IMG/VR virus record: IMGVR_UViG_3300044960_000268 | Coordinates: 1 to 56,352 of that record | Source: a virus | Strand: one strand, 5' to 3' | DNA length: 56,352 bases | Shown here: positions 1 to 56,352 of the stretch, piece by piece | Position numbering within the stretch: the stretch's first letter is position 1 | How the letters are laid out: the number at the start of each line of letters is the position of its first letter | Position numbers and translations under genes: made by a program | The notes under the pieces: model-generated | Databases searched by the model: none | The model's input: the letters and a program-made list of their open reading frames with translations, nothing else | What the model was told of the DNA's origin: nothing

Positions 1-127
1 GCCGGTACTGCGATTTCAGTAAGATCGATGAACCCATCAGCGTCTAGGTAGAGGTTGTTTCCTACCTGTAAGTCTACAAAGTTCCTGAAAAGCGCCGCAG
101 TCATGCGTTGGATTTCGGTGGAGCCGA
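1..127. repeat. Direct repeat copy 1 (fibre core), truncated by window start
   Basis: Bases 1..127 are identical to 1239..1365. The repeat lies in the core of the two tandem fibre genes. It is continued by the last 16 bases of the window, which match 1146..1161, so the full exact repeat would be about 220 bp. Confidence 0.95.
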
Positions 128-635
128 GATAGCGTCTCAGCTCAGATATAGCGTTCGACCCGGTTCCGACGATACGTTCGCTATAGCTGTTCCCCGAGCC
201 GTTTCCTGACTTGAATTCCTTTATAATTTGTTCCGCTGTGCCGTTTTGGGTGTTACGTGCAGTTAGAGGGATCCCAGCGGCGGCTACCACGAGTGACCCA
301 AACAGCTCAAGCTCTCCGTTGATCGTTCCTCCGCCAGAAGACAGGATGAAGGACTCTGTGTCAAGCTCTTGGCTAGTACTGATAGCCGTATATCGATGCG
401 TCGAGACCGATCCGTCGGGAGTTTTCACTTCGATCTCGTATGCGCCGCCTTCGACAAAAAAGAAGACTAAGCCCAGAGAGTTAGCTAACAAAGGATTAGG
501 TAGTATCTTAGTCCCTGATCGATCCAGAAACAGTTTCGCTAGCTTTCCTGTAGCTTCATTTCTGACGCTCACAGAAGCAAAAGGGATAATATCCCCGAGC
601 GTATCAGTGCAGAAGAATTGCTTTCGAGCGAGCAT
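1..635 (-). CDS. Tail fibre paralogue B, N-terminal part (gene cut by window edge)
   Basis: ATG at 635 overlaps by one base the TGA of the upstream fibre gene (TGATG). The frame stays open to base 1, giving 211 codons. The product is a paralogue of the fibre at 635..1876: both have an N-terminal beta-type segment ending in GGAYxIxV, then GGTING, then an identical core running from GSTEIQRMTAALF to IAVPA. The reading continues at 55814..56352 once 77 bases are supplied from the paralogue (1162..1238). The whole protein would be about 416 aa, against 413 aa for its neighbour. It is probably a trimeric tail appendage or receptor-binding protein by position after the tail tip. The frame and homology are seen directly; the function is inferred. 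Confidence 0.75.
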   Translation of the reverse strand, partial: MLARKQFFCTDTLGDIIPFASVSVRNEATGKLAKLFLDRSGTKILPNPLLANSLGLVFFFVEGGAYEIEVKTPDGSVSTHRYTAISTSQELDTESFILSSGGGTINGELELFGSLVVAAAGIPLTARNTQNGTAEQIIKEFKSGNGSGNSYSERIVGTGSNAISELRRYLGSTEIQRMTAALFRNFVDLQVGNNLYLDADGFIDLTEIAVP

Positions 636-1876
636 CAGGCTACCCTGCCATAGACTGTGATGGTCCCGGCATCGATGTTGCCAGAGGCGAAGTTCACACG
701 AATACAGTTGATAGCATTTGCTACCCCTGTGGAAGCGACAGATTGAGAAGATCCGTCCTCAGCATCAGAGCCCCCATATCCTCTAAAGGTTTTGACGTGA
801 GAGGCCTTGTCACACCGAGCCCAATGAGCGAAAAAGACGATGTCTGCAGTTGCTGCAGTCAGTGAGGTGTCCCTATATACTTCCGGAGCTGTTATTCCTG
901 TACTTGCTGCCGCAGTTCCTGTGATTGTAGTATTTTGCCCAGTAACTGCTTCAACGGTGGCCCCTCCATCGTCCGAAACATGGACTCTCAATTGATTTGC
1001 AGAGGTTGCACTATTGGATAAGCCAAACCCCACAATCACTAGTTCAGCGTAGGTCTTCGAGAGAGCAAAATCAACGTTAGCGACGGCAGCTCCCACCGTA
1101 GTCGTACCGACCTCTTCCCATTTCCCCGTGCTTGTGCCTCCGACGGTCACCTCCGTCCCCGCATTGTCGCGGAAGAATAGTCGTGAAAGGCCTCCTACGT
1201 CTTTGCAGTAGAGGCGAGCAACGTTGGCAGCAGGATTAGCCGGTACTGCGATTTCAGTAAGATCGATGAACCCATCAGCGTCTAGGTAGAGGTTGTTTCC
1301 TACCTGTAAGTCTACAAAGTTCCTGAAAAGCGCCGCAGTCATGCGTTGGATTTCGGTGGAGCCGATGAACCGACGTACTTCTGCGACGTTGTTCGATCCA
1401 CCCCCTACGATGCGCGTATTGTATTTGTTACCTGCTCCCGATCCCGATTGGAACTCCTCGATTGTTCTTTCAGTAGTATCATTCTCAGTTCTTCTCAGAA
1501 TTAATGCTGTGGTGGAAGCAATAAGCGATAGTAACCCATTGATCGTCAGATTGCCGTTGATAGTTCCGCCAGCAGTAGTAAGAAAAGAACTCGCATCTGC
1601 CTCTTGCGCCGTTCCTATTCCCACATATTGCCATTCGATGGAGAAGGATCCTGATGTGACCTGGATCCGATAAGCTCCGCCTAAGGCATGGAAGAAAGCA
1701 AAACCGTTAGCATCCGCAGTAAACGGATTGCTCTTGGGAACTACGCCCGCTCTATCAGAGAATATGGTAGCAAGAGGTAGACCTGTTGTTTCTCGTCTCA
1801 CTGTTACTGTAGCACCCGGCTGAATAGTGCCTTGGTGATTGACGATTGTAGCTTGCCATCTTGCAAGAGTTGCCAT
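635..1876 (-). CDS. Tail fibre / receptor-binding paralogue A
   Basis: 413 aa. ATG at 1876 shares one base with the stop of the tail-tip gene (TGATG), suggesting translational coupling. The N-terminal ~90 residues look like a beta-rich head domain that varies from paralogue B. Residues about 100-250 form a repetitive fibre-like core with the DADGFIDLTEIAVPA and RLFFRDNAGTEVT motifs common in phage appendage proteins. The C-terminal ~160 residues (ending NIDAGTITVYG) are a beta-rich tip, sharing the NIDAGT ending with paralogue B but otherwise divergent. It probably forms part of the host-recognition apparatus at the tail tip. The identical DNA core flanked by diverged ends points to gene conversion or recent recombination. 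Confidence 0.8.
   Translation of the reverse strand: MATLARWQATIVNHQGTIQPGATVTVRRETTGLPLATIFSDRAGVVPKSNPFTADANGFAFFHALGGAYRIQVTSGSFSIEWQYVGIGTAQEADASSFLTTAGGTINGNLTINGLLSLIASTTALILRRTENDTTERTIEEFQSGSGAGNKYNTRIVGGGSNNVAEVRRFIGSTEIQRMTAALFRNFVDLQVGNNLYLDADGFIDLTEIAVPANPAANVARLYCKDVGGLSRLFFRDNAGTEVTVGGTSTGKWEEVGTTTVGAAVANVDFALSKTYAELVIVGFGLSNSATSANQLRVHVSDDGGATVEAVTGQNTTITGTAAASTGITAPEVYRDTSLTAATADIVFFAHWARCDKASHVKTFRGYGGSDAEDGSSQSVASTGVANAINCIRVNFASGNIDAGTITVYGRVA
1146..1365. repeat. Direct repeat copy 2 (complete ~220 bp fibre core)
   Basis: 1239..1365 equals 1..127 and 1146..1161 equals 56337..56352, with no mismatch seen. Only 1162..1238 (77 bases) has no counterpart elsewhere in the window. 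It encodes the conserved segment around VARLYCKDVGGLSRLFFRD. Confidence 0.93.
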
Positions 1877-4800
1877 CAGTTGATCTCCGGTCCTCGACGG
1901 TCACCCGTCGGTCCAAACTGAGTAACGAAGCTGATCCCGTCAATAGCAGCTCCCGCACTGCCTCCATCTTCTCCACTCGCATTGAGGCCAGGACCACCGC
2001 CATTAGTAGCCGAACGAAACCCGCTTCCTGAAGTATTACCTCGTGCGCCTCCAGCTTCACTGGTTCCTGGCTCACCATTCTCGGTTGAGCTATTGTAGGC
2101 GGCACCGCCCGCTCCCGGAATAGTTCCTGCACCCCCTCCACCACCACCAGCGAACCCGTCAACTGTGATGCCGCCCTGACCACCTCCGCCGCCACCCCAA
2201 ATCTCCCCATTCTCATCGATAAGAGTAATGGGAACTCTCGTATAGAGGGCGATACCGCCGTCTTCTCCGTCATCCAAACTCGAGGGTTGAAAGTTATTGC
2301 GACCGCGGCCACCATCTCCACCTTTTCCTTGAACGCGCCCGATCACCTCGATAGTTATAGGCGGAAGTAGATCCCAGTCGCCAACATCGAAAGAGGGCAT
2401 AGAGGCATCGTTCGATCCGACAACAACGCCAGGATTGATGATGCAGCGGATGGTGACGTTTTCAGACCCGAGATCGTCCTCGGTGATAGCAGGGAAGATC
2501 TGGTCATGGAGTGTGCGCAGATTGACGTTGTTGATGTTGCTGTCAATCGTGATCACTCGATTGAGTAGGTCAGCCGCTGAAACAGGAGTATAAAGAACCT
2601 CCTCAGCATCCACCTTCCACCTATCACTCAGGGGTTCCACACGAGTGACCTGGATAGAAGTGTCTACTTCGTTCCCCGAAGCGTCCTGATTACCCTTCCA
2701 AGATAATCGATAACCGCTCCCAGGAAGAGGCTCCTGGATCCCACTATATCTCATTACATCGAATTGGATCTTACGAGGAGGCCGAGCGAAACGAGCCAGA
2801 TGAAGATCATTGACACGATCCGCTGTAGATCGGCCGAACGCGGGGATCCATGTACCGAAGATCTTCTTGATAATGGCTTCGCCGTTCTCTGTCTCTGTCT
2901 CCGTATCAATCGTTGCAATAGTCGAACGGTAGTTATTAGGCTCTGTCAGAGACTGTAAAGGATTGCGTACTCCATAGTAGGTCCATACTTGAGTAATCCG
3001 TTTATTGAGCTGCTCTGACACCGACAGCGACTCCTTCAGGATATTTCCTTGATGATAGGAGAACGCTGTAGAGGGAACTCCTCGAATTACCTGCAACTTG
3101 ATCAGATTTTCTTTGTTGTCGGGCCACACCGCTAGACCAGCCTGGACGATCAATTCGGTGATGAGCTGGTTTACTCCAGTCGGCTCAGCGATAATGCGAG
3201 TGTAGAGACGTTGCAGATAGGTGGATACTTCACTCTCCCACTCCGTCAAAGGTATATAAGAAGGGGCTATTCCGGCGAACTCCGTCAATAGCGTATAGAT
3301 GATCAATGCGGGACTCTGAGCTTCGAAATACTGACAAATCTGAACTCGATCCTCATCATTGTGCGCAACCGCCGTAGTGCCGAATTGACCTCGTCCGGCT
3401 ACCCCTCCTGTTACATTGAAGGTATCGCCGGTTCTAGTGAAAGCTACGATCTCCTCACCGCCTATAGCGACATAGCCAGATGAAGGATACTCTGCGCCAA
3501 TCCCAGAAGGAAGTACCGTGAAAGAAGTACCGTTGGCTGCTAGATCGGCAGAAAGGAAACCATTACTCACCCTCGGGCATTGCGAACGATCATTGTCAGC
3601 TAGTTTCAAAATGTCTTGACCGATCAAGTCGAATGTACCCGAAGGGGTAGGACCATTGAACCCTTCAAGAACAAAATGGCGCGTATCGAATTCACTCAAC
3701 CCTTGACCGAGAAGGCCATGAAGGATCCTCAATGCGTTTCCACGGCGAAAGAGGGAACGCCCGCGCCATTTGCCCCAGTAAGTACCTCTATCGAACAACT
3801 CTCCCAAATCCGCATGCTTATGGTCTTTGAAGGTCACTGTGATCTGCGCTCGCTTGCCCAATGACTCGCCAAGTGATACCTCAGCAGGAACCACACGGGC
3901 AGTAAGCATGCTTGGAATAGCGTAAGGCTCAGGAGGTAGATAGTCAGTCGACGCTGCAAACCTCACAGTCTCAGTCAGACTATTCAACATCGAACGGACA
4001 TGGAAATGCCCGCAATGGTAGAATGATCCATTCGTAGATATGTAAAGACCCACCTTGCCGGCGTTAGTAATAGGAGAAGAGGTATCATCCACAGAGAGGG
4101 AGAAAGCGATTGGCTCGTTCTTCAGTTCACCCGTCCACACTTTTGCTCGAAGGGTCACGCCTCCGCTGATGTCTATTGCATCGAACCTCAACCAGATGTT
4201 CTCTTGAGTACCGAACGACTGAACGAGCGTATTCAACGGGGAGAAGGCTCCTCCTGTTGCTTTGTCAATCGTCAGACCTGTGGAAGTAATACGAGCTCTG
4301 TAGGCGGTAGGGGTAGCGGTAGCCCCAGACCCTCTAAGGATCAAACCGCCCTCAGGAGAGGACTTGAAATTGAAAAGAGCAACGGCTGAAACGTTCTTAA
4401 TCCCTGGAACGGCGTCCCATGTCAATAATCCGTTTGCAGTGTCCGTAATCTTCTCGACTCTTAGCCCTTTACCCGAAGGAAGATCCGCGTCGATTACCCC
4501 ATTGAACGTGAGGTTGGCGCTCCAGAATTTAGCCCAGTGAAGAGGCGATACAGGATCGACCTTAGGCGCCCATACTGCTCCAACGAAGGGACTATTATCG
4601 GTCAGAGCGGTACTAGCCGTCAGCTGAGCATTAAAGGTCGCGGTAGTCGTTCGTGCGGTATCGGCGACGGTATGACCCGCCTCATTGGCGGGACCCGGAT
4701 CGAAACGTTCTGTGAAGTTCACCCATGTGGCCGTAGCAGTCGTAGCAATAAGATGAGCAACGGCAATTGCAGCACCATAGGCCGGCACTGTGAAGGAGAC

Positions 4801-5301
4801 GTTGAAAGGACCCGCGCTTCCCGAGTTGAGCTGAGCGGTGGGGGCCGACTTCGGCAATAAATTTTTAGCATTATGGAGCGCATAAAGAACTACAGAGCAT
4901 CTCAATTGTGTCGAAGAAAAGACGATTTCGACGTCTGCCAATTGACTAACAGCATTCTCGATACCGTAGATGGCGGCAAATCGAGAGTTTCCGGTGCCGG
5001 TGTTTCTGCGATTGAGCTGAAGTAAGGATTGGCCGTTGATCTTCACCGAGTTGGGAGAGCACAAGACACCCGACCCGTTACTCGCCATGACTGCGAGAAT
5101 TAATTTGCGTCCGGGCTTTACATCCCCTGTGGATAGATCGTTGAAGGTATACGTCTGCCGATCAACCGTGTCGATTGCAGTCGCCGTTACCTCAAGAATG
5201 ACAGGGTCCGAAGCAACAACCGTCTCGAACTCGGTCAGACGATACACATCCTGATCGAGCTCGATATAGGTTAGCGATTTTCCGGTGATTTCGTTACTCA
5301 C
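1876..5301 (-). CDS. Tail tip / central hub protein with Gly-rich C-terminal domain
   Basis: 1141 aa, the largest late product. Position after the tape measure and distal-tail-like gene, and before the fibres, identifies it as the tail tip (J-like) protein. Residues ~1-450 are beta-rich and lectin- or LamG-like in texture. The middle (~470-950) looks like a hub region (TFKDHKHADLGELFDRG; LTEFAGIAPSYIPLTEWE). The last ~170 residues are exceptionally glycine-rich, with GGGGGGQGG and GGGGGG runs, like the polyglycine folds of some phage adhesins. ATG at 5301 overlaps the previous stop by 4 nt (ATGA). Tail-tip role is confident from synteny; the adhesin role of the Gly-rich end is inference. Confidence 0.8.
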   Translation of the reverse strand: MSNEITGKSLTYIELDQDVYRLTEFETVVASDPVILEVTATAIDTVDRQTYTFNDLSTGDVKPGRKLILAVMASNGSGVLCSPNSVKINGQSLLQLNRRNTGTGNSRFAAIYGIENAVSQLADVEIVFSSTQLRCSVVLYALHNAKNLLPKSAPTAQLNSGSAGPFNVSFTVPAYGAAIAVAHLIATTATATWVNFTERFDPGPANEAGHTVADTARTTTATFNAQLTASTALTDNSPFVGAVWAPKVDPVSPLHWAKFWSANLTFNGVIDADLPSGKGLRVEKITDTANGLLTWDAVPGIKNVSAVALFNFKSSPEGGLILRGSGATATPTAYRARITSTGLTIDKATGGAFSPLNTLVQSFGTQENIWLRFDAIDISGGVTLRAKVWTGELKNEPIAFSLSVDDTSSPITNAGKVGLYISTNGSFYHCGHFHVRSMLNSLTETVRFAASTDYLPPEPYAIPSMLTARVVPAEVSLGESLGKRAQITVTFKDHKHADLGELFDRGTYWGKWRGRSLFRRGNALRILHGLLGQGLSEFDTRHFVLEGFNGPTPSGTFDLIGQDILKLADNDRSQCPRVSNGFLSADLAANGTSFTVLPSGIGAEYPSSGYVAIGGEEIVAFTRTGDTFNVTGGVAGRGQFGTTAVAHNDEDRVQICQYFEAQSPALIIYTLLTEFAGIAPSYIPLTEWESEVSTYLQRLYTRIIAEPTGVNQLITELIVQAGLAVWPDNKENLIKLQVIRGVPSTAFSYHQGNILKESLSVSEQLNKRITQVWTYYGVRNPLQSLTEPNNYRSTIATIDTETETENGEAIIKKIFGTWIPAFGRSTADRVNDLHLARFARPPRKIQFDVMRYSGIQEPLPGSGYRLSWKGNQDASGNEVDTSIQVTRVEPLSDRWKVDAEEVLYTPVSAADLLNRVITIDSNINNVNLRTLHDQIFPAITEDDLGSENVTIRCIINPGVVVGSNDASMPSFDVGDWDLLPPITIEVIGRVQGKGGDGGRGRNNFQPSSLDDGEDGGIALYTRVPITLIDENGEIWGGGGGGQGGITVDGFAGGGGGGAGTIPGAGGAAYNSSTENGEPGTSEAGGARGNTSGSGFRSATNGGGPGLNASGEDGGSAGAAIDGISFVTQFGPTGDRRGPEIN

Positions 5302-6155
5302 CGTGTTATTCCTTGCACTGTTAGCGACACCTGCATAAAGCCGGTTGATCGCTGGTTTTGAACTTGCATGTCACTCATAGCCCAGCAGTATCCTACTTCG
5401 TAAGGATAGGATCCCGGTCGCCACGCGAAGAAAAAAGGCTTCTCAATCGCGTGCTGTCGCCACGGCTCCATCTCAGTCCGATAGAAGATTGGAGTGATAT
5501 GATCCAATTCAATCTGGGTTTCACTCATCTCACTAAGGACAACTCGCCCAAGAAAATGACCGAGCTCGCTTCGACCAGTGACGATGTTAGCTTTAGTGTT
5601 AAAAGTGATCGGTTTGTGGCCGACATAGATGCGTCGTTCTAGGATAGTCAATCGTCCGATCTGAAGAACAGCACAACGAGGGGCTACAGTATCGTTGAGA
5701 GGTGTAATAACGAGGCGCATCTGCAGGAACGTGTTCGAAGTGAAGCGAAACAATAGCGGACTATCGTCTCCAGGAACGATCTCTTCGGATAGGGGCTCCC
5801 AATCAAATCCTTCAGCACTATCCGTTTGTGTAGCACCTTCAACTTGCAATGAGAACTGACCACTTCCAAAATTATGACCTGCGATGGCTAGATAATCCAC
5901 AGGATCGGTGCCATCGGATAAGCCAGAAAAGTCGACTGTCAAAAATTGAGTGTTGCTGCCGGCAATTCCCTTCCAGTAAAGAGCACTCGAAGGATTGGCG
6001 AGGTTGGTTACGGGGAATGAGAGATCTTCGCTGGTTGCTGACAAGGAGGAAGCCGTTACGATATTCCGCCATCCTACAAGCGGATTATCGTTCGTCACTT
6101 CGACACCCGAAACAATTGCGGGGAGGACCAGGTTAGGCGAAACAATGACACCCAT
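5298..6155 (-). CDS. Distal tail-like protein
   Basis: 285 aa, between tape measure and tail tip. It is beta-rich: residues ~20-150 resemble a jelly-roll or carbohydrate-binding-like module (YLAIAGHNFGSGQFSLQVEG). The C-terminal half has the aromatic-rich FFFAWRPGSYPYEVGYCW segment. Its position matches Dit-like or minor tail proteins of siphoviruses that join the tube to the tip. The 4-nt overlap with the tip gene suggests coupling. No enzymatic motif is visible; family assignment is by position and fold texture only. Confidence 0.65.
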   Translation of the reverse strand: MGVIVSPNLVLPAIVSGVEVTNDNPLVGWRNIVTASSLSATSEDLSFPVTNLANPSSALYWKGIAGSNTQFLTVDFSGLSDGTDPVDYLAIAGHNFGSGQFSLQVEGATQTDSAEGFDWEPLSEEIVPGDDSPLLFRFTSNTFLQMRLVITPLNDTVAPRCAVLQIGRLTILERRIYVGHKPITFNTKANIVTGRSELGHFLGRVVLSEMSETQIELDHITPIFYRTEMEPWRQHAIEKPFFFAWRPGSYPYEVGYCWAMSDMQVQNQRSTGFMQVSLTVQGITR

Positions 6156-6164
6156 GATAAGGCC

Positions 6165-8003
6165 TTAGATGGTGATGTTACGAGTGCTGATCAAGGTTGC
6201 ACCATTTTGGACTTCGAGGTTGATATTTCGAATAAGCTCTTCTAGCTGTCTTCCCGAGAAGATCGCTGCGGGATCCACTCCTTGAATGAATAGCGCTCGA
6301 CCAGGCGCCGGTGCTTCTGGCTGTAACGGAGGAGAGCTTCCACCGCCACCGCCACCGCCACCGCCTGGACTCGGTGCGCTGCCGCCGCCGCTCTGACTGG
6401 TGGATCGAATGGTTGCAATTTGCGCGGCGCCCATAGCAGCTACGAGAGCGGCTTGCGCGAGGTTGAGCGGGAACGGCAGTTTTAGCGCCTCGGTGATAGC
6501 CACAGCTGTGTTGATGATCGCTGCGGCGATGGCCGCTGCCTTGCTCTTCGGGAACAGTGCGGTCAGCGCTTGCGCTGCTGTCTGCGCAACAGTGATGTAC
6601 GCCTGCTCCTCCTGCTTGAGGAGATTGCGCTTGATTTGCGTCATCTGACGCTGACGCTCAGCGCTATCCGTGATCGCAGCAGTAGCGCGCCTCTGCGCTT
6701 CGGCGATGCGCGACGAGGTATCCTCCCACGCTAGCGCCAACGTCTCAGCGATTGTTCCGCCGCCTTGTGCAATCGTGAGGAACTCTTGCAGCTGGAACTG
6801 CGCCTCCTTCATCTGATCAGACAAGCCGCCAAGAGAAGGGGCTTGGGGTTTCTGAACATTCCCTTCATCCACAGTAACTTGAAGGGGGTTGCCGGCCGCC
6901 GCCTCTTTGAGACGAGCAATCTCAGCCTGTGCCTCTTTTGCGCGAGCAATCCAGGCAGCCAGCTGCTCGTCGTTATGAGCGACGGCTGCCCGGATGCTAT
7001 CGAAGGCTTCCGCCGCCCCGGGCCCGCCTTCCGAAGCAATCCTCGACAATTGTTCCATGAGCCTTTCATTGGCTTCATGGAGACGCTTCACATTGGCAGC
7101 AGCTTCATTGAGTTTCTCATACGCTTGAGACAGCTCATTCAATCGAGCATTGTTTCTCAAGGCCTCAATGCCCTGGCTAAGGGCTCGTATCAGATCGGTA
7201 AGACCTTTAACAGCTGCAGTCAAAGTCGGCGCTGCCAGGATCGTCAGTTCTCGAATAAGCGCATCGAGGGCCCCTTGTAAAGCCAAAGAAGACTTACGAA
7301 ACTCTTCAGCTTTTCTGATAGCTTCCGCGTCCAGAACCACACCAAGCCGTTGAGCTTCCTCGGTCAGTTTTGCTAGCCCTGCCGATCCTTGATTTAAGAG
7401 CGGCACGAGGCGCGGTCCGGCCTCTTCCCCGAATAATGCGGAAGCCAATGCACTCTTATTGGCTCCGTCGGCGTATCTCGAAAAGGAGTCGGCTAGTTCT
7501 GGCAATACCTGAGCGAAGTTTCTTAGACTTCCTTCGGTATCCGTAATCGAAACTCCTAGAAGCTGCAAAGCTTGTGCGCCTCGAGAAGCCGGGTTCGAGA
7601 TAGCCTCCGCCATTCGGCCGCCGAACTGGGAAATTACTTGTCGAAGGGCCTCGAATTCCACGCCCGATTGTTCAGCAGCGAATTTCAGCTCGCTGAGTTG
7701 ATCCACCGCGATGCCCGTCGACTGGGACAGTCGCTGGATCATTGAGATGTCTTGAATACTTCTTTGAAAGGCAGCCCAAGCGGCGTTGATCGACAAGAAC
7801 CCTGCAGCCAACGCCGCGACGCGCGTCGTTACCGCCGACGCCATCGAGGAGAGGCGCGTCTCCATCTCTTTGGCGGTTCTCTTTGTGGCTTTCTCGAGGT
7901 CCTCGACGCTCTTTCTGCCTTCTTGCATACCCTTCTTGAGATCGACAACATCAGCACCGATCCTAATCAGAAGAGTCTCAACGGTTGCGGTACTGTCGGC
8001 CAT
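6165..8003 (-). CDS. Tail tape measure protein
   Basis: 612 aa. It starts two bases after the frameshifted chaperone ORF, as tape measures usually do. Typical features: N-terminal alpha-helical region, Ala-rich hydrophobic segment at ~50-75 (AVTTRVAALAAGFLSINAA), long coiled-coil heptads to ~380, a second hydrophobic patch near 470-540 (AAAIAAAIINTAVAITEAL) and a Gly/Pro/Ser linker (GGGGGGGGGSSPP) before the C-terminal tail. Tape measures set tail length. At the usual ~0.15 nm per residue this would give a tail of about 90 nm, which is an estimate, not a measurement. Confidence 0.92.
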   Translation of the reverse strand: MADSTATVETLLIRIGADVVDLKKGMQEGRKSVEDLEKATKRTAKEMETRLSSMASAVTTRVAALAAGFLSINAAWAAFQRSIQDISMIQRLSQSTGIAVDQLSELKFAAEQSGVEFEALRQVISQFGGRMAEAISNPASRGAQALQLLGVSITDTEGSLRNFAQVLPELADSFSRYADGANKSALASALFGEEAGPRLVPLLNQGSAGLAKLTEEAQRLGVVLDAEAIRKAEEFRKSSLALQGALDALIRELTILAAPTLTAAVKGLTDLIRALSQGIEALRNNARLNELSQAYEKLNEAAANVKRLHEANERLMEQLSRIASEGGPGAAEAFDSIRAAVAHNDEQLAAWIARAKEAQAEIARLKEAAAGNPLQVTVDEGNVQKPQAPSLGGLSDQMKEAQFQLQEFLTIAQGGGTIAETLALAWEDTSSRIAEAQRRATAAITDSAERQRQMTQIKRNLLKQEEQAYITVAQTAAQALTALFPKSKAAAIAAAIINTAVAITEALKLPFPLNLAQAALVAAMGAAQIATIRSTSQSGGGSAPSPGGGGGGGGGSSPPLQPEAPAPGRALFIQGVDPAAIFSGRQLEELIRNINLEVQNGATLISTRNITI

Positions 8004-8004
8004 G

Positions 8005-8624
8005 TTAGTGAGGTCCGTACGGTTGATCCTCCGGGTTTCCGAAGGCTTCTTGATACATCTCCTTGACCTCGTGCTCGGTCAGACTGCCATACATCTTAGG
8101 CGGTCTTCGAGCCTCAATAAGCCACCATACTTCGGTCGGAGTGAGCTCCCAAAACTCTTGAGGGCTCACCGCTTTGTCTCGTCCGACCAAGGTCTTATAA
8201 GCGGACTCTATGAGGCCTTGGTCGGAGACCCGTTTCCCGCGGAGACTTCCTCAGTCGCATCTTCGACTGTATTCGTCTCGACTGCGGCTTCCAATTTCCT
8301 ACGCTGAGCCGGGGGTATCATCATCATCCACAAAGCGATGACGACATTCGATGCTCCGGCAGCTCCATTATTGTCCCAGAGCGCTTCGTACACTTCATCG
8401 TCTGTGACCTTCGCACCGGCGTACCGCAGCACAGCGGCGTAAGCCATAGCGGCTTTAGAGAAAGGAACGTGTTCCCCCTTCGCTAGATCAGCTGAGGAAA
8501 TGCATTCCTCGATCTTAGCGATTGCACGAAGAACGCGGTTAGGCGGAATGACATACGTCTCGCCTTTCCACGTCAATTCGATCTTTTCGAACACGCTCTT
8601 AGGCATACGGATTACGTTGCTCAT
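8005..8624 (-). CDS. Tail assembly chaperone frameshift fusion (GT-like)
   Basis: Predicted -1 frameshift product: codons from ATG 8624 to the slippery heptamer GGGAAAC (8232..8238), then frame -1 to the stop at 8005, about 206 aa. The downstream frame is open through the slip site and encodes an acidic, Trp-rich T-type segment (PQEFWELTPTEVWWLIEA) ending one base before the tape measure. This is the classic G/GT arrangement that chaperones the tape measure during tail assembly. An independent start in the T frame (TTG 8190) looks weak, which supports frameshifting. Confidence 0.85.
8208..8624 (-). CDS. Tail assembly chaperone, short form (G-like)
   Basis: 138 aa product of the unshifted frame. 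ATG at 8624 lies between the tail tube gene and the tape measure. The N-terminus (ELTWKGETYVIPPNRVLRAIAKIEE) resembles chaperone proteins of siphovirus tails. It contains GGGAAAC near its 3' end in the correct phase (codons GGA AAC), so a fraction of ribosomes should yield the longer GT form. Confidence 0.85.
   Translation of the reverse strand: MSNVIRMPKSVFEKIELTWKGETYVIPPNRVLRAIAKIEECISSADLAKGEHVPFSKAAMAYAAVLRYAGAKVTDDEVYEALWDNNGAAGASNVVIALWMMMIPPAQRRKLEAAVETNTVEDATEEVSAGNGSPTKAS
8232..8238 (-). promoter_or_regulatory. Programmed -1 ribosomal slippery site GGGAAAC
   Basis: Reads G GGA AAC in the frame of the short chaperone, fitting X XXY YYZ, and closely matches lambda G/T (GGGAAAG). It lies 24 nt before the zero-frame stop, and the -1 frame is open to 8005. 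Confidence 0.88.
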
Positions 8625-8648
8625 GGTTTGGCTCTCCTCGTCAGTTCA

Positions 8649-9068
8649 TCACGAGAACTGGTAGTCGAATGTCACAGGGCCGCTGTTCTGGAACGTTGCC
8701 TCGTAAGTCATGGCGTCATTGTAAGCGCCAGTCTGCGAAAAGCTAGTCAGAACAAAGGTTCCAGTCATCGTCTCTCCCGTAGGAAGTTCCCACATGAGAG
8801 TGCCTGTGCGATTGCGGCGAACGAAGTCATCGAGAAGCTGGCTATCCTTAGCGATGCCTTGAACTGTGATCTCAACTGTGTCCTCGGCAGCTCCATTATT
8901 ATCAGCCAGCTTTCGCCACCCATCGTCGTCATCATCTGTGACGTTAACGGGCTCACCGGCAACGGTAAGAGTCTTCGTACGGACACCTAGAAGGTATTCG
9001 CCTTTCCAACGAACCTTAGCCTTTCGGCCCTTGAATGCGGTGCCCGGCGATACGGTTGCAGCAACCAT
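8649..9068 (-). CDS. Major tail tube protein
   Basis: 139 aa. Sits between the tail terminator-like gene and the chaperone, the standard place for the tube subunit. The sequence is beta-rich with TP901-1-type tail tube texture: an N-terminal beta segment (AKVRWKGEYLLGVRTKTLTVAG), a Thr/Gly-rich middle and the TGTFVLTSFSQTGAYNDA region near the end. It would polymerise into the non-contractile tube through which DNA passes. No sheath gene lies next to it, supporting a siphovirus. Confidence 0.75.
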   Translation of the reverse strand: MVAATVSPGTAFKGRKAKVRWKGEYLLGVRTKTLTVAGEPVNVTDDDDDGWRKLADNNGAAEDTVEITVQGIAKDSQLLDDFVRRNRTGTLMWELPTGETMTGTFVLTSFSQTGAYNDAMTYEATFQNSGPVTFDYQFS

Positions 9069-9080
9069 CTTGATACTCCT

Positions 9081-9482
9081 CTAGTTCTGCCTCAACAGCT
9101 CAAAGTTAGCCACAAACAAGTGCCGATCATTGTCGTCTCGCCCGATGTGGGATATGTTCGACACCATCTCGACACCTACAAAGTACAGAGTCTCCGTTTC
9201 AAGCGGCGATGCGTCAGTCAATGAAGTTGCAATATCTTCAAGCTTATCATACCCTTCGAGGTAGTTCTTGGACCTCACTCGAATTTGAATAGAGGCGTTC
9301 TGGAGATCCAGCTCATCTGTATCTTTCGGACCACCCCCTTGATCATAGACGGTGATCGTCTGGTTCGGCTGTGCAGGTTCCTGGGAGACGTTGATGCTCC
9401 ACGTCAACTCGGATTGCCCCGCGAACACTCCGAAGAGGCGAGAGTGAAGGTACTGAGCGATCTCGTAGGCAGGTGTCGTCAT
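9081..9482 (-). CDS. Tail terminator / minor capsid-like protein
   Basis: 133 aa. Start ATG 9482 overlaps the upstream stop by 4 nt. The N-terminal YEIAQYLHSRLFGVFAG helix followed by IQIRVRSKNYLEGYDKLEDI and a terminal beta segment matches the texture of phage minor capsid / tail terminator proteins, which cap the tail tube and join it to the head. Its position between the gp10-like protein and tube protein fits that role. Confidence 0.68.
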   Translation of the reverse strand: MTTPAYEIAQYLHSRLFGVFAGQSELTWSINVSQEPAQPNQTITVYDQGGGPKDTDELDLQNASIQIRVRSKNYLEGYDKLEDIATSLTDASPLETETLYFVGVEMVSNISHIGRDDNDRHLFVANFELLRQN

Positions 9483-9895
9483 GCCTGCTGTATCTCAGCC
9501 GTTGCATATCGCTTGACCAAGTCGATCACCTCACGCAGAGACTCCTTGTAGGGATCCTCAAGGAATTTCGACTTGCCCGGGTTCCAGTAACTACCAAGTC
9601 CAGAAGGACGAGGTTTTCCGCGTAGCTTCTCCTCGGTGTTCTCATGAACAAAGATAGCATAGGCGGCTCCGTATCCCACTTCTACTGCGTTTGATCCGTC
9701 AATCGCCTTACGAGTAAAAGCGCTTGCTCGCAAGAAACCGTACTCCACAGGGGTCTGGCGCATCGATCGACGTTGAACCAGCAGGCCTCCAGCAAACAAT
9801 CCCTTCATCGCACCTCGTTCCCCGGCGGAAGAGGCGCGAGTGAGCTTCTCAAGCGTTCTGTGGAGCTGTTTGAGTTCGACTGAAACCTTTGCCAT
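9479..9895 (-). CDS. HK97 gp10-like head-tail joining protein
   Basis: 138 aa. Contains the family texture GLFAGGLLVQRRSMRQTPVEYGFLRAS followed by VEVGYGAAYAIFVHENTEE, typical of HK97 gp10 / tail completion proteins. The start shares a base with the upstream stop (9895). Likely role: joining head completion proteins to the tail. Confidence 0.8.
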   Translation of the reverse strand: MAKVSVELKQLHRTLEKLTRASSAGERGAMKGLFAGGLLVQRRSMRQTPVEYGFLRASAFTRKAIDGSNAVEVGYGAAYAIFVHENTEEKLRGKPRPSGLGSYWNPGKSKFLEDPYKESLREVIDLVKRYATAEIQQA

Positions 9896-10227
9896 TACAG
9901 AAGAACCTTATACAGCGTCACCGAGTTGCTCAAGTTAGGGGATTGCTGTACTGATCGGATTTCATGAGCTCCTTCTACGTCTCGAGGATCCCCGATATAG
10001 GTGTGGTCGCCGAGTGAAAGAAACCCTCGAAGCTGAACAGCTTCATCTGTATACACTACCGCCTCACTCAAAAACTCGCGTCCTTGAGCATCTCGCGCGA
10101 GGGACTGACCGTTCTGCCAGCGGACACGCAAGATCTGGGGTTCGCCAAATTCTACGCTGCCGAAGCCGTCATTAGTTCCTGGCGGCCAGTAAGTAGCTTC
10201 CTGCAATAAGTTCTGACGGAAGCTCAT
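9895..10227 (-). CDS. Head closure protein
   Basis: 110 aa from ATG 10227, which overlaps the upstream TGA (ATGA). An upstream in-frame start at 10272 would lie inside the previous gene and lacks a better ribosome site. A small beta-barrel-like protein (EAVVYTDEAVQLRGFLSLGD) in the slot used by head-closure or head-tail adaptor proteins. Assignment is mainly from gene order. Confidence 0.6.
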   Translation of the reverse strand: MSFRQNLLQEATYWPPGTNDGFGSVEFGEPQILRVRWQNGQSLARDAQGREFLSEAVVYTDEAVQLRGFLSLGDHTYIGDPRDVEGAHEIRSVQQSPNLSNSVTLYKVLL

Positions 10228-10604
10228 AGCACTTTCACGAGGGTTCTGCGCTGACCGATCATGGCAAGGCATCCATTAGGATCGAGCGCGATGGCTTGCA
10301 GACCGTAAGTTGTAGTCCCTAATCCATCAGACTTCAACGTGGGGAGACTGTATGAAGTCGAAGCGTCGCCCAAGGACTCGCTTGTGATATTCCCAGCGCC
10401 TCCATTTGTATGAACAGACAATGATGCGATAAGATGGGCAGACACCCATTTTACAATCGCTCTCTGCAATGACTCAGATAGACTTGCTACGCAATTCTCT
10501 ACCATGAGCACCGCATCATCGATAATCGACTCTATCTGATCATCAGTCAGCTCAGTCGTAATGATTGTACGTACTTGGCTAACTGTAGGCGTAGCGATAG
10601 CCAT
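10224..10604 (-). CDS. Head-tail connector (adaptor) protein
   Basis: 126 aa. N-terminal helical part (TVSQVRTIITTELTDDQI; SIIDDAVLMVENCV) and a C-terminal Gly/Ser segment with DPNGCLAMIGQRR are typical of DUF4054/gp6-like connector proteins that dock under the portal. It is the first gene of the connector block downstream of the GC-rich hairpin at 10622..10659. Confidence 0.65.
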   Translation of the reverse strand: MAIATPTVSQVRTIITTELTDDQIESIIDDAVLMVENCVASLSESLQRAIVKWVSAHLIASLSVHTNGGAGNITSESLGDASTSYSLPTLKSDGLGTTTYGLQAIALDPNGCLAMIGQRRTLVKVL

Positions 10605-10621
10605 CGATTTATCTCCTTAGT

Positions 10622-10659
10622 CCCCCGGCCGGCCCCGAGAGCTTTGAACCGGCCGGGGG
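10622..10659. terminator. Strong GC hairpin between capsid and connector genes
   Basis: Perfect inverted repeat CCCCCGGCCGG / CCGGCCGGGGG with a 16-nt loop. On the minus (transcribed) strand no T-run follows, so it may act as an attenuator or an RNA-stabilising end of the capsid transcript rather than a full intrinsic terminator. Confidence 0.6.
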
Positions 10660-10670
10660 TTTCCGACCGC

Positions 10671-11111
10671 TCAAACCCTGGTCGCAAGCACATCCAGCAG
10701 GTCTTGACGACGAGTCGGAAGTTCGCTATCGATCACTCCCGCCTTGAACACCTTTTCACGCCACTGCGCAATGTTCTTCGCCCCTCTCACCGACTGGCCC
10801 TCTTCGATCAGAGAAAGAATGACATCACGATCAATCGACGGCTTATCGGGCACGACAAGGGAGGACTTGATAGTCGAAGATGCCAATTCTTTCAAGACCA
10901 TCCCCGAAAGTGTAAGACGGCGAGCCTCTTCGGGAGTCAGCATGATTTCGTCTCGCGCACCCGGATTGCGTGGAGTCTTGGCGCTGTAGTGCACGAACGG
11001 CTGAGACTTACGCTTGGTCCGTACACCCGTCTCAGGATCGATGAAGGACTGCGCGTCGCCTTCTCTTCTGCTAATAGCTCCGCGAAGAATACGATAGGGC
11101 TTGCGGTTCAT
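10671..11111 (-). CDS. Hypothetical protein downstream of major capsid gene
   Basis: 146 aa from ATG 11111, preceded by GAGGAGAGAGAAAG. Earlier in-frame starts lack that site. Basic N-terminus (MNRKPYRILRGAISRR), then a mixed-charge helical C-terminal half. No family recognised. The place between capsid and connector genes suggests a head-associated or head-completion role. Confidence 0.65.
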   Translation of the reverse strand: MNRKPYRILRGAISRREGDAQSFIDPETGVRTKRKSQPFVHYSAKTPRNPGARDEIMLTPEEARRLTLSGMVLKELASSTIKSSLVVPDKPSIDRDVILSLIEEGQSVRGAKNIAQWREKVFKAGVIDSELPTRRQDLLDVLATRV

Positions 11112-11207
11112 TTCTTTCTCTCTCCTCGTTTTGTGAAGAGGAGTCGGCAGAACTGCTTCTACCGACTCCAAACGCATACTCCAACTGAAGGCCTAGATAC
11201 TCAGACC

Positions 11208-12296
11208 TTACGAAGCCTCAGGGAACAGGTGAGTAATTCCGCTGCGTCCGTCGAAATCGGACTTGAGACGAGGTACCCACACAGCCATGACCTTGAACTC
11301 CTCGACCATGCCGCCCGTAACCGTCCACTGAACGGTCGAAATATCCTGGCCAACGGCGAGATCCACCACGTCCTTGGTGAGCGTCACGAGCACCACATTG
11401 TCACCAGTGAGGAAGTCGGCTACCTTGACTTCTTCGATGCCTGACAGAGCGAGGATCCTCTCGCGTACCGTCCTCGTATCACTCGAGTTCGGGCCGCGAT
11501 AGTCCTCGTCCAGTTTGGCTTCGTAGTGTGCCGGGATGTACAGTACCCACGGACCGTAGTGACGAGCGTTGCGCGACGCCTGCTGCATCGCCTGCACGTC
11601 TTCGATGATCTGAGCGTTCTCGCCAGCAGCGCCGTCCAGCTCATCCCATGCCGTCGCCATGTTCACACGGTTGCGGTCAGGATGCGTCGTGTAGCCGTAG
11701 ATACGTGCTGCGCCGAGCGTCGGATCGGTGACCTGGATCTCCGAGTTGCCATTGAACAGGATCTCCTCGGTCTTCTCCGCCACAAGTCGACCAGCGATTG
11801 CAGCTGCCGCCACGTCGATACCCTCGCCGAAGGTGCGCGATGCGACAAGACGCCGAAGCTCAACCTGAAAATCCTTGTGGACAATCGGCACAGGGACGAG
11901 CTGCGGGCGAAAAGCCGGCGTATCCTTCTGACCCTGCGTAACCGCCGACATATCGACGTCCGCAGGAGTCATGTCGGACATACGATCCCACAGGGATACG
12001 GTCATGCCAATGGACCCGAGATTGTGCTCGAGACCGCGAGACCTAAGATCCATGACGCCGGTAAGACGCTGGACAGCCGACTCGATGACGACACGATCAA
12101 TGTCTTTCCACTCGTCATACTGGAGCAACGCTGTAGCGTTGGTTCTGATCTTGACGAGCTGGCCCTGCGCATTGATCGCCAAGACCTTGGACTGCCCGTC
12201 CTTATCGATGAACGGGCGGCGGCTCATAACATTGATACGATCACCCCCGACTACATCAGGAGCTGGGGCGACCATTGCGTTGAGATGATCAGGCAT
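11208..12296 (-). CDS. Major capsid protein (HK97 fold, encapsulin-like)
   Basis: 362 aa, following the DUF2213 protease and the decoration-like gene. Visible signatures: N-terminal arm, VVIESAVQRLTGVMDLRSRG, the E-loop-like VPIVHKDFQVELRRL region and an Ala-rich spine helix (DVAAAAIAGRLVAEKTEEIL), then YGPWVLYIPAHYEAKL and a C-terminal beta segment. The pattern resembles the encapsulin/linocin-like branch of HK97-fold shell proteins. It should build the icosahedral head. Confidence 0.88.
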   Translation of the reverse strand: MPDHLNAMVAPAPDVVGGDRINVMSRRPFIDKDGQSKVLAINAQGQLVKIRTNATALLQYDEWKDIDRVVIESAVQRLTGVMDLRSRGLEHNLGSIGMTVSLWDRMSDMTPADVDMSAVTQGQKDTPAFRPQLVPVPIVHKDFQVELRRLVASRTFGEGIDVAAAAIAGRLVAEKTEEILFNGNSEIQVTDPTLGAARIYGYTTHPDRNRVNMATAWDELDGAAGENAQIIEDVQAMQQASRNARHYGPWVLYIPAHYEAKLDEDYRGPNSSDTRTVRERILALSGIEEVKVADFLTGDNVVLVTLTKDVVDLAVGQDISTVQWTVTGGMVEEFKVMAVWVPRLKSDFDGRSGITHLFPEAS

Positions 12297-12328
12297 TGCG
12301 ACTAAACTCCTTGGCTTGCTCTAGCCGG

Positions 12329-12763
12329 TTAGAGGACCTCGACCTTGATGCGAGCGTGCGTACTGCCGCCCGAGTTGTTGACCGCTTCCAAGGCGCGAGC
12401 CACTGGATTAGTCGTGCCAGACTGGAGCGAGCCGTCGCCCGCCGAGTTCAGAAGTGCCCCCGCTGCCACGTTCTGACCGGTATCGAGGAGGGCATAAACC
12501 TGATCCCCTCGCTGAGCATGCCAGGCCGGCACCGTATCATGCTGAACATAATCGGCATCGATACTACCACCCGTATAGCTGCTCTCACAAGCAAACACGG
12601 GAGAAGTGGCGCCGGCAGCCGTATCATGCGGCTTGAACCGGCCCTGACTATCGAACATGACGAGCATGCCGGGCTTGATGCTGCCTTCTGCGCACACGCG
12701 CTCACTATGAGGAGTATTAGTGCCGCGAAGAAGGATAGTCTTCGGGGTATCGGACGAGCTCAT
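12329..12763 (-). CDS. Capsid decoration (cement) protein, putative
   Basis: 144 aa, Gly/Ala/Thr-rich, predicted beta structure. The N-terminal segment ILLRGTNTPHSERVCAEGSI and a central GDQVYALLDTGQNVAAGALL resemble head-stabilising proteins encoded just before many capsid genes. No protease or DNA-binding motif. Assignment rests on order (protease, this gene, MCP) and composition. Confidence 0.62.
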   Translation of the reverse strand: MSSSDTPKTILLRGTNTPHSERVCAEGSIKPGMLVMFDSQGRFKPHDTAAGATSPVFACESSYTGGSIDADYVQHDTVPAWHAQRGDQVYALLDTGQNVAAGALLNSAGDGSLQSGTTNPVARALEAVNNSGGSTHARIKVEVL

Positions 12764-12798
12764 TGTACCGTTCTCCTAAGATTGAGTGTGACCGATGA

Positions 12799-14130
12799 TC
12801 AGGCAGTCTTCCGACCTTCTCGCTGCTTCTTGAAAACAGCCAGTGTGGAGACCGGCGCCATCGCTGCAATAACCTCGTCCTCGTTGTCATGATCGACCAG
12901 CGTGCGAGCACGAGCCGAATAGACAGGAGTCGGAAGCAGTCCGTCAGCGATTGTCTCGAGCTGATCAGTCGACCACTGCTCAATGACCTTGCGATCCATG
13001 CTCGAGTTGCTGACGATGCGCTCAATCAACTGGTTGCGGCGGTTCTTGACCTGATTGTTAGCCAAGCGGATAGCCGCACGATCCTCTTCTGACAGCAGAT
13101 GAGGAGCCAAATCCTTGGCGAGCTGCTTCGGGTCGAGTGCCTTCAGATGAGCCTTAATCGCTTTGTCGACCGCAGCAGCGACCAATTTGGCCACGTTATC
13201 CTTCATCTTATTGTCCTCGCTGTCCTCACTGTCCGTAACCTTCTCCCCTTCTTCAGTCGACTCTTCTTCAGTCGACTCTTCTTCGTCTTCCTCCTGCTTT
13301 TTGAGATAGGCGTCGCGCATTTTCCTGAGCGTCTCCCCACTCATCATGCGCAAGGAGTCTTCATCGTCGGGAGTAAAGGGCGAGTCGTCGTTGGAGATAA
13401 GATCCGCAACGATCTGCCGATGATCATCGTCATCGCCTCGCTCATTGCCAAACAAGCAATTGAGCACTAATGCACGGTTCGAAGCGTCATTCTGAAGCGT
13501 GGACTTCAGCGTCTCAATCGCGGCCTTTTCCTTGCGACTCAGTTTCATCTTGTGCCTCCAGTTGTTGCGAACACCGCAACCATCTTGCCAACTACATGCA
13601 CCTTCACTGTCTGGCAGAAGAGCGAGATGATTGGGCTTTACATCACGGTTCACGACTTTGTAAGTGCGCCCATTTATCTCGCCGTCTGCAGATACGTCCT
13701 TAGAGAAGTAACCGGTGCTTACGTCCATAGGTCGGCCATCAAGCAAGGCTTCTACCAAGCCAGGTGCGAGCTTGTTTGCTCGATCAATGTCGATCCACGC
13801 TTCGCCTTTCAACGATGGACCGTCCAGCTGGGCATTGAAGACCTGACCGATCTTCCATTTCGCCCAAATATCCGGTGAATTAGCTGAAATAAATTCCCCA
13901 TTTTCCACAGGATGATTGATGGTTACGGGGACTCCGTTCCAGCTATCAGGGTGAAGTTCCTCAAGAGGCAGCAGCGCCTCGTTCATCACAACGTCAGAAC
14001 GAGCCATCACTACGGGGACCACGAGATAATCTCGGTCCTCATAGCGCGTGAAACGGACTTCGCGCGCCACGAGATTGGTGGCGAAGCGCCTTCCCTTCGG
14101 TAGGTTGCAAGTGCAATCGTCCTTTGCCAT
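12799..14130 (-). CDS. DUF2213-type prohead protease with scaffold domain
   Basis: 443 aa from ATG 14130. Residues ~1-200 match DUF2213 phage proteins: ELHPDSWNGVPVTINHP, KGEAWIDIDRANKL, GRPMDVSTGYF and NHLALLP. The rest is a charged, coiled, acidic region (EEESTEEESTEEGEK) ending in a basic tail, as in protease-scaffold fusions. It should assemble and then mature the prohead. A consensus promoter lies directly upstream and would place the RNA start at or one base before the ATG; no Shine-Dalgarno is visible. An alternative TTG start at 14166 coincides with the -35 box and is unlikely. Confidence 0.82.
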   Translation of the reverse strand: MAKDDCTCNLPKGRRFATNLVAREVRFTRYEDRDYLVVPVVMARSDVVMNEALLPLEELHPDSWNGVPVTINHPVENGEFISANSPDIWAKWKIGQVFNAQLDGPSLKGEAWIDIDRANKLAPGLVEALLDGRPMDVSTGYFSKDVSADGEINGRTYKVVNRDVKPNHLALLPDSEGACSWQDGCGVRNNWRHKMKLSRKEKAAIETLKSTLQNDASNRALVLNCLFGNERGDDDDHRQIVADLISNDDSPFTPDDEDSLRMMSGETLRKMRDAYLKKQEEDEEESTEEESTEEGEKVTDSEDSEDNKMKDNVAKLVAAAVDKAIKAHLKALDPKQLAKDLAPHLLSEEDRAAIRLANNQVKNRRNQLIERIVSNSSMDRKVIEQWSTDQLETIADGLLPTPVYSARARTLVDHDNEDEVIAAMAPVSTLAVFKKQREGRKTA

Positions 14131-14137
14131 AAAACGG

Positions 14138-14166
14138 CATATACCCAAGTGGGCAATGCCCGTCAA
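14138..14166 (-). promoter_or_regulatory. Promoter for head genes, predicted leaderless start
   Basis: TTGACG (14166..14161), 17-nt spacer, TATATG (14143..14138), minus strand. The expected start at ~14131/14130 falls on the protease ATG (14130). Confidence 0.6.
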
Positions 14167-14225
14167 ACGCGATTTTCAAAAAGAAACTCTGTAAAAAAGG
14201 ATGGGATCCCAGTTACCAAGAAAAT

Positions 14226-14261
14226 CCTCTAGAAAGAACAATGCGTTACTATCTCTAGAGG
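14226..14261. repeat. Inverted repeat in the transferase-head intergenic region
   Basis: CCTCTAGA ... TCTAGAGG arms separated by about 20 nt, in the ~215-bp stretch (14131..14345) between the transferase block and head promoter. It may end the transferase transcript, although no T-run follows on the minus strand. Confidence 0.4.
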
Positions 14262-14345
14262 AAGTAATTCTACCATCGAATATCCATTCGGGATTTGAAG
14301 AACCCATCGGTGAGCTTTGATGAACAAATCGATGGTTTGCCATCA

Positions 14346-15512
14346 CTATCGATAGTGTTTCGCGATCCAGGCGCGATCACGTGTCCAGCGACGATCCCAA
14401 GGCTTCCGCTGCCCATGGAAGATCACGATCCTTGCGCCCACAGGGAGGCCTGTAGTATGTCTTACGTCTCGAGGATACGAGTAGACTCCATCGTGTTTGC
14501 CCCAGCCTGGCTCACGCGCCTTAAGACAGAAACTGATCCATCCTTGATCACTTCCTTGATACCCGGCGAGAGATGCGATACGAGGGGACTTCTCGGGATC
14601 GAATGTTTCCCAGATCCATGAATACGCGCCAGCAGTAAAGAGAAACATGGATCCATTGTATACCTCAGGGACGTTCACTCCCGGAACTTTCCAGCCAACG
14701 AAGGGGTCAGGGCGATCAAAGATGTGGGTAACATCGCCCGTCAAAATGACATCGAGATCCATTGACAGGATCCTGGGCCCAAATACTTCCGCCATCTCTT
14801 TCGAGAAGATCTTCAGCCGGCGGTAGCACGACGGCAAATGCTTACCTGAGATGTTAGGCAGATTGCTGTGGTCTTTCCAGAGCTTATACGTCTCGCAATC
14901 TAAGCCCCTTGGATCGTCAGTGATGCAGACAAAGCGGTGAGGACGAGGATAGTGCCTCTTGATCATCTTCTGGAGGGTGTGGACGTGTTCGGGCAAGAAC
15001 ACTGTCTTATACCCGGGAGAGTTCCATTTCCAACATACGATTGTCAAAGGTGCATTTACTACAGGAGGCGGTGAGCTTTGAAGGTGAGCCGCATGCTCTT
15101 CCCAATAGTCGGGTTGCTCCGCCAGAAGTTTCTCGACACGCATTCTTGCAGCAGCGACTTTCTCAGTTTCCTCTCGCTGCTGCGCCGCTATGAGCATATC
15201 CATTTCGTCTACTTGACGGATAGCGGCGGCAACCTCACGCTTTGAAATATCTACAATGGAAGAGCCGGGGTTATCGATTGAAGGTATCGACCGAGCACGA
15301 AGGAGAAGATCTTCATAAAGGAAGCGATCTTTCTTTCTCACTTGCCCGAAGTACAGAGGAACCTCAGCCCAGTAAAACCCGCCTTCATCAGAAATCTGCG
15401 CCATTGTCTTGTGAGCGCGACTTCCGCTTCTATAAGCTTCATAGATTATCTCGGCGAGCACATAGGGGATCGCCGGACCATCTTTCATAGGGAAAGATTT
15501 TAGAATGGCCAT
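14346..15512 (-). CDS. Glycosyltransferase (GT-A, DxD) with N-terminal extension
   Basis: 388 aa. The C-terminal ~240 residues are a nucleotide-sugar transferase: TIVCWKWNSPGYKTVFLPEHV start, HLPSCYRRLKIFSKEMAEVFG, the metal-binding ILSMDLDVILTGD motif, NGSMFLFTAGAY and GSDQGWISF. The N-terminal ~150 residues are helical and of unknown role. Its start overlaps the GT2 gene by 13 nt, so it is the last gene of the transferase operon. The acceptor is unknown: DNA base, virion protein or host glycan. Confidence 0.78.
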   Translation of the reverse strand: MAILKSFPMKDGPAIPYVLAEIIYEAYRSGSRAHKTMAQISDEGGFYWAEVPLYFGQVRKKDRFLYEDLLLRARSIPSIDNPGSSIVDISKREVAAAIRQVDEMDMLIAAQQREETEKVAAARMRVEKLLAEQPDYWEEHAAHLQSSPPPVVNAPLTIVCWKWNSPGYKTVFLPEHVHTLQKMIKRHYPRPHRFVCITDDPRGLDCETYKLWKDHSNLPNISGKHLPSCYRRLKIFSKEMAEVFGPRILSMDLDVILTGDVTHIFDRPDPFVGWKVPGVNVPEVYNGSMFLFTAGAYSWIWETFDPEKSPRIASLAGYQGSDQGWISFCLKAREPGWGKHDGVYSYPRDVRHTTGLPVGARIVIFHGQRKPWDRRWTRDRAWIAKHYR

Positions 15513-16222
15513 GAAACCACCTTCTCATAAGGGAAAGAGTCGCGTACGGTCTTCCATCCCTTCTGCTTGCTGCGCTCGGCGCGAATGCGTTTGATAGCGT
15601 GCGCGTCTTCGACGCTCTTTCGACCGAACTCTTTAGGCGTTGATGCGTCTGGAGTATGCTCTCGCCCAACTCTGATAAGTATGAGGGGCAGCTGCTTGAC
15701 GGCTGACGCTTTGAGCATCACTCGATCTCGGAAATCCCAATCGGTTCCGTAGTACCCCGCGAAACGCTCATCGTATCCTCCCACTTCGTCATATAGCGCC
15801 TTGGTCAGAAACCAGGAGTTAGGATGGAACTTGTACGGTTCGAATGTCTGATCGTTGACGCGAGAGAAACGATAAGCGATGCGAGGATCCAGGCGATTAC
15901 TGAAAAGGAGAGCTGACAAAGTATCGTTGGGAATAAGATGATCCATGTCAGTCAGAAACACCCATTCGTGACGGGCATGCTTGACACCGATGTTGCGACA
16001 AGCGTCTTGGTTCCACCTTACATCGACTTTCATTCGGAAAAGCTGAAACTCGAACTTCCCTTTTGTAGGGGGAACCGCTGGATATCTAGGCGACCCATCA
16101 TCCACAACAATGTACTCGAGGCGTTCTTGGACTTGTGGGTTGTACTGATTGAATTGATGGTATTGCCGCCTCAGCATTACCGGGTTCTCGTAGTAGGCCA
16201 TGACTACGGTGATCTTATGCAT
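15500..16222 (-). CDS. Family 2 glycosyltransferase
   Basis: 240 aa from ATG 16222 (AAGGAA upstream; overlaps the previous stop by 8 nt). GT2 features: ITVVMAYYENPVMLRRQ at the N-terminus, EYIVVDDGSPR, NQDACRNIGVKHARHEWVFLTDMDHL with the DxD, and GGYDERFAGYYGTDWDFRDR. The last is the acceptor-side ED-like motif of galactosyltransferase-type GT2 enzymes. Cytoplasmic, no membrane segment. Sugar and acceptor unknown. Confidence 0.85.
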   Translation of the reverse strand: MHKITVVMAYYENPVMLRRQYHQFNQYNPQVQERLEYIVVDDGSPRYPAVPPTKGKFEFQLFRMKVDVRWNQDACRNIGVKHARHEWVFLTDMDHLIPNDTLSALLFSNRLDPRIAYRFSRVNDQTFEPYKFHPNSWFLTKALYDEVGGYDERFAGYYGTDWDFRDRVMLKASAVKQLPLILIRVGREHTPDASTPKEFGRKSVEDAHAIKRIRAERSKQKGWKTVRDSFPYEKVVSWPF

Positions 16223-16820
16223 GGTTGAATTCCTTCGTAGAGATAAGAGGAATAGATTTAGACCATCGGCTGTCACTCACAACCGTAACTTTGATGCCAA
16301 CCTCTATGAGCTGAGCAATCATCAACTCCATTTGCTTCGCCCATTCTTTGTACTTCCCCTCTTTCGTCGCTCCTTTAGGGGACCACGGATAGGGATCGTA
16401 CCAGTAAGGCTCACCTTCCGGACTGCGGCCCATGTCAAATCCAAACATCCACAGATGGTCAGGTTTGAGGTGGTAGACTAGGTTGAGTGCGCACGCTCCG
16501 CTATTAGATCCGTGGAGCGTATCGATTGAAGTGGAGAAGACATGCTTCTTGTCGTTACCTTTGAACCGCGTCAGCTTACGCCACGTCGATCCTCCTCGAT
16601 CCCATACATTCTTACATGCTGAGTCACGAAGCCACGTCCATTGATCGAAAGCAAGCAGCTTATCCCATCGATACTCTACCCATAGTCGATCCATAGAGAT
16701 GACTGTATGGACTTCGGGAAGGTGTATCGCCGCATCGTTCACGGCGATGATCTGGCCTTTGAGCTTCGTCGGCGAGATGTTCCGGAATGACCATCCGCCA
16801 GCAACGATAGAGATAGTCAC
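16215..16820 (-). CDS. DUF115 / glycosyltransferase-like protein
   Basis: 201 aa from GTG 16820, which overlaps the upstream stop (GTGA) and has GGAGGAA five bases before it; an earlier GTG at 16832 is less well placed. The N-terminus TISIVAGGWSFRN is a nucleotide-binding start, followed by IAVNDAAIHLPEVHTVISMD and the late motif SGACALNLVYHL...WMFGFDM. This pattern is seen in DUF115-like and related phage proteins near transferases. Catalysis is not proven; it may be a transferase or a sugar-nucleotide-processing partner. Confidence 0.6.
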   Translation of the reverse strand: MTISIVAGGWSFRNISPTKLKGQIIAVNDAAIHLPEVHTVISMDRLWVEYRWDKLLAFDQWTWLRDSACKNVWDRGGSTWRKLTRFKGNDKKHVFSTSIDTLHGSNSGACALNLVYHLKPDHLWMFGFDMGRSPEGEPYWYDPYPWSPKGATKEGKYKEWAKQMELMIAQLIEVGIKVTVVSDSRWSKSIPLISTKEFNHA

Positions 16821-17434
16821 CACTTCCTCCACACGATCCGATCACATTTTGTAGATCGTTGAATGACCTGGGTAGCCCGGAAGTAACGCTCGAGCTGCTT
16901 GATCCATTCCTTCCGGTTGTGACGGACATCGACTATGAGAACAGAGTCTCGACTTGTACGGGAAGCGACGAAGTCAAGATAGTCGTCAGGCGGGAAATGG
17001 AAGCACCAGCTTTGAAGGGAGAAGACTAAGTCGAAATGCATCAACGGAACTTTATCGAGCGTATCCGGCGTAAAGTATCCCGCAAGTTGAGCATTATTCA
17101 CTTGCCAGAAGTCGCGCGTTACAGCGCCTGAATTGAACGTCTGGGCGTGTTTCTCGACAACTGAGTCATCATCCTCACCGTCAAGCAAATACGCCTCAGC
17201 GCCGTCCCAGAAGCGTTTAAGGAGGATCCCGACACCCGACAGTCCCGATCCCACGTCAAGGAAGGACTTTACATGACGCGGTGAAGCGAGTTGTATAGCG
17301 TTAGCATCCTTCGAAATCGAATGATGGTACAACGTCAGCCATGTCGGTAGATCGTGCGAATAGTCCCATAGAGCGCCTCGTTGCAGTTGCAAGTAGCGCA
17401 GATGGTCAGTATCAATAATGAGGCGATTGCTCAT
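16817..17434 (-). CDS. SAM-dependent methyltransferase
   Basis: 205 aa from ATG 17434 (ATGA overlap with the small membrane gene). Class I methyltransferase: SAM motif SFLDVGSGLSGVGILL, acidic motif AYLLDGEDD, then HFDLVFSLQSWCFHFPPDDYL and SVLIVDVRHN. No target-recognition domain for DNA is visible, so a small-molecule, glycan or protein acceptor is likelier. Part of the transferase operon. Confidence 0.78.
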   Translation of the reverse strand: MSNRLIIDTDHLRYLQLQRGALWDYSHDLPTWLTLYHHSISKDANAIQLASPRHVKSFLDVGSGLSGVGILLKRFWDGAEAYLLDGEDDDSVVEKHAQTFNSGAVTRDFWQVNNAQLAGYFTPDTLDKVPLMHFDLVFSLQSWCFHFPPDDYLDFVASRTSRDSVLIVDVRHNRKEWIKQLERYFRATQVIQRSTKCDRIVWRKW

Positions 17435-17565
17435 GGCCCCACCGTAACCGTCCAATTCTCCCACCAAGCTACGAAGGTGAACCAGGCCCACATGGTTTTT
17501 GCAAGGGCGGCGACTCCTACGAAGATGGTGAACCCGATCACGTCATTGAGAAGCTTCTTTTTCAT
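17431..17565 (-). CDS. Small single-TM protein in transferase operon
   Basis: 44 aa. ATG 17565, stop overlapping the next ATG (ATGA). Basic start MKKKLLNDVIG followed by a membrane segment (FTIFVGVAALAKTMWAWFTFVAWW), Trp-rich. The tight overlap supports real translation. It could anchor or couple the neighbouring transferases to the inner membrane. Function unknown. Confidence 0.6.
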   Translation of the reverse strand: MKKKLLNDVIGFTIFVGVAALAKTMWAWFTFVAWWENWTVTVGP

Positions 17566-17574
17566 GGGGCATCC

Positions 17575-18864
17575 CTATCTCTTTATGATCCACATCATCA
17601 GTTGATGGTCGACCAGCTCTGTCTTTTCAATCGTCCAGCCGCCCCATCTCTTGACCCTTTCGATCCACCAATTCGCATCATGCACCGTGATGTGGGCATT
17701 CCTTCCGTCAGGCAGTATCTCCTTCGCCGGCCGAGTAGCGATAGCGAGAAATACGCCTTTACCGGCGAGCGTGTAGATATGATCGATCACGTTGTCAAGC
17801 TTGCTTTCTTCGACGTGCTCGAATACGTCAGTGCACACGACTAGATCACAAGGCTTTGGCATCCCCCGTCGGTGCTCGATGCCGGGATCATAGCACGAGA
17901 CGCGGATAGGAGGATCGAGCTTCGCCAGTTCGATGCGCAATGTTTCCTGACCCGATCCATAATCGAGACAAGTAGTACACTCGAGACGGCGGTAGAACTC
18001 GGCGACCTTTGCCGCGTACTTTCTTCCACTGACACCCCACCCGCTCTTGTTAGGCTTCTTGTCTTTGGATCCTAGCAACGCCTCCTTGTGCATCTGCGAT
18101 AGCGTCTGCATGTAGGAAGTCGACACCAGGTCTTCGATCTTATGGCGATAGGATCCTCCGTGCCTCATAAACATCCCTAGATGGCCGAGATCCATCGCCC
18201 ACAGGCCCTTCTGGGCGAGGCGCCAAGCGAGGATTGTCGCGGTGGGTCCAAGGCAAATGAGTATGGGGCCCGAGGGTTGGCCTACCTCTTCCTCGATGCG
18301 ATCAATCTCGCGGTAGGCGTTAGTCCGCGGGCCCCATACTTCTCGAACGCTCCTCGCCTCCGCCTTGATGGCGTCGGGTCGAAGTGAGCGCAATCCTCCG
18401 ATCACCAAAGTAACGTCTCGATCAACCCAGAGCGTCTTGACCTTATTCCAGTAGTCAGCCGTGTCGATCCACGGAGCGCTGTCGGGGCGAGTGATGAACG
18501 AAGATACGTATTTGGGTTGGGTATACAAAGAGCAGATATTCGTTGTCGCGAATTTCGACCAGGACGCTCGCTTAGGAGTTTCGCTGAATACGTTGGGGAT
18601 GCCTACAAGGCATTTGCCGGGTTCGCGCAGCACGAGACGCAACTCGTCGCGCAGCTTATCACTGTATTCTCGCTGCGATACGCAGGTTCCTCCCAGCGCA
18701 AGGTTGATCTCTCCGTCTCCATATCGTGCGATGGAGCTTCCGCGAGTGATCAAGTCCAATGTCGTGTATTCATCGATCACCTCTGGGTATACTCCGACGG
18801 TTCCTTTACCAATGCGAGTTCCAGGCAGAGGTCCATACTTCTTCTGTTGCTTGTTGACCTTCAT
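17575..18864 (-). CDS. GT-D-like glycosyltransferase fused to methyltransferase
   Basis: 429 aa from ATG 18864 (GGAGGATCGA upstream; ATGA overlap with the FkbM gene). Residues ~15-275 resemble GT-D fold transferases: SSIARYGDGEINLALGG, ECLVGIPNVF-like KCLVGIPNVFSE, VTLVIGGLRS and PILICLGPTATILAWRLAQ. Residues ~300-429 form a class I methyltransferase: TCLDYGSGQETLRIEL, VVCTDVFEHVEESKLDNVI. A two-enzyme chain transferring sugar and then methyl is suggested by the fusion; the acceptor is unknown. Confidence 0.75.
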   Translation of the reverse strand: MKVNKQQKKYGPLPGTRIGKGTVGVYPEVIDEYTTLDLITRGSSIARYGDGEINLALGGTCVSQREYSDKLRDELRLVLREPGKCLVGIPNVFSETPKRASWSKFATTNICSLYTQPKYVSSFITRPDSAPWIDTADYWNKVKTLWVDRDVTLVIGGLRSLRPDAIKAEARSVREVWGPRTNAYREIDRIEEEVGQPSGPILICLGPTATILAWRLAQKGLWAMDLGHLGMFMRHGGSYRHKIEDLVSTSYMQTLSQMHKEALLGSKDKKPNKSGWGVSGRKYAAKVAEFYRRLECTTCLDYGSGQETLRIELAKLDPPIRVSCYDPGIEHRRGMPKPCDLVVCTDVFEHVEESKLDNVIDHIYTLAGKGVFLAIATRPAKEILPDGRNAHITVHDANWWIERVKRWGGWTIEKTELVDHQLMMWIIKR

Positions 18865-19493
18865 TCGATCCTCCAGATGATGTCTGATCCCGCGTGCGCT
18901 ACTGGTCGATACCCCCAGCCCCTGATCATCTTGACAAGATCCTGGTACCGGTCGAACCACCCGAAATCCTTACGCGCCTCTTCGATCAGGAGAACCGGCG
19001 CATATCGAAGGATAGTGGAATAGGCTCCACGCAATGCGAAGAGTTCATGCCCTTCGATGTCCAGCGCAATCAAGTCACAGGCATCCAGCTGCAAGCTATC
19101 GATTGTGATCCCGGGACAAGGACCGACGCCTTCGCCTACCCTCCAATCTCCGACGTTGACGCATCCGTTGTGATCAGTAAGCACCGCTCGCATCGGATAC
19201 ACATTGGGAAGAAAAGCGTTCAGCGTAAGACAGCGAAAGAAGTGGGGGTTAGGCTCGAAGGTATAGACGCGGTCAAAATGCTTAGCAAGCCACCGCGGAT
19301 AGGCACCCATGTGGCCGCCTGCTTGAATAACGACACCTCGACGTTGCACGAAAGGTAGGACAGCTTGCATCGTCTCAGCATGGCGGCGATAATACGTCCC
19401 AAACGTGCGCCCATCATGCACTGCCCATCCATCCTCGAGATGCAAGTCACGAAGGGCCTCGCAAGGAGGCATCATCTCATTTTTGAGTTTCAT
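18861..19493 (-). CDS. FkbM-family methyltransferase
   Basis: 210 aa. FkbM features: VVIQAGGHMGAYPRWLAKHF SAM motif, VYTFEPNPHFFRCL, and GITIDSLQL with DLIALDIEGHE near 150. FkbM enzymes O-methylate sugars and natural products. First clear member of the transferase operon; overlaps the preceding small gene by 17 nt. Likely methylates a glycan or glycosylated product made by the adjacent transferases (inference). Confidence 0.83.
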   Translation of the reverse strand: MKLKNEMMPPCEALRDLHLEDGWAVHDGRTFGTYYRRHAETMQAVLPFVQRRGVVIQAGGHMGAYPRWLAKHFDRVYTFEPNPHFFRCLTLNAFLPNVYPMRAVLTDHNGCVNVGDWRVGEGVGPCPGITIDSLQLDACDLIALDIEGHELFALRGAYSTILRYAPVLLIEEARKDFGWFDRYQDLVKMIRGWGYRPVAHAGSDIIWRIE

Positions 19494-19716
19494 CCTCTAG
19501 CCCCTCGACGTAATTGAGTAGGAGAGAAGTTGAATTCAATAGCTGAGTTTTCAACTTCTCAAGACGTTGGAGACGTGCGGCGTCTTCGACGTCGACAACT
19601 CTGGTTTGAAGCTGTCCGATGGCAAGAGTAACAGCATAGACGAGATCCGCGACATGTGAGGCATTCCCGAGGTAGCGGACCTGTACGGCTGTGTGACGAT
19701 GCCTGATCCTATTCAT
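19477..19716 (-). CDS. Small helical protein, unknown
   Basis: 79 aa, overlaps the genes on both sides (8 and 17 nt). Mostly helical with a Leu-rich C-terminal coiled segment (LQRLEKLKTQLLNSTSLLLNYVEGLEDE). No family recognised. Tight packing supports translation as part of the head-to-transferase operon. Confidence 0.55.
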   Translation of the reverse strand: MNRIRHRHTAVQVRYLGNASHVADLVYAVTLAIGQLQTRVVDVEDAARLQRLEKLKTQLLNSTSLLLNYVEGLEDETQK

Positions 19717-20164
19717 CTGTCAATGCCTTCTTCATCGCTTCTACAAAGCGTTGGTTCTGGTCTTCAAAGTATCGCCGAGGTGATCCGTGTACATGACCGT
19801 TGCGCCACGAAACATCGGTGAGTTCTTCGCGACAGTCCCAGTCACTCTCCACGTAATTAGCTAACTCATGTATCAGGATCCTACGAAGATCAGCAGTCTT
19901 GAGATACCAATAAGCATCTCGCTTGAGGATCAGGTCAAAATCTTTAAGACCTGCTTGAACCGTACGCTCATCGTACAAGATGCGCGCCGCTATATCGGAT
20001 GCGCTCAGACCAAAATCATGATGAGCGATCCACATCACCATTCGACGAGCGGAGATAATGCGGCTTTTCAAGTTCCCTCTACGCCGCTCCTGCTTGAACA
20101 GCTCTCCCGCGTGAAACCCGAGTGCGGCTTCGACCGTAGCTGTGATTTTCTCTACGAGGTTCAT
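19709..20164 (-). CDS. DnaA domain IV-like DNA-binding protein
   Basis: 151 aa from ATG 20164 (ATGA overlap with the MuF-like gene). Residues ~30-85 (SRIISARRMVMWIAHHDFGL, SASDIAARILYDERTV) align by eye with the DnaA C-terminal helix-turn-helix (ARQVAMYLARE...SLPEIG...GRDHTTV), although the GRDHT signature reads YDERT. The AAA+ part is absent. It may bind DNA in replication, packaging or late control. Placement inside the structural operon is unusual. Confidence 0.6.
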   Translation of the reverse strand: MNLVEKITATVEAALGFHAGELFKQERRRGNLKSRIISARRMVMWIAHHDFGLSASDIAARILYDERTVQAGLKDFDLILKRDAYWYLKTADLRRILIHELANYVESDWDCREELTDVSWRNGHVHGSPRRYFEDQNQRFVEAMKKALTDE

Positions 20165-21057
20165 TGGAGTATCTTTCCTTCGGAATCCACAACTACGGGA
20201 GCCCAGGCGCACCGGCAATTGGGATGTTGAGGGATCACCCCCGCCGCCTGCTCAATCGTAATGACGCGCCCTTCCCAAGGAGCACACTTCGGGCAGACCT
20301 TGTCGTCACGAGCAGTCAAATACTCTGCCATAGTCTTTACGCCTTCGATCCCTGCTTCCTTGTAGGAGTTGAGCTGGGCTTCAGCGTGTGCGGCGATCAC
20401 CTCCGTACGAGCAAGACGACGAGCACGAGTGATCCCGATGTTGTCCACACGATCAACGATGGCACGAGCAACGGCTTTCGCCCCGGCGCCCTCGATCATC
20501 GCTTGAGCGAGTGTCTGGCTGATCTGCTGATCCATCACGTCCGTAATCCCTTCGAGTTGAATGTAGGCACGAGTGAAAATGAGACCCGCGCGATCAGCAT
20601 GTGTCGGACGTAAGAATGCAGTTTGCAACCAACTATCTCTCACCTCGACTCCCTGCCGAGAAAGTTGTGAGCCAGCGTTGGCGAGACCCTTCTGATAAGC
20701 GCTCTGTAGATATACGTTCTGCCAAGCCTTTTGCGCTGCGCTAGATATGGGAGTACCGAGAGACACGCCAAGAATATCCTGCGCCTCCACTTGTCTTAGC
20801 CACTCCATGAAAGCAGCGACTTTGCGGTCAAGACGAGTGAAAGCAAAAGCTCGCCGGCCAGGGGCACGTGCAAAAGTCCTCAGCGGCTCAAGTCCAAAGA
20901 CATCGTTCTCGACAATCGCTTCCCAGATCGCGCGGCGGATCGCCTTGAAACGCCGCACCATCTCAGCTTCATACTTGCGCCGAAGCAGCGCAGTGCGTGT
21001 CGGATCAGTACGCAGACGGCGATGGAGGTGAAGGCTATCACAACAAATCGATCTCAT
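20161..21057 (-). CDS. MuF-like head morphogenesis protein
   Basis: 298 aa, overlapping the portal gene by 20 nt. The C-terminal part has the Mu gpF family pattern: ITRARRLARTEVIAAHAEAQ, then the zinc-like pair CPKCAPWEGR and HPNCRCAW. The N-terminal ~150 residues are helical. MuF proteins are minor head proteins made next to the portal and sometimes carry C-terminal effector domains; none is present here. GCGGAGACCC precedes the start. Confidence 0.85.
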   Translation of the reverse strand: MRSICCDSLHLHRRLRTDPTRTALLRRKYEAEMVRRFKAIRRAIWEAIVENDVFGLEPLRTFARAPGRRAFAFTRLDRKVAAFMEWLRQVEAQDILGVSLGTPISSAAQKAWQNVYLQSAYQKGLANAGSQLSRQGVEVRDSWLQTAFLRPTHADRAGLIFTRAYIQLEGITDVMDQQISQTLAQAMIEGAGAKAVARAIVDRVDNIGITRARRLARTEVIAAHAEAQLNSYKEAGIEGVKTMAEYLTARDDKVCPKCAPWEGRVITIEQAAGVIPQHPNCRCAWAPVVVDSEGKILQ

Positions 21058-22915
21058 GGGTCTCCGCCTTCTTGATCTCCTCGAAGATCTCTGGTCCCAG
21101 GATGATCTTGCCGCGGTAGGGAACTACGTCTTCGAGATCGAGATCGTCACGATTGTAGGTGATGGTGATATGAGGCGCATAGGAAGCACCATAATCATGA
21201 GACCCCCCTAGTCTCACAACCTCCTCATGTCGATAGGTCAAGTCAGGAGAGGCGAACCTCAGTACAATCGCCCCTTCTCCAAATTCTTCGACGGATCGAG
21301 GACCGCCCGCCTTGATCGTCAGTTGCCCATTCTCATCTTCGTTCCAGCTATTGTTGAGCTTGAACCAGTCAATCGGAGTTCTAGAGTAACAGACGGTGAC
21401 ATGAAGCTCGTCTTCGCGGATGATCGAGCTGAACCCTTGCTCTTTAGCCCACTCCACGATGTCTTCGGCGTTGACCACGTTTCGGCGAATGTAGAGCGGC
21501 TTGACGAAGGATCCTCCTCTTGCCTTGAGCGTATGCAGCTGCGCACTCGTCAGAGACACAGGCTCTTCACTTTCGTCTGGTACGTCTTCGTCTGGTACGT
21601 CTTCGTCTGGCAAAGGCTCAAGCTCTTCTACTTCCTCGAATTTCGACTCAGGGTCTAGGCCGAGGAATACCTTTCGGAATTCACCTGGCGGAACGATCAG
21701 TTCAGCGCCGGGAGAAGTGACATAGTTGCGTAGCGTGTTTGACCGAGTCAATCCCACATTCGCGGCTTTATCGGGAGACAGAGCCTCGCCTGGCCAGTCC
21801 ACATGCCATTCGCCATTCGGTTTCAGATTTCCTGTTTCGATCAATCGAGCGACGACTTGCTGGAGAATGTAAGGGATTGCAAAGTTCTTGCGACGCTCCT
21901 CGATGCGTTGCGCCCAGTTGTTCTCGTCCTGGTCACTCGACAACTCGCCACGCTCAGTGCCTAGCAGAATTCTCTTGGGTATCCCCACTGATCCGGCGAT
22001 CACATCGAGAAGCTTGTCAGTCATCATCGAAGGATCTTGAACCGTCGCCTGAAGCATCTGTGCAGTGACACCTTGCAAAGCTAGTGTGCGGCGTAGCTGA
22101 TGCTCGAATTGATCAACTTGGCTACGCATATCAGCGAGCGCTTCATCGGTGATATTCGCGTCTTTGTCGGCGGATAGCGCCATGCCTCCGCGTGCGTTGA
22201 GCCAGTAGACCTCTGACCCTGCGCCCATGATCTTCTCGAGATCGATCAGATGGTTGAAGATCGGCAAGAGGCGAGGCAACCCATAAATGTCGTCTTCTTC
22301 AGGGAATTCCGTGATATGCACAACGCGCGACCAATGGACACGGATCGACTTGCGCACGACTTGACGCTGGCCGCTGATGACTGGACCAGCCGTCTGCAAC
22401 GTGTACATCGTCGGACGTCCAAAGCGCGGTGACGTCTCATCGTTGTCCCACTCGCTAATCGTGATGCTAGGCTCTCCGTACACCGCAAAGTAGAGAAGCG
22501 GATAGTTCCCGCGGCTAAGAGGCTTATCGAGGGGCAAACCGTCGCGAAAACCCATGACGAGCACCCCGAAACGTCCAACGCTAGCAAGCCGGTCAGCGCG
22601 TTCGCAATAGGCCAGGACATTGTACTTCTTGAACAGACTATCCGCAGCTTTCGTAAACGGCGAGAAGTCGTCTGTCCCTTCCTCTGCTGAGCTTCCGTCT
22701 TCGTCGCATAGCAGAGGCGGGTCTCGCCACGTTGCCGCGGGGAAGGCCTTGATGATGCGATTAGCAATCCCGTTCCTGTAGTACATCGCAAACAGCTGCT
22801 CGACTACAAGGTCTCGAGGATAGCCGAACTGGCTATAAAGGTCACGTGCTCCCTGGTGGGTGAGACCGAGAACCGATGCAATACGTTCGCGCAGAACGGT
22901 GACGACTGATCCCAT
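21038..22915 (-). CDS. Portal protein fused to Acb1-like 2H phosphoesterase
   Basis: 625 aa. Residues ~1-430 match DUF1073-type portals (NGIANRIIKAFPAATWRDPP, RFGVLVMGF, VVHITEFPEEDDIYGLPRL, LLDVIAGSVGIPKRILLGTERGELSSDQDE). An acidic repeat linker (PDEDVPDEDVPDE) follows. Residues ~460-620 carry two HxT motifs of the 2H phosphoesterase fold: H505VT with CYSRTPIDW, and H582IT. This arrangement matches the family named after anti-CBASS protein Acb1, which hydrolyses cyclic nucleotide signals. So one polypeptide may form the DNA-packaging ring and carry an immune-evasion enzyme. GAGGAGGAATGGTCA precedes ATG 22915. Confidence 0.88.
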   Translation of the reverse strand: MGSVVTVLRERIASVLGLTHQGARDLYSQFGYPRDLVVEQLFAMYYRNGIANRIIKAFPAATWRDPPLLCDEDGSSAEEGTDDFSPFTKAADSLFKKYNVLAYCERADRLASVGRFGVLVMGFRDGLPLDKPLSRGNYPLLYFAVYGEPSITISEWDNDETSPRFGRPTMYTLQTAGPVISGQRQVVRKSIRVHWSRVVHITEFPEEDDIYGLPRLLPIFNHLIDLEKIMGAGSEVYWLNARGGMALSADKDANITDEALADMRSQVDQFEHQLRRTLALQGVTAQMLQATVQDPSMMTDKLLDVIAGSVGIPKRILLGTERGELSSDQDENNWAQRIEERRKNFAIPYILQQVVARLIETGNLKPNGEWHVDWPGEALSPDKAANVGLTRSNTLRNYVTSPGAELIVPPGEFRKVFLGLDPESKFEEVEELEPLPDEDVPDEDVPDESEEPVSLTSAQLHTLKARGGSFVKPLYIRRNVVNAEDIVEWAKEQGFSSIIREDELHVTVCYSRTPIDWFKLNNSWNEDENGQLTIKAGGPRSVEEFGEGAIVLRFASPDLTYRHEEVVRLGGSHDYGASYAPHITITYNRDDLDLEDVVPYRGKIILGPEIFEEIKKAETHEIDLL

Positions 22916-22978
22916 TGACCATTCCTCCTCGAAATCAACCGGTCATAACGCCATAAACCCCCGAACGTCAACCGAATG

Positions 22979-24376
22979 TTACCACAGTGGTCCCGCGCGC
23001 CCCTTGGCGTCGTCACCCATCAATGCGGTCAAAACCCACACAGCAGCGTCCATACGATCCGGTGATTTATCGCCATTTAGAGGATCCCACGAGCACATTT
23101 GATCCTCGAGTTCTGGAAACATCCCGACGTGACAGACTCGGTTCTTTTCGTACAGTGTACTGATGGGCTCAGCCCTCGTTCGTTTGCCACGTGTGGCATG
23201 AACTGAACGGTAATTAACCCCACTACTCGTCCTCTCGCCGTCTCGTTTCATGGACGAGGCCACCGCTTGAATGGTGGTTCCGATCCAGTCCCCGCCATTA
23301 TTCACTTCGCCAATGCAGAAGTCGGCATCCCACCGGTCATAGGCGTCGATCATGATGCGAGCGGCTTGAGCAGGGGTAGCCATGCGAGATAGATCTTCTA
23401 GGATCACCCCTCGTCCATCTTGCATCAAGCCTCCGACGATGATCCCATGCTCTGCAGCACGCTCAGTCGAAGTACTTGCTGGATCGAGGGCGACACCCAC
23501 ACGTTTTAAACGGTACTTCCACTTCTCCATCCAGCTTTCATGCGACTCTTCTCGCGGATCGAATGCCGGCAAACGGTTTCTCTCTATAGTATCTCGCTGC
23601 CACAGAGCTCCAGGAAAATCTTCGAGGATCTGCGCATAAATCTCTTGTTTACCGATTCGGGTGTTTTCGTAATCAAGAATGGTTTCTCGATACCACGTTG
23701 GATCCAAATTGTCCTTGTTCTCATGCGAGGTGCCCGTAACAGTGACAGTGGTAGCCATCGCCTTGATCTTCTTTAGTACCGCCAGAGGGCGAGGCGTTGT
23801 CGTGATCAGCTTCCTTGGACGATCATTAGACGCCTCTCTCATCCCAAATGACAGATTGTCCCAGACCTCCTGTGGATGCTTGTACTTAGCGAATTCATCG
23901 AGCCAAGCGGTGTCACCTGAGAAGCCGCGCAATTGGTCGGGCATCTCGTCCGAATATATGGTCGCCCATGATCCGTTAGGCCACGTCAATCGGCGTTTAG
24001 ACGGTTCAAAAGTCGGACGTTCGCTCGGATGAGTGTTTCGAAGAAAGCCGCCGGGACCCTCGATCATGAAGTCACGAGCGTCGGCAGGCGTCTTAGCGAC
24101 GAGGGCGCTCCAGCGGCCCTTCCACGACATTGCTCGAGAATGAACCCATTGAGCGCCTGTTCGGGTCTTGCCAAACCCGCGTCCCGCCAATATCAGCCAC
24201 GTCGCCCAATCACCTTTTGGTGGGAGTTGCTTTGTTCTTGCCCAGAACTCCCACTTCCATTGCAGTTCCGTCAATTGTTCTCGGTTTAACGAGGCGAGCA
24301 TCATCCTCAGCTCGCTCTCCGGCATCTTGGCGATCTCGGATGCGAGTGAGGCGTCCGACGATAACCTCAAGGACAT
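22979..24376 (-). CDS. terL: Terminase large subunit
   Basis: 465 aa. Walker A LAGRGFGKT at 63-71 and Walker B WLDEF at 158-162, followed by ITTTPRPL (coupling motif). The C-terminal RNase H-like nuclease includes GVALDPAS and a late DRMDA. The family is the compact type common in alphaproteobacterial phages and gene transfer agents. ATG 24376 is preceded by AAAGGAAGCAGG. It starts 167 nt inside terS in another frame; its N-terminus (KMPESELRMMLASLNREQ) looks like a genuine terminase start, so the overlap is probably real. Function: ATP-driven DNA packaging and cutting. Confidence 0.95.
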   Translation of the reverse strand: MSLRLSSDASLASEIAKMPESELRMMLASLNREQLTELQWKWEFWARTKQLPPKGDWATWLILAGRGFGKTRTGAQWVHSRAMSWKGRWSALVAKTPADARDFMIEGPGGFLRNTHPSERPTFEPSKRRLTWPNGSWATIYSDEMPDQLRGFSGDTAWLDEFAKYKHPQEVWDNLSFGMREASNDRPRKLITTTPRPLAVLKKIKAMATTVTVTGTSHENKDNLDPTWYRETILDYENTRIGKQEIYAQILEDFPGALWQRDTIERNRLPAFDPREESHESWMEKWKYRLKRVGVALDPASTSTERAAEHGIIVGGLMQDGRGVILEDLSRMATPAQAARIMIDAYDRWDADFCIGEVNNGGDWIGTTIQAVASSMKRDGERTSSGVNYRSVHATRGKRTRAEPISTLYEKNRVCHVGMFPELEDQMCSWDPLNGDKSPDRMDAAVWVLTALMGDDAKGRAGPLW

Positions 24377-24815
24377 CTACCTGCTTCCTTTCGTCTTCGT
24401 CATCGTCACTGTCACTATCGCTCATGAGTACTCGTTCACTATACTCATCGCGCCAACGGCAGGCCATGATCTTCGACCAGGTCTTCTCGCGAAAATCCTT
24501 GTTGCCAAGGTTGACAGAGGCGATCTCTTCCCAGTAAGCCTTGGCGCAATCGTTCGCATAAGCGAGCGCTTCTCCGAACTCGGGATGGGTGAAGCGCCAC
24601 TTTCTCATGGCCGCACGTGTTACACCGATGGCCACCGCCATCTGAGTTTCTGTCCAGCCTTTCTTTCCCCAGTCGATGACTTTCTGGCAATATCGCGGCT
24701 TGTAGAGCGGAATAAGAGGCCGCCAAGGCGGGTTGCCAGTAGGCGGAATTCGACCGGCCTGTGATTTGCCTTTCGGGGCTTTGCGCGCGCCAACTTTTGC
24801 CACTAGTCGAGCCAT
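24210..24815 (-). CDS. terS: Terminase small subunit
   Basis: 201 aa from ATG 24815, chosen because GAGGTGAGAG lies just upstream; another in-frame ATG at 24851 has no ribosome site. The N-terminal helix-turn-helix (YCQKVIDWGKKGWTETQMAV...GVTRAAMRKWR) and the EEIASVNLGNKDFREKTW region are typical of small terminases that recognise the packaging site. The C-terminus is acidic (SDSDSDDDEDER) and overlaps terL by 167 nt. A possible promoter TTGACT-N17-ATAAGT lies just upstream. Confidence 0.85.
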   Translation of the reverse strand: MARLVAKVGARKAPKGKSQAGRIPPTGNPPWRPLIPLYKPRYCQKVIDWGKKGWTETQMAVAIGVTRAAMRKWRFTHPEFGEALAYANDCAKAYWEEIASVNLGNKDFREKTWSKIMACRWRDEYSERVLMSDSDSDDDEDERKQVDVLEVIVGRLTRIRDRQDAGERAEDDARLVKPRTIDGTAMEVGVLGKNKATPTKR

Positions 24816-24971
24816 GCCTTCTCTCACCTCAAATTTTGCCAGACTTATCATCGACGGGCTTCTACAGTCAACCGTCTAACCTCAAACCTTTGATTTTCAA
24901 GGATCTTAACCATACATTGAGAGGCCTTACGAACTATGTTAGTTGTCATCCAATCGAAGGAGAGCTTCACC

Positions 24972-25271
24972 ATGATCCTACTCAAGCACCTAGCACGTGA
25001 ATACGATGTGGACCCGCGCAAGTTGCGCTCGCGCTTGCGCAAGAAGTTCGGCAAGCACTCGAGATGGCAATGGAAAGACGAGAGCGACCCAGAGTTGGTG
25101 AACGTACGGATATTCCTGTCTCAATCCTCTGGGAAGACCACTGTCGTCTCGCGAAAAAGGCCTACCTCCTCACGGGTGAGCTCCACGCATTCGCCCCCCG
25201 CAGGCATGTTGGCGGCGGCCATTTTGTCATCCCCGCCCCTGACGATCTCGACGCGATACGAGAGAACATAG
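24972..25271 (+). CDS. Short HTH-domain protein (copy 1), likely frameshifted with next
   Basis: 99 aa from ATG 24972, preceded by GAAGGAGAG. Residues 1-45 carry the short helix-turn-helix found repeatedly in this genome (LLKHLAREYDVDPRKLRSRL...RWQW). After about residue 50 the sequence becomes Ser/Thr/Arg-rich and uninformative, while a different frame (gene at 25064) becomes protein-like. Either the two genes overlap by about 200 nt or a -1 shift near 25095..25110 joins them into one ~320-residue protein with an HTH at each end. Confidence 0.6.
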   Translation: MILLKHLAREYDVDPRKLRSRLRKKFGKHSRWQWKDESDPELVNVRIFLSQSSGKTTVVSRKRPTSSRVSSTHSPPAGMLAAAILSSPPLTISTRYERT

Positions 25272-25936
25272 ATCGAGGTCTTCACACAGCTCAGATCCTA
25301 ATAACGAGGAATGAGTTCATGGCATCCTCTATCAACCATTCGCTGAATTTGCCACGCGCTAAGCCAGCACCATTCAGCAAGTACCATTCGAAGTTCGGCT
25401 TCTACTGCTACAGCGACGATGGCCGTTTCTGCTTCCACAACTTCCATTCCGCTTACGCCGCTAAGCACTTCCTCGAGTTCATCATGCAAGGGAAGGACTG
25501 GCGGTGGATCAAGGAAAATGAGATCGTCGTAGAGAACGGGACGCGCATCCGAGGCGAGCGCGTGGACGATCTTGAGCGCGCCTTGACCCACAAATTCACC
25601 TCCGACGAGGCGAAGTACGAAATCCCCGAGCCGGACCTCACCTATTATCGATCCTTTCTGGGGTTGAGCCGCATCAAAGCGCTACCAGACGAACGTCCAC
25701 CTGTAACACGTGCCCCTACGCCTCCTGAAGTCAAAGTGAAGAGGAAGAAAGAAAAAATCAAGGCGGGCGCCTATGTCACCATCGGAGACATCGCTCAAGA
25801 GTTGAGGCGTAAACCTTCAGAGCTGAGGGGCATTCTCCGCAAATTGAAGATACCTAAGCCTGAAACAGGAAATTGGGCATGGCCACCGAGCGAGGCTGAG
25901 CGCATCAAGTCCAAGCTTCGAGCCCAATTGAAGTAG
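25064..25936 (+). CDS. DNA-binding-like protein with C-terminal short HTH (copy 2)
   Basis: 290 aa. The middle (AYLLTGELHAFAPRRHVGGG; KYHSKFGFYCYSDDGRFCFHN) is aromatic-rich and globular, of unknown family. A basic linker (KVKRKKEKIK) leads to the C-terminal HTH (TIGDIAQELRRKPSELRGIL...NWAWPPSEAERIKSKL). ATG 25064 has no clear ribosome site, so the true N-terminus may be the HTH encoded at 24972 in another frame. Confidence 0.65.
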   Translation: MAMERRERPRVGERTDIPVSILWEDHCRLAKKAYLLTGELHAFAPRRHVGGGHFVIPAPDDLDAIRENIDRGLHTAQILITRNEFMASSINHSLNLPRAKPAPFSKYHSKFGFYCYSDDGRFCFHNFHSAYAAKHFLEFIMQGKDWRWIKENEIVVENGTRIRGERVDDLERALTHKFTSDEAKYEIPEPDLTYYRSFLGLSRIKALPDERPPVTRAPTPPEVKVKRKKEKIKAGAYVTIGDIAQELRRKPSELRGILRKLKIPKPETGNWAWPPSEAERIKSKLRAQLK

Positions 25937-26113
25937 TATAGACCCTGCCGCGTAACGACGCATCCTTCTGCTGAGTTAACCTGGCGGGACCTGCCAGGCG
26001 CCTGCCGCACCTGCCGCCAGCCCGCCGCCGCTACTGCCACCGCCGGTCGACACGTGGCGAGCCTTGTGATATGGCCTCGTGGCAAATCGCCACTAGCAGG
26101 TCCACACCTTCCA

Positions 26114-27079
26114 ATGACCCAACACCGCCATCCTCCCTTCCTGATCGCCGCAGGGATCTTATTCCTTGCACTTACACTTCTACTATTGTTCCACCACGTC
26201 CGGTCCATCAGCGATCTCAACCTGACGCACTTCTGGATTGTGGTATCCCTGACAGGCGCGCTGATCACCGGTCATGCCTCAGCTCGCACCACTTTCGGGT
26301 ACCGCTTCTACGCTTTCATCATGTTCATCGTCTGCACTATCGTTTGCGTCACGTTCAGCGCCGGACGTAGCGCTGTGCTCATGGAGCAATATGAGCGAGA
26401 AGCCCTCAAAGGATCCCAAGAATACGCTGCATTGATCGCCGACATTCCGCGCTTGCAATCTCTCGTCGATCAAGCAAAGGCGCAAGCAGACGGAGCGCAA
26501 CGAGCTTTCACTGCAGCAGCCGAAGCGATGGCCAAAGAATGCGCATCCGGCAAAGGCATCCGATGCGACGGCAAGAAAGAGGCGGCCACACTAGCGCAAT
26601 CGAACGCCACGACTCTGTATACCCGTTATGAAGAGCACAAAGAAGCTCTCGACCACGCTCGTGCTAAGCTCGAGTCGCTGAAGCCTCCCGCCCCCGCCAA
26701 CGAAGAATTCCAGTCGTTCGCTCTTCCAGTGGCGTTCCTTTCTGGCAAGCCGGTTTCCGAAGTCATGGACACAGTCAAGTTCTTCGCTCCTTACGTTCTG
26801 GCATTCATCTTAGAGGGCATGACCATCTTCTGCTTCAACGCTCGATACCCCGTCACTCCCCACTCTCCTCCTCCGTCGACCGTGACCGTGACCTATCCTC
26901 CCACAGAGAGGATCGATGTGGCTCAACTCGCCCGAGAGCTGGGTAAGTCTCAGTCAGCCTTGCGCAAGCAGCTCCGCGCCACGATGCCCAAACCCCTTCA
27001 TGGGTCCTGGTCATGGTCTCGAGAAGAAGCGGAGCGTATCAAACAGCAACTCGCGTCAGGCATCGGGAGCGTGCATTAA
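26114..27079 (+). CDS. Membrane protein with C-terminal short HTH (copy 3)
   Basis: 321 aa from ATG 26114 (GTG 26054 is an alternative; neither has a strong ribosome site). Three membrane segments near the N-terminus (FLIAAGILFLALTLLLLF; FWIVVSLTGALIT; FIMFIVCTIVCVTF), a long charged coiled coil (~85-200), and a fourth membrane segment (FAPYVLAFILEGMTIF). The C-terminal HTH (DVAQLARELGKSQSALRKQL...WSWSREEAERIKQQL) belongs to the genome-wide repeat family. A membrane-tethered DNA-binding protein is implied; it may link phage DNA or transcription to the membrane. Confidence 0.72.
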   Translation: MTQHRHPPFLIAAGILFLALTLLLLFHHVRSISDLNLTHFWIVVSLTGALITGHASARTTFGYRFYAFIMFIVCTIVCVTFSAGRSAVLMEQYEREALKGSQEYAALIADIPRLQSLVDQAKAQADGAQRAFTAAAEAMAKECASGKGIRCDGKKEAATLAQSNATTLYTRYEEHKEALDHARAKLESLKPPAPANEEFQSFALPVAFLSGKPVSEVMDTVKFFAPYVLAFILEGMTIFCFNARYPVTPHSPPPSTVTVTYPPTERIDVAQLARELGKSQSALRKQLRATMPKPLHGSWSWSREEAERIKQQLASGIGSVH

Positions 27080-27393
27080 ACGCTCGAGGTTCGCCGCTGA
27101 GGCCCCTTCGCTCGCGCTATTGATCGTAACCTCGCAGCGACTTGAGCGGCGCTACGCTCGGGCTGATCGTTCCAGGTCGCTATGTCCCTGAGACGACTTA
27201 TAGCCAGCGCTATAGCTAGCTCATCATCGCCGCCTATCTTTCTGATGGCTCCGATAGCGCACCAGCGTACCGCCTGAGGGCTGGTCGGATTGATGGGATC
27301 GCCCTTTTTATCTCTCGCCAAGACCTCCTGCGTCCAACATCCGGGTTGCTCGATCAAGTCAGCGGCCGCAAGTATCAATTCTCTGGATTTCAT
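27076..27393 (-). CDS. DUF6197-like protein (paralogue 1)
   Basis: 105 aa from ATG 27393 with GAAGGAGG upstream. Contains AADLIEQPGCWTQEVLARDKKG, AVRWCAIGAIRK and ATWNDQPERSAAQVAARLR, matching DUF6197 small phage proteins and the paralogue at 48831..49175. It is the only leftward gene in this region and overlaps the end of the membrane-HTH gene by 4 nt. Function unknown. Confidence 0.75.
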   Translation of the reverse strand: MKSRELILAAADLIEQPGCWTQEVLARDKKGDPINPTSPQAVRWCAIGAIRKIGGDDELAIALAISRLRDIATWNDQPERSAAQVAARLRSIARAKGPQRRTSSV

Positions 27394-27462
27394 GACAGGC
27401 CTCCTTCTAGTCTCTTCTTCATACATCGAACTAAAACCCCAGTTCAACTCTTGAATTCTCCG

Positions 27463-27491
27463 TTGAGTCGAAGTCAAAAGACCCGTATATA
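27463..27491 (+). promoter_or_regulatory. sigma70-like promoter
   Basis: TTGAGT (27463..27468), 17-nt spacer, TATATA (27486..27491). It serves the gene at 27522 with an expected start near 27498. Confidence 0.7.
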
Positions 27492-27521
27492 TAGATCATG
27501 GTTGATCAAGGAGAGACTACA

Positions 27522-27749
27522 ATGACCCATCTCGAAGATATCAAAATCGGCGATGTGATCAAGTTCAACCCGGGCTACGGCGCTCGTCGCCCCTCCGTCA
27601 CAGTGCGTCTCACGCAGCGCCCCAAGCTCGAAGCAGGGAAATGGCTGATCCAAGGAGTCTTGCTCAAGGCTCGCTCGCGTATCACGCAAAGCGCCATTGG
27701 TACTGAGCGCCTCTGGGTCTATGACCGAGACGAAGTCGAAGTGAAGTGA
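27522..27749 (+). CDS. Small beta-rich protein, unknown
   Basis: 75 aa from ATG 27522, preceded by AAGGAGAGACTACA. The sequence begins THLEDIKIGDVIKFNPG and continues with alternating beta-type residues (WLIQGVLLKARSR; ERLWVYDRDEVEV), resembling a small SH3-like barrel. Single-gene unit with its own promoter and a following GC hairpin. No function recognised. Confidence 0.7.
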   Translation: MTHLEDIKIGDVIKFNPGYGARRPSVTVRLTQRPKLEAGKWLIQGVLLKARSRITQSAIGTERLWVYDRDEVEVK

Positions 27750-27754
27750 AACTC

Positions 27755-27791
27755 TCGGCGCCGCCAGATCGTCCATTGTGGGCGGCGCCGA
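27755..27791. terminator. GC-rich hairpin
   Basis: Perfect arms TCGGCGCCGCC / GGCGGCGCCGA, with the inner loop starting AGATCG. No T-run follows, so it may stabilise the transcript end or attenuate transcription. Confidence 0.55.
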
Positions 27792-27836
27792 ACCACCTTA
27801 ACGTCCATGCATCGCTCATAACCGAAGGAGAGAGCT

Positions 27837-28223
27837 ATGACTGACTTTGAACACCTGAACAACCTGCGTCTTCTCAACGGCAAGAAGCCTCTGAAGACTT
27901 GGAAGGAGTCCAAGGAGCGTTTGCGTCTCGCAATCGACAAGGAGGAAGAGGCCTACGCCAAGTTTGCGTCGCGCCCGAGTATCCCTGACGAAGCCATTGA
28001 GACGCTGAAGCAGACAGGCACTGTCACACTCATCATGAACGAGCCCCAGACAGTGACGTTATCGCAAATCGCACGTGAGCTTGGCATCGATCCCAAAGTT
28101 GCACGTGCGAAAGCGCGCCGCTTGCGTCTTTTCCTCCAGACCTTGGAAGTCGCCAAGCACACCTATGACATCTCCAATCGTGACCGTGTCTCTCAGCTTC
28201 TCGTTCGCGACCACAGGAAGTGA
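27837..28223 (+). CDS. Two-part small protein with short HTH (copy 4)
   Basis: 128 aa, GAAGGAGAGAGCT before the ATG. The N-terminal segment (LNNLRLLNGKKPLKTWKESK) matches a motif common in small phage proteins. Residues ~72-125 are the recurrent HTH (TLSQIARELGIDPKVARAKARRL). Likely a DNA-binding regulator or nucleoid-type protein; its target is unknown. A strong terminator follows at once. Confidence 0.72.
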   Translation: MTDFEHLNNLRLLNGKKPLKTWKESKERLRLAIDKEEEAYAKFASRPSIPDEAIETLKQTGTVTLIMNEPQTVTLSQIARELGIDPKVARAKARRLRLFLQTLEVAKHTYDISNRDRVSQLLVRDHRK

Positions 28224-28237
28224 GAGATCCCCTCCCC

Positions 28238-28278
28238 CTGGAGCTGGAGTTCGTTTTCCAGCTCCAGTTTTTTTTTTT
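28238..28278 (+). terminator. Intrinsic terminator
   Basis: Stem CTGGAGCTGGA / TCCAGCTCCAG with an 8-nt loop, followed by a run of more than ten T. Confidence 0.93.
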
Positions 28279-28280
28279 CA

Positions 28281-28715
28281 CGCGCGCACGCGCGTACACA
28301 ATACACTCTCTTTTTATTGATTATTTTTATATGAAAATCAGCATAGAGAGCCGGCGTCACCGGCTTCCGCTCATGATTTTCAGTGTGAGAGAATCATGAG
28401 CATGTTTCTCACGGAGAAAGAGAGCGTATGTACCCCCTGGAGAGAGCGAGAAGCATGCTCATGCTTCCCACAGAGAGAGAAGCATGCTCCACGCCAGTAT
28501 TTACCGGCTCTAGCGTGACCTCCAGTCATCGTGTTTCTCAAGTGTGCGAGATGTACACGCGCGCGCGTACGCGCACACGCGTATACACGCGCACGCGCTG
28601 TCGCCGGAGTTTGAGTTTTTTAACGAACTGTGCGATACAACCTCTAGGACTGGAGAGCGCCTCCAGTACCGGTTCTCCGGTAGTAGCATGCTGCACCGGA
28701 CACATGGAGTCGATC
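28281..28715. other. Hairpin- and repeat-rich noncoding region, possible origin
   Basis: No gene seen in ~435 bp. It holds, in order: an alternating purine-pyrimidine tract (CACGCGCGCACGCGCGTACAC); an AT-rich stretch (TTTTTATTGATTATTTTTAT); a nested cruciform (TGAAAATCA 28332..28340 with TGATTTTCA 28374..28382, enclosing AGCCGG-CGTCA-CCGGCT); several GAAGCATGCT / AGCATGCTTC-type repeats (28450..28495); a second alternating CG/CA tract (about 28555..28600); and a hairpin ACTGGAG-AGCGC-CTCCAGT before the next gene. AT-rich plus iterated inverted repeats fits a replication origin or a regulatory locus (inference). Confidence 0.5.
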
Positions 28716-28961
28716 ATGAAAACCTTCACTATCTCTCAACTTGCTCAGGAGCTCGGCCTCCATCCAAAGCGGGCACGAGCGATCCTGCGCAAGAGCGGTA
28801 AGGTTCGCGAGGGCACTCGTTGGACGTTCCCAAGCGACCAGAAGTCTGAGCTCAAGTCGATCCTCAAAGTCGCGACCAAGCCTGCCAAGAAGCAATTGAC
28901 GCCCAAGCGCAAGCAGCGCAAGGAGCCGATTGCAGCTGATGAGCATCCCACTCTCATGTAG
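28716..28961 (+). CDS. Minimal short HTH protein (copy 5) with basic tail
   Basis: 81 aa from ATG 28716 (GGAG six bases upstream). Residues 1-50 are the recurrent HTH alone (MKTFTISQLAQELGLHPKRARAILRK...RWTFPSDQKSELKSIL). The rest is Lys-rich (KPAKKQLTPKRKQRKEP), histone-tail-like. A longer upstream reading to 28428 runs through the noncoding repeats and is rejected. Directly beside the possible origin, so it may bind there. Confidence 0.75.
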   Translation: MKTFTISQLAQELGLHPKRARAILRKSGKVREGTRWTFPSDQKSELKSILKVATKPAKKQLTPKRKQRKEPIAADEHPTLM

Positions 28962-28986
28962 CCCACTCTTAAGAGTACGACTTTGC

Positions 28987-29018
28987 AGCCCAAGCTAACC
29001 CCTCGGGCTTTTTTTTTT
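28987..29018 (+). terminator. Intrinsic terminator
   Basis: AGCCC ... GGGCT stem followed by nine to ten T. Confidence 0.85.
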
Positions 29019-29089
29019 GCAAATCCGAAAGATTTCTATTGCATGGCCTCCGCTCTATCCCCATATGTCTTTCATACGGAGATCCAGCC

Positions 29090-29221
29090 ATGCTTCAAGA
29101 ACTCGAAGCTCGCGTCGCCGCCGCCCGCAAAACCTACCTGCGCACGCTTCGCCGTGTCGACTATGATGCCTACATCCTCGCCCTGAGAGATCTCTACAAA
29201 GCGCGCAGGTCCTCCCATTGA
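29090..29221 (+). CDS. Very small helical protein, unknown
   Basis: 43 aa from ATG 29090 (ACGGAGATCC upstream). Charged helix (MLQELEARVAAARKTYLRTL) and a short tail rich in Arg. Its stop overlaps the -35 box of the next promoter. No known family. Confidence 0.5.
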   Translation: MLQELEARVAAARKTYLRTLRRVDYDAYILALRDLYKARRSSH

Positions 29222-29246
29222 GATAGCTGAGCAAATCACCCATACT
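29218..29246 (+). promoter_or_regulatory. sigma70-like promoter
   Basis: TTGAGA (29218..29223), 17-nt spacer, CATACT (29241..29246), ahead of the gene at 29273. Confidence 0.5.
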
Positions 29247-29272
29247 ATCTTTATCGACAAGGAGAGAACACC

Positions 29273-29464
29273 ATGACTCAGATCGACATCGCTGCCAACA
29301 TCCGCCGCCGCATCGCTCGCGAAGTCCTCGAAGTCGCCGCTGACCTTCACGATCGCGCCCTCGTTCGCGACTGCCGCGAGGTTCTCGCTGAGGATCCTCG
29401 CCGCCTGCGCACCTCGAAGGCTTGGCAGCGCATCCGCGACTTCTACTACGCCATGGAGGCTTGA
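29273..29464 (+). CDS. Small Arg-rich helical protein, unknown
   Basis: 63 aa, CAAGGAGAG before the ATG. All-helical, alternating charges (ANIRRRIAREVLEVAADLHD; RALVRDCREVLAEDPRRL). No family recognised. The region 29465..29690 after it has no supportable gene. Confidence 0.6.
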   Translation: MTQIDIAANIRRRIAREVLEVAADLHDRALVRDCREVLAEDPRRLRTSKAWQRIRDFYYAMEA

Positions 29465-29690
29465 TATGGAGATACCTCCATCAATGCCAAAGGTCGCACC
29501 GACCTGGTTCTGAAGTATCTTCGCGGCGCTCGTTGCTATGTCCTGAGCACAATTTCCATTCCGTGTGGTTCGATACGTTGAACTCAGCCAAAGACGTCTG
29601 CACCGCGAATTGATCAGCGGTGATGTGCCATGATCGACACGTCGTGAAATCCGTCTCACACCATAAATTGAGGTCACATGTTCTAGAGGA

Positions 29691-29718
29691 AGCCCAGCAC
29701 TCAAACGCTGGGCTTTTT
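29691..29718 (+). terminator. Intrinsic terminator
   Basis: AGCCCAGC / GCTGGGCT stem with an 8-nt loop, then TTTTC. The next promoter starts three bases later. Confidence 0.88.
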
Positions 29719-29720
29719 CT

Positions 29721-29749
29721 TTGACAAAAGCCCCCGAGGTTCTTATCTT
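29721..29749 (+). promoter_or_regulatory. Consensus sigma70-like promoter
   Basis: TTGACA (29721..29726), 17-nt spacer, TATCTT (29744..29749), 30 nt ahead of the SprT-like gene. Confidence 0.78.
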
Positions 29750-29779
29750 CACTCCAGTCTAACACCTTGGAGAGACCTC

Positions 29780-30388
29780 ATGACTACGCCTACGCAACAA
29801 GTCGTCAAGGAGCTCGAGACAGCGTTCGACTTCTTCAATCGTCGCTTGTTCGACTCTTCGCTTCCACGCTGCATGATCTTGCTTCACCGCCACCGCAACG
29901 TTTACGGGTACTTCTGGCCGACGCGGTGGGAGAACGGAAAGGACAAGCTGCACGAGCTCAGCCTCAATCCTGACTGGCTCAAGGATCGCCCGCTCAAGCA
30001 AGTGCTCAGCACCCTCGTGCATGAGCAAGTCCATCTGTGGCAGCAGTGCTTCGGCAAACCCCCGAAGAACCCCGGCCACAACAAGGAATGGGCAGACAAG
30101 ATGGAGTCTATCGGCCTCATGCCTTCGAGCACCGGCGCTCCGGAAGGAAAGCGCACCGGGCGAAAGGTTAGTCACTACATCCTCGATGGCGGAGCGTTCG
30201 ACACTTGCTGCGATGAACTCTTGGACAAAGGGTTTCAGCTCAGCGCCGTAAGCTGGCCAGCCGATCTCAAGAAGAAGAGGACGCGAACCAAGCGCATCAC
30301 GTATACTTGCCCTGACTGCGAGTTGAAAGTTCGCGGGGTTCCTGAGTTGCACATCTTATGCGGAAATTGCGAACAAGTCCTGAGTTGA
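29780..30388 (+). CDS. SprT-like zinc metalloprotease
   Basis: 202 aa, TTGGAGAG upstream. Active-site motif H81EQVH, with a third ligand likely in GHNKEWADKMESIGL, and a C-terminal zinc ribbon (CPDCELKV...CGNCEQ). SprT/Spartan proteins cleave DNA-protein crosslinks or act as regulators of DNA metabolism. Its own strong promoter suggests independent, probably early expression. Confidence 0.88.
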   Translation: MTTPTQQVVKELETAFDFFNRRLFDSSLPRCMILLHRHRNVYGYFWPTRWENGKDKLHELSLNPDWLKDRPLKQVLSTLVHEQVHLWQQCFGKPPKNPGHNKEWADKMESIGLMPSSTGAPEGKRTGRKVSHYILDGGAFDTCCDELLDKGFQLSAVSWPADLKKKRTRTKRITYTCPDCELKVRGVPELHILCGNCEQVLS

Positions 30389-30414
30389 CAATTCTTGACC
30401 CATGCATCTAAGAT
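30385..30414 (+). promoter_or_regulatory. Promoter overlapping a terminator
   Basis: TTGACA (30385..30390), 18-nt spacer, TAAGAT (30409..30414). The start near 30421 lies inside the hairpin loop of the terminator that ends the SprT transcript. Confidence 0.6.
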
Positions 30415-30447
30415 CCCGCGTCACTCTCACTGATGCGGGGTCTTTTT
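30412..30447 (+). terminator. Intrinsic terminator of the SprT-like gene
   Basis: GATCCCGC / GCGGGGTC stem (one G-T wobble), then TTTTTC. Confidence 0.8.
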
Positions 30448-30450
30448 CTA

Positions 30451-30639
30451 ATGATCTACACTCTGTCGTACCAAAAGGAGATGATAGCACTTCCCATTCG
30501 TGCTCGAAACATCCTAGAGGCTGCTAAGACTTTCTTCTCATCTGAGCCAACTGCTTTCGTGTTCATCGTTCAACCCCGTCTTGCATTCGTTCGTCAAGGC
30601 TCCTATGAATTTCGCATCGAGGCTTTCACTCTTCATTGA
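30451..30639 (+). CDS. Small protein, unknown
   Basis: 62 aa from ATG 30451, about 30 nt after the predicted start of transcription; no strong ribosome site. Begins MIYTLSYQKEMIALPIRARN and ends YEFRIEAFTLH. Its pattern (helix after an N-terminal strand) resembles the next gene, so the two could be distant paralogues. Confidence 0.55.
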   Translation: MIYTLSYQKEMIALPIRARNILEAAKTFFSSEPTAFVFIVQPRLAFVRQGSYEFRIEAFTLH

Positions 30640-30647
30640 GGTCTTTC

Positions 30648-30824
30648 ATGAAGACTTACACCATCTTGATCAACGGGCATCCTTACATCGTCAAAGCCGA
30701 TACTCTCACCGAGGCCTACAACGTCGCTTACCGTATTGCGAGCGTGTCCGTTGCAACCTGCGAGCTGTATGGATCGCTTCACCCGGCGTTTCTCAAAGAC
30801 TTCCTCGCTCGGCGCGTCCAATGA
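30648..30824 (+). CDS. Small protein, unknown
   Basis: 58 aa from ATG 30648 with TGAGGTC upstream. Begins MKTYTILINGHPYIVKADTL, a beta hairpin followed by a helix (TEAYNVAYRIASV), like small phage proteins of the type seen in the preceding gene. Followed by a weak hairpin and TTTTTC near 30812..30838. Confidence 0.6.
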   Translation: MKTYTILINGHPYIVKADTLTEAYNVAYRIASVSVATCELYGSLHPAFLKDFLARRVQ

Positions 30825-30863
30825 GACGGGCTTTTTCTTTGTGCGACGGCAGCAAATCATCTA

Positions 30864-30883
30864 TATAATCGGTATCGATACCG
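30864..30883 (+). promoter_or_regulatory. -10 box with palindromic operator at the start site
   Basis: TATAAT at 30864..30869 is followed at once by the perfect palindrome CGGTATCGATACCG (30870..30883), covering the expected +1 of the helicase gene. The -35 is poor (TTGTGC, 19-nt spacer). Probable operator for a repressor or activator. Confidence 0.55.
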
Positions 30884-30896
30884 AAGGAGAGACGTC

Positions 30897-32588
30897 ATGA
30901 AATGGTCACCTCAGCAAGCCGCCTTCATCGACTGGGCGCATACGGGCAAAGGATCCTGCGTTCTCGAGGCTGTTGCTGGCGCTGGCAAGACAACCACGCT
31001 CCTCGCCGCCGCCCGCAAGATGCGCGGCGACATCGCCATTGTAGCTTACAATAAGAAGATCGCTGCTGAAATCAAGGAGAAGACGCAGAACGATCCGCAC
31101 ATTCACGCTGGCACCGTCCATTCGTTCGGCAACCGTGCCTATCGCCGCGCCTTCCCCCATCATACGCTCGAGCGCAACAAAGTACGCGACCTCGCTGAGC
31201 AGCGTTTCCCGAACCTCTCTGATTTCCATGGGCCCCTCGTCAAGCTCGTCAGTCTCGCCAAGCAGCGAGCCCTCGGTGTCATCGGCCGCCTCGATGATCA
31301 CATTCAGTGGGAAGACCTCATCGACCATTTCGATCTGGTCGACAGCAACAAGCCGGAGGACTTCATCGCTTCAGCCATCGAGCTTTTGCGCCTCAGCAAC
31401 TCCGTCAAAGAGGTGATCGACTTTGACGACATGATTTATCTCCCTCTTCTGCTCAACCTTCCATTCCGCCGCTACGATGTAGTGATGGTGGACGAGGCGC
31501 AGGATACGAACCCGGCTCGCCGCGCTCTCGTGCGCGCTATCCTCAAGAAAGGCGGCCGCGTCATCGCTGTAGGCGACCGTCATCAGGCGATCTATGGATT
31601 TACCGGGGCTGACAATGACAGCCTTGACCTCATCGCTTCAGATTTCGATTGCGTCCGTCTTCCTTTGACCGTTACTTATCGTTGCCCTAAGAAGATCGTC
31701 GCTTTTGCACAGCAGTGGGTTAGCCACATCACCGCTGCCGACACAGCTCCTGAAGGTGACGTCTCCGTTTCTTCTTACGATGATTTTCTCAACAGTGCTC
31801 GCAACAATGCGACGCTGCGCACCTCTGCCGTCTTGTGCCGCAACAACAAGCCGCTCGTCGAACTAGCTTTCCGCCTGATCCGTAACAGGATCCCATGCAA
31901 AGTCGAAGGTCGCGAGATTGGCGACCAGATCAAGAAGCTTGCATTGCGCTGGCGAGTACGCTCGCTCGATGCGCTACGCACCAAGCTGGACGACTACTTG
32001 TCGCGCGAGACGACTAAGCTGCTGGCCAAGAAGAAGGAAGACAAGATCCAGCAGATCGAGGACATGGTTGAGACCATCAAAGTGATCATCGATCAGTGTC
32101 ACGCCGAGAAGAAGAACACGCTCGCTGATCTTGAGCGCTACATCGATGAGCTCTTCGCCGATGATGTCAAAGGAATGCTCGTCCTCAGCAGCATCCACAA
32201 GTCCAAAGGCCGTGAATGGGAGACCGTGTATTGGCTCGACCGTGCTGGGACGTGCCCGAGCAAGTGGGCGAGGCAAGACTGGCAGAAGGCTCAGGAAGTC
32301 AATCTCATGTACGTTGCAGCAACGCGCGCACAGCGTTCGCTGATTGAGCTGTACGCGCCTCCTAAGGAAGACCGTCTCGTCACTCCTAGCGAGACTGCCG
32401 CCGCCGTCACAGCCGTTCTGAACGCCCCTGAGAAGGCACCTGTCGCTGTTCCTCGCGACCTCGCTTCTCTGCCGGCTGAAGAGCTCGCCGCTATGCTCTC
32501 CCGTGGAGAAATCACATCGCAGCAGAAGCGGAATGCTGATAAGCTGCGTCGTGCTCGCATTCGGAAAGGAAAACGTCATGAAACCTGA
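30897..32588 (+). CDS. UvrD/Rep-like superfamily 1 DNA helicase
   Basis: 563 aa; GAAGGAGAG precedes the ATG. Q-like start (WSPQQAAFIDWA), Walker A AVAGAGKTTT at 25-34, AGTVHSFGNRAYR (motif Ic), VMVDEAQDTNP (motif II), VGDRHQAIYGFTGAD (motif III), TYRCPKK (IV), SSIHKSKGREWETVYW (V) and NLMYVAATRAQRSL (VI). All SF1A motifs are present, so an active ATP-dependent helicase for replication or repair is likely. The C-terminal ~70 residues are a basic extension. Confidence 0.92.
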   Translation: MKWSPQQAAFIDWAHTGKGSCVLEAVAGAGKTTTLLAAARKMRGDIAIVAYNKKIAAEIKEKTQNDPHIHAGTVHSFGNRAYRRAFPHHTLERNKVRDLAEQRFPNLSDFHGPLVKLVSLAKQRALGVIGRLDDHIQWEDLIDHFDLVDSNKPEDFIASAIELLRLSNSVKEVIDFDDMIYLPLLLNLPFRRYDVVMVDEAQDTNPARRALVRAILKKGGRVIAVGDRHQAIYGFTGADNDSLDLIASDFDCVRLPLTVTYRCPKKIVAFAQQWVSHITAADTAPEGDVSVSSYDDFLNSARNNATLRTSAVLCRNNKPLVELAFRLIRNRIPCKVEGREIGDQIKKLALRWRVRSLDALRTKLDDYLSRETTKLLAKKKEDKIQQIEDMVETIKVIIDQCHAEKKNTLADLERYIDELFADDVKGMLVLSSIHKSKGREWETVYWLDRAGTCPSKWARQDWQKAQEVNLMYVAATRAQRSLIELYAPPKEDRLVTPSETAAAVTAVLNAPEKAPVAVPRDLASLPAEELAAMLSRGEITSQQKRNADKLRRARIRKGKRHET

Positions 32589-32856
32589 CTACCAGCGTGC
32601 TCAGCGAATGCTTCTCCAGTCGCTCCGTGACATAGCCAAGCGATGTGGCTTCACCCATGAAGTTGTTGAGTTCTCCGTCATCCTCAACGCCATGTCGTCT
32701 GCCATCATTACAGAATTGATAGATAGACGAGTGCTGATGGAGCCGGACGGCATCGACCGCGTCATTGACTTCATCTCAGGGCAACTTGCTGATCATCTGC
32801 GTAGAGATCTCACAGCTCGTCTGAGACACGAAGAGCAAAAAGCCAGACCCAATTAA
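32578..32856 (+). CDS. Small helical protein downstream of helicase
   Basis: 92 aa from ATG 32578 (AAAGGAAAACGTC upstream), overlapping the helicase stop by 11 nt. Helical throughout (MLLQSLRDIAKRCG; GQLADHLRRDLTARLR). No family recognised. Co-translation suggests a helicase partner (inference). Confidence 0.65.
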   Translation: MKPDYQRAQRMLLQSLRDIAKRCGFTHEVVEFSVILNAMSSAIITELIDRRVLMEPDGIDRVIDFISGQLADHLRRDLTARLRHEEQKARPN

Positions 32857-32923
32857 CCGGCTTGTAACTTTTTCCATGATATAGGTCACGGGTAATCGCC
32901 ACTTGGAGTTACTGGAGAAGCCC

Positions 32924-33226
32924 ATGACCTACATCATCACCAAGAGCGGTCCGTCGCAGCCGCTCTATCTCGAGCTCACCGCCCACGGCGCCTATCGGCA
33001 TCGTCTTGGAGAGGAGGGGCTGATGACCGCGTCCTACGCCAAGCCAACGCCGGCTGAGTCCGCCCGCGCGGCGGAAGCACCCCAGACCTACCTTATCCGC
33101 ATCCACAAGACCACGCCAGACCTACTTCATTCGTTCGTCCGCCGCATTGAGGCTTCTTCGCTGGCAGTAGCCATCATGATCGCTCGGATCGCCTTTCCAG
33201 GCTATGATGCGGAGGAACTGCCATGA
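32924..33226 (+). CDS. Small protein, unknown
   Basis: 100 aa from ATG 32924 (CTGGAGAAGCCC upstream). N-terminal beta part (MTYIITKSGPSQPLYLELT) and C-terminal helix (SLAVAIMIARIAFPGYDAEE). Its stop overlaps the start of the next small gene (ATGA). Confidence 0.6.
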   Translation: MTYIITKSGPSQPLYLELTAHGAYRHRLGEEGLMTASYAKPTPAESARAAEAPQTYLIRIHKTTPDLLHSFVRRIEASSLAVAIMIARIAFPGYDAEELP

Positions 33227-33366
33227 TCATTCTGACGCTCTTAGAGCACAAGACTAGCCGCATCATCAACCAATTCAAGATCCGAAAGGATCAAATGCCT
33301 TGGGAGGACATTCGCGTCTGGCAGACATTTGCTTTTGTGGTGGTCTCCGTAGAACATGACGCTTGA
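33223..33366 (+). CDS. 47-aa protein coupled to previous gene
   Basis: ATG 33223 overlaps the preceding TGA (ATGA) with GGAGG upstream. Sequence MIILTLLEHKTSRIINQFKI followed by a tryptophan-containing helix and a Val-rich end. Too short for family assignment; the coupling supports translation. Confidence 0.55.
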   Translation: MIILTLLEHKTSRIINQFKIRKDQMPWEDIRVWQTFAFVVVSVEHDA

Positions 33367-33460
33367 CTCGTCTCAGGCAAAGATGCATAGTAGGCTTTCG
33401 CTCCAGTTCTTTGTTTCCCACGTGGGGACATCCGCTGCTCGTCGATAGGAACCTATACCC

Positions 33461-33721
33461 ATGACTCCTTACATCATTAGATCCAATGGCAAATGCATGA
33501 TTTTCAAGTTCGCTGGGGAAGTCCCCACACTCAAGGAGCTGCAAGAGGCGGTAGGAGGATACATCGAAATTGTCGCGATACCCTCGACTCAAAACGCCAT
33601 CATGATTGTAGACGAAGAGGGACTAATGAAGGGCTCCCCACTCAATCCGATTGCATCCACGATGGCCTTAAGAGACATTGTGGGCGACGTAATAATTCTG
33701 CCGCGATCACTGATGCGTTGA
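33461..33721 (+). CDS. DUF3846-like small protein
   Basis: 86 aa, ATAGGAACC upstream. LKELQEAVGGYIEIVAIPS, MIVDEEGLMKGSPLNPIAS and IVGDVIIL match the DUF3846 pattern of small phage and plasmid proteins of unknown function. A palindrome-like TCCCACGTGGGGA (about 33417..33429) lies upstream and could be an operator. Confidence 0.75.
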   Translation: MTPYIIRSNGKCMIFKFAGEVPTLKELQEAVGGYIEIVAIPSTQNAIMIVDEEGLMKGSPLNPIASTMALRDIVGDVIILPRSLMR

Positions 33722-33757
33722 CCCAGACGAGTTCTTGTATTACTATCAAGTTCAATT

Positions 33758-33910
33758 CTTCGGTGGGGGTCTCTCCTTCGATCTTCGGCCCACCGAAGGA
33801 CGCGACCTGGGAGTGCGCCCCCCTACCCTTACCCCGCTCCCAGGTCGCTCTGCTCACATTGTCGGGATACTCAAAAGCCATCGGTTGCGTCCGGTGGCTT
33901 TCTTTTTCTT
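33758..33910 (+). ncRNA. Candidate structured RNA (two long hairpins plus terminator)
   Basis: Between the DUF3846 gene and the primase-helicase there is no coding potential but strong structure: hairpin 1 CTTCGGTGGG / CCCACCGAAG (33758..33798); hairpin 2 GCGACCTGGGAG / CTCCCAGGTCGC (33802..33848) with a 23-nt C-rich loop; then an intrinsic terminator AAAGCCATCGG-TTGCGT-CCGGTGGCTTT-CTTTTTC (33874..33908). It could be a phage small RNA or a structured 3' UTR. No separate promoter was identified. Confidence 0.55.
33874..33908 (+). terminator. Intrinsic terminator ending the 24.9-33.9 kb rightward region
   Basis: AAAGCCATCGG / CCGGTGGCTTT stem (one G-T), loop TTGCGT, followed by CTTTTTC. Confidence 0.88.
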
Positions 33911-33981
33911 ACATTGTTTCCGGTATTGCAGCATCGCTGAAGCGCCTAGGTTGACCGCTGGCTGGCCTTGCGCCACGCGCT

Positions 33982-33996
33982 CGAGTGATCACTCGG
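33982..33996. repeat. Palindrome site A (CGAGTGATCACTCGG)
   Basis: A 14-bp perfect palindrome plus one G, identical to site B at 52310..52324 next to the serine recombinase. In both places TCGAAATG follows within a few bases. Both sites are in noncoding DNA. Confidence 0.8.
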
Positions 33997-34056
33997 TCGA
34001 AATGAGAAGCGCCTCAGCGGCGAAATTTGAGCGCTTTTATGTGTTGACCCTTACAA

Positions 34057-34086
34057 CTAAAAAGAAAGCCCCACTATTCGGGGGCT
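34057..34086 (-). terminator. Intrinsic terminator of the primase-helicase transcript
   Basis: Minus strand: AGCCCC ... GGGGCT stem followed by TTTCTTTTT, 20-50 nt after the stop at 34105. Confidence 0.88.
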
Positions 34087-34104
34087 AGTCTAGGGGTAAA
34101 GCGA

Positions 34105-36039
34105 CTAATGCTTTACTTCGGAGCCCCCTCGTCCGTCAATGGGCAAACTCCACTGGGTTGTCTTGTCCTTCCCAAAACCTCGCGTTGTCGATACTATCTT
34201 GAGCTCTCGCTTAGCGCGATACAGTGTGCTTTGAGATATGGACCTTGCCTCGGCCATACGTTCGATGCGTCCCGCTTCCGCGGCTCCTTTGCTGAGGACC
34301 TCCTTCAAAAAGGCCTTCGCTTCGTCGCGTTCACTCGGATCTTTTTCCGCTGGCTTGACATTGACCAGATCGTCTGCGGTATAGCGCTCATCAAAAGTGC
34401 CCCACATGAACTTAGCGCGATCACGGTCGCGCTCGTTGTGAGGATCACCAGCGTCTTTCACAAAGTACTCGAGGGCGGGCGGCTTGCGCGCGATATTGAT
34501 CTTGGATACCGCCATCATGCGCCGTTCGGTATCCCCTTCCGCTTCCGGATGTGGACCGGCAGTGATCTCGATACGTGCAAGACCCGTGATTGCAATGTTG
34601 CCTTGTCCTCGGTACATCGCTTTCTCTCGTGCGCTCTTAGTGAGGTGACGGACGACTAGAACCGAGCAGTTGAACCGCTGTGCGAGATGAAGAAACTTGG
34701 AGAACGCCTGCTGTCCTTGTGCTCCCGTATTCGTATCAGCGCCTCCAATGTAGGTCATCATAGTGTCAAAGATGACTAGTGCAGGTTTCACTCGCTCGAG
34801 TGCTTTGAAGATGCGGACAAGATCGTCGGGGTTATCGATGGAAAGGGGCTCTGTTTCTTGATAGAAGTACTTCTGCGCCTCCTCGTCCAAACCGATCCAT
34901 CGCGCTCGTTTCTTCATTACCACGTCAGGTGTATTCTCTAGATCGAACGAGATGACGCGACCTTGAATGGGATCGATACCCTTGACGTATGTAGGCAAAC
35001 GCGATCCCTTGCAGACTGCTGTGGCGATTGCTTGGGCGATCCAGGTTTTGCCAGCTTCGGGATCCCCTTGCAGGATCGTCACTTGCTGACGCGCCAAATA
35101 GGGATACCACAGCCATTCGATGTCTCGCTCTTCGATTTCTGACAGAGGGGTTGTGCATAGCTCTTTTTTCTCTTCTTCGTTTTCATCTTCACCTACAACT
35201 GGCTTTTTCGCCTGTTTTCCTTTGATGACGCATTTTTCATACTCGCGCTCCAGTTGCCGCTCCTCACTGGATCGACCAGCAAACTTGTTCCACACGCTGG
35301 ATCGAATGAGAGTCATCCACTCTTCTTTGGTTGCTCCCTTCTCGATTAGCACCATGCCCAGTTTATGCATTACGTCGCTGCGCTTGCCGATCTCCGGAGT
35401 CTTGCGAGTGGTAAGTTCCTTCCACACTGTCCAAGGCAGCTTAGCTTTCCACTTCTTGTGGATCGCCCCTACATCCACTTGATGAGCCGGCTCTTCGTTG
35501 CCAGAAGGGAGAAGCTTATCGAGTTCCTCGAGAGTCCACGTTGGACCGTCAGTCCACAGGATCCTGACTTTCGGCATCGACTCGTACTTGTAGTTGATCG
35601 TGCCAGGGACACGTAAGACTTGCGTGAAATCCCATCCACCCGGATCGCCTCCGATAGCATGGGACAGACGTCGATTGATCTTCGAGAACCTGTGGACAAC
35701 CCCTTTTTCTTTCTTTCGTAGTATCCACAGACCGACGAAGCGTCCGGGGGATGACTCGATGGCTACGGAAGGCTTGAATTTGACTGACCGAGGATCGGCT
35801 CCATCCATATCCGACCACAGAACGTTAGGGATTACTCGATAAGGCTCGAGCCGCTCACGTTCAGTAAATCCGTGTGGGCAGAAGTAAATGTCCTTGTCTC
35901 GATTATCTACGAGAAACTGATCGATGAGGTGAAATTCATTCTTGGTGAAGAAGTGATCTCTCCATTTTCCAGTAGAACTCTTAGTGGAGAGACAAAAGTA
36001 GGGTGCATTCTGATCCTTCCAAATCCGTTGAATGATCAT
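34105..36039 (-). CDS. Primase-helicase fusion (RepB-like primase + RepA-like ATPase)
   Basis: 644 aa. Residues ~1-160 have RepB/AEP-type primase motifs: VLWSDMDGADP (metal-binding DxD) and ESSPGR near 95, LRVPGTINYK near 142-151. Residues ~315-540 form a RecA-fold ATPase: GDPEAGKTW at 325-333, VISFDLEN, LVIFDTMMTYIGG and VVRHLTKS. The C-terminus (~575-640) is a winged-helix-like domain (RIERMAEARSISQSTLYRAKREL). It should prime and unwind during replication. Leftward, alone, and divergent from the nucleotide operon; AGGGG precedes the ATG. Confidence 0.88.
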   Translation of the reverse strand: MIIQRIWKDQNAPYFCLSTKSSTGKWRDHFFTKNEFHLIDQFLVDNRDKDIYFCPHGFTERERLEPYRVIPNVLWSDMDGADPRSVKFKPSVAIESSPGRFVGLWILRKKEKGVVHRFSKINRRLSHAIGGDPGGWDFTQVLRVPGTINYKYESMPKVRILWTDGPTWTLEELDKLLPSGNEEPAHQVDVGAIHKKWKAKLPWTVWKELTTRKTPEIGKRSDVMHKLGMVLIEKGATKEEWMTLIRSSVWNKFAGRSSEERQLEREYEKCVIKGKQAKKPVVGEDENEEEKKELCTTPLSEIEERDIEWLWYPYLARQQVTILQGDPEAGKTWIAQAIATAVCKGSRLPTYVKGIDPIQGRVISFDLENTPDVVMKKRARWIGLDEEAQKYFYQETEPLSIDNPDDLVRIFKALERVKPALVIFDTMMTYIGGADTNTGAQGQQAFSKFLHLAQRFNCSVLVVRHLTKSAREKAMYRGQGNIAITGLARIEITAGPHPEAEGDTERRMMAVSKINIARKPPALEYFVKDAGDPHNERDRDRAKFMWGTFDERYTADDLVNVKPAEKDPSERDEAKAFLKEVLSKGAAEAGRIERMAEARSISQSTLYRAKRELKIVSTTRGFGKDKTTQWSLPIDGRGGSEVKH

Positions 36040-36069
36040 GGTGATTTACCCCTGTCGGTTTTCGGATGA

Positions 36070-36098
36070 TTGACAGCGAGCGGCGATTGTTATTTGAT
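36070..36098 (+). promoter_or_regulatory. Rightward replication-operon promoter
   Basis: TTGACA (36070..36075), 17-nt spacer, TTTGAT (36093..36098). Expected start near 36105. Confidence 0.6.
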
Positions 36099-36116
36099 CA
36101 CTAGGTCCGCGTCAAA
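36088..36116 (-). promoter_or_regulatory. Leftward primase-helicase promoter
   Basis: Minus strand TTGACG (36116..36111), 17-nt spacer, TAACAA (36093..36088). Its core overlaps the rightward promoter, so the two should compete. Confidence 0.55.
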
Positions 36117-36130
36117 AGGAAAACACCGCA

Positions 36131-36835
36131 ATGAATATCGTGGTTGAGGGCCCCGATGCCTCGGGGAAGACTACGCTTATTGGGAAGTTAGCTCCGCTGC
36201 TGGGGCTGTCAGTCGTCAAGAGTGAGGGGCCTTGCGTCGATATTCATGACTTCCGCCAGCGTTGTCAGCAATTGTATTCGTTGAAAAATGTCATCTTCGA
36301 CCGGCATTGTCACGTCAGCGAACCCATCTATGGCTATTTTGCCAAACGCTATGACACTGTCGATTACAGCCTGATTGCGCTGATCCGTCGAAACCCCCCT
36401 CTGTACATCTATTGTCGCGGCCCCGCCACTCTAGACCGCCACGTCGCTGATCACTCCAAGGATAGCCCAGAGCACTTGGCGATGATCGAACGCCATCATT
36501 CGGAGATCCGGTACTCTTATGAGCGATGGGCAAACGCCAATGCTCACATCTGGTACACCATTGGCGATGAGAGAAGTGGAGCTCCTGAAGAGACGGCGGA
36601 GGAACGTCATCGGCGATACTTCCTCTACCTGGTCTCTTTGATCAATCACCTGAAATGGGAGACAGCAAATGGATTTCGACCCGTTCAAGGACATCATCGA
36701 GTTCCACGAGAAGTTCGGATTGAAGTACGAAGGTCCGCCTCGAGTTCTTCCTCCGTCTCTCGCTCAGTTCCGAGAGAAGTTCATAAGGGAAGAGTTTCGC
36801 GAGTACCTGTCCTCAGCTTGCCAGGCACGAGATGA
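36131..36835 (+). CDS. P-loop nucleotide kinase (thymidylate kinase-like)
   Basis: 234 aa as read. P-loop VVEGPDASGKTTLIGKL at 4-20, DRHCHVSEPIYG (DRx/substrate motif), LIALIRRNPPLYIYCRG and a lid-like RHSK-type region (RHVADHSKDSPEHL). Resembles dTMP and phage deoxynucleoside monophosphate kinases. After HLKWETANG (~residue 182) the last ~55 residues overlap the next gene in another frame and are Ser/Arg-rich, so the functional end may be near the overlap start. It probably phosphorylates a dNMP made by the neighbouring enzymes. Confidence 0.82.
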   Translation: MNIVVEGPDASGKTTLIGKLAPLLGLSVVKSEGPCVDIHDFRQRCQQLYSLKNVIFDRHCHVSEPIYGYFAKRYDTVDYSLIALIRRNPPLYIYCRGPATLDRHVADHSKDSPEHLAMIERHHSEIRYSYERWANANAHIWYTIGDERSGAPEETAEERHRRYFLYLVSLINHLKWETANGFRPVQGHHRVPREVRIEVRRSASSSSSVSRSVPREVHKGRVSRVPVLSLPGTR

Positions 36836-37139
36836 GTTGAACGGGGTTACCAAGTCCTTTGACGACGAGGTGGCTTTCCATCTTGAGCATGCGTTGGATG
36901 CCCTCGTAGATCTCGTCTATGTGGTTCTCGGCACCGCTTACTTGCATGGGTTCGATTTCCGAGAGGCGTGGCGTCGCGTTCATGCGGCGAATATGGCTAA
37001 GACGAGGGCTCCCTCCTCGTCAGACTCCAAGAGGAAGAACAGACACGACGTGATCAAGCCCCCCGGATGGCAGCCCCCCCGCCTGCGGTCCCTCGTTATA
37101 AACCACGCTCATCAGATGCATTCTAAAAAGGCTGCCTGA
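36669..37139 (+). CDS. MazG/HisE-like nucleotide pyrophosphohydrolase
   Basis: 156 aa; GGGAGACAGCAA upstream. Helical all-alpha pyrophosphatase: KFIREEFREYLS (ExxE), HALDALVDLVYVVLGTAYLHG (second metal motif DxxYV) and AWRRVHAANMAKTR. The ending with DVIKPPGWQPPRL is typical of phage PRA-PH/MazG-like proteins. Such enzymes hydrolyse dNTPs and can remove unmodified nucleotides. Starts 167 nt inside the kinase frame. Confidence 0.85.
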   Translation: MDFDPFKDIIEFHEKFGLKYEGPPRVLPPSLAQFREKFIREEFREYLSSACQARDELNGVTKSFDDEVAFHLEHALDALVDLVYVVLGTAYLHGFDFREAWRRVHAANMAKTRAPSSSDSKRKNRHDVIKPPGWQPPRLRSLVINHAHQMHSKKAA

Positions 37140-37140
37140 G

Positions 37141-37305
37141 ATGTTGATCGACTTCAACCTTGCGCTCTTTCTCGGCGCTACAGTCTCATTAGCTTCCTAT
37201 CTTCTTGGTTGGTGGGTAGGATGGCGTTCCGGCTGGGAAGAGGCAATGGAGAAGGTCACTCTTGAGGAAGTCTGGGGCGATCATCCCAATCTCCCGAAAT
37301 CATGA
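37141..37305 (+). CDS. Small single-TM protein
   Basis: 54 aa, starting one base after the MazG-like stop and ending with an ATGA overlap into the next gene. Membrane segment LALFLGATVSLASYLLGWWVGW followed by an acidic amphipathic tail. The coupling on both sides supports translation. Function unknown; unusual in a nucleotide operon. Confidence 0.65.
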   Translation: MLIDFNLALFLGATVSLASYLLGWWVGWRSGWEEAMEKVTLEEVWGDHPNLPKS

Positions 37306-38162
37306 AACGCTATTGGATCAAGTTTGCCCTTCAATTGGCGGGGCAACCCGCCGATTTTTATTCAGGCGCTCGTAAGATCATTCGTAACGTTCATTGGACT
37401 CTTCCATGGGAAGAAGTCGATGATTTGTCATTGGCGGATGCGGGGTTCAAGTCAGCGAAGCTCGCCCAGTTGAGGCGGAACTACATCCACAGTGAGTCGA
37501 TCAAGGCAGCGGCTCAGCTGTGGGAAGGTCGCCTTAAGCGGAACAAATACGGTAGTGTGGGTTTCCACTGCTTCAACCACTACATCAAAGGAACCGACAA
37601 AAGCCATGAAGAGTTTCTAGCTGCCGAACGTGCGGGGATACGTCAACGATCCAAACGCGCTAGCGTCATGGGTCCTTGTATCCAGTCGGTGTCTATCACT
37701 CTTCTTCCTAACTCACGAACTTCTGTGGACTTATTCTATCGTACCACGGAGTTGTTTAAGAAATTTCCAGCTGATCTGGTTTTCATACGAGATGAGCTTC
37801 TCGCTTCCTTCGACTTCACGTCCGCACCCATCGATCATCTCAATTTCCATTTCGCCAATGTGACTTGCCATCCGATGTACTTCGTCACCTTACTGCCGAT
37901 CCTGAAGTCTCCCATCTTCGCCATGGTCAAGATAAAGAACCGAGACCCATACTTTCATGATTGGATGGTGAAGTGGACGGCTCGCTATCTGTGTTCTGAG
38001 TACATGCGAGGTATACAGAAGTTCCAGCAGGCATTGCGAGTTCGCAAGGATGCTTTAGAGAGACTAGACGAGAGTTTACTCCTTGAGATCCAGTTATACT
38101 TGCGCGACAACCATCCGGGATACCGCAACGACTACGAGGATCCTGATGAAGAGAAGGATTGA
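37302..38162 (+). CDS. Thymidylate synthase-fold protein 1 (putative dNMP hydroxymethylase)
   Basis: 286 aa, ATGA overlap at the start. By eye it follows thymidylate synthase: GPCIQSVSITL aligns with the catalytic-Cys APCHAFFQF, DLFYRTTELFKKFPADL with CQLYQRSCDVFLGLPFNI, and DHLNFHFANV with GDTHLYSNHMD. The Asn that reads dUMP appears as Asp (FPADL), as in dCMP-specific hydroxymethylases. So it may act on dCMP or a modified substrate. It is highly divergent, and assignment needs structure prediction. Confidence 0.55.
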   Translation: MKRYWIKFALQLAGQPADFYSGARKIIRNVHWTLPWEEVDDLSLADAGFKSAKLAQLRRNYIHSESIKAAAQLWEGRLKRNKYGSVGFHCFNHYIKGTDKSHEEFLAAERAGIRQRSKRASVMGPCIQSVSITLLPNSRTSVDLFYRTTELFKKFPADLVFIRDELLASFDFTSAPIDHLNFHFANVTCHPMYFVTLLPILKSPIFAMVKIKNRDPYFHDWMVKWTARYLCSEYMRGIQKFQQALRVRKDALERLDESLLLEIQLYLRDNHPGYRNDYEDPDEEKD

Positions 38163-38355
38163 ACCGGGCGACCGTGTGGTCTGCATCAATGATCGACCAT
38201 TCCGCCATGAGAACGTCTATGGCTTGACAAAAGGGGAAGTCTACACAGTAGCGAGTGTCATATGCTCAGGGGCGGGGCTAGTTCTTAAAGAGCTTGATCC
38301 GTTCCCGTTGAAGGGCTTCTACGCTCATCGCTTCGAGAGGGTTACATCATGCTGA
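38146..38355 (+). CDS. Small SH3-like barrel protein
   Basis: 69 aa from ATG 38146 (GAGGATCCTG upstream), overlapping the genes on both sides by 17 and 7 nt. GDRVVCINDRP, GLTKGEVYTVASV and HRFERV are the strands of a small beta-barrel common in phages near replication genes. Function unknown, possibly nucleic-acid binding. Confidence 0.7.
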   Translation: MKRRIEPGDRVVCINDRPFRHENVYGLTKGEVYTVASVICSGAGLVLKELDPFPLKGFYAHRFERVTSC

Positions 38356-39224
38356 TGATCTTCCATGACAAGTTCCCTGAAGTAGTCACCCACTTGATCC
38401 GGATGTTTGATCATTCGGGAAAGTGGGTTCATCCGCATCGTTGGCAAGGAGTGGACGTTCAAAAGCGCCCAGAAGCGCTTATGCGAGAGTTAGTCAATGT
38501 CACAATCGGGTTCTACCTCCAAGGGAACATGAACCTCGATTATTGGCAATCAGAGGTAAAGCCCAATCTCCCTTGGGCGGATGATCATTTTGAAGAACGA
38601 GTTAGCGGAGCCCCCCTCAATCCCGGAACCCAGTGGAAACACTGGCCTTGGGCGAACAGTGCAGACAACTTCCGGGAGGCCGGTCAATTCAACCACACCT
38701 ACATGGAACGTTTCTGGCCGAAGTATGCCGGAATTCTCACGGGCGAACTCAACACTGTGGAAGATTTTCATTCTCGTCTGAATAATCTCGATGAGTCGAA
38801 TGAAGGGGGCATCGATGAGCTTCGAGGCATTCGCCATTCCTATGGCGATCTCGAGGATGTAGTCAAGCTTCTGATCAAGGATCCTTTCACACGTCAAGCT
38901 TATCTTCCGATATTCTTTCCCGAAGATACCGGAGTAGGCGACGGGGGCCGGAAACCCTGCACTCTGGGTTATCAATTCATTCGGCGGGAGAACGAGATGC
39001 ATCTCTACTATCCGATGAGATCATGCGACTTCGTTCGCCATTTCCGCGATGACGTCTATCTCGCCATCCGCCTTGTTCTGTGGGTCCTTCACCAGTTGCA
39101 TGTTCGATCCCCGTGGGCATGGAGAAATGTTCTGCCAGGACAATTCATAATGCACATGACCAGTCTCCATATGTTTGTCAACGACTGGCATCGGTTGACT
39201 CAACATCACGGGGAGAAGGTTTGA
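38349..39224 (+). CDS. Thymidylate synthase-fold protein 2 (putative dNMP hydroxymethylase)
   Basis: 291 aa. TS pattern: RQAYLPIFFPED, catalytic-region RKPCTLGYQFI, MHLYYPMRSCDFVRHFRDDVY aligning with the QRSCDVFLGLPFNI segment, and MTSLHMFVNDW aligning with THLYSNH. The dUMP-reading Asn is again Asp (RDDVY). Clearer than protein 1. Either dCMP hydroxymethylase-like or a divergent TS; two such genes in tandem suggest dedicated pyrimidine modification. Confidence 0.68.
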   Translation: MLMIFHDKFPEVVTHLIRMFDHSGKWVHPHRWQGVDVQKRPEALMRELVNVTIGFYLQGNMNLDYWQSEVKPNLPWADDHFEERVSGAPLNPGTQWKHWPWANSADNFREAGQFNHTYMERFWPKYAGILTGELNTVEDFHSRLNNLDESNEGGIDELRGIRHSYGDLEDVVKLLIKDPFTRQAYLPIFFPEDTGVGDGGRKPCTLGYQFIRRENEMHLYYPMRSCDFVRHFRDDVYLAIRLVLWVLHQLHVRSPWAWRNVLPGQFIMHMTSLHMFVNDWHRLTQHHGEKV

Positions 39225-39274
39225 GTTGGATCGTGGCCGTTGATTACGGCAATTAAACCTGAGAGGAGAGAGCC

Positions 39275-39724
39275 ATGTTGACTCGAGCCCCCGTACCCGT
39301 GTTCAAGCATCAAACAAAAGAGTTAGCTGTTCTTTTGTTGCTGGCAATCCTTTGGGCAAAGGAAGAGCCCAAGGATTTGCTGGATATGCGAAACATCATC
39401 AATTCGAGGTTCCCAGCTTGGTGGCTATTGAAGGCTGCTGAATTGCTGGGCCTCGAAGATCCCAAGGATGTGTGGAGAGGGAGGGACCCCCTAACCTGTT
39501 TAAGCAACGCTCAAGGGGCTCTTTTCCAACATTTCACTCGCTTCGGATTGAAGATTTACAAGAGTAAAAAGAGGAGAGAGCCGCGAGAGACCGGTAAAGA
39601 GAGAGTTATTCACCTGACATCGTTCAGAAACGGAAGTAAGCTAAAAGCCCCTGAGATACACGACAAAGAAGCCATTGAAGACCTTCTATCGGACTTCATC
39701 GAGTTTCTGAAGTCTATCCACTAA
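39275..39724 (+). CDS. Hypothetical protein in nucleotide operon
   Basis: 149 aa, GAGGAGAGAGCC upstream. Helical N-terminal half (ELAVLLLLAILWAKEEPKDLLDM; FPAWWLLKAAELLGLEDPKDVW), resembling nucleotide-metabolism accessory helices, and a basic C-terminal half. Ends 11 nt before the deaminase. No family recognised. The W and L-rich pattern at 45-65 recalls all-alpha phosphohydrolases but the metal ligands are not evident. Confidence 0.6.
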   Translation: MLTRAPVPVFKHQTKELAVLLLLAILWAKEEPKDLLDMRNIINSRFPAWWLLKAAELLGLEDPKDVWRGRDPLTCLSNAQGALFQHFTRFGLKIYKSKKRREPRETGKERVIHLTSFRNGSKLKAPEIHDKEAIEDLLSDFIEFLKSIH

Positions 39725-39735
39725 AGGAGGGTCCT

Positions 39736-40197
39736 TTGCGTATCACTCGGCACCAGATGTTTATGGAGATCGCTCGCGTCGTTTCGAAGCGTAGTACGTG
39801 TTTTCGCCTCAACGTGGGCGCTATCCTCGTCCAAGACAATCGCATCATAAGCATGGGCTACAATGGTGAACCGCCTGGGTATCCCCATTGCTCTCGCCCG
39901 TGCAATGCGGGTGAGTGCAATACTATCCACGCCGAACGAAATGCGATTGATCACCGAGCGGTGACGAAGAACTGCGGTAAGATAACCCTCTATGTCACTG
40001 ATAGTCCTTGTGCTTCCTGCGCTCAAGCTATCATCGATGCGGGTATTCATCGAGTGCTCTTCTCCTCCTTCTATCGCGACCTTAGCCCCGTTTCTCTTTT
40101 GATTACAAACGGCATTCCTGTTTATCGCATACTCCCCAACGGTTGTGTGATCGATATGGCTACAAATCGAGTGATGACTCCGGAGGAGCTTCGATGA
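39736..40197 (+). CDS. dCMP deaminase
   Basis: 153 aa, TTG start at 39736 with an excellent AAAGGAGGG. Zinc site HAERNA and SPCASCAQ, substrate loop GYNGEPPGYPHC, and the extra CSRPCNAGEC cysteines typical of dCMP deaminases. Converts dCMP to dUMP, feeding thymidylate or modified-pyrimidine synthesis. No ATG is available; the strong ribosome site decides the TTG. Confidence 0.93.
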   Translation: MRITRHQMFMEIARVVSKRSTCFRLNVGAILVQDNRIISMGYNGEPPGYPHCSRPCNAGECNTIHAERNAIDHRAVTKNCGKITLYVTDSPCASCAQAIIDAGIHRVLFSSFYRDLSPVSLLITNGIPVYRILPNGCVIDMATNRVMTPEELR

Positions 40198-40301
40198 TCC
40201 CGCGCGTCTATCACATCAGACAACCCCATCCACCCGGAGCTGTGCGAGTAGACCGTTCAACGCCATACGGCAATCCATGCCCCGAAACGTTGTCACGCTG
40301 A
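40194..40301 (+). pseudogene. Truncated DUF4326-like fragment
   Basis: 35 codons, ATGA overlap with the deaminase stop. VYHIRQPHPPGAVRVDRSTPYGNPCP matches the start of DUF4326 proteins (RVDRSTPYGNPF), which are normally ~80-130 aa. A stop follows at once and the polymerase starts 21 nt later. It is either a remnant or a short functional peptide. Confidence 0.55.
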
Positions 40302-40321
40302 AACCTGGTTGAGGATCGTTA

Positions 40322-42961
40322 ATGGACCGCACGTGCGCTAGGAGCTGCATAGATTGCAAGCTCCACAGAACGGCGAGCATCGTCGGAATCCTCGGCGTTG
40401 GACCTGATCCGTGTGATGCTATGATTATTGGGGAGGCTCCGAACGAACAAGGCGAGCCCTTTGTTGGGCGCGCCGGTCGCCTCCTTAGTGAAATAATGGA
40501 GACTGTAGGTCTTAATCGTCGGAAGGTTTTCATTACCAATGCTGTCTCTTGTCGGCCTCCTGACAATCGCACTCCCACCAAGGGCGAGGTTCGCGCGTGC
40601 AATCGATGGCTTCAGTATCAAATCAAACACGTTAAGCCCAAATACGTCCTTCTTCTCGGCAATACGGCATTACAGTCGATTACCGGAGCCTCTGGTATAA
40701 AGAAAGTTCGTGGCCGACCTTTTGAGCGAAACGGTATCATCTATCTCGCAACGTACCATCCCTCATTCATTCTTCGAGACGATACACAGCGCCCGTATCT
40801 CGAGCGAGACCTGCGTCTCTTTGCAACGATCATCAAAGAAGGGGGGATCCCGCGAGAGAAGGAACTTAACTATACAGTCGTGCGCAATCGTGCGCAATTC
40901 GATCTCATGATAGAAGACCTTAGGGGTATCATATCCTTCGACCTTGAAACATCTTGCCTTTATCCGTGGCAGAAGGTCAATGAAAAAGGTCAAAAAGACC
41001 CTGCTCGCATCAACACTATAGGCTTCGGAACAAAGCATCATCAATGGGTCTTACCAATTGCCCACAGGGAGTCACCTTGGAATGAAGACGCAATCGACGG
41101 AATGATAAGGGAGATCGACTCTATCGTCCCTCGTTGCCAGCTGGTGATGCATAACGGAAAGTTCGACGTTCTGTGGATGGCAGTCCATTTCGGTGTCTGG
41201 TGGAAAAATCACTTCGACACTATGCTGGCTCATTACGCCTTAGACGAGAATAGCGAACATGGACTCAAGAAGCTTGCGCAACGCTACTGCGGAGCTCCTG
41301 ATTGGGACATTGATGCTAGCGCTAAGAAGGGCAACTCAACACTCGATCAACTCGCATTGTATCAAGCTCATGACCTCTACTATACTCGGCTTCTCCGGTT
41401 CCTTTTCTCTGATAAGCTCAGTGAGGATCCTCAAGTTGAACGAGTGTTCGCCCGCATCTTGATGCCGTGCTCCCGTCTGTTCACGGAGATCGAGTACGAG
41501 GGTATCTACGTTGACCACACGAAATTCGATCAGGCTGAGACCGCATTGCGTGAGGCGATGGCCGCCTCTAAAGCAGAGCTTGACAAATTCCTCGAAGGTT
41601 TACCCGCCTCTGCTCGTCAGACTTTCAACTGGGGCTCTACAAAGGATCTTCGCTTCTTGCTCTTCGATCACCTGAGACTACCTGTCATTGAGAAGACAAG
41701 GGGCGGGGTTCCCTCATGCAATGAGAGCGTGCTTAAGCGCATCGATCATCCAATTGGATCAGCGCTCATCAAGTTCAGAGAAGCGAAACAGCAGCTCTCC
41801 TTTTTCATCGAAGGATGGAAGCCTTTCCTCCACAAGAAGCGACTTGAAGGACGAATGCACTACTTCCTTCATCCTTCTTTCAAGATCCACGGTACAGTCA
41901 CAGGGCGATTGTCGTGCGAGCACCCCAATCTTCAGCAAGTTCCCCGCGACAAGCGAATTAGGTCATTGATCACTGCCGAACCAGGTTGGACGTTAGTTGA
42001 GTGCGACCTTTCGCAAATCGAGTTGCGTATCGCAGCTGAGCTTGCTCAAGAGCCAACGATGATCCACGCCTTTACTCATGGGATCGACGTTCATTGGCTT
42101 ACGACTATTCGTGAGATTGAACGAGGTGCTGGTCAGCGGGATCTCGTGGTTAATACGGCTTTTACGTGGCGTAGGAAGAGGGATCCTGAAGCGAAAGTTC
42201 CGACATATAGTGTAGCCATCCAAGACCTATTGAAGATGGGACCGGATGAGGCGGCAGAAATAAACGAAGCGTGGAAAGAACTGAGGAAAAAGGCGAAGGC
42301 TATCAATTTCGGGTACCTCTACGGGATGTGGTGGAAGAAGTTCAAACGATACGCCTATGATAATTATGGCGTAACCATCAGTGACGAAGATGCAGAGGCT
42401 TCCCGTACTTTCTTCTTTTCGACCTATAGTCGCTTAGAGGACTGGCATAAAGCCCAAAAGCGTTTCGCCAGACGTAACGGATACGTGCGCACGCTTAGTG
42501 GTCGCAAGCGTCGATTGCCGGATGCTACTCACATCGAGGACTCGCCGGCACGCGCTGCCGCTGAACGTCAAGCGATCAATTCACCAGTGCAATCGTTCGC
42601 CAATGAACTCAATCTCATGGCGGCGCTCCAGCTACGCAAAGAGTTCAGTCGATCCATCGTGCGCATCTGTGGAACTGTCCACGATGCTATCTTGATGCGA
42701 GTCAAGAACCCATATATTGAACGGGTCACCTCTCGCCTTCTCGAGATCATGAAACGTCCAGCTCTGCTCGATGAGTGGGGCATTGAACTCCGAGTTCCCA
42801 TCGAGGCCGAAGCGAAGATCGGTCCATGGGGAGATAGCGTATCATTCGAGAAGTGGAGAAAAGAGCATGTTGGAGTTTCTGATCTTCCTCCAGAGAATGA
42901 GGGACGAGCAAAGCAACAGCGTGCGGATCGTGCAAGAGCACATCCTGAAAAAGTATCTTGA
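40322..42961 (+). CDS. Uracil-DNA glycosylase (family 4) fused to family A DNA polymerase
   Basis: 879 aa. Residues ~1-175 are a family 4 UDG: iron-sulphur cysteines C9, C12, C77 and C93, motif GEAPNEQGEPFVGRAG at 37-52, and H146 in YHPSF. Residues ~195-360 are the 3'-5' exonuclease (D207/E209; N278 and D282; Y347/D351). Residues ~380-850 are PolA: motif A CDLSQIELR (D562, E567), motif B KAINFGYLYG (K659) and motif C VHDAI (D788), where the usual HDE reads HDA. No 5'-3' nuclease. An insertion (~585-650) separates motifs A and B. It replicates phage DNA and may excise or sense uracil. Confidence 0.93.
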   Translation: MDRTCARSCIDCKLHRTASIVGILGVGPDPCDAMIIGEAPNEQGEPFVGRAGRLLSEIMETVGLNRRKVFITNAVSCRPPDNRTPTKGEVRACNRWLQYQIKHVKPKYVLLLGNTALQSITGASGIKKVRGRPFERNGIIYLATYHPSFILRDDTQRPYLERDLRLFATIIKEGGIPREKELNYTVVRNRAQFDLMIEDLRGIISFDLETSCLYPWQKVNEKGQKDPARINTIGFGTKHHQWVLPIAHRESPWNEDAIDGMIREIDSIVPRCQLVMHNGKFDVLWMAVHFGVWWKNHFDTMLAHYALDENSEHGLKKLAQRYCGAPDWDIDASAKKGNSTLDQLALYQAHDLYYTRLLRFLFSDKLSEDPQVERVFARILMPCSRLFTEIEYEGIYVDHTKFDQAETALREAMAASKAELDKFLEGLPASARQTFNWGSTKDLRFLLFDHLRLPVIEKTRGGVPSCNESVLKRIDHPIGSALIKFREAKQQLSFFIEGWKPFLHKKRLEGRMHYFLHPSFKIHGTVTGRLSCEHPNLQQVPRDKRIRSLITAEPGWTLVECDLSQIELRIAAELAQEPTMIHAFTHGIDVHWLTTIREIERGAGQRDLVVNTAFTWRRKRDPEAKVPTYSVAIQDLLKMGPDEAAEINEAWKELRKKAKAINFGYLYGMWWKKFKRYAYDNYGVTISDEDAEASRTFFFSTYSRLEDWHKAQKRFARRNGYVRTLSGRKRRLPDATHIEDSPARAAAERQAINSPVQSFANELNLMAALQLRKEFSRSIVRICGTVHDAILMRVKNPYIERVTSRLLEIMKRPALLDEWGIELRVPIEAEAKIGPWGDSVSFEKWRKEHVGVSDLPPENEGRAKQQRADRARAHPEKVS

Positions 42962-43070
42962 CAACGATCCCGAAGCAAGGAGCTTTTATGAGCGATACAT
43001 TTCAGGTCAGCCAGAGCAAACTGGAGCGGTGGCGAAAGTGCAGGTACTCCTATCACCTCCGTTACAATGA
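42867..43070 (+). CDS. Small overlapping helical ORF
   Basis: 67 aa from ATG 42867 (GTGGAGAAAAGAGC upstream), overlapping the polymerase end by 95 nt and the nuclease start by 83 nt. The first ~45 residues (MLEFLIFLQRMRDEQSNSVR; YLDNDPEARSFYERY) look like a real helical protein; the end looks like a shadow. Uncertain. Confidence 0.4.
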   Translation: MLEFLIFLQRMRDEQSNSVRIVQEHILKKYLDNDPEARSFYERYISGQPEQTGAVAKVQVLLSPPLQ

Positions 43071-44112
43071 GAAGTTAAGGCCGAAAAGCAAAGGGCGGCC
43101 TCTATACTTCGGCTCGCTCGTTCACTCCATGATCGATGCAGAAGCAAACGGCCGAGATCCCTTCAGTGTTCTCGACGAGATACCTCTTGAAGAACTTCGG
43201 ATGTTCCAGTCAGAGAAAGAGGAATACGGAAACCTGATCGAAGATGTCCGTCATATCATGACCGATTACTTCGATTTCTGGGAGAAAAACCCCCTTGAAT
43301 ATGTCCCGGTGGGGCGACGATACACCGAACATGAATTCAAAGTAGAGGTCTCCCCCGGGATCCTGTGTACGGGAAAGATCGACGCCATCGCTAACTCAAA
43401 TCAGCTAAGATGGCTAGTGGAACATAAAACTCATAAGCACATCCCGAACGAGAACCAAAGATGGCGAAACCTTCAATCCGCTATCTATATTCGCATCATC
43501 GATATGCTTGGATGGGAGCCAGTCGATGGAACATGTTGGGATTACATCCGATCTAAGTCGCCTTCTTATCCACAGGTGCTGAAAAACGGGCAACTGTCAA
43601 AGCGAGGGATCGACTCGTTGCCCTCTCGCGTATTCGACACTCTCGAGAGGCTCCGGATTTCGCCTAAGAAAGCTAGCCATCTCATCGAAAGCGTCATGAG
43701 GAACCGCAAATATTATTTCCAGAGAGTTTTTACCCCGACAAAGCCCAAGTTAGTCGATAGCGTATTTCGTGATTTCGTAGAGACCGCAAAGGAAATGAGA
43801 GAGCTTAGTGAGAAAGTAAAGGCCAAGACTATCGGACGTCACTGTGAATGGTGTGAGTTCGAGCCGATTTGTCGAGCTGAGCTTACCGGTGCTGATGCGG
43901 ACTTCGTAAAAAAGGCAAGGTTCACCCAAGAGAGCAAAGATGAAAAAACCAGTAAAAAGATCGGAAGCGAGCGCGTCCTCCCTAGACGTCCGCCCGGTTG
44001 GCCAGATAAAGCGCCATCTGAGCGTGTGCCTTTACGGTCGAAGCGGAAGCGGAAAGACCACCTTAGCCGCGAGCGCCCCGAAGCCCCTACTTTATCTCGA
44101 CGTGAAGGATGA
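42988..44112 (+). CDS. Cas4/RecB-like PD-(D/E)XK nuclease
   Basis: 374 aa from ATG 42988 (AAGGAGC upstream). N-terminal SQSKLERWRKCRYSYHLRY (first cluster Cys), GSLVHSMID, ILCTGKIDAIA, LVEHKTHKH (the D...EhK core of PD-(D/E)XK) and C-terminal cysteines in HCEWCEFEPICRAE. Together these form the four-cysteine iron-sulphur pattern of Cas4/AddB-like exonucleases. Resects DNA for recombination next to the Sak4-like gene. The last ~55 residues overlap the next gene and are Arg/Pro-rich. Confidence 0.88.
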   Translation: MSDTFQVSQSKLERWRKCRYSYHLRYNEKLRPKSKGRPLYFGSLVHSMIDAEANGRDPFSVLDEIPLEELRMFQSEKEEYGNLIEDVRHIMTDYFDFWEKNPLEYVPVGRRYTEHEFKVEVSPGILCTGKIDAIANSNQLRWLVEHKTHKHIPNENQRWRNLQSAIYIRIIDMLGWEPVDGTCWDYIRSKSPSYPQVLKNGQLSKRGIDSLPSRVFDTLERLRISPKKASHLIESVMRNRKYYFQRVFTPTKPKLVDSVFRDFVETAKEMRELSEKVKAKTIGRHCEWCEFEPICRAELTGADADFVKKARFTQESKDEKTSKKIGSERVLPRRPPGWPDKAPSERVPLRSKRKRKDHLSRERPEAPTLSRREG

Positions 44113-44758
44113 AGGGACGGACTCAATCGCAGACGTCGAAGGGATCGATGTCTTCGATGTGCAGTCCTTCTCCGATTTCGAAGACGTCTATTGGTGGTTA
44201 AAGAAGAACCCCAAGAAGTATAAGACGGTGGTGATCGATACTTGCACGCAATTACAGAACATGGTTGTGCAGGAGATCGGCGGCGAAAAGTCCTCCAAAA
44301 AGGGGAAACAAGCGGGCGATTGGGGTAGCATGACCAAACGAGATTGGGGAGAAGTATCCGCCCTTCTCAAAGAGTGGTTGGTGAACTATCGTGATCTGAC
44401 TAAGCTAGGGATCACCGTGATCTTCATCGCCCAAGATCGCACATTCAACCTCAGTGACGAGGAAAACGAAAACACTGAATTACTGGCGCCTGAAATAGGC
44501 CCAGCCTTGTCGCCTAGCGTTGCGCGTACCTTGAACGCCGCTGTCTCGGTGGTTGCCAACACTTACATCCGTGAACGCACCATCGAGAAAGAGGTCAAAG
44601 GGAAAAAAGTGAAGAAGAAAGTAATCGAGTACTGTCTCGGCGTCGGACCCAGCTCGCTTTACACGCGCAAGGTCCGCAAGCCAAAGCGTAACGAGCTTCC
44701 GGACGTTATCGTAAATCCGGAATTCGATGACCTTGTTGCTCTCACCAGAGGAGAATGA
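43940..44758 (+). CDS. Sak4-like RecA-fold ATPase (single-strand annealing)
   Basis: 272 aa. Walker A CLYGRSGSGKTTLA near 30-43, LLYLDVKDEGTDS, KTVVIDTCTQLQN (Walker B) and TVIFIAQDR. Phage proteins of this type with an adjacent DUF669 SSB and Cas4-like nuclease form recombination modules. Starts 173 nt inside the upstream frame; AAGAGAGCAAAG precedes the ATG. Confidence 0.85.
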   Translation: MKKPVKRSEASASSLDVRPVGQIKRHLSVCLYGRSGSGKTTLAASAPKPLLYLDVKDEGTDSIADVEGIDVFDVQSFSDFEDVYWWLKKNPKKYKTVVIDTCTQLQNMVVQEIGGEKSSKKGKQAGDWGSMTKRDWGEVSALLKEWLVNYRDLTKLGITVIFIAQDRTFNLSDEENENTELLAPEIGPALSPSVARTLNAAVSVVANTYIRERTIEKEVKGKKVKKKVIEYCLGVGPSSLYTRKVRKPKRNELPDVIVNPEFDDLVALTRGE

Positions 44759-44762
44759 GCCA

Positions 44763-45548
44763 ATGAGCTCCCCACGTGATCGCCGGAAGGCGAAAAAGAT
44801 GATCCGTATTCCCAATCTGTATCACGTCGAAGGCCGAGCTACTCCCGTACCCGAGGGGACCTACGTCGCCAAGGTGATCGAAGTCAGCCAGGAGGAAGGT
44901 CAGGCTGCCGACTACTTGAGATGGGTTTTCGAGATTATCGAAGGCAATCAGAAGGGCAAGAAGCTCTACTACAATACGTCGATGGCCGAGCAGGCTTTGT
45001 GGAATTTGCGTAGTTTGCTCGAGGCGTTGGGCCAGGAGATCCCCGACGATGAGCTAGATATCGACCCGTCCGACATGCTTGATCTAGAGATCATCCTCAC
45101 CGTCGAGCATGAAAAGTACGAAGGGCGGCCTCGTGCCAAGGTCATCGACTTTGGTCCTGTAAATGAGAAGAACGAGAGTGATGAAGAGGAGGAGAAGCCC
45201 TCTCGTTCCAAGAAAGCCTCGCACGACGAGGATGATGAAGAAGAGGCTCGTCGTCTTCGTCGGGCCGAGCGTCGCAAGAAGAGGAAGGAGCGTGCTAAGC
45301 AAGCTGAAGATGAAGAGGAGGACGAGGAGGAGCCCACACCTCGAAAGAGCGACAAGCCCGCTCCCAAGGAGACGTACAGTGATGATGAGATCAGTGAGGA
45401 CGATCTACTTGGTATGAGTCAGGATGAGTTGTCTGACTTCATCTCCGAGCATGATCTCGATGTGGATCTCGATGACTATAAGGGTAGCCTGAGGCAAATG
45501 AGAAAAGCGGTCATTAACGCCGCCAGAAAGAGTGACATTATCGAGTAG
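44763..45548 (+). CDS. DUF669-like single-stranded DNA-binding protein
   Basis: 261 aa from ATG 44763 (GAGGAGAATGAGCC upstream). Residues ~25-130 resemble DUF669 (PEGTYVAKVIEVSQEE; LRWVFEIIEGNQKGKKLYYN; WNLRSLLEALGQ). The tail is a long Glu/Asp/Lys/Arg low-complexity region ending with an acidic helix (DLDVDLDDYKGSLRQMRKAV). SSB with a charged protein-interaction tail, partnering the Sak4-like ATPase. Confidence 0.83.
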   Translation: MSSPRDRRKAKKMIRIPNLYHVEGRATPVPEGTYVAKVIEVSQEEGQAADYLRWVFEIIEGNQKGKKLYYNTSMAEQALWNLRSLLEALGQEIPDDELDIDPSDMLDLEIILTVEHEKYEGRPRAKVIDFGPVNEKNESDEEEEKPSRSKKASHDEDDEEEARRLRRAERRKKRKERAKQAEDEEEDEEEPTPRKSDKPAPKETYSDDEISEDDLLGMSQDELSDFISEHDLDVDLDDYKGSLRQMRKAVINAARKSDIIE

Positions 45549-45562
45549 AGGCGTGACGATTT

Positions 45563-45600
45563 AGGAGAGCGTAGTCAACCAGAACTACGCTCTCCTCTTT
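45563..45600 (+). terminator. Strong hairpin terminator
   Basis: GGAGAGCGTAGT / ACTACGCTCTCC perfect 12-bp stem, 8-nt loop, then TCTTT. Confidence 0.8.
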
Positions 45601-45614
45601 GTGGAGAGAGGACC

Positions 45615-46079
45615 ATGGAATTTTTCAAGTGGAACCATCTTCGACCTTTTGAAGGCGGCCTTTGGCGGTTTGTTAATCGAGAGGGTCAAGCAGTTCCTCA
45701 AGTGGTATGCCATAACTGCGGTAAGGCGACTACTTTGCTTCGTCACTGTATCCATGCCACCGGGTACGTCAGCCCAGACTTCGCTTGCAAATGCGGAAGC
45801 AAAGGATCGATCAGGCTGATTGGATGGGACGGAGGAACTCGATCTATCAAGATCTCAGTTCCGTTCAAACGGGAACAGTGCTACGATTGTCATTTTTACC
45901 GAGGTAATAGCAAAGAAGGGTATTGCCACAGGAGAGCTCCCGTGATTAGCCCTTCTGTTTCGATAGCTCTTTTTCCTGCTGTGAAAAGCGAGGATTGGTG
46001 TGGAGAATACGAAAGGAAAACCGATGCGAATGATCACAGCCAGCGGGCAGATAGTGAACCTGTTGGATCCACAGCCTGA
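45615..46079 (+). CDS. Zinc-finger-like Cys-rich protein
   Basis: 154 aa, GGAGAGAGGACC upstream. Two cysteine clusters: CHNCGKATTLLRHC...CKCGSKG in the first half and CYDCHFYRGNSKEGYCHR ... WCGEY in the second, each able to bind zinc. The C-terminus overlaps the HD gene by 56 nt. Probably a nucleic-acid or protein adaptor; no family recognised. Confidence 0.7.
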   Translation: MEFFKWNHLRPFEGGLWRFVNREGQAVPQVVCHNCGKATTLLRHCIHATGYVSPDFACKCGSKGSIRLIGWDGGTRSIKISVPFKREQCYDCHFYRGNSKEGYCHRRAPVISPSVSIALFPAVKSEDWCGEYERKTDANDHSQRADSEPVGSTA

Positions 46080-46650
46080 TACAATTCTGCTTGAGGACAT
46101 TGCAACTCATCTGTCCCGCATTCGGCGATGGGTAGGCGCTGCTGACATCAGCGTTGCAGCCCATTCGTTGCTTGCAACGCGCCTCGCTCGCGCGAACGGC
46201 GAGGATCCTTACTCATGTCTGTGGACATTGCTTCACGACGCTCACGAAGCCTATACAGGAGACATCTCTACACCCATGAAGCAAGTCTTCAATGGGCCTT
46301 TCGGCGTTCCGGGGTTCCTCCTCGAGATTGAACGAACCCTTGATATAGCCATTCGGCAGTCTCTTGGAATAGAGGAATGGCATACACTCGAAGCGGTCAG
46401 TGCTGCTGAGCATTACGATGCTTTGGCTTGGCAGTTAGAGAGGCGAGTCCTTCTACCAGATCATAAGGAGTTTCCAAAGTGCTATGATGATCTACCCAAA
46501 GAGCTCGACTCTCAGGTTCACCTTCTTAGCAAAGTGGACGTTAAGGACCGGTTCTTGACGACTTACCACTACTATAGATTAATGGTAGTCGAACAACAGG
46601 AAACGAATGATGAGAGATACAAAGTATCGAAGCCTGTTCAAGCTTGCTGA
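46024..46650 (+). CDS. HD-domain 5'-nucleotidase-like phosphohydrolase (YfbR-like)
   Basis: 208 aa from ATG 46024 (AAAGGAAAACCG upstream). HD motifs: SVAAHSLLATRLARANG, LLHDAHEAYTGDISTPMK, and late AAEHYDALAW. YfbR-type enzymes dephosphorylate dNMPs. In this operon it could remove unmodified nucleotides or recycle them. The C-terminal ~15 residues overlap the next gene. Confidence 0.85.
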   Translation: MRMITASGQIVNLLDPQPDTILLEDIATHLSRIRRWVGAADISVAAHSLLATRLARANGEDPYSCLWTLLHDAHEAYTGDISTPMKQVFNGPFGVPGFLLEIERTLDIAIRQSLGIEEWHTLEAVSAAEHYDALAWQLERRVLLPDHKEFPKCYDDLPKELDSQVHLLSKVDVKDRFLTTYHYYRLMVVEQQETNDERYKVSKPVQAC

Positions 46651-46879
46651 AGAATGCGGAGAGCTCGTACAGGTTCTCGGGAAGATCGGGGTCTTTCCCG
46701 AAGGAGATCATCCCGATGGTAGGGGCCATCTCCATGATCGAGTAAAAGATGAAATTGCAGATGTTGCGGCAGCTCTTCAGTACTTCATGGAGACTCACCA
46801 CTTTGAATTTGACCATGATCGGTATCAATATAAGCTGAAACAATTTCGAGAACGAGGCCTCTGTGTCGAAGAAACCTGA
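46607..46879 (+). CDS. MazG-like NTP pyrophosphohydrolase (second copy)
   Basis: 90 aa. EECGELVQVLGKI and KDEIADVAAALQYF form the EExxE...ExxD metal site of MazG-like all-alpha pyrophosphatases. ATGATG start with AGGAAACG upstream. Smaller than the copy at 36669. Likely a dNTP pool regulator. Confidence 0.85.
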   Translation: MMRDTKYRSLFKLAEECGELVQVLGKIGVFPEGDHPDGRGHLHDRVKDEIADVAAALQYFMETHHFEFDHDRYQYKLKQFRERGLCVEET

Positions 46880-47201
46880 GAGTCGGTTGCAAAGACGCAT
46901 TCGCGAGGCTCTCGAAGATGAAGTAGGAGGATGGTGGATGAAGGTTCACGGGGGCCCTTTTCAATCGGCGGGTATCCCCGACTTGATCGGTTGCACAGGA
47001 GGGCTGTTTTTTGCTTTCGAAGTTAAAACCCCATCAGGGGAAACCTCGGCTCTCCAGGAAGAGATCATGCGGCGCATTCGACGTGAAGGAGGCGCTGTCG
47101 CCGCCGTTGTCACTACACCCGGTCAAGCCGTCACCCTCGTCAAGTACCATCTGGCAAAAGCTAGACGGCTACCAACGGGAATGCGTGGAGTTCGCCGTTA
47201 A
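46863..47201 (+). CDS. VRR-NUC domain nuclease
   Basis: 112 aa, GTG start at 46863 (GAACGAGG upstream) overlapping the MazG-like gene by 17 nt. VRR-NUC pattern: MKVHGGPFQSAGIPDLIG, FFAFEVKTPSGETS and a final GQAVTLVKYHL. Holliday-junction-resolvase-like PD-(D/E)XK fold; often beside an SNF2-like helicase as here. Confidence 0.9.
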   Translation: MSKKPESRLQRRIREALEDEVGGWWMKVHGGPFQSAGIPDLIGCTGGLFFAFEVKTPSGETSALQEEIMRRIRREGGAVAAVVTTPGQAVTLVKYHLAKARRLPTGMRGVRR

Positions 47202-48696
47202 AGTAAAAACCGCAGGACTCTTTCTTGAACAGGGAACTGGAAAGACCTGGGTCTCCCTTGGTGTCATTGAGCGCATTGTACATCATCAAGCCCTTCTGGT
47301 TGTCCCTCTTGCCAACATCGACTCCACTTGGGCTACTCTTCTTACTAGTGAACTCCCCCACATTACCGTTTGCAGAACGCTTAACGCGCTTCATACAGCG
47401 CCTTTCCCCCGTATCCTGCTAGTGCACTACGAAGGATTACCGAAGTGCCTTAAAAAGGCTCGCAAACTCGATTGGGACTTGATCATTTACGATGAGTCCC
47501 AACGATTGAAATCAAGGGGGACTCGTCAATCTCGCAATGCGGCCCAGCTTGCGAATTGTGCTGAGCACAAGTTGATCCTGAGCGGAACCCCCATCGAACG
47601 TCAACCACAGGACTTGTGGGCGCAATTTCGATTTCTTGCCCCTCACGTGTTCGGAACAAGGTGGGCTGACTTCGAAAACGAGTATCTCGAGCCTATCGAG
47701 ATCGATCCAGGAAAGTACAATCCTCGATCACTCAGATATGCTCAGATGATGAGGAAACTCTTGATTGCCAAGAGTAAGCGAAAGTTCAACAAGGAGAAGT
47801 TGCCACAGTTTCTCGATAAGATCAAACCCTATGCTTTGCGTATTACGGCGGATGAAGTGCTTGATTTACCACCCCTCGAATATCATTGGGTCCGCGTAAG
47901 ACTTCGCGGCGAGCAACGGAAGCTCTATGAGGAGATCGAAGAGAACCTGGTGTCGACTACACTTCGCCTCACTACTCCCTTGAAGGTGACTCAGCGTGGG
48001 AAGCTTCAGCAGATTACTGGTGGGTTCGTGATAGATGATGACGGTCAAGCTCATGCTGTAGGCCAAGCGAAACTTCGCGCATTGAAGCGCGTTGTAGTTG
48101 CAAGTCATCGTCCGATTGTCATATTTTGTAAGTACCTTGAGGAAGTCGATGCGATTCGCAGTGAAATCGAAACGTCACTTGGACGAGTTGAAACTCTTAC
48201 TGGAAGGACCAAGAAATCAAGTCGTGGACCGCTTATCAAGGAATTCCAGTCAGGTAAGATCGATGCCCTTGTCTGCCAAATCAAAACGGGCGGAGTCGGG
48301 ATTGACTTGTATCGCGCACGAGAGGGCATCATCTACTCCCCGCCAGATAGTTCCATCGATTTTGACCAGGCCATCAAACGGCTTCACCGTCGGGGGCAAA
48401 CGGAAAAAGTCCGGATCACGTTGCTGTGGGCCGAAAATACCGTTGACAAATCCGTCTTCCGCGCCTTATTGCAGAAGCGCAATGCTCGAGAGGGCATTCT
48501 AGACCACCTGAGGAGAAAAGCATGGCAAAGAAGGACGAAGTCGCATTCAAGTACACTGTCGAGAACCTCGCCGAGGATCTCGGAGTCCAGCAGCAGACCG
48601 TTCGCATCGGACTTCGCAAGCATGGCATTGAGAAGACCGGCAATGTCTACGGCTGGAACAACGAGAAGGACTACAAGGCGGTCTTGGCCAAGTTGA
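47107..48696 (+). CDS. SNF2-like superfamily 2 helicase
   Basis: Helicase core from about 47150: LDGYQRECVEFAV, Walker A EQGTGKTWVSLGV, IYDESQRLKSRGT (motif II as DESQ), LSGTPIERQPQDLW (III), IDALVCQIKTGGVGIDLYRA (V) and KRLHRRGQTEKVRI (VI). The start is unclear: TTG 47107, GTG 47083 and TTG 47011 are in frame, all within the VRR-NUC gene. After GILDHLRRK (near 48520) the frame runs 175 nt through the next gene and looks noncoding. The VRR-NUC/SNF2 pair may process branched DNA. Confidence 0.85.
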   Translation: MSLHPVKPSPSSSTIWQKLDGYQRECVEFAVKVKTAGLFLEQGTGKTWVSLGVIERIVHHQALLVVPLANIDSTWATLLTSELPHITVCRTLNALHTAPFPRILLVHYEGLPKCLKKARKLDWDLIIYDESQRLKSRGTRQSRNAAQLANCAEHKLILSGTPIERQPQDLWAQFRFLAPHVFGTRWADFENEYLEPIEIDPGKYNPRSLRYAQMMRKLLIAKSKRKFNKEKLPQFLDKIKPYALRITADEVLDLPPLEYHWVRVRLRGEQRKLYEEIEENLVSTTLRLTTPLKVTQRGKLQQITGGFVIDDDGQAHAVGQAKLRALKRVVVASHRPIVIFCKYLEEVDAIRSEIETSLGRVETLTGRTKKSSRGPLIKEFQSGKIDALVCQIKTGGVGIDLYRAREGIIYSPPDSSIDFDQAIKRLHRRGQTEKVRITLLWAENTVDKSVFRALLQKRNAREGILDHLRRKAWQRRTKSHSSTLSRTSPRISESSSRPFASDFASMALRRPAMSTAGTTRRTTRRSWPS

Positions 48697-48755
48697 AGGG
48701 CGACGGCAAGGAGTCGAAGGCAGCCAAGAAGGCGACGAAGAAGGAGGCTGCATGA
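48522..48755 (+). CDS. Short HTH protein (copy 6) with histone-like tail
   Basis: 77 aa; TGAGGAGAAAAGC upstream. Residues 8-60 are the recurrent HTH (KYTVENLAEDLGVQQQTVRI; GLRKHGIEKTGNVYGWNNEK), followed by a Lys/Ala tail (KESKAAKKATKKEAA). Starts 175 nt before the helicase frame closes. Probably a DNA-binding protein; last gene of the replication operon. Confidence 0.78.
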   Translation: MAKKDEVAFKYTVENLAEDLGVQQQTVRIGLRKHGIEKTGNVYGWNNEKDYKAVLAKLKGDGKESKAAKKATKKEAA

Positions 48756-48767
48756 TCTTTGACGTGG

Positions 48768-48802
48768 TGAGCCCGGTGCTTTAACGAGGGGCACCGGGCT
48801 CA
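48768..48802 (+). terminator. Strong hairpin at operon end
   Basis: TGAGCCCGGTGC / GCACCGGGCTCA perfect 12-bp stem, ~11-nt loop, no clear T-run. Confidence 0.65.
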
Positions 48803-48830
48803 TCAGCGTTCAAAGCGGGAGCAGTGAAAG

Positions 48831-49175
48831 ATGACGACAATCCAAGTACTGATGGAAGCCGCTGATTTGATCGAACAACCAGGATGCTGGGCTCAAGGCG
48901 CTTTGGCGCGAGATAAAGACGGCTACTACACATCGCCGAGAAGCCGAGATGCCGTGGCTTGGTGTTGGCTTGGAGCTCTGTACAAGGTTACGTCCAACGA
49001 AGCGGTGTACCATGATGCAATGCGCGCTTCTCTTAAATTTGTGACCGACGTTTGCGAATGGAACGATCAACCAGGCCGTACAGCTTCGGAGGTCGCGGCG
49101 GCAATGCGTCAAGTGGCGAAATCGATAGATAGGTCTCTCGCAGCACGAGACGTGTATAGGATCGAGTTTCCTTGA
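48831..49175 (+). CDS. DUF6197-like protein (paralogue 2)
   Basis: 114 aa, GGAGCAGTGAAAG upstream. AADLIEQPGCWAQGALARDKDG, AVAWCWLGALYK and CEWNDQPGRTASEVAAAMR match the leftward gene at 27076..27393, with different ends. The two paralogues lie ~21 kb apart and on opposite strands. Function unknown. Confidence 0.77.
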   Translation: MTTIQVLMEAADLIEQPGCWAQGALARDKDGYYTSPRSRDAVAWCWLGALYKVTSNEAVYHDAMRASLKFVTDVCEWNDQPGRTASEVAAAMRQVAKSIDRSLAARDVYRIEFP

Positions 49176-49200
49176 TCGCGGGATTGTCTAGGAATACCTT

Positions 49201-49228
49201 TTGAGATCAAAGGCTCTTGTGGTATGGT
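49201..49228 (+). promoter_or_regulatory. sigma70-like promoter
   Basis: TTGAGA (49201..49206), 16-nt spacer, TATGGT (49223..49228). Confidence 0.55.
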
Positions 49229-49263
49229 TTGAAGGTCAAACGATGACCACAGGAGAGACTGAA

Positions 49264-49482
49264 ATGACCAACTACCACCAGCTCCGTCAAATCGTCGATC
49301 AGATGATCTCTCGTCGGCGTCCCCGCCAACTCGCCTATAGTCTTCATCGCTTTCTTGAGCAGTGCCGCGAGTTTACCGAAGAAGGTCGATGCACTCTCGA
49401 TGAGAGCATGTCGATCCTTTTGTCATTCGAGAAGAACTCGAATGTTATTCGCTGGTTCGTTAACCACGGCGTCAAGTGGTAA
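49264..49482 (+). CDS. Small helical protein, unknown
   Basis: 72 aa from ATG 49264 (ACAGGAGAGACTGAA upstream; the ATG at 49243 lacks a site). Begins MTNYHQLRQIVDQMISRRRP and continues with helices (LAYSLHRFLEQCREF; ESMSILLSFEKNSNVIRWF). No family recognised. Confidence 0.62.
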   Translation: MTNYHQLRQIVDQMISRRRPRQLAYSLHRFLEQCREFTEEGRCTLDESMSILLSFEKNSNVIRWFVNHGVKW

Positions 49483-49547
49483 TGATCCGCTCTGAGATCT
49501 CCATACTGTACGAGCCAGCATCTAACTTCAACATGAGAGAAGATCGT

Positions 49548-49817
49548 ATGACTGAGAGCAGACACACCACCCCTGTTCGTGACGGTCAGCGCATTATCGG
49601 CTGGGTTCACAGCGGTGGGTGCCAGAATCCGACCTGCAAGAAGCACATTCGTGCGGGTCTTCCGTTCCACGCAACACCAGGTGGCTTCGCTGTCACCCTT
49701 CCGTGCTACCACTTCGCAACACATGAGGAGGCAACACGCGCGATCCTCGCGGTCAAAGACGTGGCCCCGATGTGTCACGAGATGACGGTGGAGCAGTGCC
49801 GCAAATATCGCCGCTGA
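49548..49817 (+). CDS. Small Cys/His-containing protein
   Basis: 89 aa from ATG 49548 (GAGAGAAGATCGT upstream). GWVHSGGCQNPTCKKHIRAG, PCYHFATHEEATRAIL and MCHEMTVEQCRKYRR give several Cys/His that could bind one zinc. Single-gene unit followed by a hairpin. Function unknown. Confidence 0.62.
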   Translation: MTESRHTTPVRDGQRIIGWVHSGGCQNPTCKKHIRAGLPFHATPGGFAVTLPCYHFATHEEATRAILAVKDVAPMCHEMTVEQCRKYRR

Positions 49818-49835
49818 GTCAACTTGACACATCAC

Positions 49836-49865
49836 GTTGCCCCTGCAATCGATCGCGGGGGCAAC
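49836..49865 (+). terminator. GC hairpin
   Basis: GTTGCCCC / GGGGCAAC stem, 14-nt loop; no T-run directly after. Confidence 0.6.
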
Positions 49866-49898
49866 ATTGTGGTGAAAGCTAAGGGTTTTTCTTTTTCG

Positions 49899-49927
49899 TT
49901 GACGTATTACCCAAATCGTCCTAGTAA
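49899..49927 (+). promoter_or_regulatory. Promoter of microprotein 1
   Basis: TTGACG (49899..49904), 17-nt spacer, TAGTAA (49922..49927). Confidence 0.6.
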
Positions 49928-49965
49928 GGAGCTTGTGCGCGCGTACTTAGACAGGAGACGGTCGA

Positions 49966-50109
49966 ATGAAGAGACCTTATGAGAAGCCCTTGTACGCTCT
50001 GGAGCGCACGCTCCAGACCATAACGGCTCAGGCCTGTGTAAGTCCGTTTTTCATCGGATGCGGCGAGGATCCTCCCCCTCCGCCTCCTCCTCCTCCTGTT
50101 GAGGAGTAG
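49966..50109 (+). CDS. Proline-tailed microprotein 1
   Basis: 47 aa; ACAGGAGACGGTCGA before ATG 49966. A basic helix (MKRPYEKPLYALERTLQTIT), a short hydrophobic Cys-containing patch (ACVSPFFIGCG) and an unusual nine-proline run ending VEE. Own promoter and terminator. The composition resembles an Rz1-like or RiPP-precursor-like peptide, but no signal peptide or lipobox is clear. Function unknown. Confidence 0.6.
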   Translation: MKRPYEKPLYALERTLQTITAQACVSPFFIGCGEDPPPPPPPPPVEE

Positions 50110-50140
50110 TCAGTCTTAAGCCGTAGCTCCTGGCTCTGGG

Positions 50141-50179
50141 AGACCCGTTACTCAAAAGGTAGCGGGTCTTCTGGTTTTT
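50141..50179 (+). terminator. Intrinsic terminator
   Basis: AGACCCGTTA / TAGCGGGTCT stem (one G-T), then TCTGGTTTTT. Confidence 0.8.
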
Positions 50180-50220
50180 AGAAGTTGATCACAGGAGGCA
50201 ATTGCGCGATTACATTGATG

Positions 50221-50239
50221 CACGTCATTAGTTGACGTG
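50221..50239. promoter_or_regulatory. Operator-like inverted repeat
   Basis: CACGTCA-TTAGT-TGACGTG, perfect 7-bp arms, directly upstream of the ribosome site of microprotein 2. Confidence 0.5.
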
Positions 50240-50252
50240 ACGGAGAAAGACC

Positions 50253-50342
50253 ATGACTCAGATCCCTCTTTCTGGAGTGACGGTTACCGCTGGGCGGAAG
50301 CATATCTTCATTGATCCGCTTCCTCCCGATCCTGGTCCGTGA
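50253..50342 (+). CDS. Proline-tailed microprotein 2
   Basis: 29 aa; GTGACGGAGAAAGACC precedes ATG 50253. Sequence starts MTQIPLSGVTVTAGRKHIF and ends IDPLPPDPGP. Like microprotein 1 it ends in an acidic, proline-rich tail after a hydrophobic F-I step. Followed by its own terminator. Possibly a very short functional peptide. Confidence 0.5.
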   Translation: MTQIPLSGVTVTAGRKHIFIDPLPPDPGP

Positions 50343-50370
50343 GTAGTGTCTTCGTCTCCGATCATGAGCG

Positions 50371-50403
50371 AGAGCCCGCAGTCTTTATGATTGCGGGCTC
50401 TTC
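50371..50403 (+). terminator. Hairpin terminator
   Basis: AGAGCCCGCA / TGCGGGCTCT 10-bp stem, then TTCC. Confidence 0.7.
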
Positions 50404-50406
50404 CTA

Positions 50407-50435
50407 TTGAAGATCCTAAGAATGGGTGCTATACA
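50407..50435 (+). promoter_or_regulatory. sigma70-like promoter
   Basis: TTGAAG (50407..50412), 17-nt spacer, TATACA (50430..50435), ahead of the leader peptide and metallopeptidase. Confidence 0.68.
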
Positions 50436-50471
50436 TCCATTGTCAAGCTCAGTATCAAAGGAGAGACGAAG

Positions 50472-50531
50472 ATGCTCAATGATACCCGCCGTGTGGTCAA
50501 CCAGTTCAATCGGAGGCACCGGAGCAAATGA
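50472..50531 (+). CDS. 19-codon leader peptide
   Basis: ATG 50472 with AAAGGAGAGACGAAG upstream. Encodes a basic 19-residue peptide (MLNDTRRVVNQFNRRHRSK) whose stop overlaps the next ATG (AAATGATG). The strong ribosome site belongs to this ORF, so the metallopeptidase is probably translated by coupling. Confidence 0.5.
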   Translation: MLNDTRRVVNQFNRRHRSK

Positions 50532-50965
50532 TGAGACTGCGCAATACACGCGCTGATGCGACTCAGCGCTTCCTGCAAATCGCAGCCGCAATCAAAGCTG
50601 AGGCGGGTGTGCGTCAGCACTACGTTTGTAAGACTCTTACCGGACGCGCCTGGACCAGTCAGAGTATCATCGAAGCCCCTGAGGGACGAACGAGCCGGCA
50701 GCTGTATATATTGGCACACGAATGCGGACACATTGCTTTGCATCGGGGTAGGGGTAAGGATAAGCCCACCTATCTGAAAGAATTTGAAGCAGAGCAGTGG
50801 GCTCACGACGCATTGCGGCGTCACGGCGTACCGGTACCTCCATGTGAAACGGAGCGAGCTCGCAAGCAAGTGAGTCTCGAGATCTACAAAGCAAAGAGAC
50901 AAGGAGTAACGATTGATCGTGCAGCAAGTCGATTTGCCAATGGAGGATCGAGAACCCATGACTAG
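50528..50965 (+). CDS. HExxH metallopeptidase-like protein (ImmA/IrrE type)
   Basis: 145 aa. Zinc motif LAHECGHIALHRG with a downstream EFEAEQWAHDALRR, the arrangement of ImmA/IrrE-like (DUF955) peptidases. Such proteins often cleave repressors or antitoxins. No HTH domain is attached. Its real target in the phage or host is unknown. Confidence 0.82.
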   Translation: MMRLRNTRADATQRFLQIAAAIKAEAGVRQHYVCKTLTGRAWTSQSIIEAPEGRTSRQLYILAHECGHIALHRGRGKDKPTYLKEFEAEQWAHDALRRHGVPVPPCETERARKQVSLEIYKAKRQGVTIDRAASRFANGGSRTHD

Positions 50966-51104
50966 CTCAATTGCAGGTTCCTTTTTCACCTTGTGGCTAC
51001 TGTGGATCTCCCTCCTCTTTCCTTGTACTGCGCTCATCCATTGGATGGGATTCTTTAGGGCCATGCTGACAGTTATCTTGTTCTTCGTATTTCTTTACCG
51101 TTGA
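50958..51104 (+). CDS. Small two-TM protein
   Basis: 48 aa from ATG 50958 (GGAGGATCGAGAACCC upstream), overlapping the peptidase by 8 nt. Two membrane segments (AGSFFTLWLLWISLLFPC; MLTVILFFVFLYR). Co-translated with the peptidase; could be a membrane partner or its substrate (inference). Confidence 0.6.
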   Translation: MTSSIAGSFFTLWLLWISLLFPCTALIHWMGFFRAMLTVILFFVFLYR

Positions 51105-51205
51105 GACCCACAGGGGGGATTGTTGCGTTTGCAATCATCCTAATATGGCGCATGCGAGATACGCTGGCAAAAGAAGAGTTTCCATCGAATCACGATTGGG
51201 GCCCA

Positions 51206-51234
51206 TTGAGACTCTCAAGAATAGGGACTATATT
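51206..51234 (+). promoter_or_regulatory. Consensus sigma70-like promoter
   Basis: TTGAGA (51206..51211), 17-nt spacer, TATATT (51229..51234). Confidence 0.75.
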
Positions 51235-51267
51235 ACCGTCGTCAGGTGAGAAACCGGAGATCGAACC

Positions 51268-51540
51268 ATGAACTACGAACAGGCTATCGAAACCCTTCTG
51301 TGCAACCTCATCAATCGCAATGAGGACATGGTGCAGGAACTTCTTGATGATGCTTTGATCGAAAGCGCCGAGGATGAGGATGAGTTCAATGAACTCGATG
51401 GTGCATTGTCGATAGCAAAGGTTGTCACTTATGAGCGGGCTCGCATGTTGACCCATAACCGCGGGCTCGTAATACGTCTGTCTGACGGAAGCGAAGTGCA
51501 GATTACTATCGTGCAGAGCAGGCGCCGTCCCATAGAGTGA
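51268..51540 (+). CDS. Small acidic protein, unknown
   Basis: 90 aa, CGGAGATCGAACC upstream. Acidic helical N-terminal half (LLDDALIESAEDEDEFNELDG) and beta-type C-terminal half (GLVIRLSDGSEVQITIVQS). No family recognised; last rightward gene before the convergent recombinase. Confidence 0.65.
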   Translation: MNYEQAIETLLCNLINRNEDMVQELLDDALIESAEDEDEFNELDGALSIAKVVTYERARMLTHNRGLVIRLSDGSEVQITIVQSRRRPIE

Positions 51541-51564
51541 GTCGCCTGAGTCGTACAACTTCGG

Positions 51565-51599
51565 AAAGCCCGAGCGAAAACTCGGGCTTTATCTTTTTA
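51565..51599. terminator. Bidirectional intrinsic terminator
   Basis: AAAGCCCGAG / CTCGGGCTTT perfect stem with a CGAAAA loop, TATCTTTTT on the right. It sits between two convergent genes. Confidence 0.9.
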
Positions 51600-51606
51600 C
51601 GCACGT

Positions 51607-52155
51607 TCAAACACTTCGCAATGCTCTGTAGATGCTTGCCCGTGAACATCGGAGATGGCGTGCCGCCTGAGAGGGGGTAAGATCTGCGCTGACCAGGCGA
51701 CGTACCTCATGAGGATCAATCGTTCGCTTTCTGCCTCTATACTTTCCTTCCTGCTTAGCTTTAGCAATTCCTTCCATTTGACGCTCGCGTCTCAGGTTAG
51801 TCTCGAATTCAGCGAATACCCCCAGCATATCGAGGAAAGCCTTACCCGCTGCGGTTGAAGTATCGATGGGCTGATCCGTTGCCTTTAGATGAACCCCTCG
51901 CTCGCGAAGATCATGCACGATATTCTGTAGGTCCTTTAAGCTGCGGGCGAGTCGGTCGATGCGCGTTACCATCAACGTATCGCCTTCCCTCAGGAATGCT
52001 AGAAGGGTCTCAAGTTCGGTACGTCCTTTCAAAGAGGTGCCACTGATCTTCTCGGACCTGATAGTGTCGCATCCCGCTCGCTTGAGCGCCTCAATTTGGA
52101 TCGTCAAGTCCTGATCGGCACTACTGACGCGAGCGTAGCCAAACATCTTGCCCAT
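51607..52155 (-). CDS. Serine recombinase (resolvase/invertase)
   Basis: 182 aa from ATG 52155 (AAGGAACC upstream). FGYARVSSADQD with nucleophile Ser11, RSEKISGTSLKGR, LMVTRIDRLARSLKDL, ATDQPIDTSTAAGKAF, FAEFETNLRRERQMEGI, then a C-terminal HTH (LTPSQAARHLRCSRASIYRAL). Complete small resolvase/invertase. In a phage it may resolve multimers or flip or delete DNA between sites; a 16-bp palindrome ~155 bp upstream is a candidate site. Own promoter. Confidence 0.93.
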   Translation of the reverse strand: MGKMFGYARVSSADQDLTIQIEALKRAGCDTIRSEKISGTSLKGRTELETLLAFLREGDTLMVTRIDRLARSLKDLQNIVHDLRERGVHLKATDQPIDTSTAAGKAFLDMLGVFAEFETNLRRERQMEGIAKAKQEGKYRGRKRTIDPHEVRRLVSADLTPSQAARHLRCSRASIYRALRSV

Positions 52156-52191
52156 GGCGAGGTTCCTTGTCTCATTTGAGTGTGCGGTGTC

Positions 52192-52220
52192 TAATAACTC
52201 AAAAACCCACCCTATTGCAA
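52192..52220 (-). promoter_or_regulatory. Promoter of the serine recombinase
   Basis: Minus strand TTGCAA (52220..52215), 17-nt spacer, TTATTA (52197..52192). Confidence 0.55.
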
Positions 52221-52308
52221 CTGAAAGGTGTCGCACGAAGAAGAGTCTCGGTAGCGTGTACCCGAATGAGACGCGATTTTTGCCGGCGTGAGGCTTCCCC
52301 GCTCGTAA

Positions 52309-52324
52309 CCGAGTGATCACTCGG
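52309..52324. repeat. Palindrome site B (CCGAGTGATCACTCGG)
   Basis: 16-bp perfect palindrome upstream of the serine recombinase, where res sites normally lie. It shares 15 bp exactly with site A (33982..33996). The rest of 52156..52486 holds no supportable gene. Confidence 0.8.
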
Positions 52325-52486
52325 AGCGACCTCGAAATGGTCGCCTGTGAGCAACCTAGGCCGCTTTTCGACGTATCCTAAGCGTATATCGATGCGTCAG
52401 GATCACGTAGGTTGACCCAGGACGGCTTTTTGAAGGAGTCGCCGAAGGATCCTGTAGTCAATGTACGAGAGGCCCAGTTGATCGCC

Positions 52487-53686
52487 CTACGCCGCTAGGC
52501 GAGTGCCTCGATATTTCCAGGCTTGCTCGTAATACCCTAAGTCGAAGAAGGGGATCCACTCCTGTCGAAAGCGGGTGATGGCTCCTTCTCGATTTATGGT
52601 CATCTCCACAGTCCATCCTCCCACGTGGGCCTGTAGCTTGTGCTTCCGCATGAAAGGAGTCTGATCGCAGGTGCATCCGCCCTGAATGACGTGCACTTCC
52701 CGCGGGTATCCGTATTCCGCCTTATGGTAATGGCCTACGAGGAGAACGTGAGGTTTCTCGCCGCTCTGGTATGACTCGACAATCTTCTGGACGCTATAGC
52801 TTGTCGCGTAAGCCGATCCGCCACCAGCATGGATCAATCGTAGAACCGTATCTTTCTTCTCGCCGCGAAACACTATGTCGTGCTCCATGTGCCCGAGATA
52901 AATCAAGTCATCCCTGCCCTCTTTGCGAGCGGTGTCTTCGAGATATTGTCCAATGACGATGCCTTCCCGCTGGACATACCATCCTTCGTGATCATCGCCA
53001 GTAAGAAAGTATGTCTTCATTCCTTCTCGTTTCGGCCACTGTTTAGCCAAGTACTTGGCCTGACCTTCCATCCCGTGGACGTGGAGATCGTATCGATTGA
53101 CGCGCGACTCTCCATCAATGATGTTGCCGAGCTGATATACCGTATCGATCCCCTCCTTCTTCCACAGGTCGAATAGGGCATTGAGGACATCGAGGCGCTC
53201 GTACTTCGATCCAAGGTGATTGTCAGCGGTAACCCCAAATCGGATCACTCTTCCTTCGAGGCGGCGAATATCGATCCTCAAGGGCGCGCCTTTCGGGATT
53301 TCCTTGGATAGCTCCATTGCATCGTCAGCTATGTGAACATTGTGACCTAGCTGTTTCAGTTCTTTAGCTGCCTGTCTTACACGCGCTGGAGATACATCGA
53401 GAGCATCAGCGATTTGTTCTATCGTTCTCAACTGTCGGCGCTTCTTCAAGATGTTAACGAGTTGTTGGGTTAGTGCGTCTTTCTTCACAGAAGACTCTGA
53501 GCTTTCTCCAAACCTTCGTCCTTGAGTAGTGACTCGATAGCGGAGTCCTCGATTACGAACTCCGGCGACAGTGAGATTGGTCTTGAATTCCCTATTGACT
53601 GCGTCAGTAAGAGTCTGCCAGTTGAAAGCGTTTGCTGCGTGCTGTCGAATATATTCGTTGATCCTCTCAGAAAGAGCCTTGTTCAT
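52487..53686 (-). CDS. HTH-metallophosphoesterase (SbcD/Mre11-like)
   Basis: 399 aa; start overlaps the upstream TGA (ATGA). Residues ~70-115 are a helix-turn-helix (QIADALDVSPARVRQAAKEL). Residues ~150-380 are a calcineurin-like phosphoesterase: FGVTADNHLGSKYE, QLGNIIDGE, FLTGDDHEG (GNHE-like), LIHAGG and VGHYHKAEYG. Could be a nuclease or phosphatase; the N-terminal HTH suggests a DNA target. It follows the lysis genes on the same strand. Confidence 0.83.
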   Translation of the reverse strand: MNKALSERINEYIRQHAANAFNWQTLTDAVNREFKTNLTVAGVRNRGLRYRVTTQGRRFGESSESSVKKDALTQQLVNILKKRRQLRTIEQIADALDVSPARVRQAAKELKQLGHNVHIADDAMELSKEIPKGAPLRIDIRRLEGRVIRFGVTADNHLGSKYERLDVLNALFDLWKKEGIDTVYQLGNIIDGESRVNRYDLHVHGMEGQAKYLAKQWPKREGMKTYFLTGDDHEGWYVQREGIVIGQYLEDTARKEGRDDLIYLGHMEHDIVFRGEKKDTVLRLIHAGGGSAYATSYSVQKIVESYQSGEKPHVLLVGHYHKAEYGYPREVHVIQGGCTCDQTPFMRKHKLQAHVGGWTVEMTINREGAITRFRQEWIPFFDLGYYEQAWKYRGTRLAA

Positions 53687-54054
53687 CTTATCCCCATCTC
53701 GATTGACCGAAGCACCGCCCCTATCCCGGTGCCGATCACCAAACCCGCAATGGTATACCCTATGCGGATTAGAATGCCTTGAGGAAAAGCTCGGTTAAAG
53801 GCTTTAAGGCCTTCCCAAAAGCGGTCCCTGCTGTGGTTCCGGGCCCGTGAAGAACGGCGCCGACGACGAGTAGAAGTGCGATACGCACCGTTTGCCTTAC
53901 GAGGTCCTTGAGTTCCTTCACGTGACTTTCGAGTTGATCGAGTCTTTTTAGAACGTGAGGATGTTCCGCTTCCAAGGCGCGAACCCTCTCCGGGATTGTG
54001 TGCCTTTTTGGCCTCTTCGCCATAGGATACTCCGTTATAGACTCTTTTAGTCAC
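53683..54054 (-). CDS. Basic TM protein frame containing a nested gene
   Basis: 123 aa from GTG 54054 (GAGGATGTGCT upstream). The N-terminal 75 residues are extremely Arg/Lys/Ser-rich; residues ~90-115 form a membrane segment (GYTIAGLVIGTGIGAVL). Its stop overlaps the ATG of the phosphoesterase (ATGA), which supports use of this frame. It wholly contains the gene at 53769..54023 in another frame. The basic part may be a shadow. Confidence 0.4.
   Translation of the reverse strand: MTKRVYNGVSYGEEAKKAHNPGEGSRLGSGTSSRSKKTRSTRKSREGTQGPRKANGAYRTSTRRRRRSSRARNHSRDRFWEGLKAFNRAFPQGILIRIGYTIAGLVIGTGIGAVLRSIEMGIR
53769..54023 (-). CDS. XhlA-like holin accessory protein
   Basis: 84 aa; CGGAGTATCCT precedes ATG 54023. 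A coiled coil (RVRALEAEHPHVLKRLDQLE; SHVKELKDLV) followed by a membrane segment (TVRIALLLVVGAVLHG) resembles XhlA-type haemolysin/holin partners. Near endolysin and holin, so a lysis role is likely. Confidence 0.65.
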   Translation of the reverse strand: MAKRPKRHTIPERVRALEAEHPHVLKRLDQLESHVKELKDLVRQTVRIALLLVVGAVLHGPGTTAGTAFGKALKPLTELFLKAF

Positions 54055-54076
54055 AGCACATCCTCACGTTTTCGAG

Positions 54077-54421
54077 TCAGCGAGCCTCGGGGGCAGTGGT
54101 TGAGGTTCGACGAGGGGTTACGCGAGGAACTGACGCAATGCATTTCGCTGATGCGCGTTTCAGATCCTCAAGGGATGCTTCTATACGCAACAGCTGACTT
54201 TCCACATCGCTAAGCTTATCTGGTAGCGGCGATACGTAGTTGAGCACGCGCGACACCGAGGGCTCGACTCGCTTAGACACTGCGAGAGCAAGCGACAGAA
54301 CAAAGACGATCCCGATACCCACGAGGAGTAGCTTGACAGTACGAGCACTCCACTTACCCAGCCCGAACGAGGATAGCCATTCGCGCAGAGCGTCGATTAC
54401 CTTGCTAAAACTTCCTTCCAT
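54077..54421 (-). CDS. Membrane-anchored lysis accessory protein, putative spanin-like
   Basis: 114 aa; AGGAGACAGAC upstream. Single membrane segment at ~28-50 (TVKLLLVGIGIVFVLSLALAV), then a coiled-coil stretch (LSDVESQLLRIEASLEDLKR) and a polar Arg/Pro/Thr tail. Type II topology with a periplasmic coiled coil suits an inner-membrane spanin subunit, but this is by position and form only. Confidence 0.55.
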   Translation of the reverse strand: MEGSFSKVIDALREWLSSFGLGKWSARTVKLLLVGIGIVFVLSLALAVSKRVEPSVSRVLNYVSPLPDKLSDVESQLLRIEASLEDLKRASAKCIASVPRVTPRRTSTTAPEAR

Positions 54422-54430
54422 GTCTGTCTC

Positions 54431-55024
54431 CTAGTTCCACACCCAATCCCACAGTCGTCTCCACATCGAGCGATCATCGCCCTTTTGTGGAGGTAGTGGC
54501 GCAGGAGGAGAAAGCGGAGGTCCATCGTCAGAAACCCCTGCACGTACTCCTCTCATGAACAAAGCGGCCTCCGCAGCTCGTCTGCGCACCAAGCCCGGAA
54601 GAATTCTTCCCCCTCCCATACGCCACTTTGCCAGCTCACGCGGAACATCTTCCCATTCTCCTGCGTTCACTTTCCTCCTCAGTGTGGATGCACGATAGGC
54701 CCCCACACCGCAGTTATAGCAGAATGATACCAGTGCAGCACGTGAGAGAGGATGGAGTTTTCTCGTGGTCAGTCGATCAAACCCCGAAGCATCCTCTCGT
54801 AACTCGCTACTCAAGTATCTGTACGCCGTATCACGGTTTATTGGCGGATCGTTGATTTGTACTCGCCGACCGTCAGGATAGCGAGTAGTACCGATCCCAA
54901 TCGTTGCAACACCCGCCGGACAGTAGTACGGGCGCACTCGATCAGTTCCGTCATTGAGGCGTCGGAGGTAGCCCTCAAACGTCTCGATGAGCCTTAGACC
55001 CTCTTTGTGAATTACGTCGGTCAT
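54431..55024 (-). CDS. Endolysin, GH24 lysozyme
   Basis: 197 aa; overlaps the holin stop by 4 nt. T4-lysozyme-type: FEG with likely catalytic E17, YYCPAGVATIGIGTT, the ALVSFCYNCGVGAYRAST helix and GLVRRRAAEAALF. Residues 155-197 are a Pro-rich linker and amphipathic Trp-rich end (MWRRLWDWVWN), unusual and possibly membrane-disrupting. No signal peptide, so it needs the holin. Cuts peptidoglycan. Confidence 0.93.
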   Translation of the reverse strand: MTDVIHKEGLRLIETFEGYLRRLNDGTDRVRPYYCPAGVATIGIGTTRYPDGRRVQINDPPINRDTAYRYLSSELREDASGFDRLTTRKLHPLSRAALVSFCYNCGVGAYRASTLRRKVNAGEWEDVPRELAKWRMGGGRILPGLVRRRAAEAALFMRGVRAGVSDDGPPLSPPAPLPPQKGDDRSMWRRLWDWVWN

Positions 55025-55524
55025 TTGCGTTTGATCGTGCCGCGATAGCCAAACAGAAAACCGAGAACTGCGACGATAGACTCTCCAATAAGAGTGTTGA
55101 ACACCGCATTCCCGAAGTCACCGACTGACATCTTGCCAACGAGAAAGGCGCCGATGATGGCACCGGTATAGGTGGAAGCAATCCACAGGTAGAGGACGAT
55201 GATCCCAGTGGTTGCTGCAGGTCGGAGGAGAGCGTTCCATCCGTCGATCCATCTAAACCCGGAGGGACGCGCCTGAACCTCGATGATCTTCGTCAGATGC
55301 TCGCTCATAGCGCGAAATTCTTCGGCTATGGTCTGCGCTTCGATCTCTCTCAACTTGTCTTCAGTTCCCGCAGCCTGACGTTGCATCTGGAGTTCGTGCT
55401 GAAGACGTAGAAACTCGAGCTCGTGTTTGTGATCCTGTCTCTTTTCGAGATAGGTGATGACTCGCGGAACTACTCCTGTAAGAGCTCCGGAGATGAGGGC
55501 GAATAAGCCGGTCAGTATTCCCAT
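55021..55524 (-). CDS. Holin (3-TM, GTA-holin-like)
   Basis: 167 aa; GTGAGGATCCC upstream. N-terminal membrane segment (ILTGLFALISGALTGVV), coiled-coil middle (HKHELEFLRLQHELQMQRQ), then two membrane segments (TTGIIVLYLWIASTYTGAIIGAFLV; SIVAVLGFLFGY). Pattern of the three-TM holin family of gene transfer agents and phages. Releases endolysin. Confidence 0.82.
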   Translation of the reverse strand: MGILTGLFALISGALTGVVPRVITYLEKRQDHKHELEFLRLQHELQMQRQAAGTEDKLREIEAQTIAEEFRAMSEHLTKIIEVQARPSGFRWIDGWNALLRPAATTGIIVLYLWIASTYTGAIIGAFLVGKMSVGDFGNAVFNTLIGESIVAVLGFLFGYRGTIKRK

Positions 55525-55531
55525 GGGATCC

Positions 55532-55801
55532 TCACTTTAACAGAGCTTTGAGATCTTCAGAGGTCAGCCCAAGTTTTACAAGTTTCTGTTCAAGCGTCAA
55601 AGAGGAAAGTTCCGCCTGACGTTGGCGCTGAGCCTCTAACTCACGAGCCTCTTCTTCGTCTCGTTCTTTCTCCTCCTGATTAGTGAAGAGGATGTGCACT
55701 GTCATGTTGACCTGATGCACACGTCTTCCCGCCTTCGTTGCCTCAGCGATCTTCGGATCCACCTCGACGAGGAGGCCATTGACATTCTCGAACAGTCGCA
55801 T
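55532..55801 (-). CDS. Small protein after fibre genes, unknown
   Basis: 89 aa; ATG 55801, GAGGAGAAAAAGAA upstream. N-terminal strands (MRLFENVNGLLVEVDPKIAE), a charged helix with many Glu/Arg (EEKERDEEEARELEAQRQRQ) and a C-terminal motif LGLTSEDLKALLK. It may be a fibre or tail assembly factor by position. Confidence 0.65.
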   Translation of the reverse strand: MRLFENVNGLLVEVDPKIAEATKAGRRVHQVNMTVHILFTNQEEKERDEEEARELEAQRQRQAELSSLTLEQKLVKLGLTSEDLKALLK

Positions 55802-55813
55802 TTCTTTTTCTCC

Positions 55814-56352
55814 TCAAGCTACGAGTCCGTAGAGGGTAGCAGTGCCCGCATCGATGTTACCAGCCAAAAACTGGAGAACTACCTGATTTACTATGCCAAG
55901 AGGTTGCAAGGATACTATGCAAAAAGATTGACAATCTTCTGCATCGGATGCCCCTTGACAAAAACCTACCGCATCATCAACACCGGGGGTAGTCCCTGGT
56001 CGATCCGTTCGATAGATAATCCCTTCGAACGAGATGTCTTGGGTTGCTGTCGAGATTGCGACAGATTGAGTAAAAGCTCTAAAGGCAGCAGCTGAGCCTG
56101 AAACTATGGAAGGATCTACCACGAAAATCTGACCGATAGTCGTCGAGAAAGGGGGGCCCTTGGTCGCTGAGATAAGAATATTCAAGGCATTGGTACTTGA
56201 AGAGCTGCTGAACCCTCCTCCTACTAAACGCAAGGCCTTGTAGGTCTTTGAAAGATTAAAAATCAGAGTACCCACGGGGGAACTAACGGTTTGTGTACCG
56301 ATCTCTTCCCACTTTCCGCTTTCTTCTTCGAAGAGAGTCACCTCCGTCCCCG
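55814..56352 (-). CDS. Tail fibre paralogue B, C-terminal part (gene cut by window edge)
   Basis: The frame enters at the right edge as GTEVTLFEEESGKWEEIG, the same place as GTEVTVGGTSTGKWEEVG in paralogue A, and ends with LAGNIDAGTATLYGLVA. The matching first half is 1..635. Directly joining base 1 to 56352 would shift the frame, whereas inserting the 77-base segment of the paralogue restores it. The tip region differs strongly from paralogue A. Confidence 0.8.
   Translation of the reverse strand, partial: GTEVTLFEEESGKWEEIGTQTVSSPVGTLIFNLSKTYKALRLVGGGFSSSSSTNALNILISATKGPPFSTTIGQIFVVDPSIVSGSAAAFRAFTQSVAISTATQDISFEGIIYRTDRPGTTPGVDDAVGFCQGASDAEDCQSFCIVSLQPLGIVNQVVLQFLAGNIDAGTATLYGLVA
56337..56352. 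repeat. End of repeat copy 1 at right edge
   Basis: 16 bases identical to 1146..1161; continues the repeat begun at base 1. Confidence 0.85.

Follow-up and report, generated by a model that had tools for sequence, protein, structure and literature searches.

Genomic setting of the six domain copies

The window, that is, the whole stretch of DNA analyzed here, is a virus contig from IMG/VR, 56,352 bases long, with the layout of a usual tailed phage. The closest named phages, as judged from the DNA polymerase (50-54% identity), are Desulfofustis phage MD02, siphovirus ctuI7215, and Brevundimonas phages Polewnik and Strzyga; Serratia phage Serbin and Pseudomonas phage PMBT14 are among those farther away. 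The early genes, including helicases, polymerase, exonuclease, and a thymidylate synthase homologue, are located mostly on the plus strand from 24936. A short helix-turn-helix (HTH) domain is encoded there six times (c1 to c6), and most of the copies are placed at the start of the early-gene side, adjoining the switch to the structural genes. The relevant features are as follows.

22979-24376, minus strand: large terminase; surrounding ORFs also minus
24972-25271, plus strand: c1, HTH filling nearly all of the coding-like part, ORF tail overlapping c2 in another frame; domain at 24975-25124
25064-25936, plus strand: c2, small predicted alpha/beta domain with C-terminal winged HTH (wHTH), start at 25064 or 25319; domain at 25772-25927
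26114-27079, plus strand: c3, membrane protein with C-terminal wHTH; domain at 26909-27058
27837-28223, plus strand: c4, class B, N-terminal motif with C-terminal HTH; domain at 28050-28211
28716-28961, plus strand: c5, HTH with Lys/Arg-rich tail; domain at 28722-28877
47113-48696, plus strand: SNF2-type helicase, 3' end overlapping c6 in another frame
48522-48755, plus strand: c6, helicase-linked HTH with Lys/Ala tail, ATG preceded by GAGGAGAAAAGC; domain at 48546-48707
51607-52320: resolvase/invertase (serine recombinase)

The domain coordinates were taken from searches with a larger profile that includes the window copies and gives their E-values by construction; detection was judged on leave-one-out profiles.

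Detection and sequence features of the copies

Each of the six copies was recovered from all six-frame ORFs of the window by a profile built from the other five (E-values of 1.8e-5 for c1, 2.3e-10 for c2, 4.2e-8 for c3, 1.5e-5 for c4, 3.6e-9 for c5, and 2.7e-3 for c6). The best noncopy match in these runs was a partial one in the ORF 52490-53794 (minus strand), with E-values from 0.0026 to 0.4, and all remaining noncopy matches had E-values of 0.27 or worse. The most weakly recovered copy, c6, had a roughly hundredfold margin over the next match, and the margins for c1 to c5 were larger. The recurrence of the domain in the window is more than chance, and the claim of the first-pass annotation that one HTH domain occurs here six times was borne out.

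The same annotation had described varied contexts, which were confirmed, as the domain stands at the end of the c2, c3, and c4 proteins and c3 is a membrane protein. Its sequence pattern and its positions needed amendment. The strict W-x-W motif is found in c1, c2, and c3 only, being replaced by W-x-F in c5 and Y-x-W in c6, and c4 keeps neither tryptophan. Stand-alone domains with Lys-rich tails, as had been described, are c5 and c6, and c1 has no such tail. The positions 25064, 26114, and 27837 are ORF starts and not domain starts. Identity between the window copies is 17-40%, and the calculated pI of the HTH domains ranges from 9.1 to 11.1.

A possible seventh match, partial and excluded from the copy count, was located at 53369-53425 on the minus strand (E-value of 1.9e-4 over 19 profile positions), in a protein that also shows weak matches to HTH_11 and to calcineurin-like phosphoesterases.

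Predicted fold and family assignment

Structure prediction, which the first-pass annotation had proposed as a check, gave a predicted DNA-binding fold for both copies modeled with AlphaFold2. In the c6 model, block pLDDT values were 83-87 over the domain, with helices at 13-20, 24-33, and 48-62 and short strands forming a wing between the last two. The c2 model (25319-25933) reached 89-97 in the wHTH and 78-93 over most of the N-terminal alpha/beta domain. Both show the order helix, helix, wing, helix of a MerR-like wHTH. The best solved folds for the c6 and c2 models, respectively, were the RacA DNA-binding domain (5i44; Z-scores of 5.8 and 6.8) and pSK1 Par (8csh; 5.5 and 6.4), followed by the IF2 N-terminal domain and MerR-family regulators, and Foldseek added BldC and Xis (Pukovnik Xis). 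These matches are modest (Z-scores under 8, Foldseek E-values of 0.014 or worse), and the domain is predicted to be a MerR-like wHTH by its overall shape, not RacA specifically. The architecture of RacA and Par, an N-terminal wHTH followed by a coiled coil, was not found among the copies, the domain being C-terminal in c2, c3, and c4 and alone, with or without a tail, in c1, c5, and c6. Sequence profile searches of the PDB gave no meaningful relatives, and RacA and Par were not among the matches.

Neither Pfam nor PHROGs has a named family for the domain. The window proteins scored below the curated cut-offs of the Pfam HTH families, and the best E-values among 57 members, about 3e-4 to 1e-3, were scattered over many families. 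For the KilAC antirepressor domain (PF03374), c5 scored 17.5 against a cut-off of 25.3. Similarity to PHROG excisionases was weak (E-values of 0.0005 to 0.07), as was that to PHROG regulators/excisionases such as phrog_66 and phrog_101.

Spread in the lineage and classes of the domain

Iterated profile searching of 90 loci yielded more than 100 copies of the domain. All 24 records of phages with a related DNA polymerase that were searched whole, chosen mainly for length, carry one to six copies each, which agrees with the earlier proposal of a phage family. Six copies is the upper end among these records and is reached likewise in Strzyga. Among 15 further named phages taken from the polymerase matches, the nearer ctfzr933, Lebethron, P744, and PMBT14 had two to four matches, Gordonia Cozz and Streptomyces Zuko had weak matches only, and the domain was absent in nine more distant phages (Vibrio sm030, Salmonella Shivani, Microbacterium Sedgewig, Listeria LP-026, Mycobacterium Marcell, Pseudomonas BHU-15, Silicibacter DSS3phi2, Pseudomonas LKA1, and Pelagibacter Unn). 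In a tblastn search of 50,697 named phage records, three consensus domains matched 9, 2, and 14, and each of these records also ranks among the closest DNA polymerase matches; tblastn is limited for a domain of 50 residues, so a wider spread is possible. A scan of genome contigs with the class A consensus, which reaches close relatives only, gave no match, and a BFVD search ranked PMBT14 and Serbin proteins first with E-values above 0.001.

Two arginines in the second helix are invariant across the 57 aligned domains (alignment A1). Classes were assigned by nearest-neighbor scores against 135 other domains, trees of such 50-residue domains being modestly supported. The nearest relatives of c6 are helicase-linked domains in other phages, those of c1 are short genes of ctuI7215, MD02, and loci L099, L100, L104, and L105, those of c2 are C-terminal domains of Polewnik, L100, L092, L101, and others, and those of c4 and c5 are class B-like domains. 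Only c3 is nearest to another copy in its own genome, namely c2, with 40% identity, and the two genes adjoin. By these scores the copies represent old classes common to several phages and not one burst. The expansion suggested by the first-pass annotation, if meant as private to this phage, is contradicted by the five of six copies nearest to other phages and by the presence of copies in all 24 lineage records.

Helicase-linked copy c6

The clearest context of all copies is that of the c6 class, class A. The helicase preceding c6 matches Pfam SNF2-rel_dom (8.4e-26) and Helicase_C (1.5e-13) and PHROG 62 DNA helicase (7e-99). Fifty helicase loci were compared, comprising all polymerase-selected loci with a helicase C terminus and at least 330 bases beyond it, and the HTH was counted if it lay no more than about 200 bases from where the helicase match ends. 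A class A HTH is located 3' of the helicase, or fused to it in frame, in 45 of these loci. It is a separate ORF in 38 and an unbroken in-frame fusion in 7 (L015, L047, L048, L057, L062, PMBT14, and Serbin). In the loci found via the HTH itself, some on the same contigs as the 50-locus set, it follows a helicase in 20 of 21, the remaining one being cut off upstream. The five helicase loci in which no HTH was found within this distance (L056, L063, L064, L069, and L070) have the most divergent helicases (24-29% identity), and they indicate that the helicase can do without the HTH.

All seven fusions retain an internal in-frame ATG at the start position of the stand-alone genes (MAKK.., MADK.., MATKK..), with a purine-rich, ribosome-binding-like stretch (AAGGAG, AAAGGAG, TGAGGA) about 6-10 bases before it. 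This arrangement suggests that the fused phages produce the HTH in two forms, joined to the helicase and free. The helicase link of c6, the strongest context clue, is absent from the first-pass annotation.

Copies c1 to c5

The ORFs of c1 (24972-25271) and c2 (from 25064) overlap by 208 bases in different frames. Codon usage favors the c1 frame up to about 25060; from about 25090 it favors the c2 frame. This switch leaves uncertain where c1 ends and whether c2 starts at 25064 or 25319. The order of a short c1-type gene and then a c2-type gene is conserved, being found in L084, L085, L099, L100, L104, and L105 as well as in the window; in the window, L099, and L100, the ORFs of the pair overlap, each in its own frame. 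The overlap may be ordinary, a programmed frameshift, or an assembly error. The c2 alignment (A2) holds 24 relatives; a separate scan for relatives of c2 found none. The N-terminal domain of c2 gave weak, scattered fold matches of the EVH1/PH-like type, with Z-scores of 4.0 or less.

In the c3 protein (321 residues), about four hydrophobic stretches accompany a long helical center with two cysteines and the C-terminal wHTH. Judged by hydropathy and charge, the wHTH is probably cytoplasmic, as follows from an even number of membrane helices if the N terminus is cytoplasmic. In general description, c3 resembles the phi29 p16.7 type, likewise a membrane protein of a phage with a DNA-binding domain. 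Similarity of c3 to DUF4407 was weak (E-value of 1.3e-4, below the Pfam cut-off), and no relatives were found by tblastn among 50,697 phage records or by further scans. The membrane part may therefore stem from a recent fusion or belong to a gene that evolves fast. From the sequence comparisons, c3 is most simply read as a local copy of the c2-type domain placed on a membrane protein, an architecture present in one genome only among the phages compared.

The class of c4 has a conserved N-terminal motif, LNxLRxxxGKxPLKxWKxSKxxL (alignment A3, 16 relatives), joined in most relatives to a long basic linker. The N-terminal part of c4 has no Pfam or solved-structure match, and its HTH is degenerate, with the tryptophans lost and a different wing. 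The c5 protein has a calculated pI of 10.9. The region just 5' of c5 contains AGAAGCATGCTC repeats, long inverted repeats, and alternating CG tracts. Matches to AGAAGCATGCTC with at most 2 mismatches number 16 in the window, where 11.3 would be expected, and for this lack of enrichment the repeat was dropped as a candidate operator.

Proposed function of the domain and alternative explanations

The six copies are best explained, with a probability of roughly 0.6, as one unnamed MerR-like wHTH family that a phage lineage keeps as an interchangeable DNA-holding module to bring early proteins onto phage DNA. The domain would bind DNA with low sequence specificity, and proteins to which it is attached, or alongside which it is made, would be carried to phage DNA with it. 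Fused or free, the c6 domain would bring the SNF2-type helicase to phage DNA or keep it there; the small basic proteins c1 and c5 would coat DNA; c2 and c4, each with a second region of its own, would likewise be brought to DNA; and c3 would tether phage DNA to the membrane in this phage, an anchoring role that rests on one sequence from one genome. A reusable DNA-holding module is preferred as the simplest account covering all contexts, and the identity of the best solved matches, RacA and pSK1 Par, as architectural DNA binders argues for it.

The copies may instead be sequence-specific transcription regulators, each with its own early or middle promoters, and the helicase linkage a matter of operon order only. 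The MerR, CueR, and BldC regulators have the same fold, weak similarity to phrog_66 and phrog_101 points the same way, most copies lie at the start of the early-gene side, and the repeats and inverted repeats stand just upstream of c5. Against this, neither the AGAAGCATGCTC repeat nor sigma-70-like sites are enriched (in 4.6 kb, 1 sigma-70-like match where shuffles predict 2.4), regulators are not usually fused in frame to a helicase or a membrane protein, and c2, c3, and c4 carry the domain at the C terminus. We regard such regulators as somewhat unlikely. The earlier suggestion that the copies regulate many small promoters found no positive support in these counts, and regulation of dispersed promoters is less likely than DNA holding. 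It is also conceivable that class A alone works with the helicase, the other copies being drifting duplicates or unrelated accessory genes without a common role. The lost tryptophans and different wing of c4, the low identity between window copies, and a class membership that differs from phage to phage are compatible with this, but the classes of c1, c2, c6, and c4/c5 recur across phages with their own architectures and the two arginines are invariant, which makes the absence of a common role improbable. Excisionase-like accessory factors for the resolvase/invertase are highly improbable. The fold does overlap that of Xis and a serine recombinase is encoded in the window, but the recombinase gene is distant from the copies, one class accompanies the helicase, and a single excision partner would not need as many as six copies in a genome.

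The reading as a DNA-holding module could be extended to a single reusable domain that runs the DNA handling of the lineage, from the helicase, with fused and free forms from nested starts, to small basic coating proteins and a membrane anchor, and that acts as a shared adhesive for the phage replication site; this extension is rather doubtful. What is new here is an unnamed domain that occurs in an unusual range of architectures and is well linked to a helicase; the MerR-like wHTH superfamily was already known, and the finding is not categorically new. A domain named by neither Pfam nor PHROGs is now marked out, and its repeated position beside, or in fusion with, a phage helicase ties the two together. 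The cultivated phages Polewnik and Strzyga (Brevundimonas), Serbin (Serratia), and PMBT14 (Pseudomonas) offer testable proteins for DNA coating, helicase recruitment, and nested translation.

The earlier proposal that the domain may coat or tether DNA gains precedents from known systems. As reported, gp94 of mycobacteriophage Alexphander is essential for lytic growth and coats DNA with little sequence preference through a C-terminal MerR-like wHTH (PMC11242194). The likeness to the window domain is one of predicted fold and C-terminal placement; the description of gp94 covers one gene, with a DinB/YfiT-like N-terminal domain, and mentions no helicase linkage (PMC11242194). The fold also occurs in RacA, Par, and RocS, which anchor or partition DNA (PMC11500499), and RacA and Xis are architectural DNA binders of the MerR-like wHTH type (PMC5859096). 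RacA and pSK1 Par, the closest solved folds to both models, are not classical regulators (PMC11500499, PMC5859096); unlike the window domain, they have an N-terminal wHTH followed by a coiled coil, with 14-24% identity. RocS of Streptococcus, with a wHTH, an oligomerizing coil, and membrane binding, is akin to c3 in concept, but it is a bacterial chromosome protein, acting in segregation, with an amphipathic helix and the opposite domain order (PMC11500499).

Neighborhood of the predicted wHTH domain copies and other genes in the window

A short open reading frame (ORF) of the class of c1 overlaps, in a different frame, an ORF of the class of c2 in three phages, namely, L099, L100, and the phage of the window (overlap at 25064-25271), c1 to c6 being the six window copies of one small predicted wHTH domain family. 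Directly 3' of c4, at 28238-28267, lies a strong hairpin that resembles a terminator and includes a T tract. Ahead of c5, alternating CG/CA tracts of ~20 to 50 bases were observed at 28279-28300 and 28554-28605, with inverted repeats close to them.

Additional genes in the window
27076-27477, minus strand, DUF6197 protein, between c3 and c4
29780-30388, plus strand, gene for a SprT-like protein, with the same annotation in the related siphovirus ctuI7215
38349-39224, plus strand, thymidylate synthase homologue
48831-49175, plus strand, DUF6197 protein, directly 3' of c6
50528-50965, plus strand, IrrE-like metallopeptidase (Peptidase_M78, E 1.8e-5)
51607-52320, minus strand, serine recombinase (resolvase/invertase)
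52487-53686, minus strand, protein with a weak HTH_11 match close to the N terminus

The DUF6197 proteins are a paralogous pair sharing 43% identity. The protein with the HTH_11 match showed weak similarity to calcineurin-like phosphoesterases, and its HTH weakly resembles the c1-c6 domain.

For the thymidylate synthase homologue, the gene order is shared with ctuI7215, where a pyrimidine hydroxymethylase is annotated; this hints that the DNA contains modified bases.

Follow-up and report, generated by a model that had tools for sequence, protein, structure and literature searches.

Why a phage should carry a uracil-DNA glycosylase (UDG) within its own DNA polymerase, and whether that glycosylase still acts as an enzyme, are the questions raised by the locus described here. 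The window analysed is a whole virus record of 56,352 bases, and the UDG forms the N-terminus of a protein encoded by a single open frame.

A family A polymerase with an N-terminal glycosylase domain

The protein and its parts lie at the following positions:

40322..42961, plus strand: UDG-exonuclease-PolA polymerase, single open frame, 879 aa
40334..40834, plus strand: family-4 type UDG domain, about residues 5-171 (PF03167, UDG_fam4 and a match to 1ui0)
40874..41398, plus strand: 3'-5' exonuclease domain (PF01612, DNA_pol_A_exo1), with D207/E209, D282, Y347 and D351 present
41546..42859, plus strand: family A polymerase domain (PF00476, DNA_pol_A) by Pfam, best matches Klenow, Bst and Pol theta
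42677..42688, plus strand: polymerase motif C, VHDA, residues 786-789, by alignment

Pfam models placed the UDG at residues 25-156 of the polymerase (PF03167, E = 1.4e-31), the exonuclease at residues 185-359 (PF01612, E = 1.6e-15) and the polymerase from residue 409 on (PF00476, E = 4.1e-72). The N-terminal domain scored 144.6 bits against NCBIfam UDG_fam4, above the curated cut-off of 125.3, which excludes chance as the source of the match, and its nearest solved structure by sequence is Thermus thermophilus UDGa (1ui0). An AlphaFold2 model of the polymerase, for which 40 window and locus sequences served as input, had a mean pLDDT of 88.8 and a pTM of 0.83. In a structure search, residues 178-844 of this model resembled Klenow, Bst and Pol theta structures (Z 30-34); Foldseek matches for the full model fall mainly on the same residues, i.e. 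on the polymerase domains. The phiLo polymerase structure 9qhs does not occur among the matches listed, which carries no information on similarity. From its sequence, the protein is predicted to be the replicative family A polymerase of the phage, with a tethered family-4 UDG.

Two other memberships were rejected. The domain scored 117 bits for UdgX against a curated threshold of 189.95, and the KRRIH loop for which UdgX is noted (PMC10359453) is absent from the 879-aa polymerase. For the aminoadenine polymerases (DpoZ), the phage_DpoZ scores reached 91.8 of 500 and 63.1 of 350 bits. Motif C does read HDA instead of HDE, as an earlier note on this DNA had observed, but the suggestion that this marks a specialised enzyme was not borne out, as HDA is found throughout the lineage: motif C is HDA in 64 of 88 relatives, HDS in 21, HDC in one, gapped in two and HDE in none, and UDG-less sister polymerases likewise have HDA or HDS. 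The UDG-less polymerase of M6 has HDE.

The UDG-exonuclease-PolA architecture is already known from the PaBG group, SPO1 gp31 and phiLo. In the PaBG and Lupandier jumbo phages, a UDG, a 3'-5' exonuclease and a 5'-3' polymerase were described in 2020 for all 11 members, and PaBG gp205 has the same N-terminal order as the window protein; the likeness is one of domain order, and the PaBG phages differ in being jumbo myophages (PMC7412058). By BLASTP, their authors found no close phage UDG beyond their own group (PMC7412058). A search of the phage literature on polymerase-fused UDGs found nothing beyond that paper, the accessible parts of PMC7886860, PMC2147016 and PMC11377751 being uninformative on such a fusion. 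When the UDG domain was used as a query against 50,697 phage records, 89 matches were obtained, 62 of them covering at least 80% of the domain; they include SPO1 gp31, Rhizobium phages, phiLo and some free-standing UDGs.

The UDG-like domain of SPO1 gp31, named in the earlier note as a parallel, is real (E = 1e-12; UDG_fam4, E = 2e-31) and precedes the polymerase as in the window. The alignment with gp31 that the earlier note had proposed showed its four cysteines and the N80 equivalent to be gone; its UDG_fam4 score (109 bits) is below the cut-off and the neighbouring thymidylate-synthase (TS) homologue is of the dUMP type, both unlike the window. The polymerase of the Thermus phage phiLo also has an N-terminal UDG on a family A polymerase, in which the CxxC pair, GEAPG and HPSFVLR are kept. 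It differs from the window protein in its length (1175 aa), its long motif 1 with Glu, its gene context and its UDG_fam4 score (69.2), which is below the cut-off. Residues 34-1175 of the phiLo protein match the whole of chain 9qhs_A (2587 bits), from a PDB entry released on 2026-03-25 under the title 'phiLo family-A DNA polymerase with modified template'.

The active site and the motif-1 deletion

Alignment with the UDGs of T. thermophilus and T. maritima placed the active-site features of the window UDG as follows, the roles of N73, N82 and H146 being taken from PMC5387724:

40346..40357, plus strand: first two Fe-S cysteines, C9 and C12
40430..40468, plus strand: motif 1, GEAPNEQGEPFVG, residues 37-49, lacking a four-residue segment with Glu47
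40538..40567, plus strand: N73 (T. thermophilus N80), C77 (Fe-S) and N82 (T. thermophilus N89)
40598..40600, plus strand: C93, the fourth Fe-S cysteine
40757..40759, plus strand: H146 (T. thermophilus H155) in motif 2, HPSFILR

In T. thermophilus UDGa the pocket consists of E41, G42, E47, F54, N80 and H155, with N80 contacting uracil N3/O4 and the water being placed by N89; E47 lies at uracil C5 and bars thymine, and the E47A substitution lowers k2/Km from 2.4e5 to 2.0e3, a drop of about 100-fold (PMC5387724). All four family-4 Fe-S cysteines (C9, C12, C77 and C93) were found in the window UDG, and its counterparts of the T. thermophilus pocket and catalytic sites, E38, A39, F47, N73, N82 and H146, are all kept. 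The window UDG thus shares with 1ui0 the cysteines and the equivalents of E41, F54, N80, N89 and H155; it is fused and lacks Glu47, whereas UDGa is free-standing and has it. Of the features that define family 4, F54, N80, N89 and a motif 2 of the form HPSxxxR with H155 are represented by F47, N73, N82 and H146, and a GE[A/G]PG motif 1 with Glu47 is absent.

At 13 residues, motif 1 of the window UDG is four shorter than the 17-residue version shared by T. thermophilus, T. maritima and 30/30 intact relatives, so that the segment bearing Glu47 has been deleted: GEAP is kept, and the four residues after it, including Glu47, are missing. The earlier note had described a complete iron-sulphur family 4 UDG preceding the exonuclease and polymerase; the fusion is confirmed, while the short motif 1 contradicts the completeness. 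Degraded active-site geometry, which that note would have counted against its reading, is seen in part in the window, where the Glu47 loop is lost, and in full in many relatives.

The window is alone among the 90 rows compared in combining 6/6 sites with a short motif 1. A DNA pattern written for the short motif has a single match in the window and none in the IMG/VR stretches, the window's record and very close ones perhaps having been excluded from that scan. The pattern for the long motif was found in at least 120 IMG/VR stretches, of which, among the matches listed, a script rule classed 25 as polymerase-fused, 80 as not fused and 15 as cut by an end; as both patterns require F-[I/M/V]-G, these counts only sample the family. 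No direct repeat of six or more bases, a source of slippage, was found at the deletion within 40400-40500, and an assembly error is an unlikely cause of a clean in-frame loss of 12 bases.

The deletion could inactivate the window UDG, since the single E47A substitution already lowers k2/Km by two orders of magnitude and loss of the loop may cost more. Glu42 might take the place of Glu47. With the other residues retained and the Glu47 gate gone, we would expect uracil to be excised more slowly and the C5 pocket perhaps to be less tight.

These residues bear on a reading in which the domain functions as a family-4 UDG with no role other than the removal of uracil at the fork, the short motif 1 being tolerated. 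Every residue tested except Glu47 is kept and the UDG_fam4 score exceeds the cut-off, in line with this reading, and the PaBG authors suggest fidelity as the role of their UDG (PMC7412058). However, Glu47 is present in 30/30 intact rows and is therefore not freely variable. Taking this together with the relatives described below, we consider a role confined to repair rather unlikely, though deserving of serious consideration.

Intact, eroded and missing domains among the relatives

Two IMG/VR scans gave 107 distinct loci. The alignment took in 86 of them, namely those whose open frame exceeded 740 aa and did not start at the edge of a contig; the UDG counts do not cover the remaining 21, of which L062, L071 and L073 entered the tree as rows without a UDG. 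Adding Strzyga, PMBT14 and SPO1 brought the aligned rows to 89, PMBT14 being counted twice, as it is also L140. Four cysteines and 6/6 sites were found in 30 rows, termed intact; 18 keep the cysteines with at most 4/6 sites, and 41 are without cysteines, although the placement of motif 1 and of N73/N82 is uncertain in the alignment of eroded rows. Heavily eroded UDG domains are thus present in 59/89 rows, and no row has 5/6 sites. After thinning at 90% polymerase identity, 27 of 71 rows were intact, 13 had the cysteines only and 31 were without cysteines. Six related loci were found in bacterial and archaeal genomes, all in records titled metagenome-assembled. One related locus, L128 (329-3766), encodes 1146 aa in one open frame, some 270 aa more than the polymerase frame of the window, and this extra length suggests that an intact UDG-polymerase has received an insertion, for instance an intein.

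The erosion is confined to the UDG, as the residues of the other two domains are kept: exonuclease D207, E209, D282 and D351 are present in 88/88 relatives and Y347 in 86/88, polymerase D562, K659 and F663 in 88/88, and motif-C H787/D788 in 86/88, the remaining two being gaps. In place of the pocket, the eroded class conserves G113, I126, R130, G131, P133 and D163. The domain is dispensable somewhere, since L062, L071 and L073 have the same operon type with polymerases of 620-666 aa that lack any UDG domain. Replacement of eroded UDGs by another copy was rejected: across 38 related records, no UDG turned up apart from the fused one, which was matched no more than once per record and, in five records with a strongly eroded domain, not at all. 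The lack of a second UDG in these records would also suit a repair role of the fused one; retention of the domain in 59/89 rows despite lost sites argues against repair as its sole role.

In rows without cysteines, the UDG was less conserved than the polymerase in each comparison listed (identity 0.34 v 0.54, 0.37 v 0.56, 0.54 v 0.72 and 0.69 v 0.80), whereas in intact rows the two kept pace (0.54 v 0.51, 0.57 v 0.58 and 0.72 v 0.71). Between the window and intact rows, identity was 0.60-0.65 for the UDG and 0.59-0.62 for the polymerase. These values match those of the intact rows, which argues that the window UDG was still constrained like an enzyme; evolution at the intact-row rate is also what a purely repair-coupled UDG would show. 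Eroded UDGs gave Nei-Gojobori dN/dS values of 0.03-0.21 among the close pairs listed, which include L013-L016, L007-L058, L037-L044 and L027-L028. Synonymous changes prevail, and the eroded copies stay under purifying selection; in a domain within an essential enzyme, such selection may possibly act on folding alone.

The eroded domain of L007, modelled alone, had a pLDDT of 83.4 and a pTM of 0.74. Its best match was a family-4 UDG (4zbx, Z 14.7, 138 residues, rmsd 2.7), followed by 1ui0 (Z 14.5) and the phiLo polymerase 9qhs (Z 11.4); the input alignment held four intact UDG sequences, a possible lean towards the UDG fold. The model indicates a shared UDG fold, and a shared fold is no proof of function.

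On a quick tree of the polymerase part (92 rows, with long-branch warnings), parsimony put the number of switches in the intact label at 11, of which starred branches force four or more; in these counts gain and loss of an intact UDG are indistinguishable. The window clusters with intact L003, L080 and L085 within a starred set of 18 rows, 14 of which lack the Fe-S cysteines. This placement would suit a UDG in early decay, in which the deletion begins a loss that neighbours have already completed and leaves a catalytically dead domain with a structural role alone. It would also fit that the window is the sole row with the deletion in an otherwise intact site, and that no IMG/VR stretch carries the short motif against at least 120 with the long one. 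The cysteines and other catalytic residues persist, however, and as the window UDG is at least as similar to the intact rows as its polymerase is, any decay must be very recent. We regard early decay as improbable.

Operon context and the proposed role of the tethered domain

The genes around the polymerase include the following:

36131..36835, plus strand: thymidylate-kinase-like P-loop protein, perhaps a dNMP kinase (phrog_761, 2.2e-14; weak TIGR00041 match, E 0.0091)
36669..37139, plus strand: all-alpha NTP pyrophosphohydrolase, PRA-PH (PF01503, 3.2e-11)
37302..38162, plus strand: conserved operon protein with no Pfam match (tblastn matches in most loci with enough upstream sequence)
38349..39224, plus strand: TS homologue, dCMP-type hydroxymethylase or methylase (phrog_160, 9.1e-29; Asp in alignment)
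39736..40197, plus strand: dCMP deaminase (PF00383, 1e-24)
42958..44112, plus strand: PD-(D/E)XK nuclease, Cas4-like (PF12705, 8.5e-21; PMBT14 relative annotated Cas4)
43940..44758, plus strand: AAA_24 ATPase (PF13479, 4.3e-26)
47011..48696, plus strand: SNF2-type helicase (PF00176, 1e-25)

The order kinase-like, PRA-PH, 37302-38162 protein, TS homologue, dCMP deaminase, UDG-Pol, Cas4-like, AAA_24, DUF669, SNF2 recurs in most loci and in PMBT14 and Strzyga. These two phages, both isolates, and the uncultured relatives share the window's gene order from the kinase-like gene to the AAA gene; the UDG domains of PMBT14 and Strzyga are eroded, unlike that of the window. The 37302-38162 protein, which adjoins the TS homologue in most such operons, may contribute to nucleotide modification.

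In 80/82 rows, including all 79 group members, the TS homologue carries Asp where T4 gp42 has its Asp; the two rows with Asn are SPO1 gp29 and M6 gp58. We take Asp or Asn at this position (TS N177, T4 gp42 D179) to separate dCMP-type from dUMP-type enzymes. Asp at this base-choice position points to a cytosine product (hmC or 5mC), and the window homologue accordingly appears, as far as this residue points, to make hydroxymethyl- or methyl-dCMP and not hydroxymethyluracil (hmU). Membership of the hmU phages (SPO1, M6) was rejected for the same residue. Hydroxymethyl-pyrimidine chemistry, suspected in the earlier note, is therefore plausible nearby, given an operon with a TS homologue, a dNMP-kinase-like gene, an NTP pyrophosphohydrolase and a dCMP deaminase, though uracil does not look to be the substrate. 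As intact and eroded UDGs occur in the same operon type, this chemistry does not explain the state of the UDG, and the proposal that the domain rejects unmodified bases during copying found no support.

A trimeric dUTPase was found in none of 39 records including the window, in keeping with a repair role for the fused UDG; against this, PRA-PH, a possible dUTPase/dCTPase, is present in 19 of the same 39. Both counts come from records that may be fragments.

The dCMP-type TS homologue also bears on a change of specificity, in which loss of the Glu47 gate would admit hmU or thymine, useful where hydroxymethylcytosine deaminates to hmU. The position of Glu47 at uracil C5, where it bars thymine in T. 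thermophilus UDGa (PMC5387724), would agree with this. However, relatives with the same operon and TS type retain Glu47, and E47A is reported as a loss of uracil activity, with no gain on thymine noticed in the accessible part of PMC5387724. We consider such a change very improbable. Hardly better is the prospect that the gate-deleted, tethered UDG would act on hmU or T at the replication fork in a phage whose hydroxymethylase is of the dCMP type, as a repair activity retuned to a modified genome.

Elsewhere in the window, a glycosyltransferase cluster lies among head genes at 14346-19493 on the minus strand, comprising phrog_1962 (14346-15512), GT2 (15500-16276), GT-D plus methyltransferase (17575-18960) and an FkbM methyltransferase (18861-19493); it could decorate the capsid or modified bases. 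A DNA-invertase-type serine recombinase is encoded at 51607-52320 on the minus strand.

Vaccinia D4, a family 1 UDG without Fe-S, is a separate protein with a partner and works with a family B polymerase, unlike the window UDG. Like the window domain, it belongs to a viral polymerase holoenzyme, D4 and A20 together forming the processivity factor (PMC5682278); this precedent shows that a UDG can serve as a processivity subunit. Purifying selection on the eroded copies, together with the UDG-fold model, argues for a second, non-catalytic role of this kind. We hypothesize a double role, in which a DNA-holding UDG module is kept without catalysis and removes uracil in addition in the intact members, and lean towards it with slight confidence. 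The UDG domain would grip DNA beside the exonuclease and polymerase and help to hold the enzyme on its template, and this holding job would keep the fold alive where catalysis is gone. In phages with a full site, it would also flip out and excise uracil near the fork. In the window phage, the excision job is probably retained yet altered, with the Glu47 gate deleted and the Fe-S ligands still in place, along with E38/A39 for the main-chain contact to O2, F47 for stacking, N73, N82 for positioning the water and H146 for the leaving group.

The fusion itself was known. What the survey contributes is that a large lineage of phage polymerases retains the UDG fold even where the active site has gone, which suggests that, as in poxviruses, a repair enzyme was on more than one occasion turned into a structural component of a replicase. 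Since a single operon type includes intact UDGs, one without the gate and eroded ones, this idea is testable, and the phiLo polymerase 9qhs offers a ready structural template.
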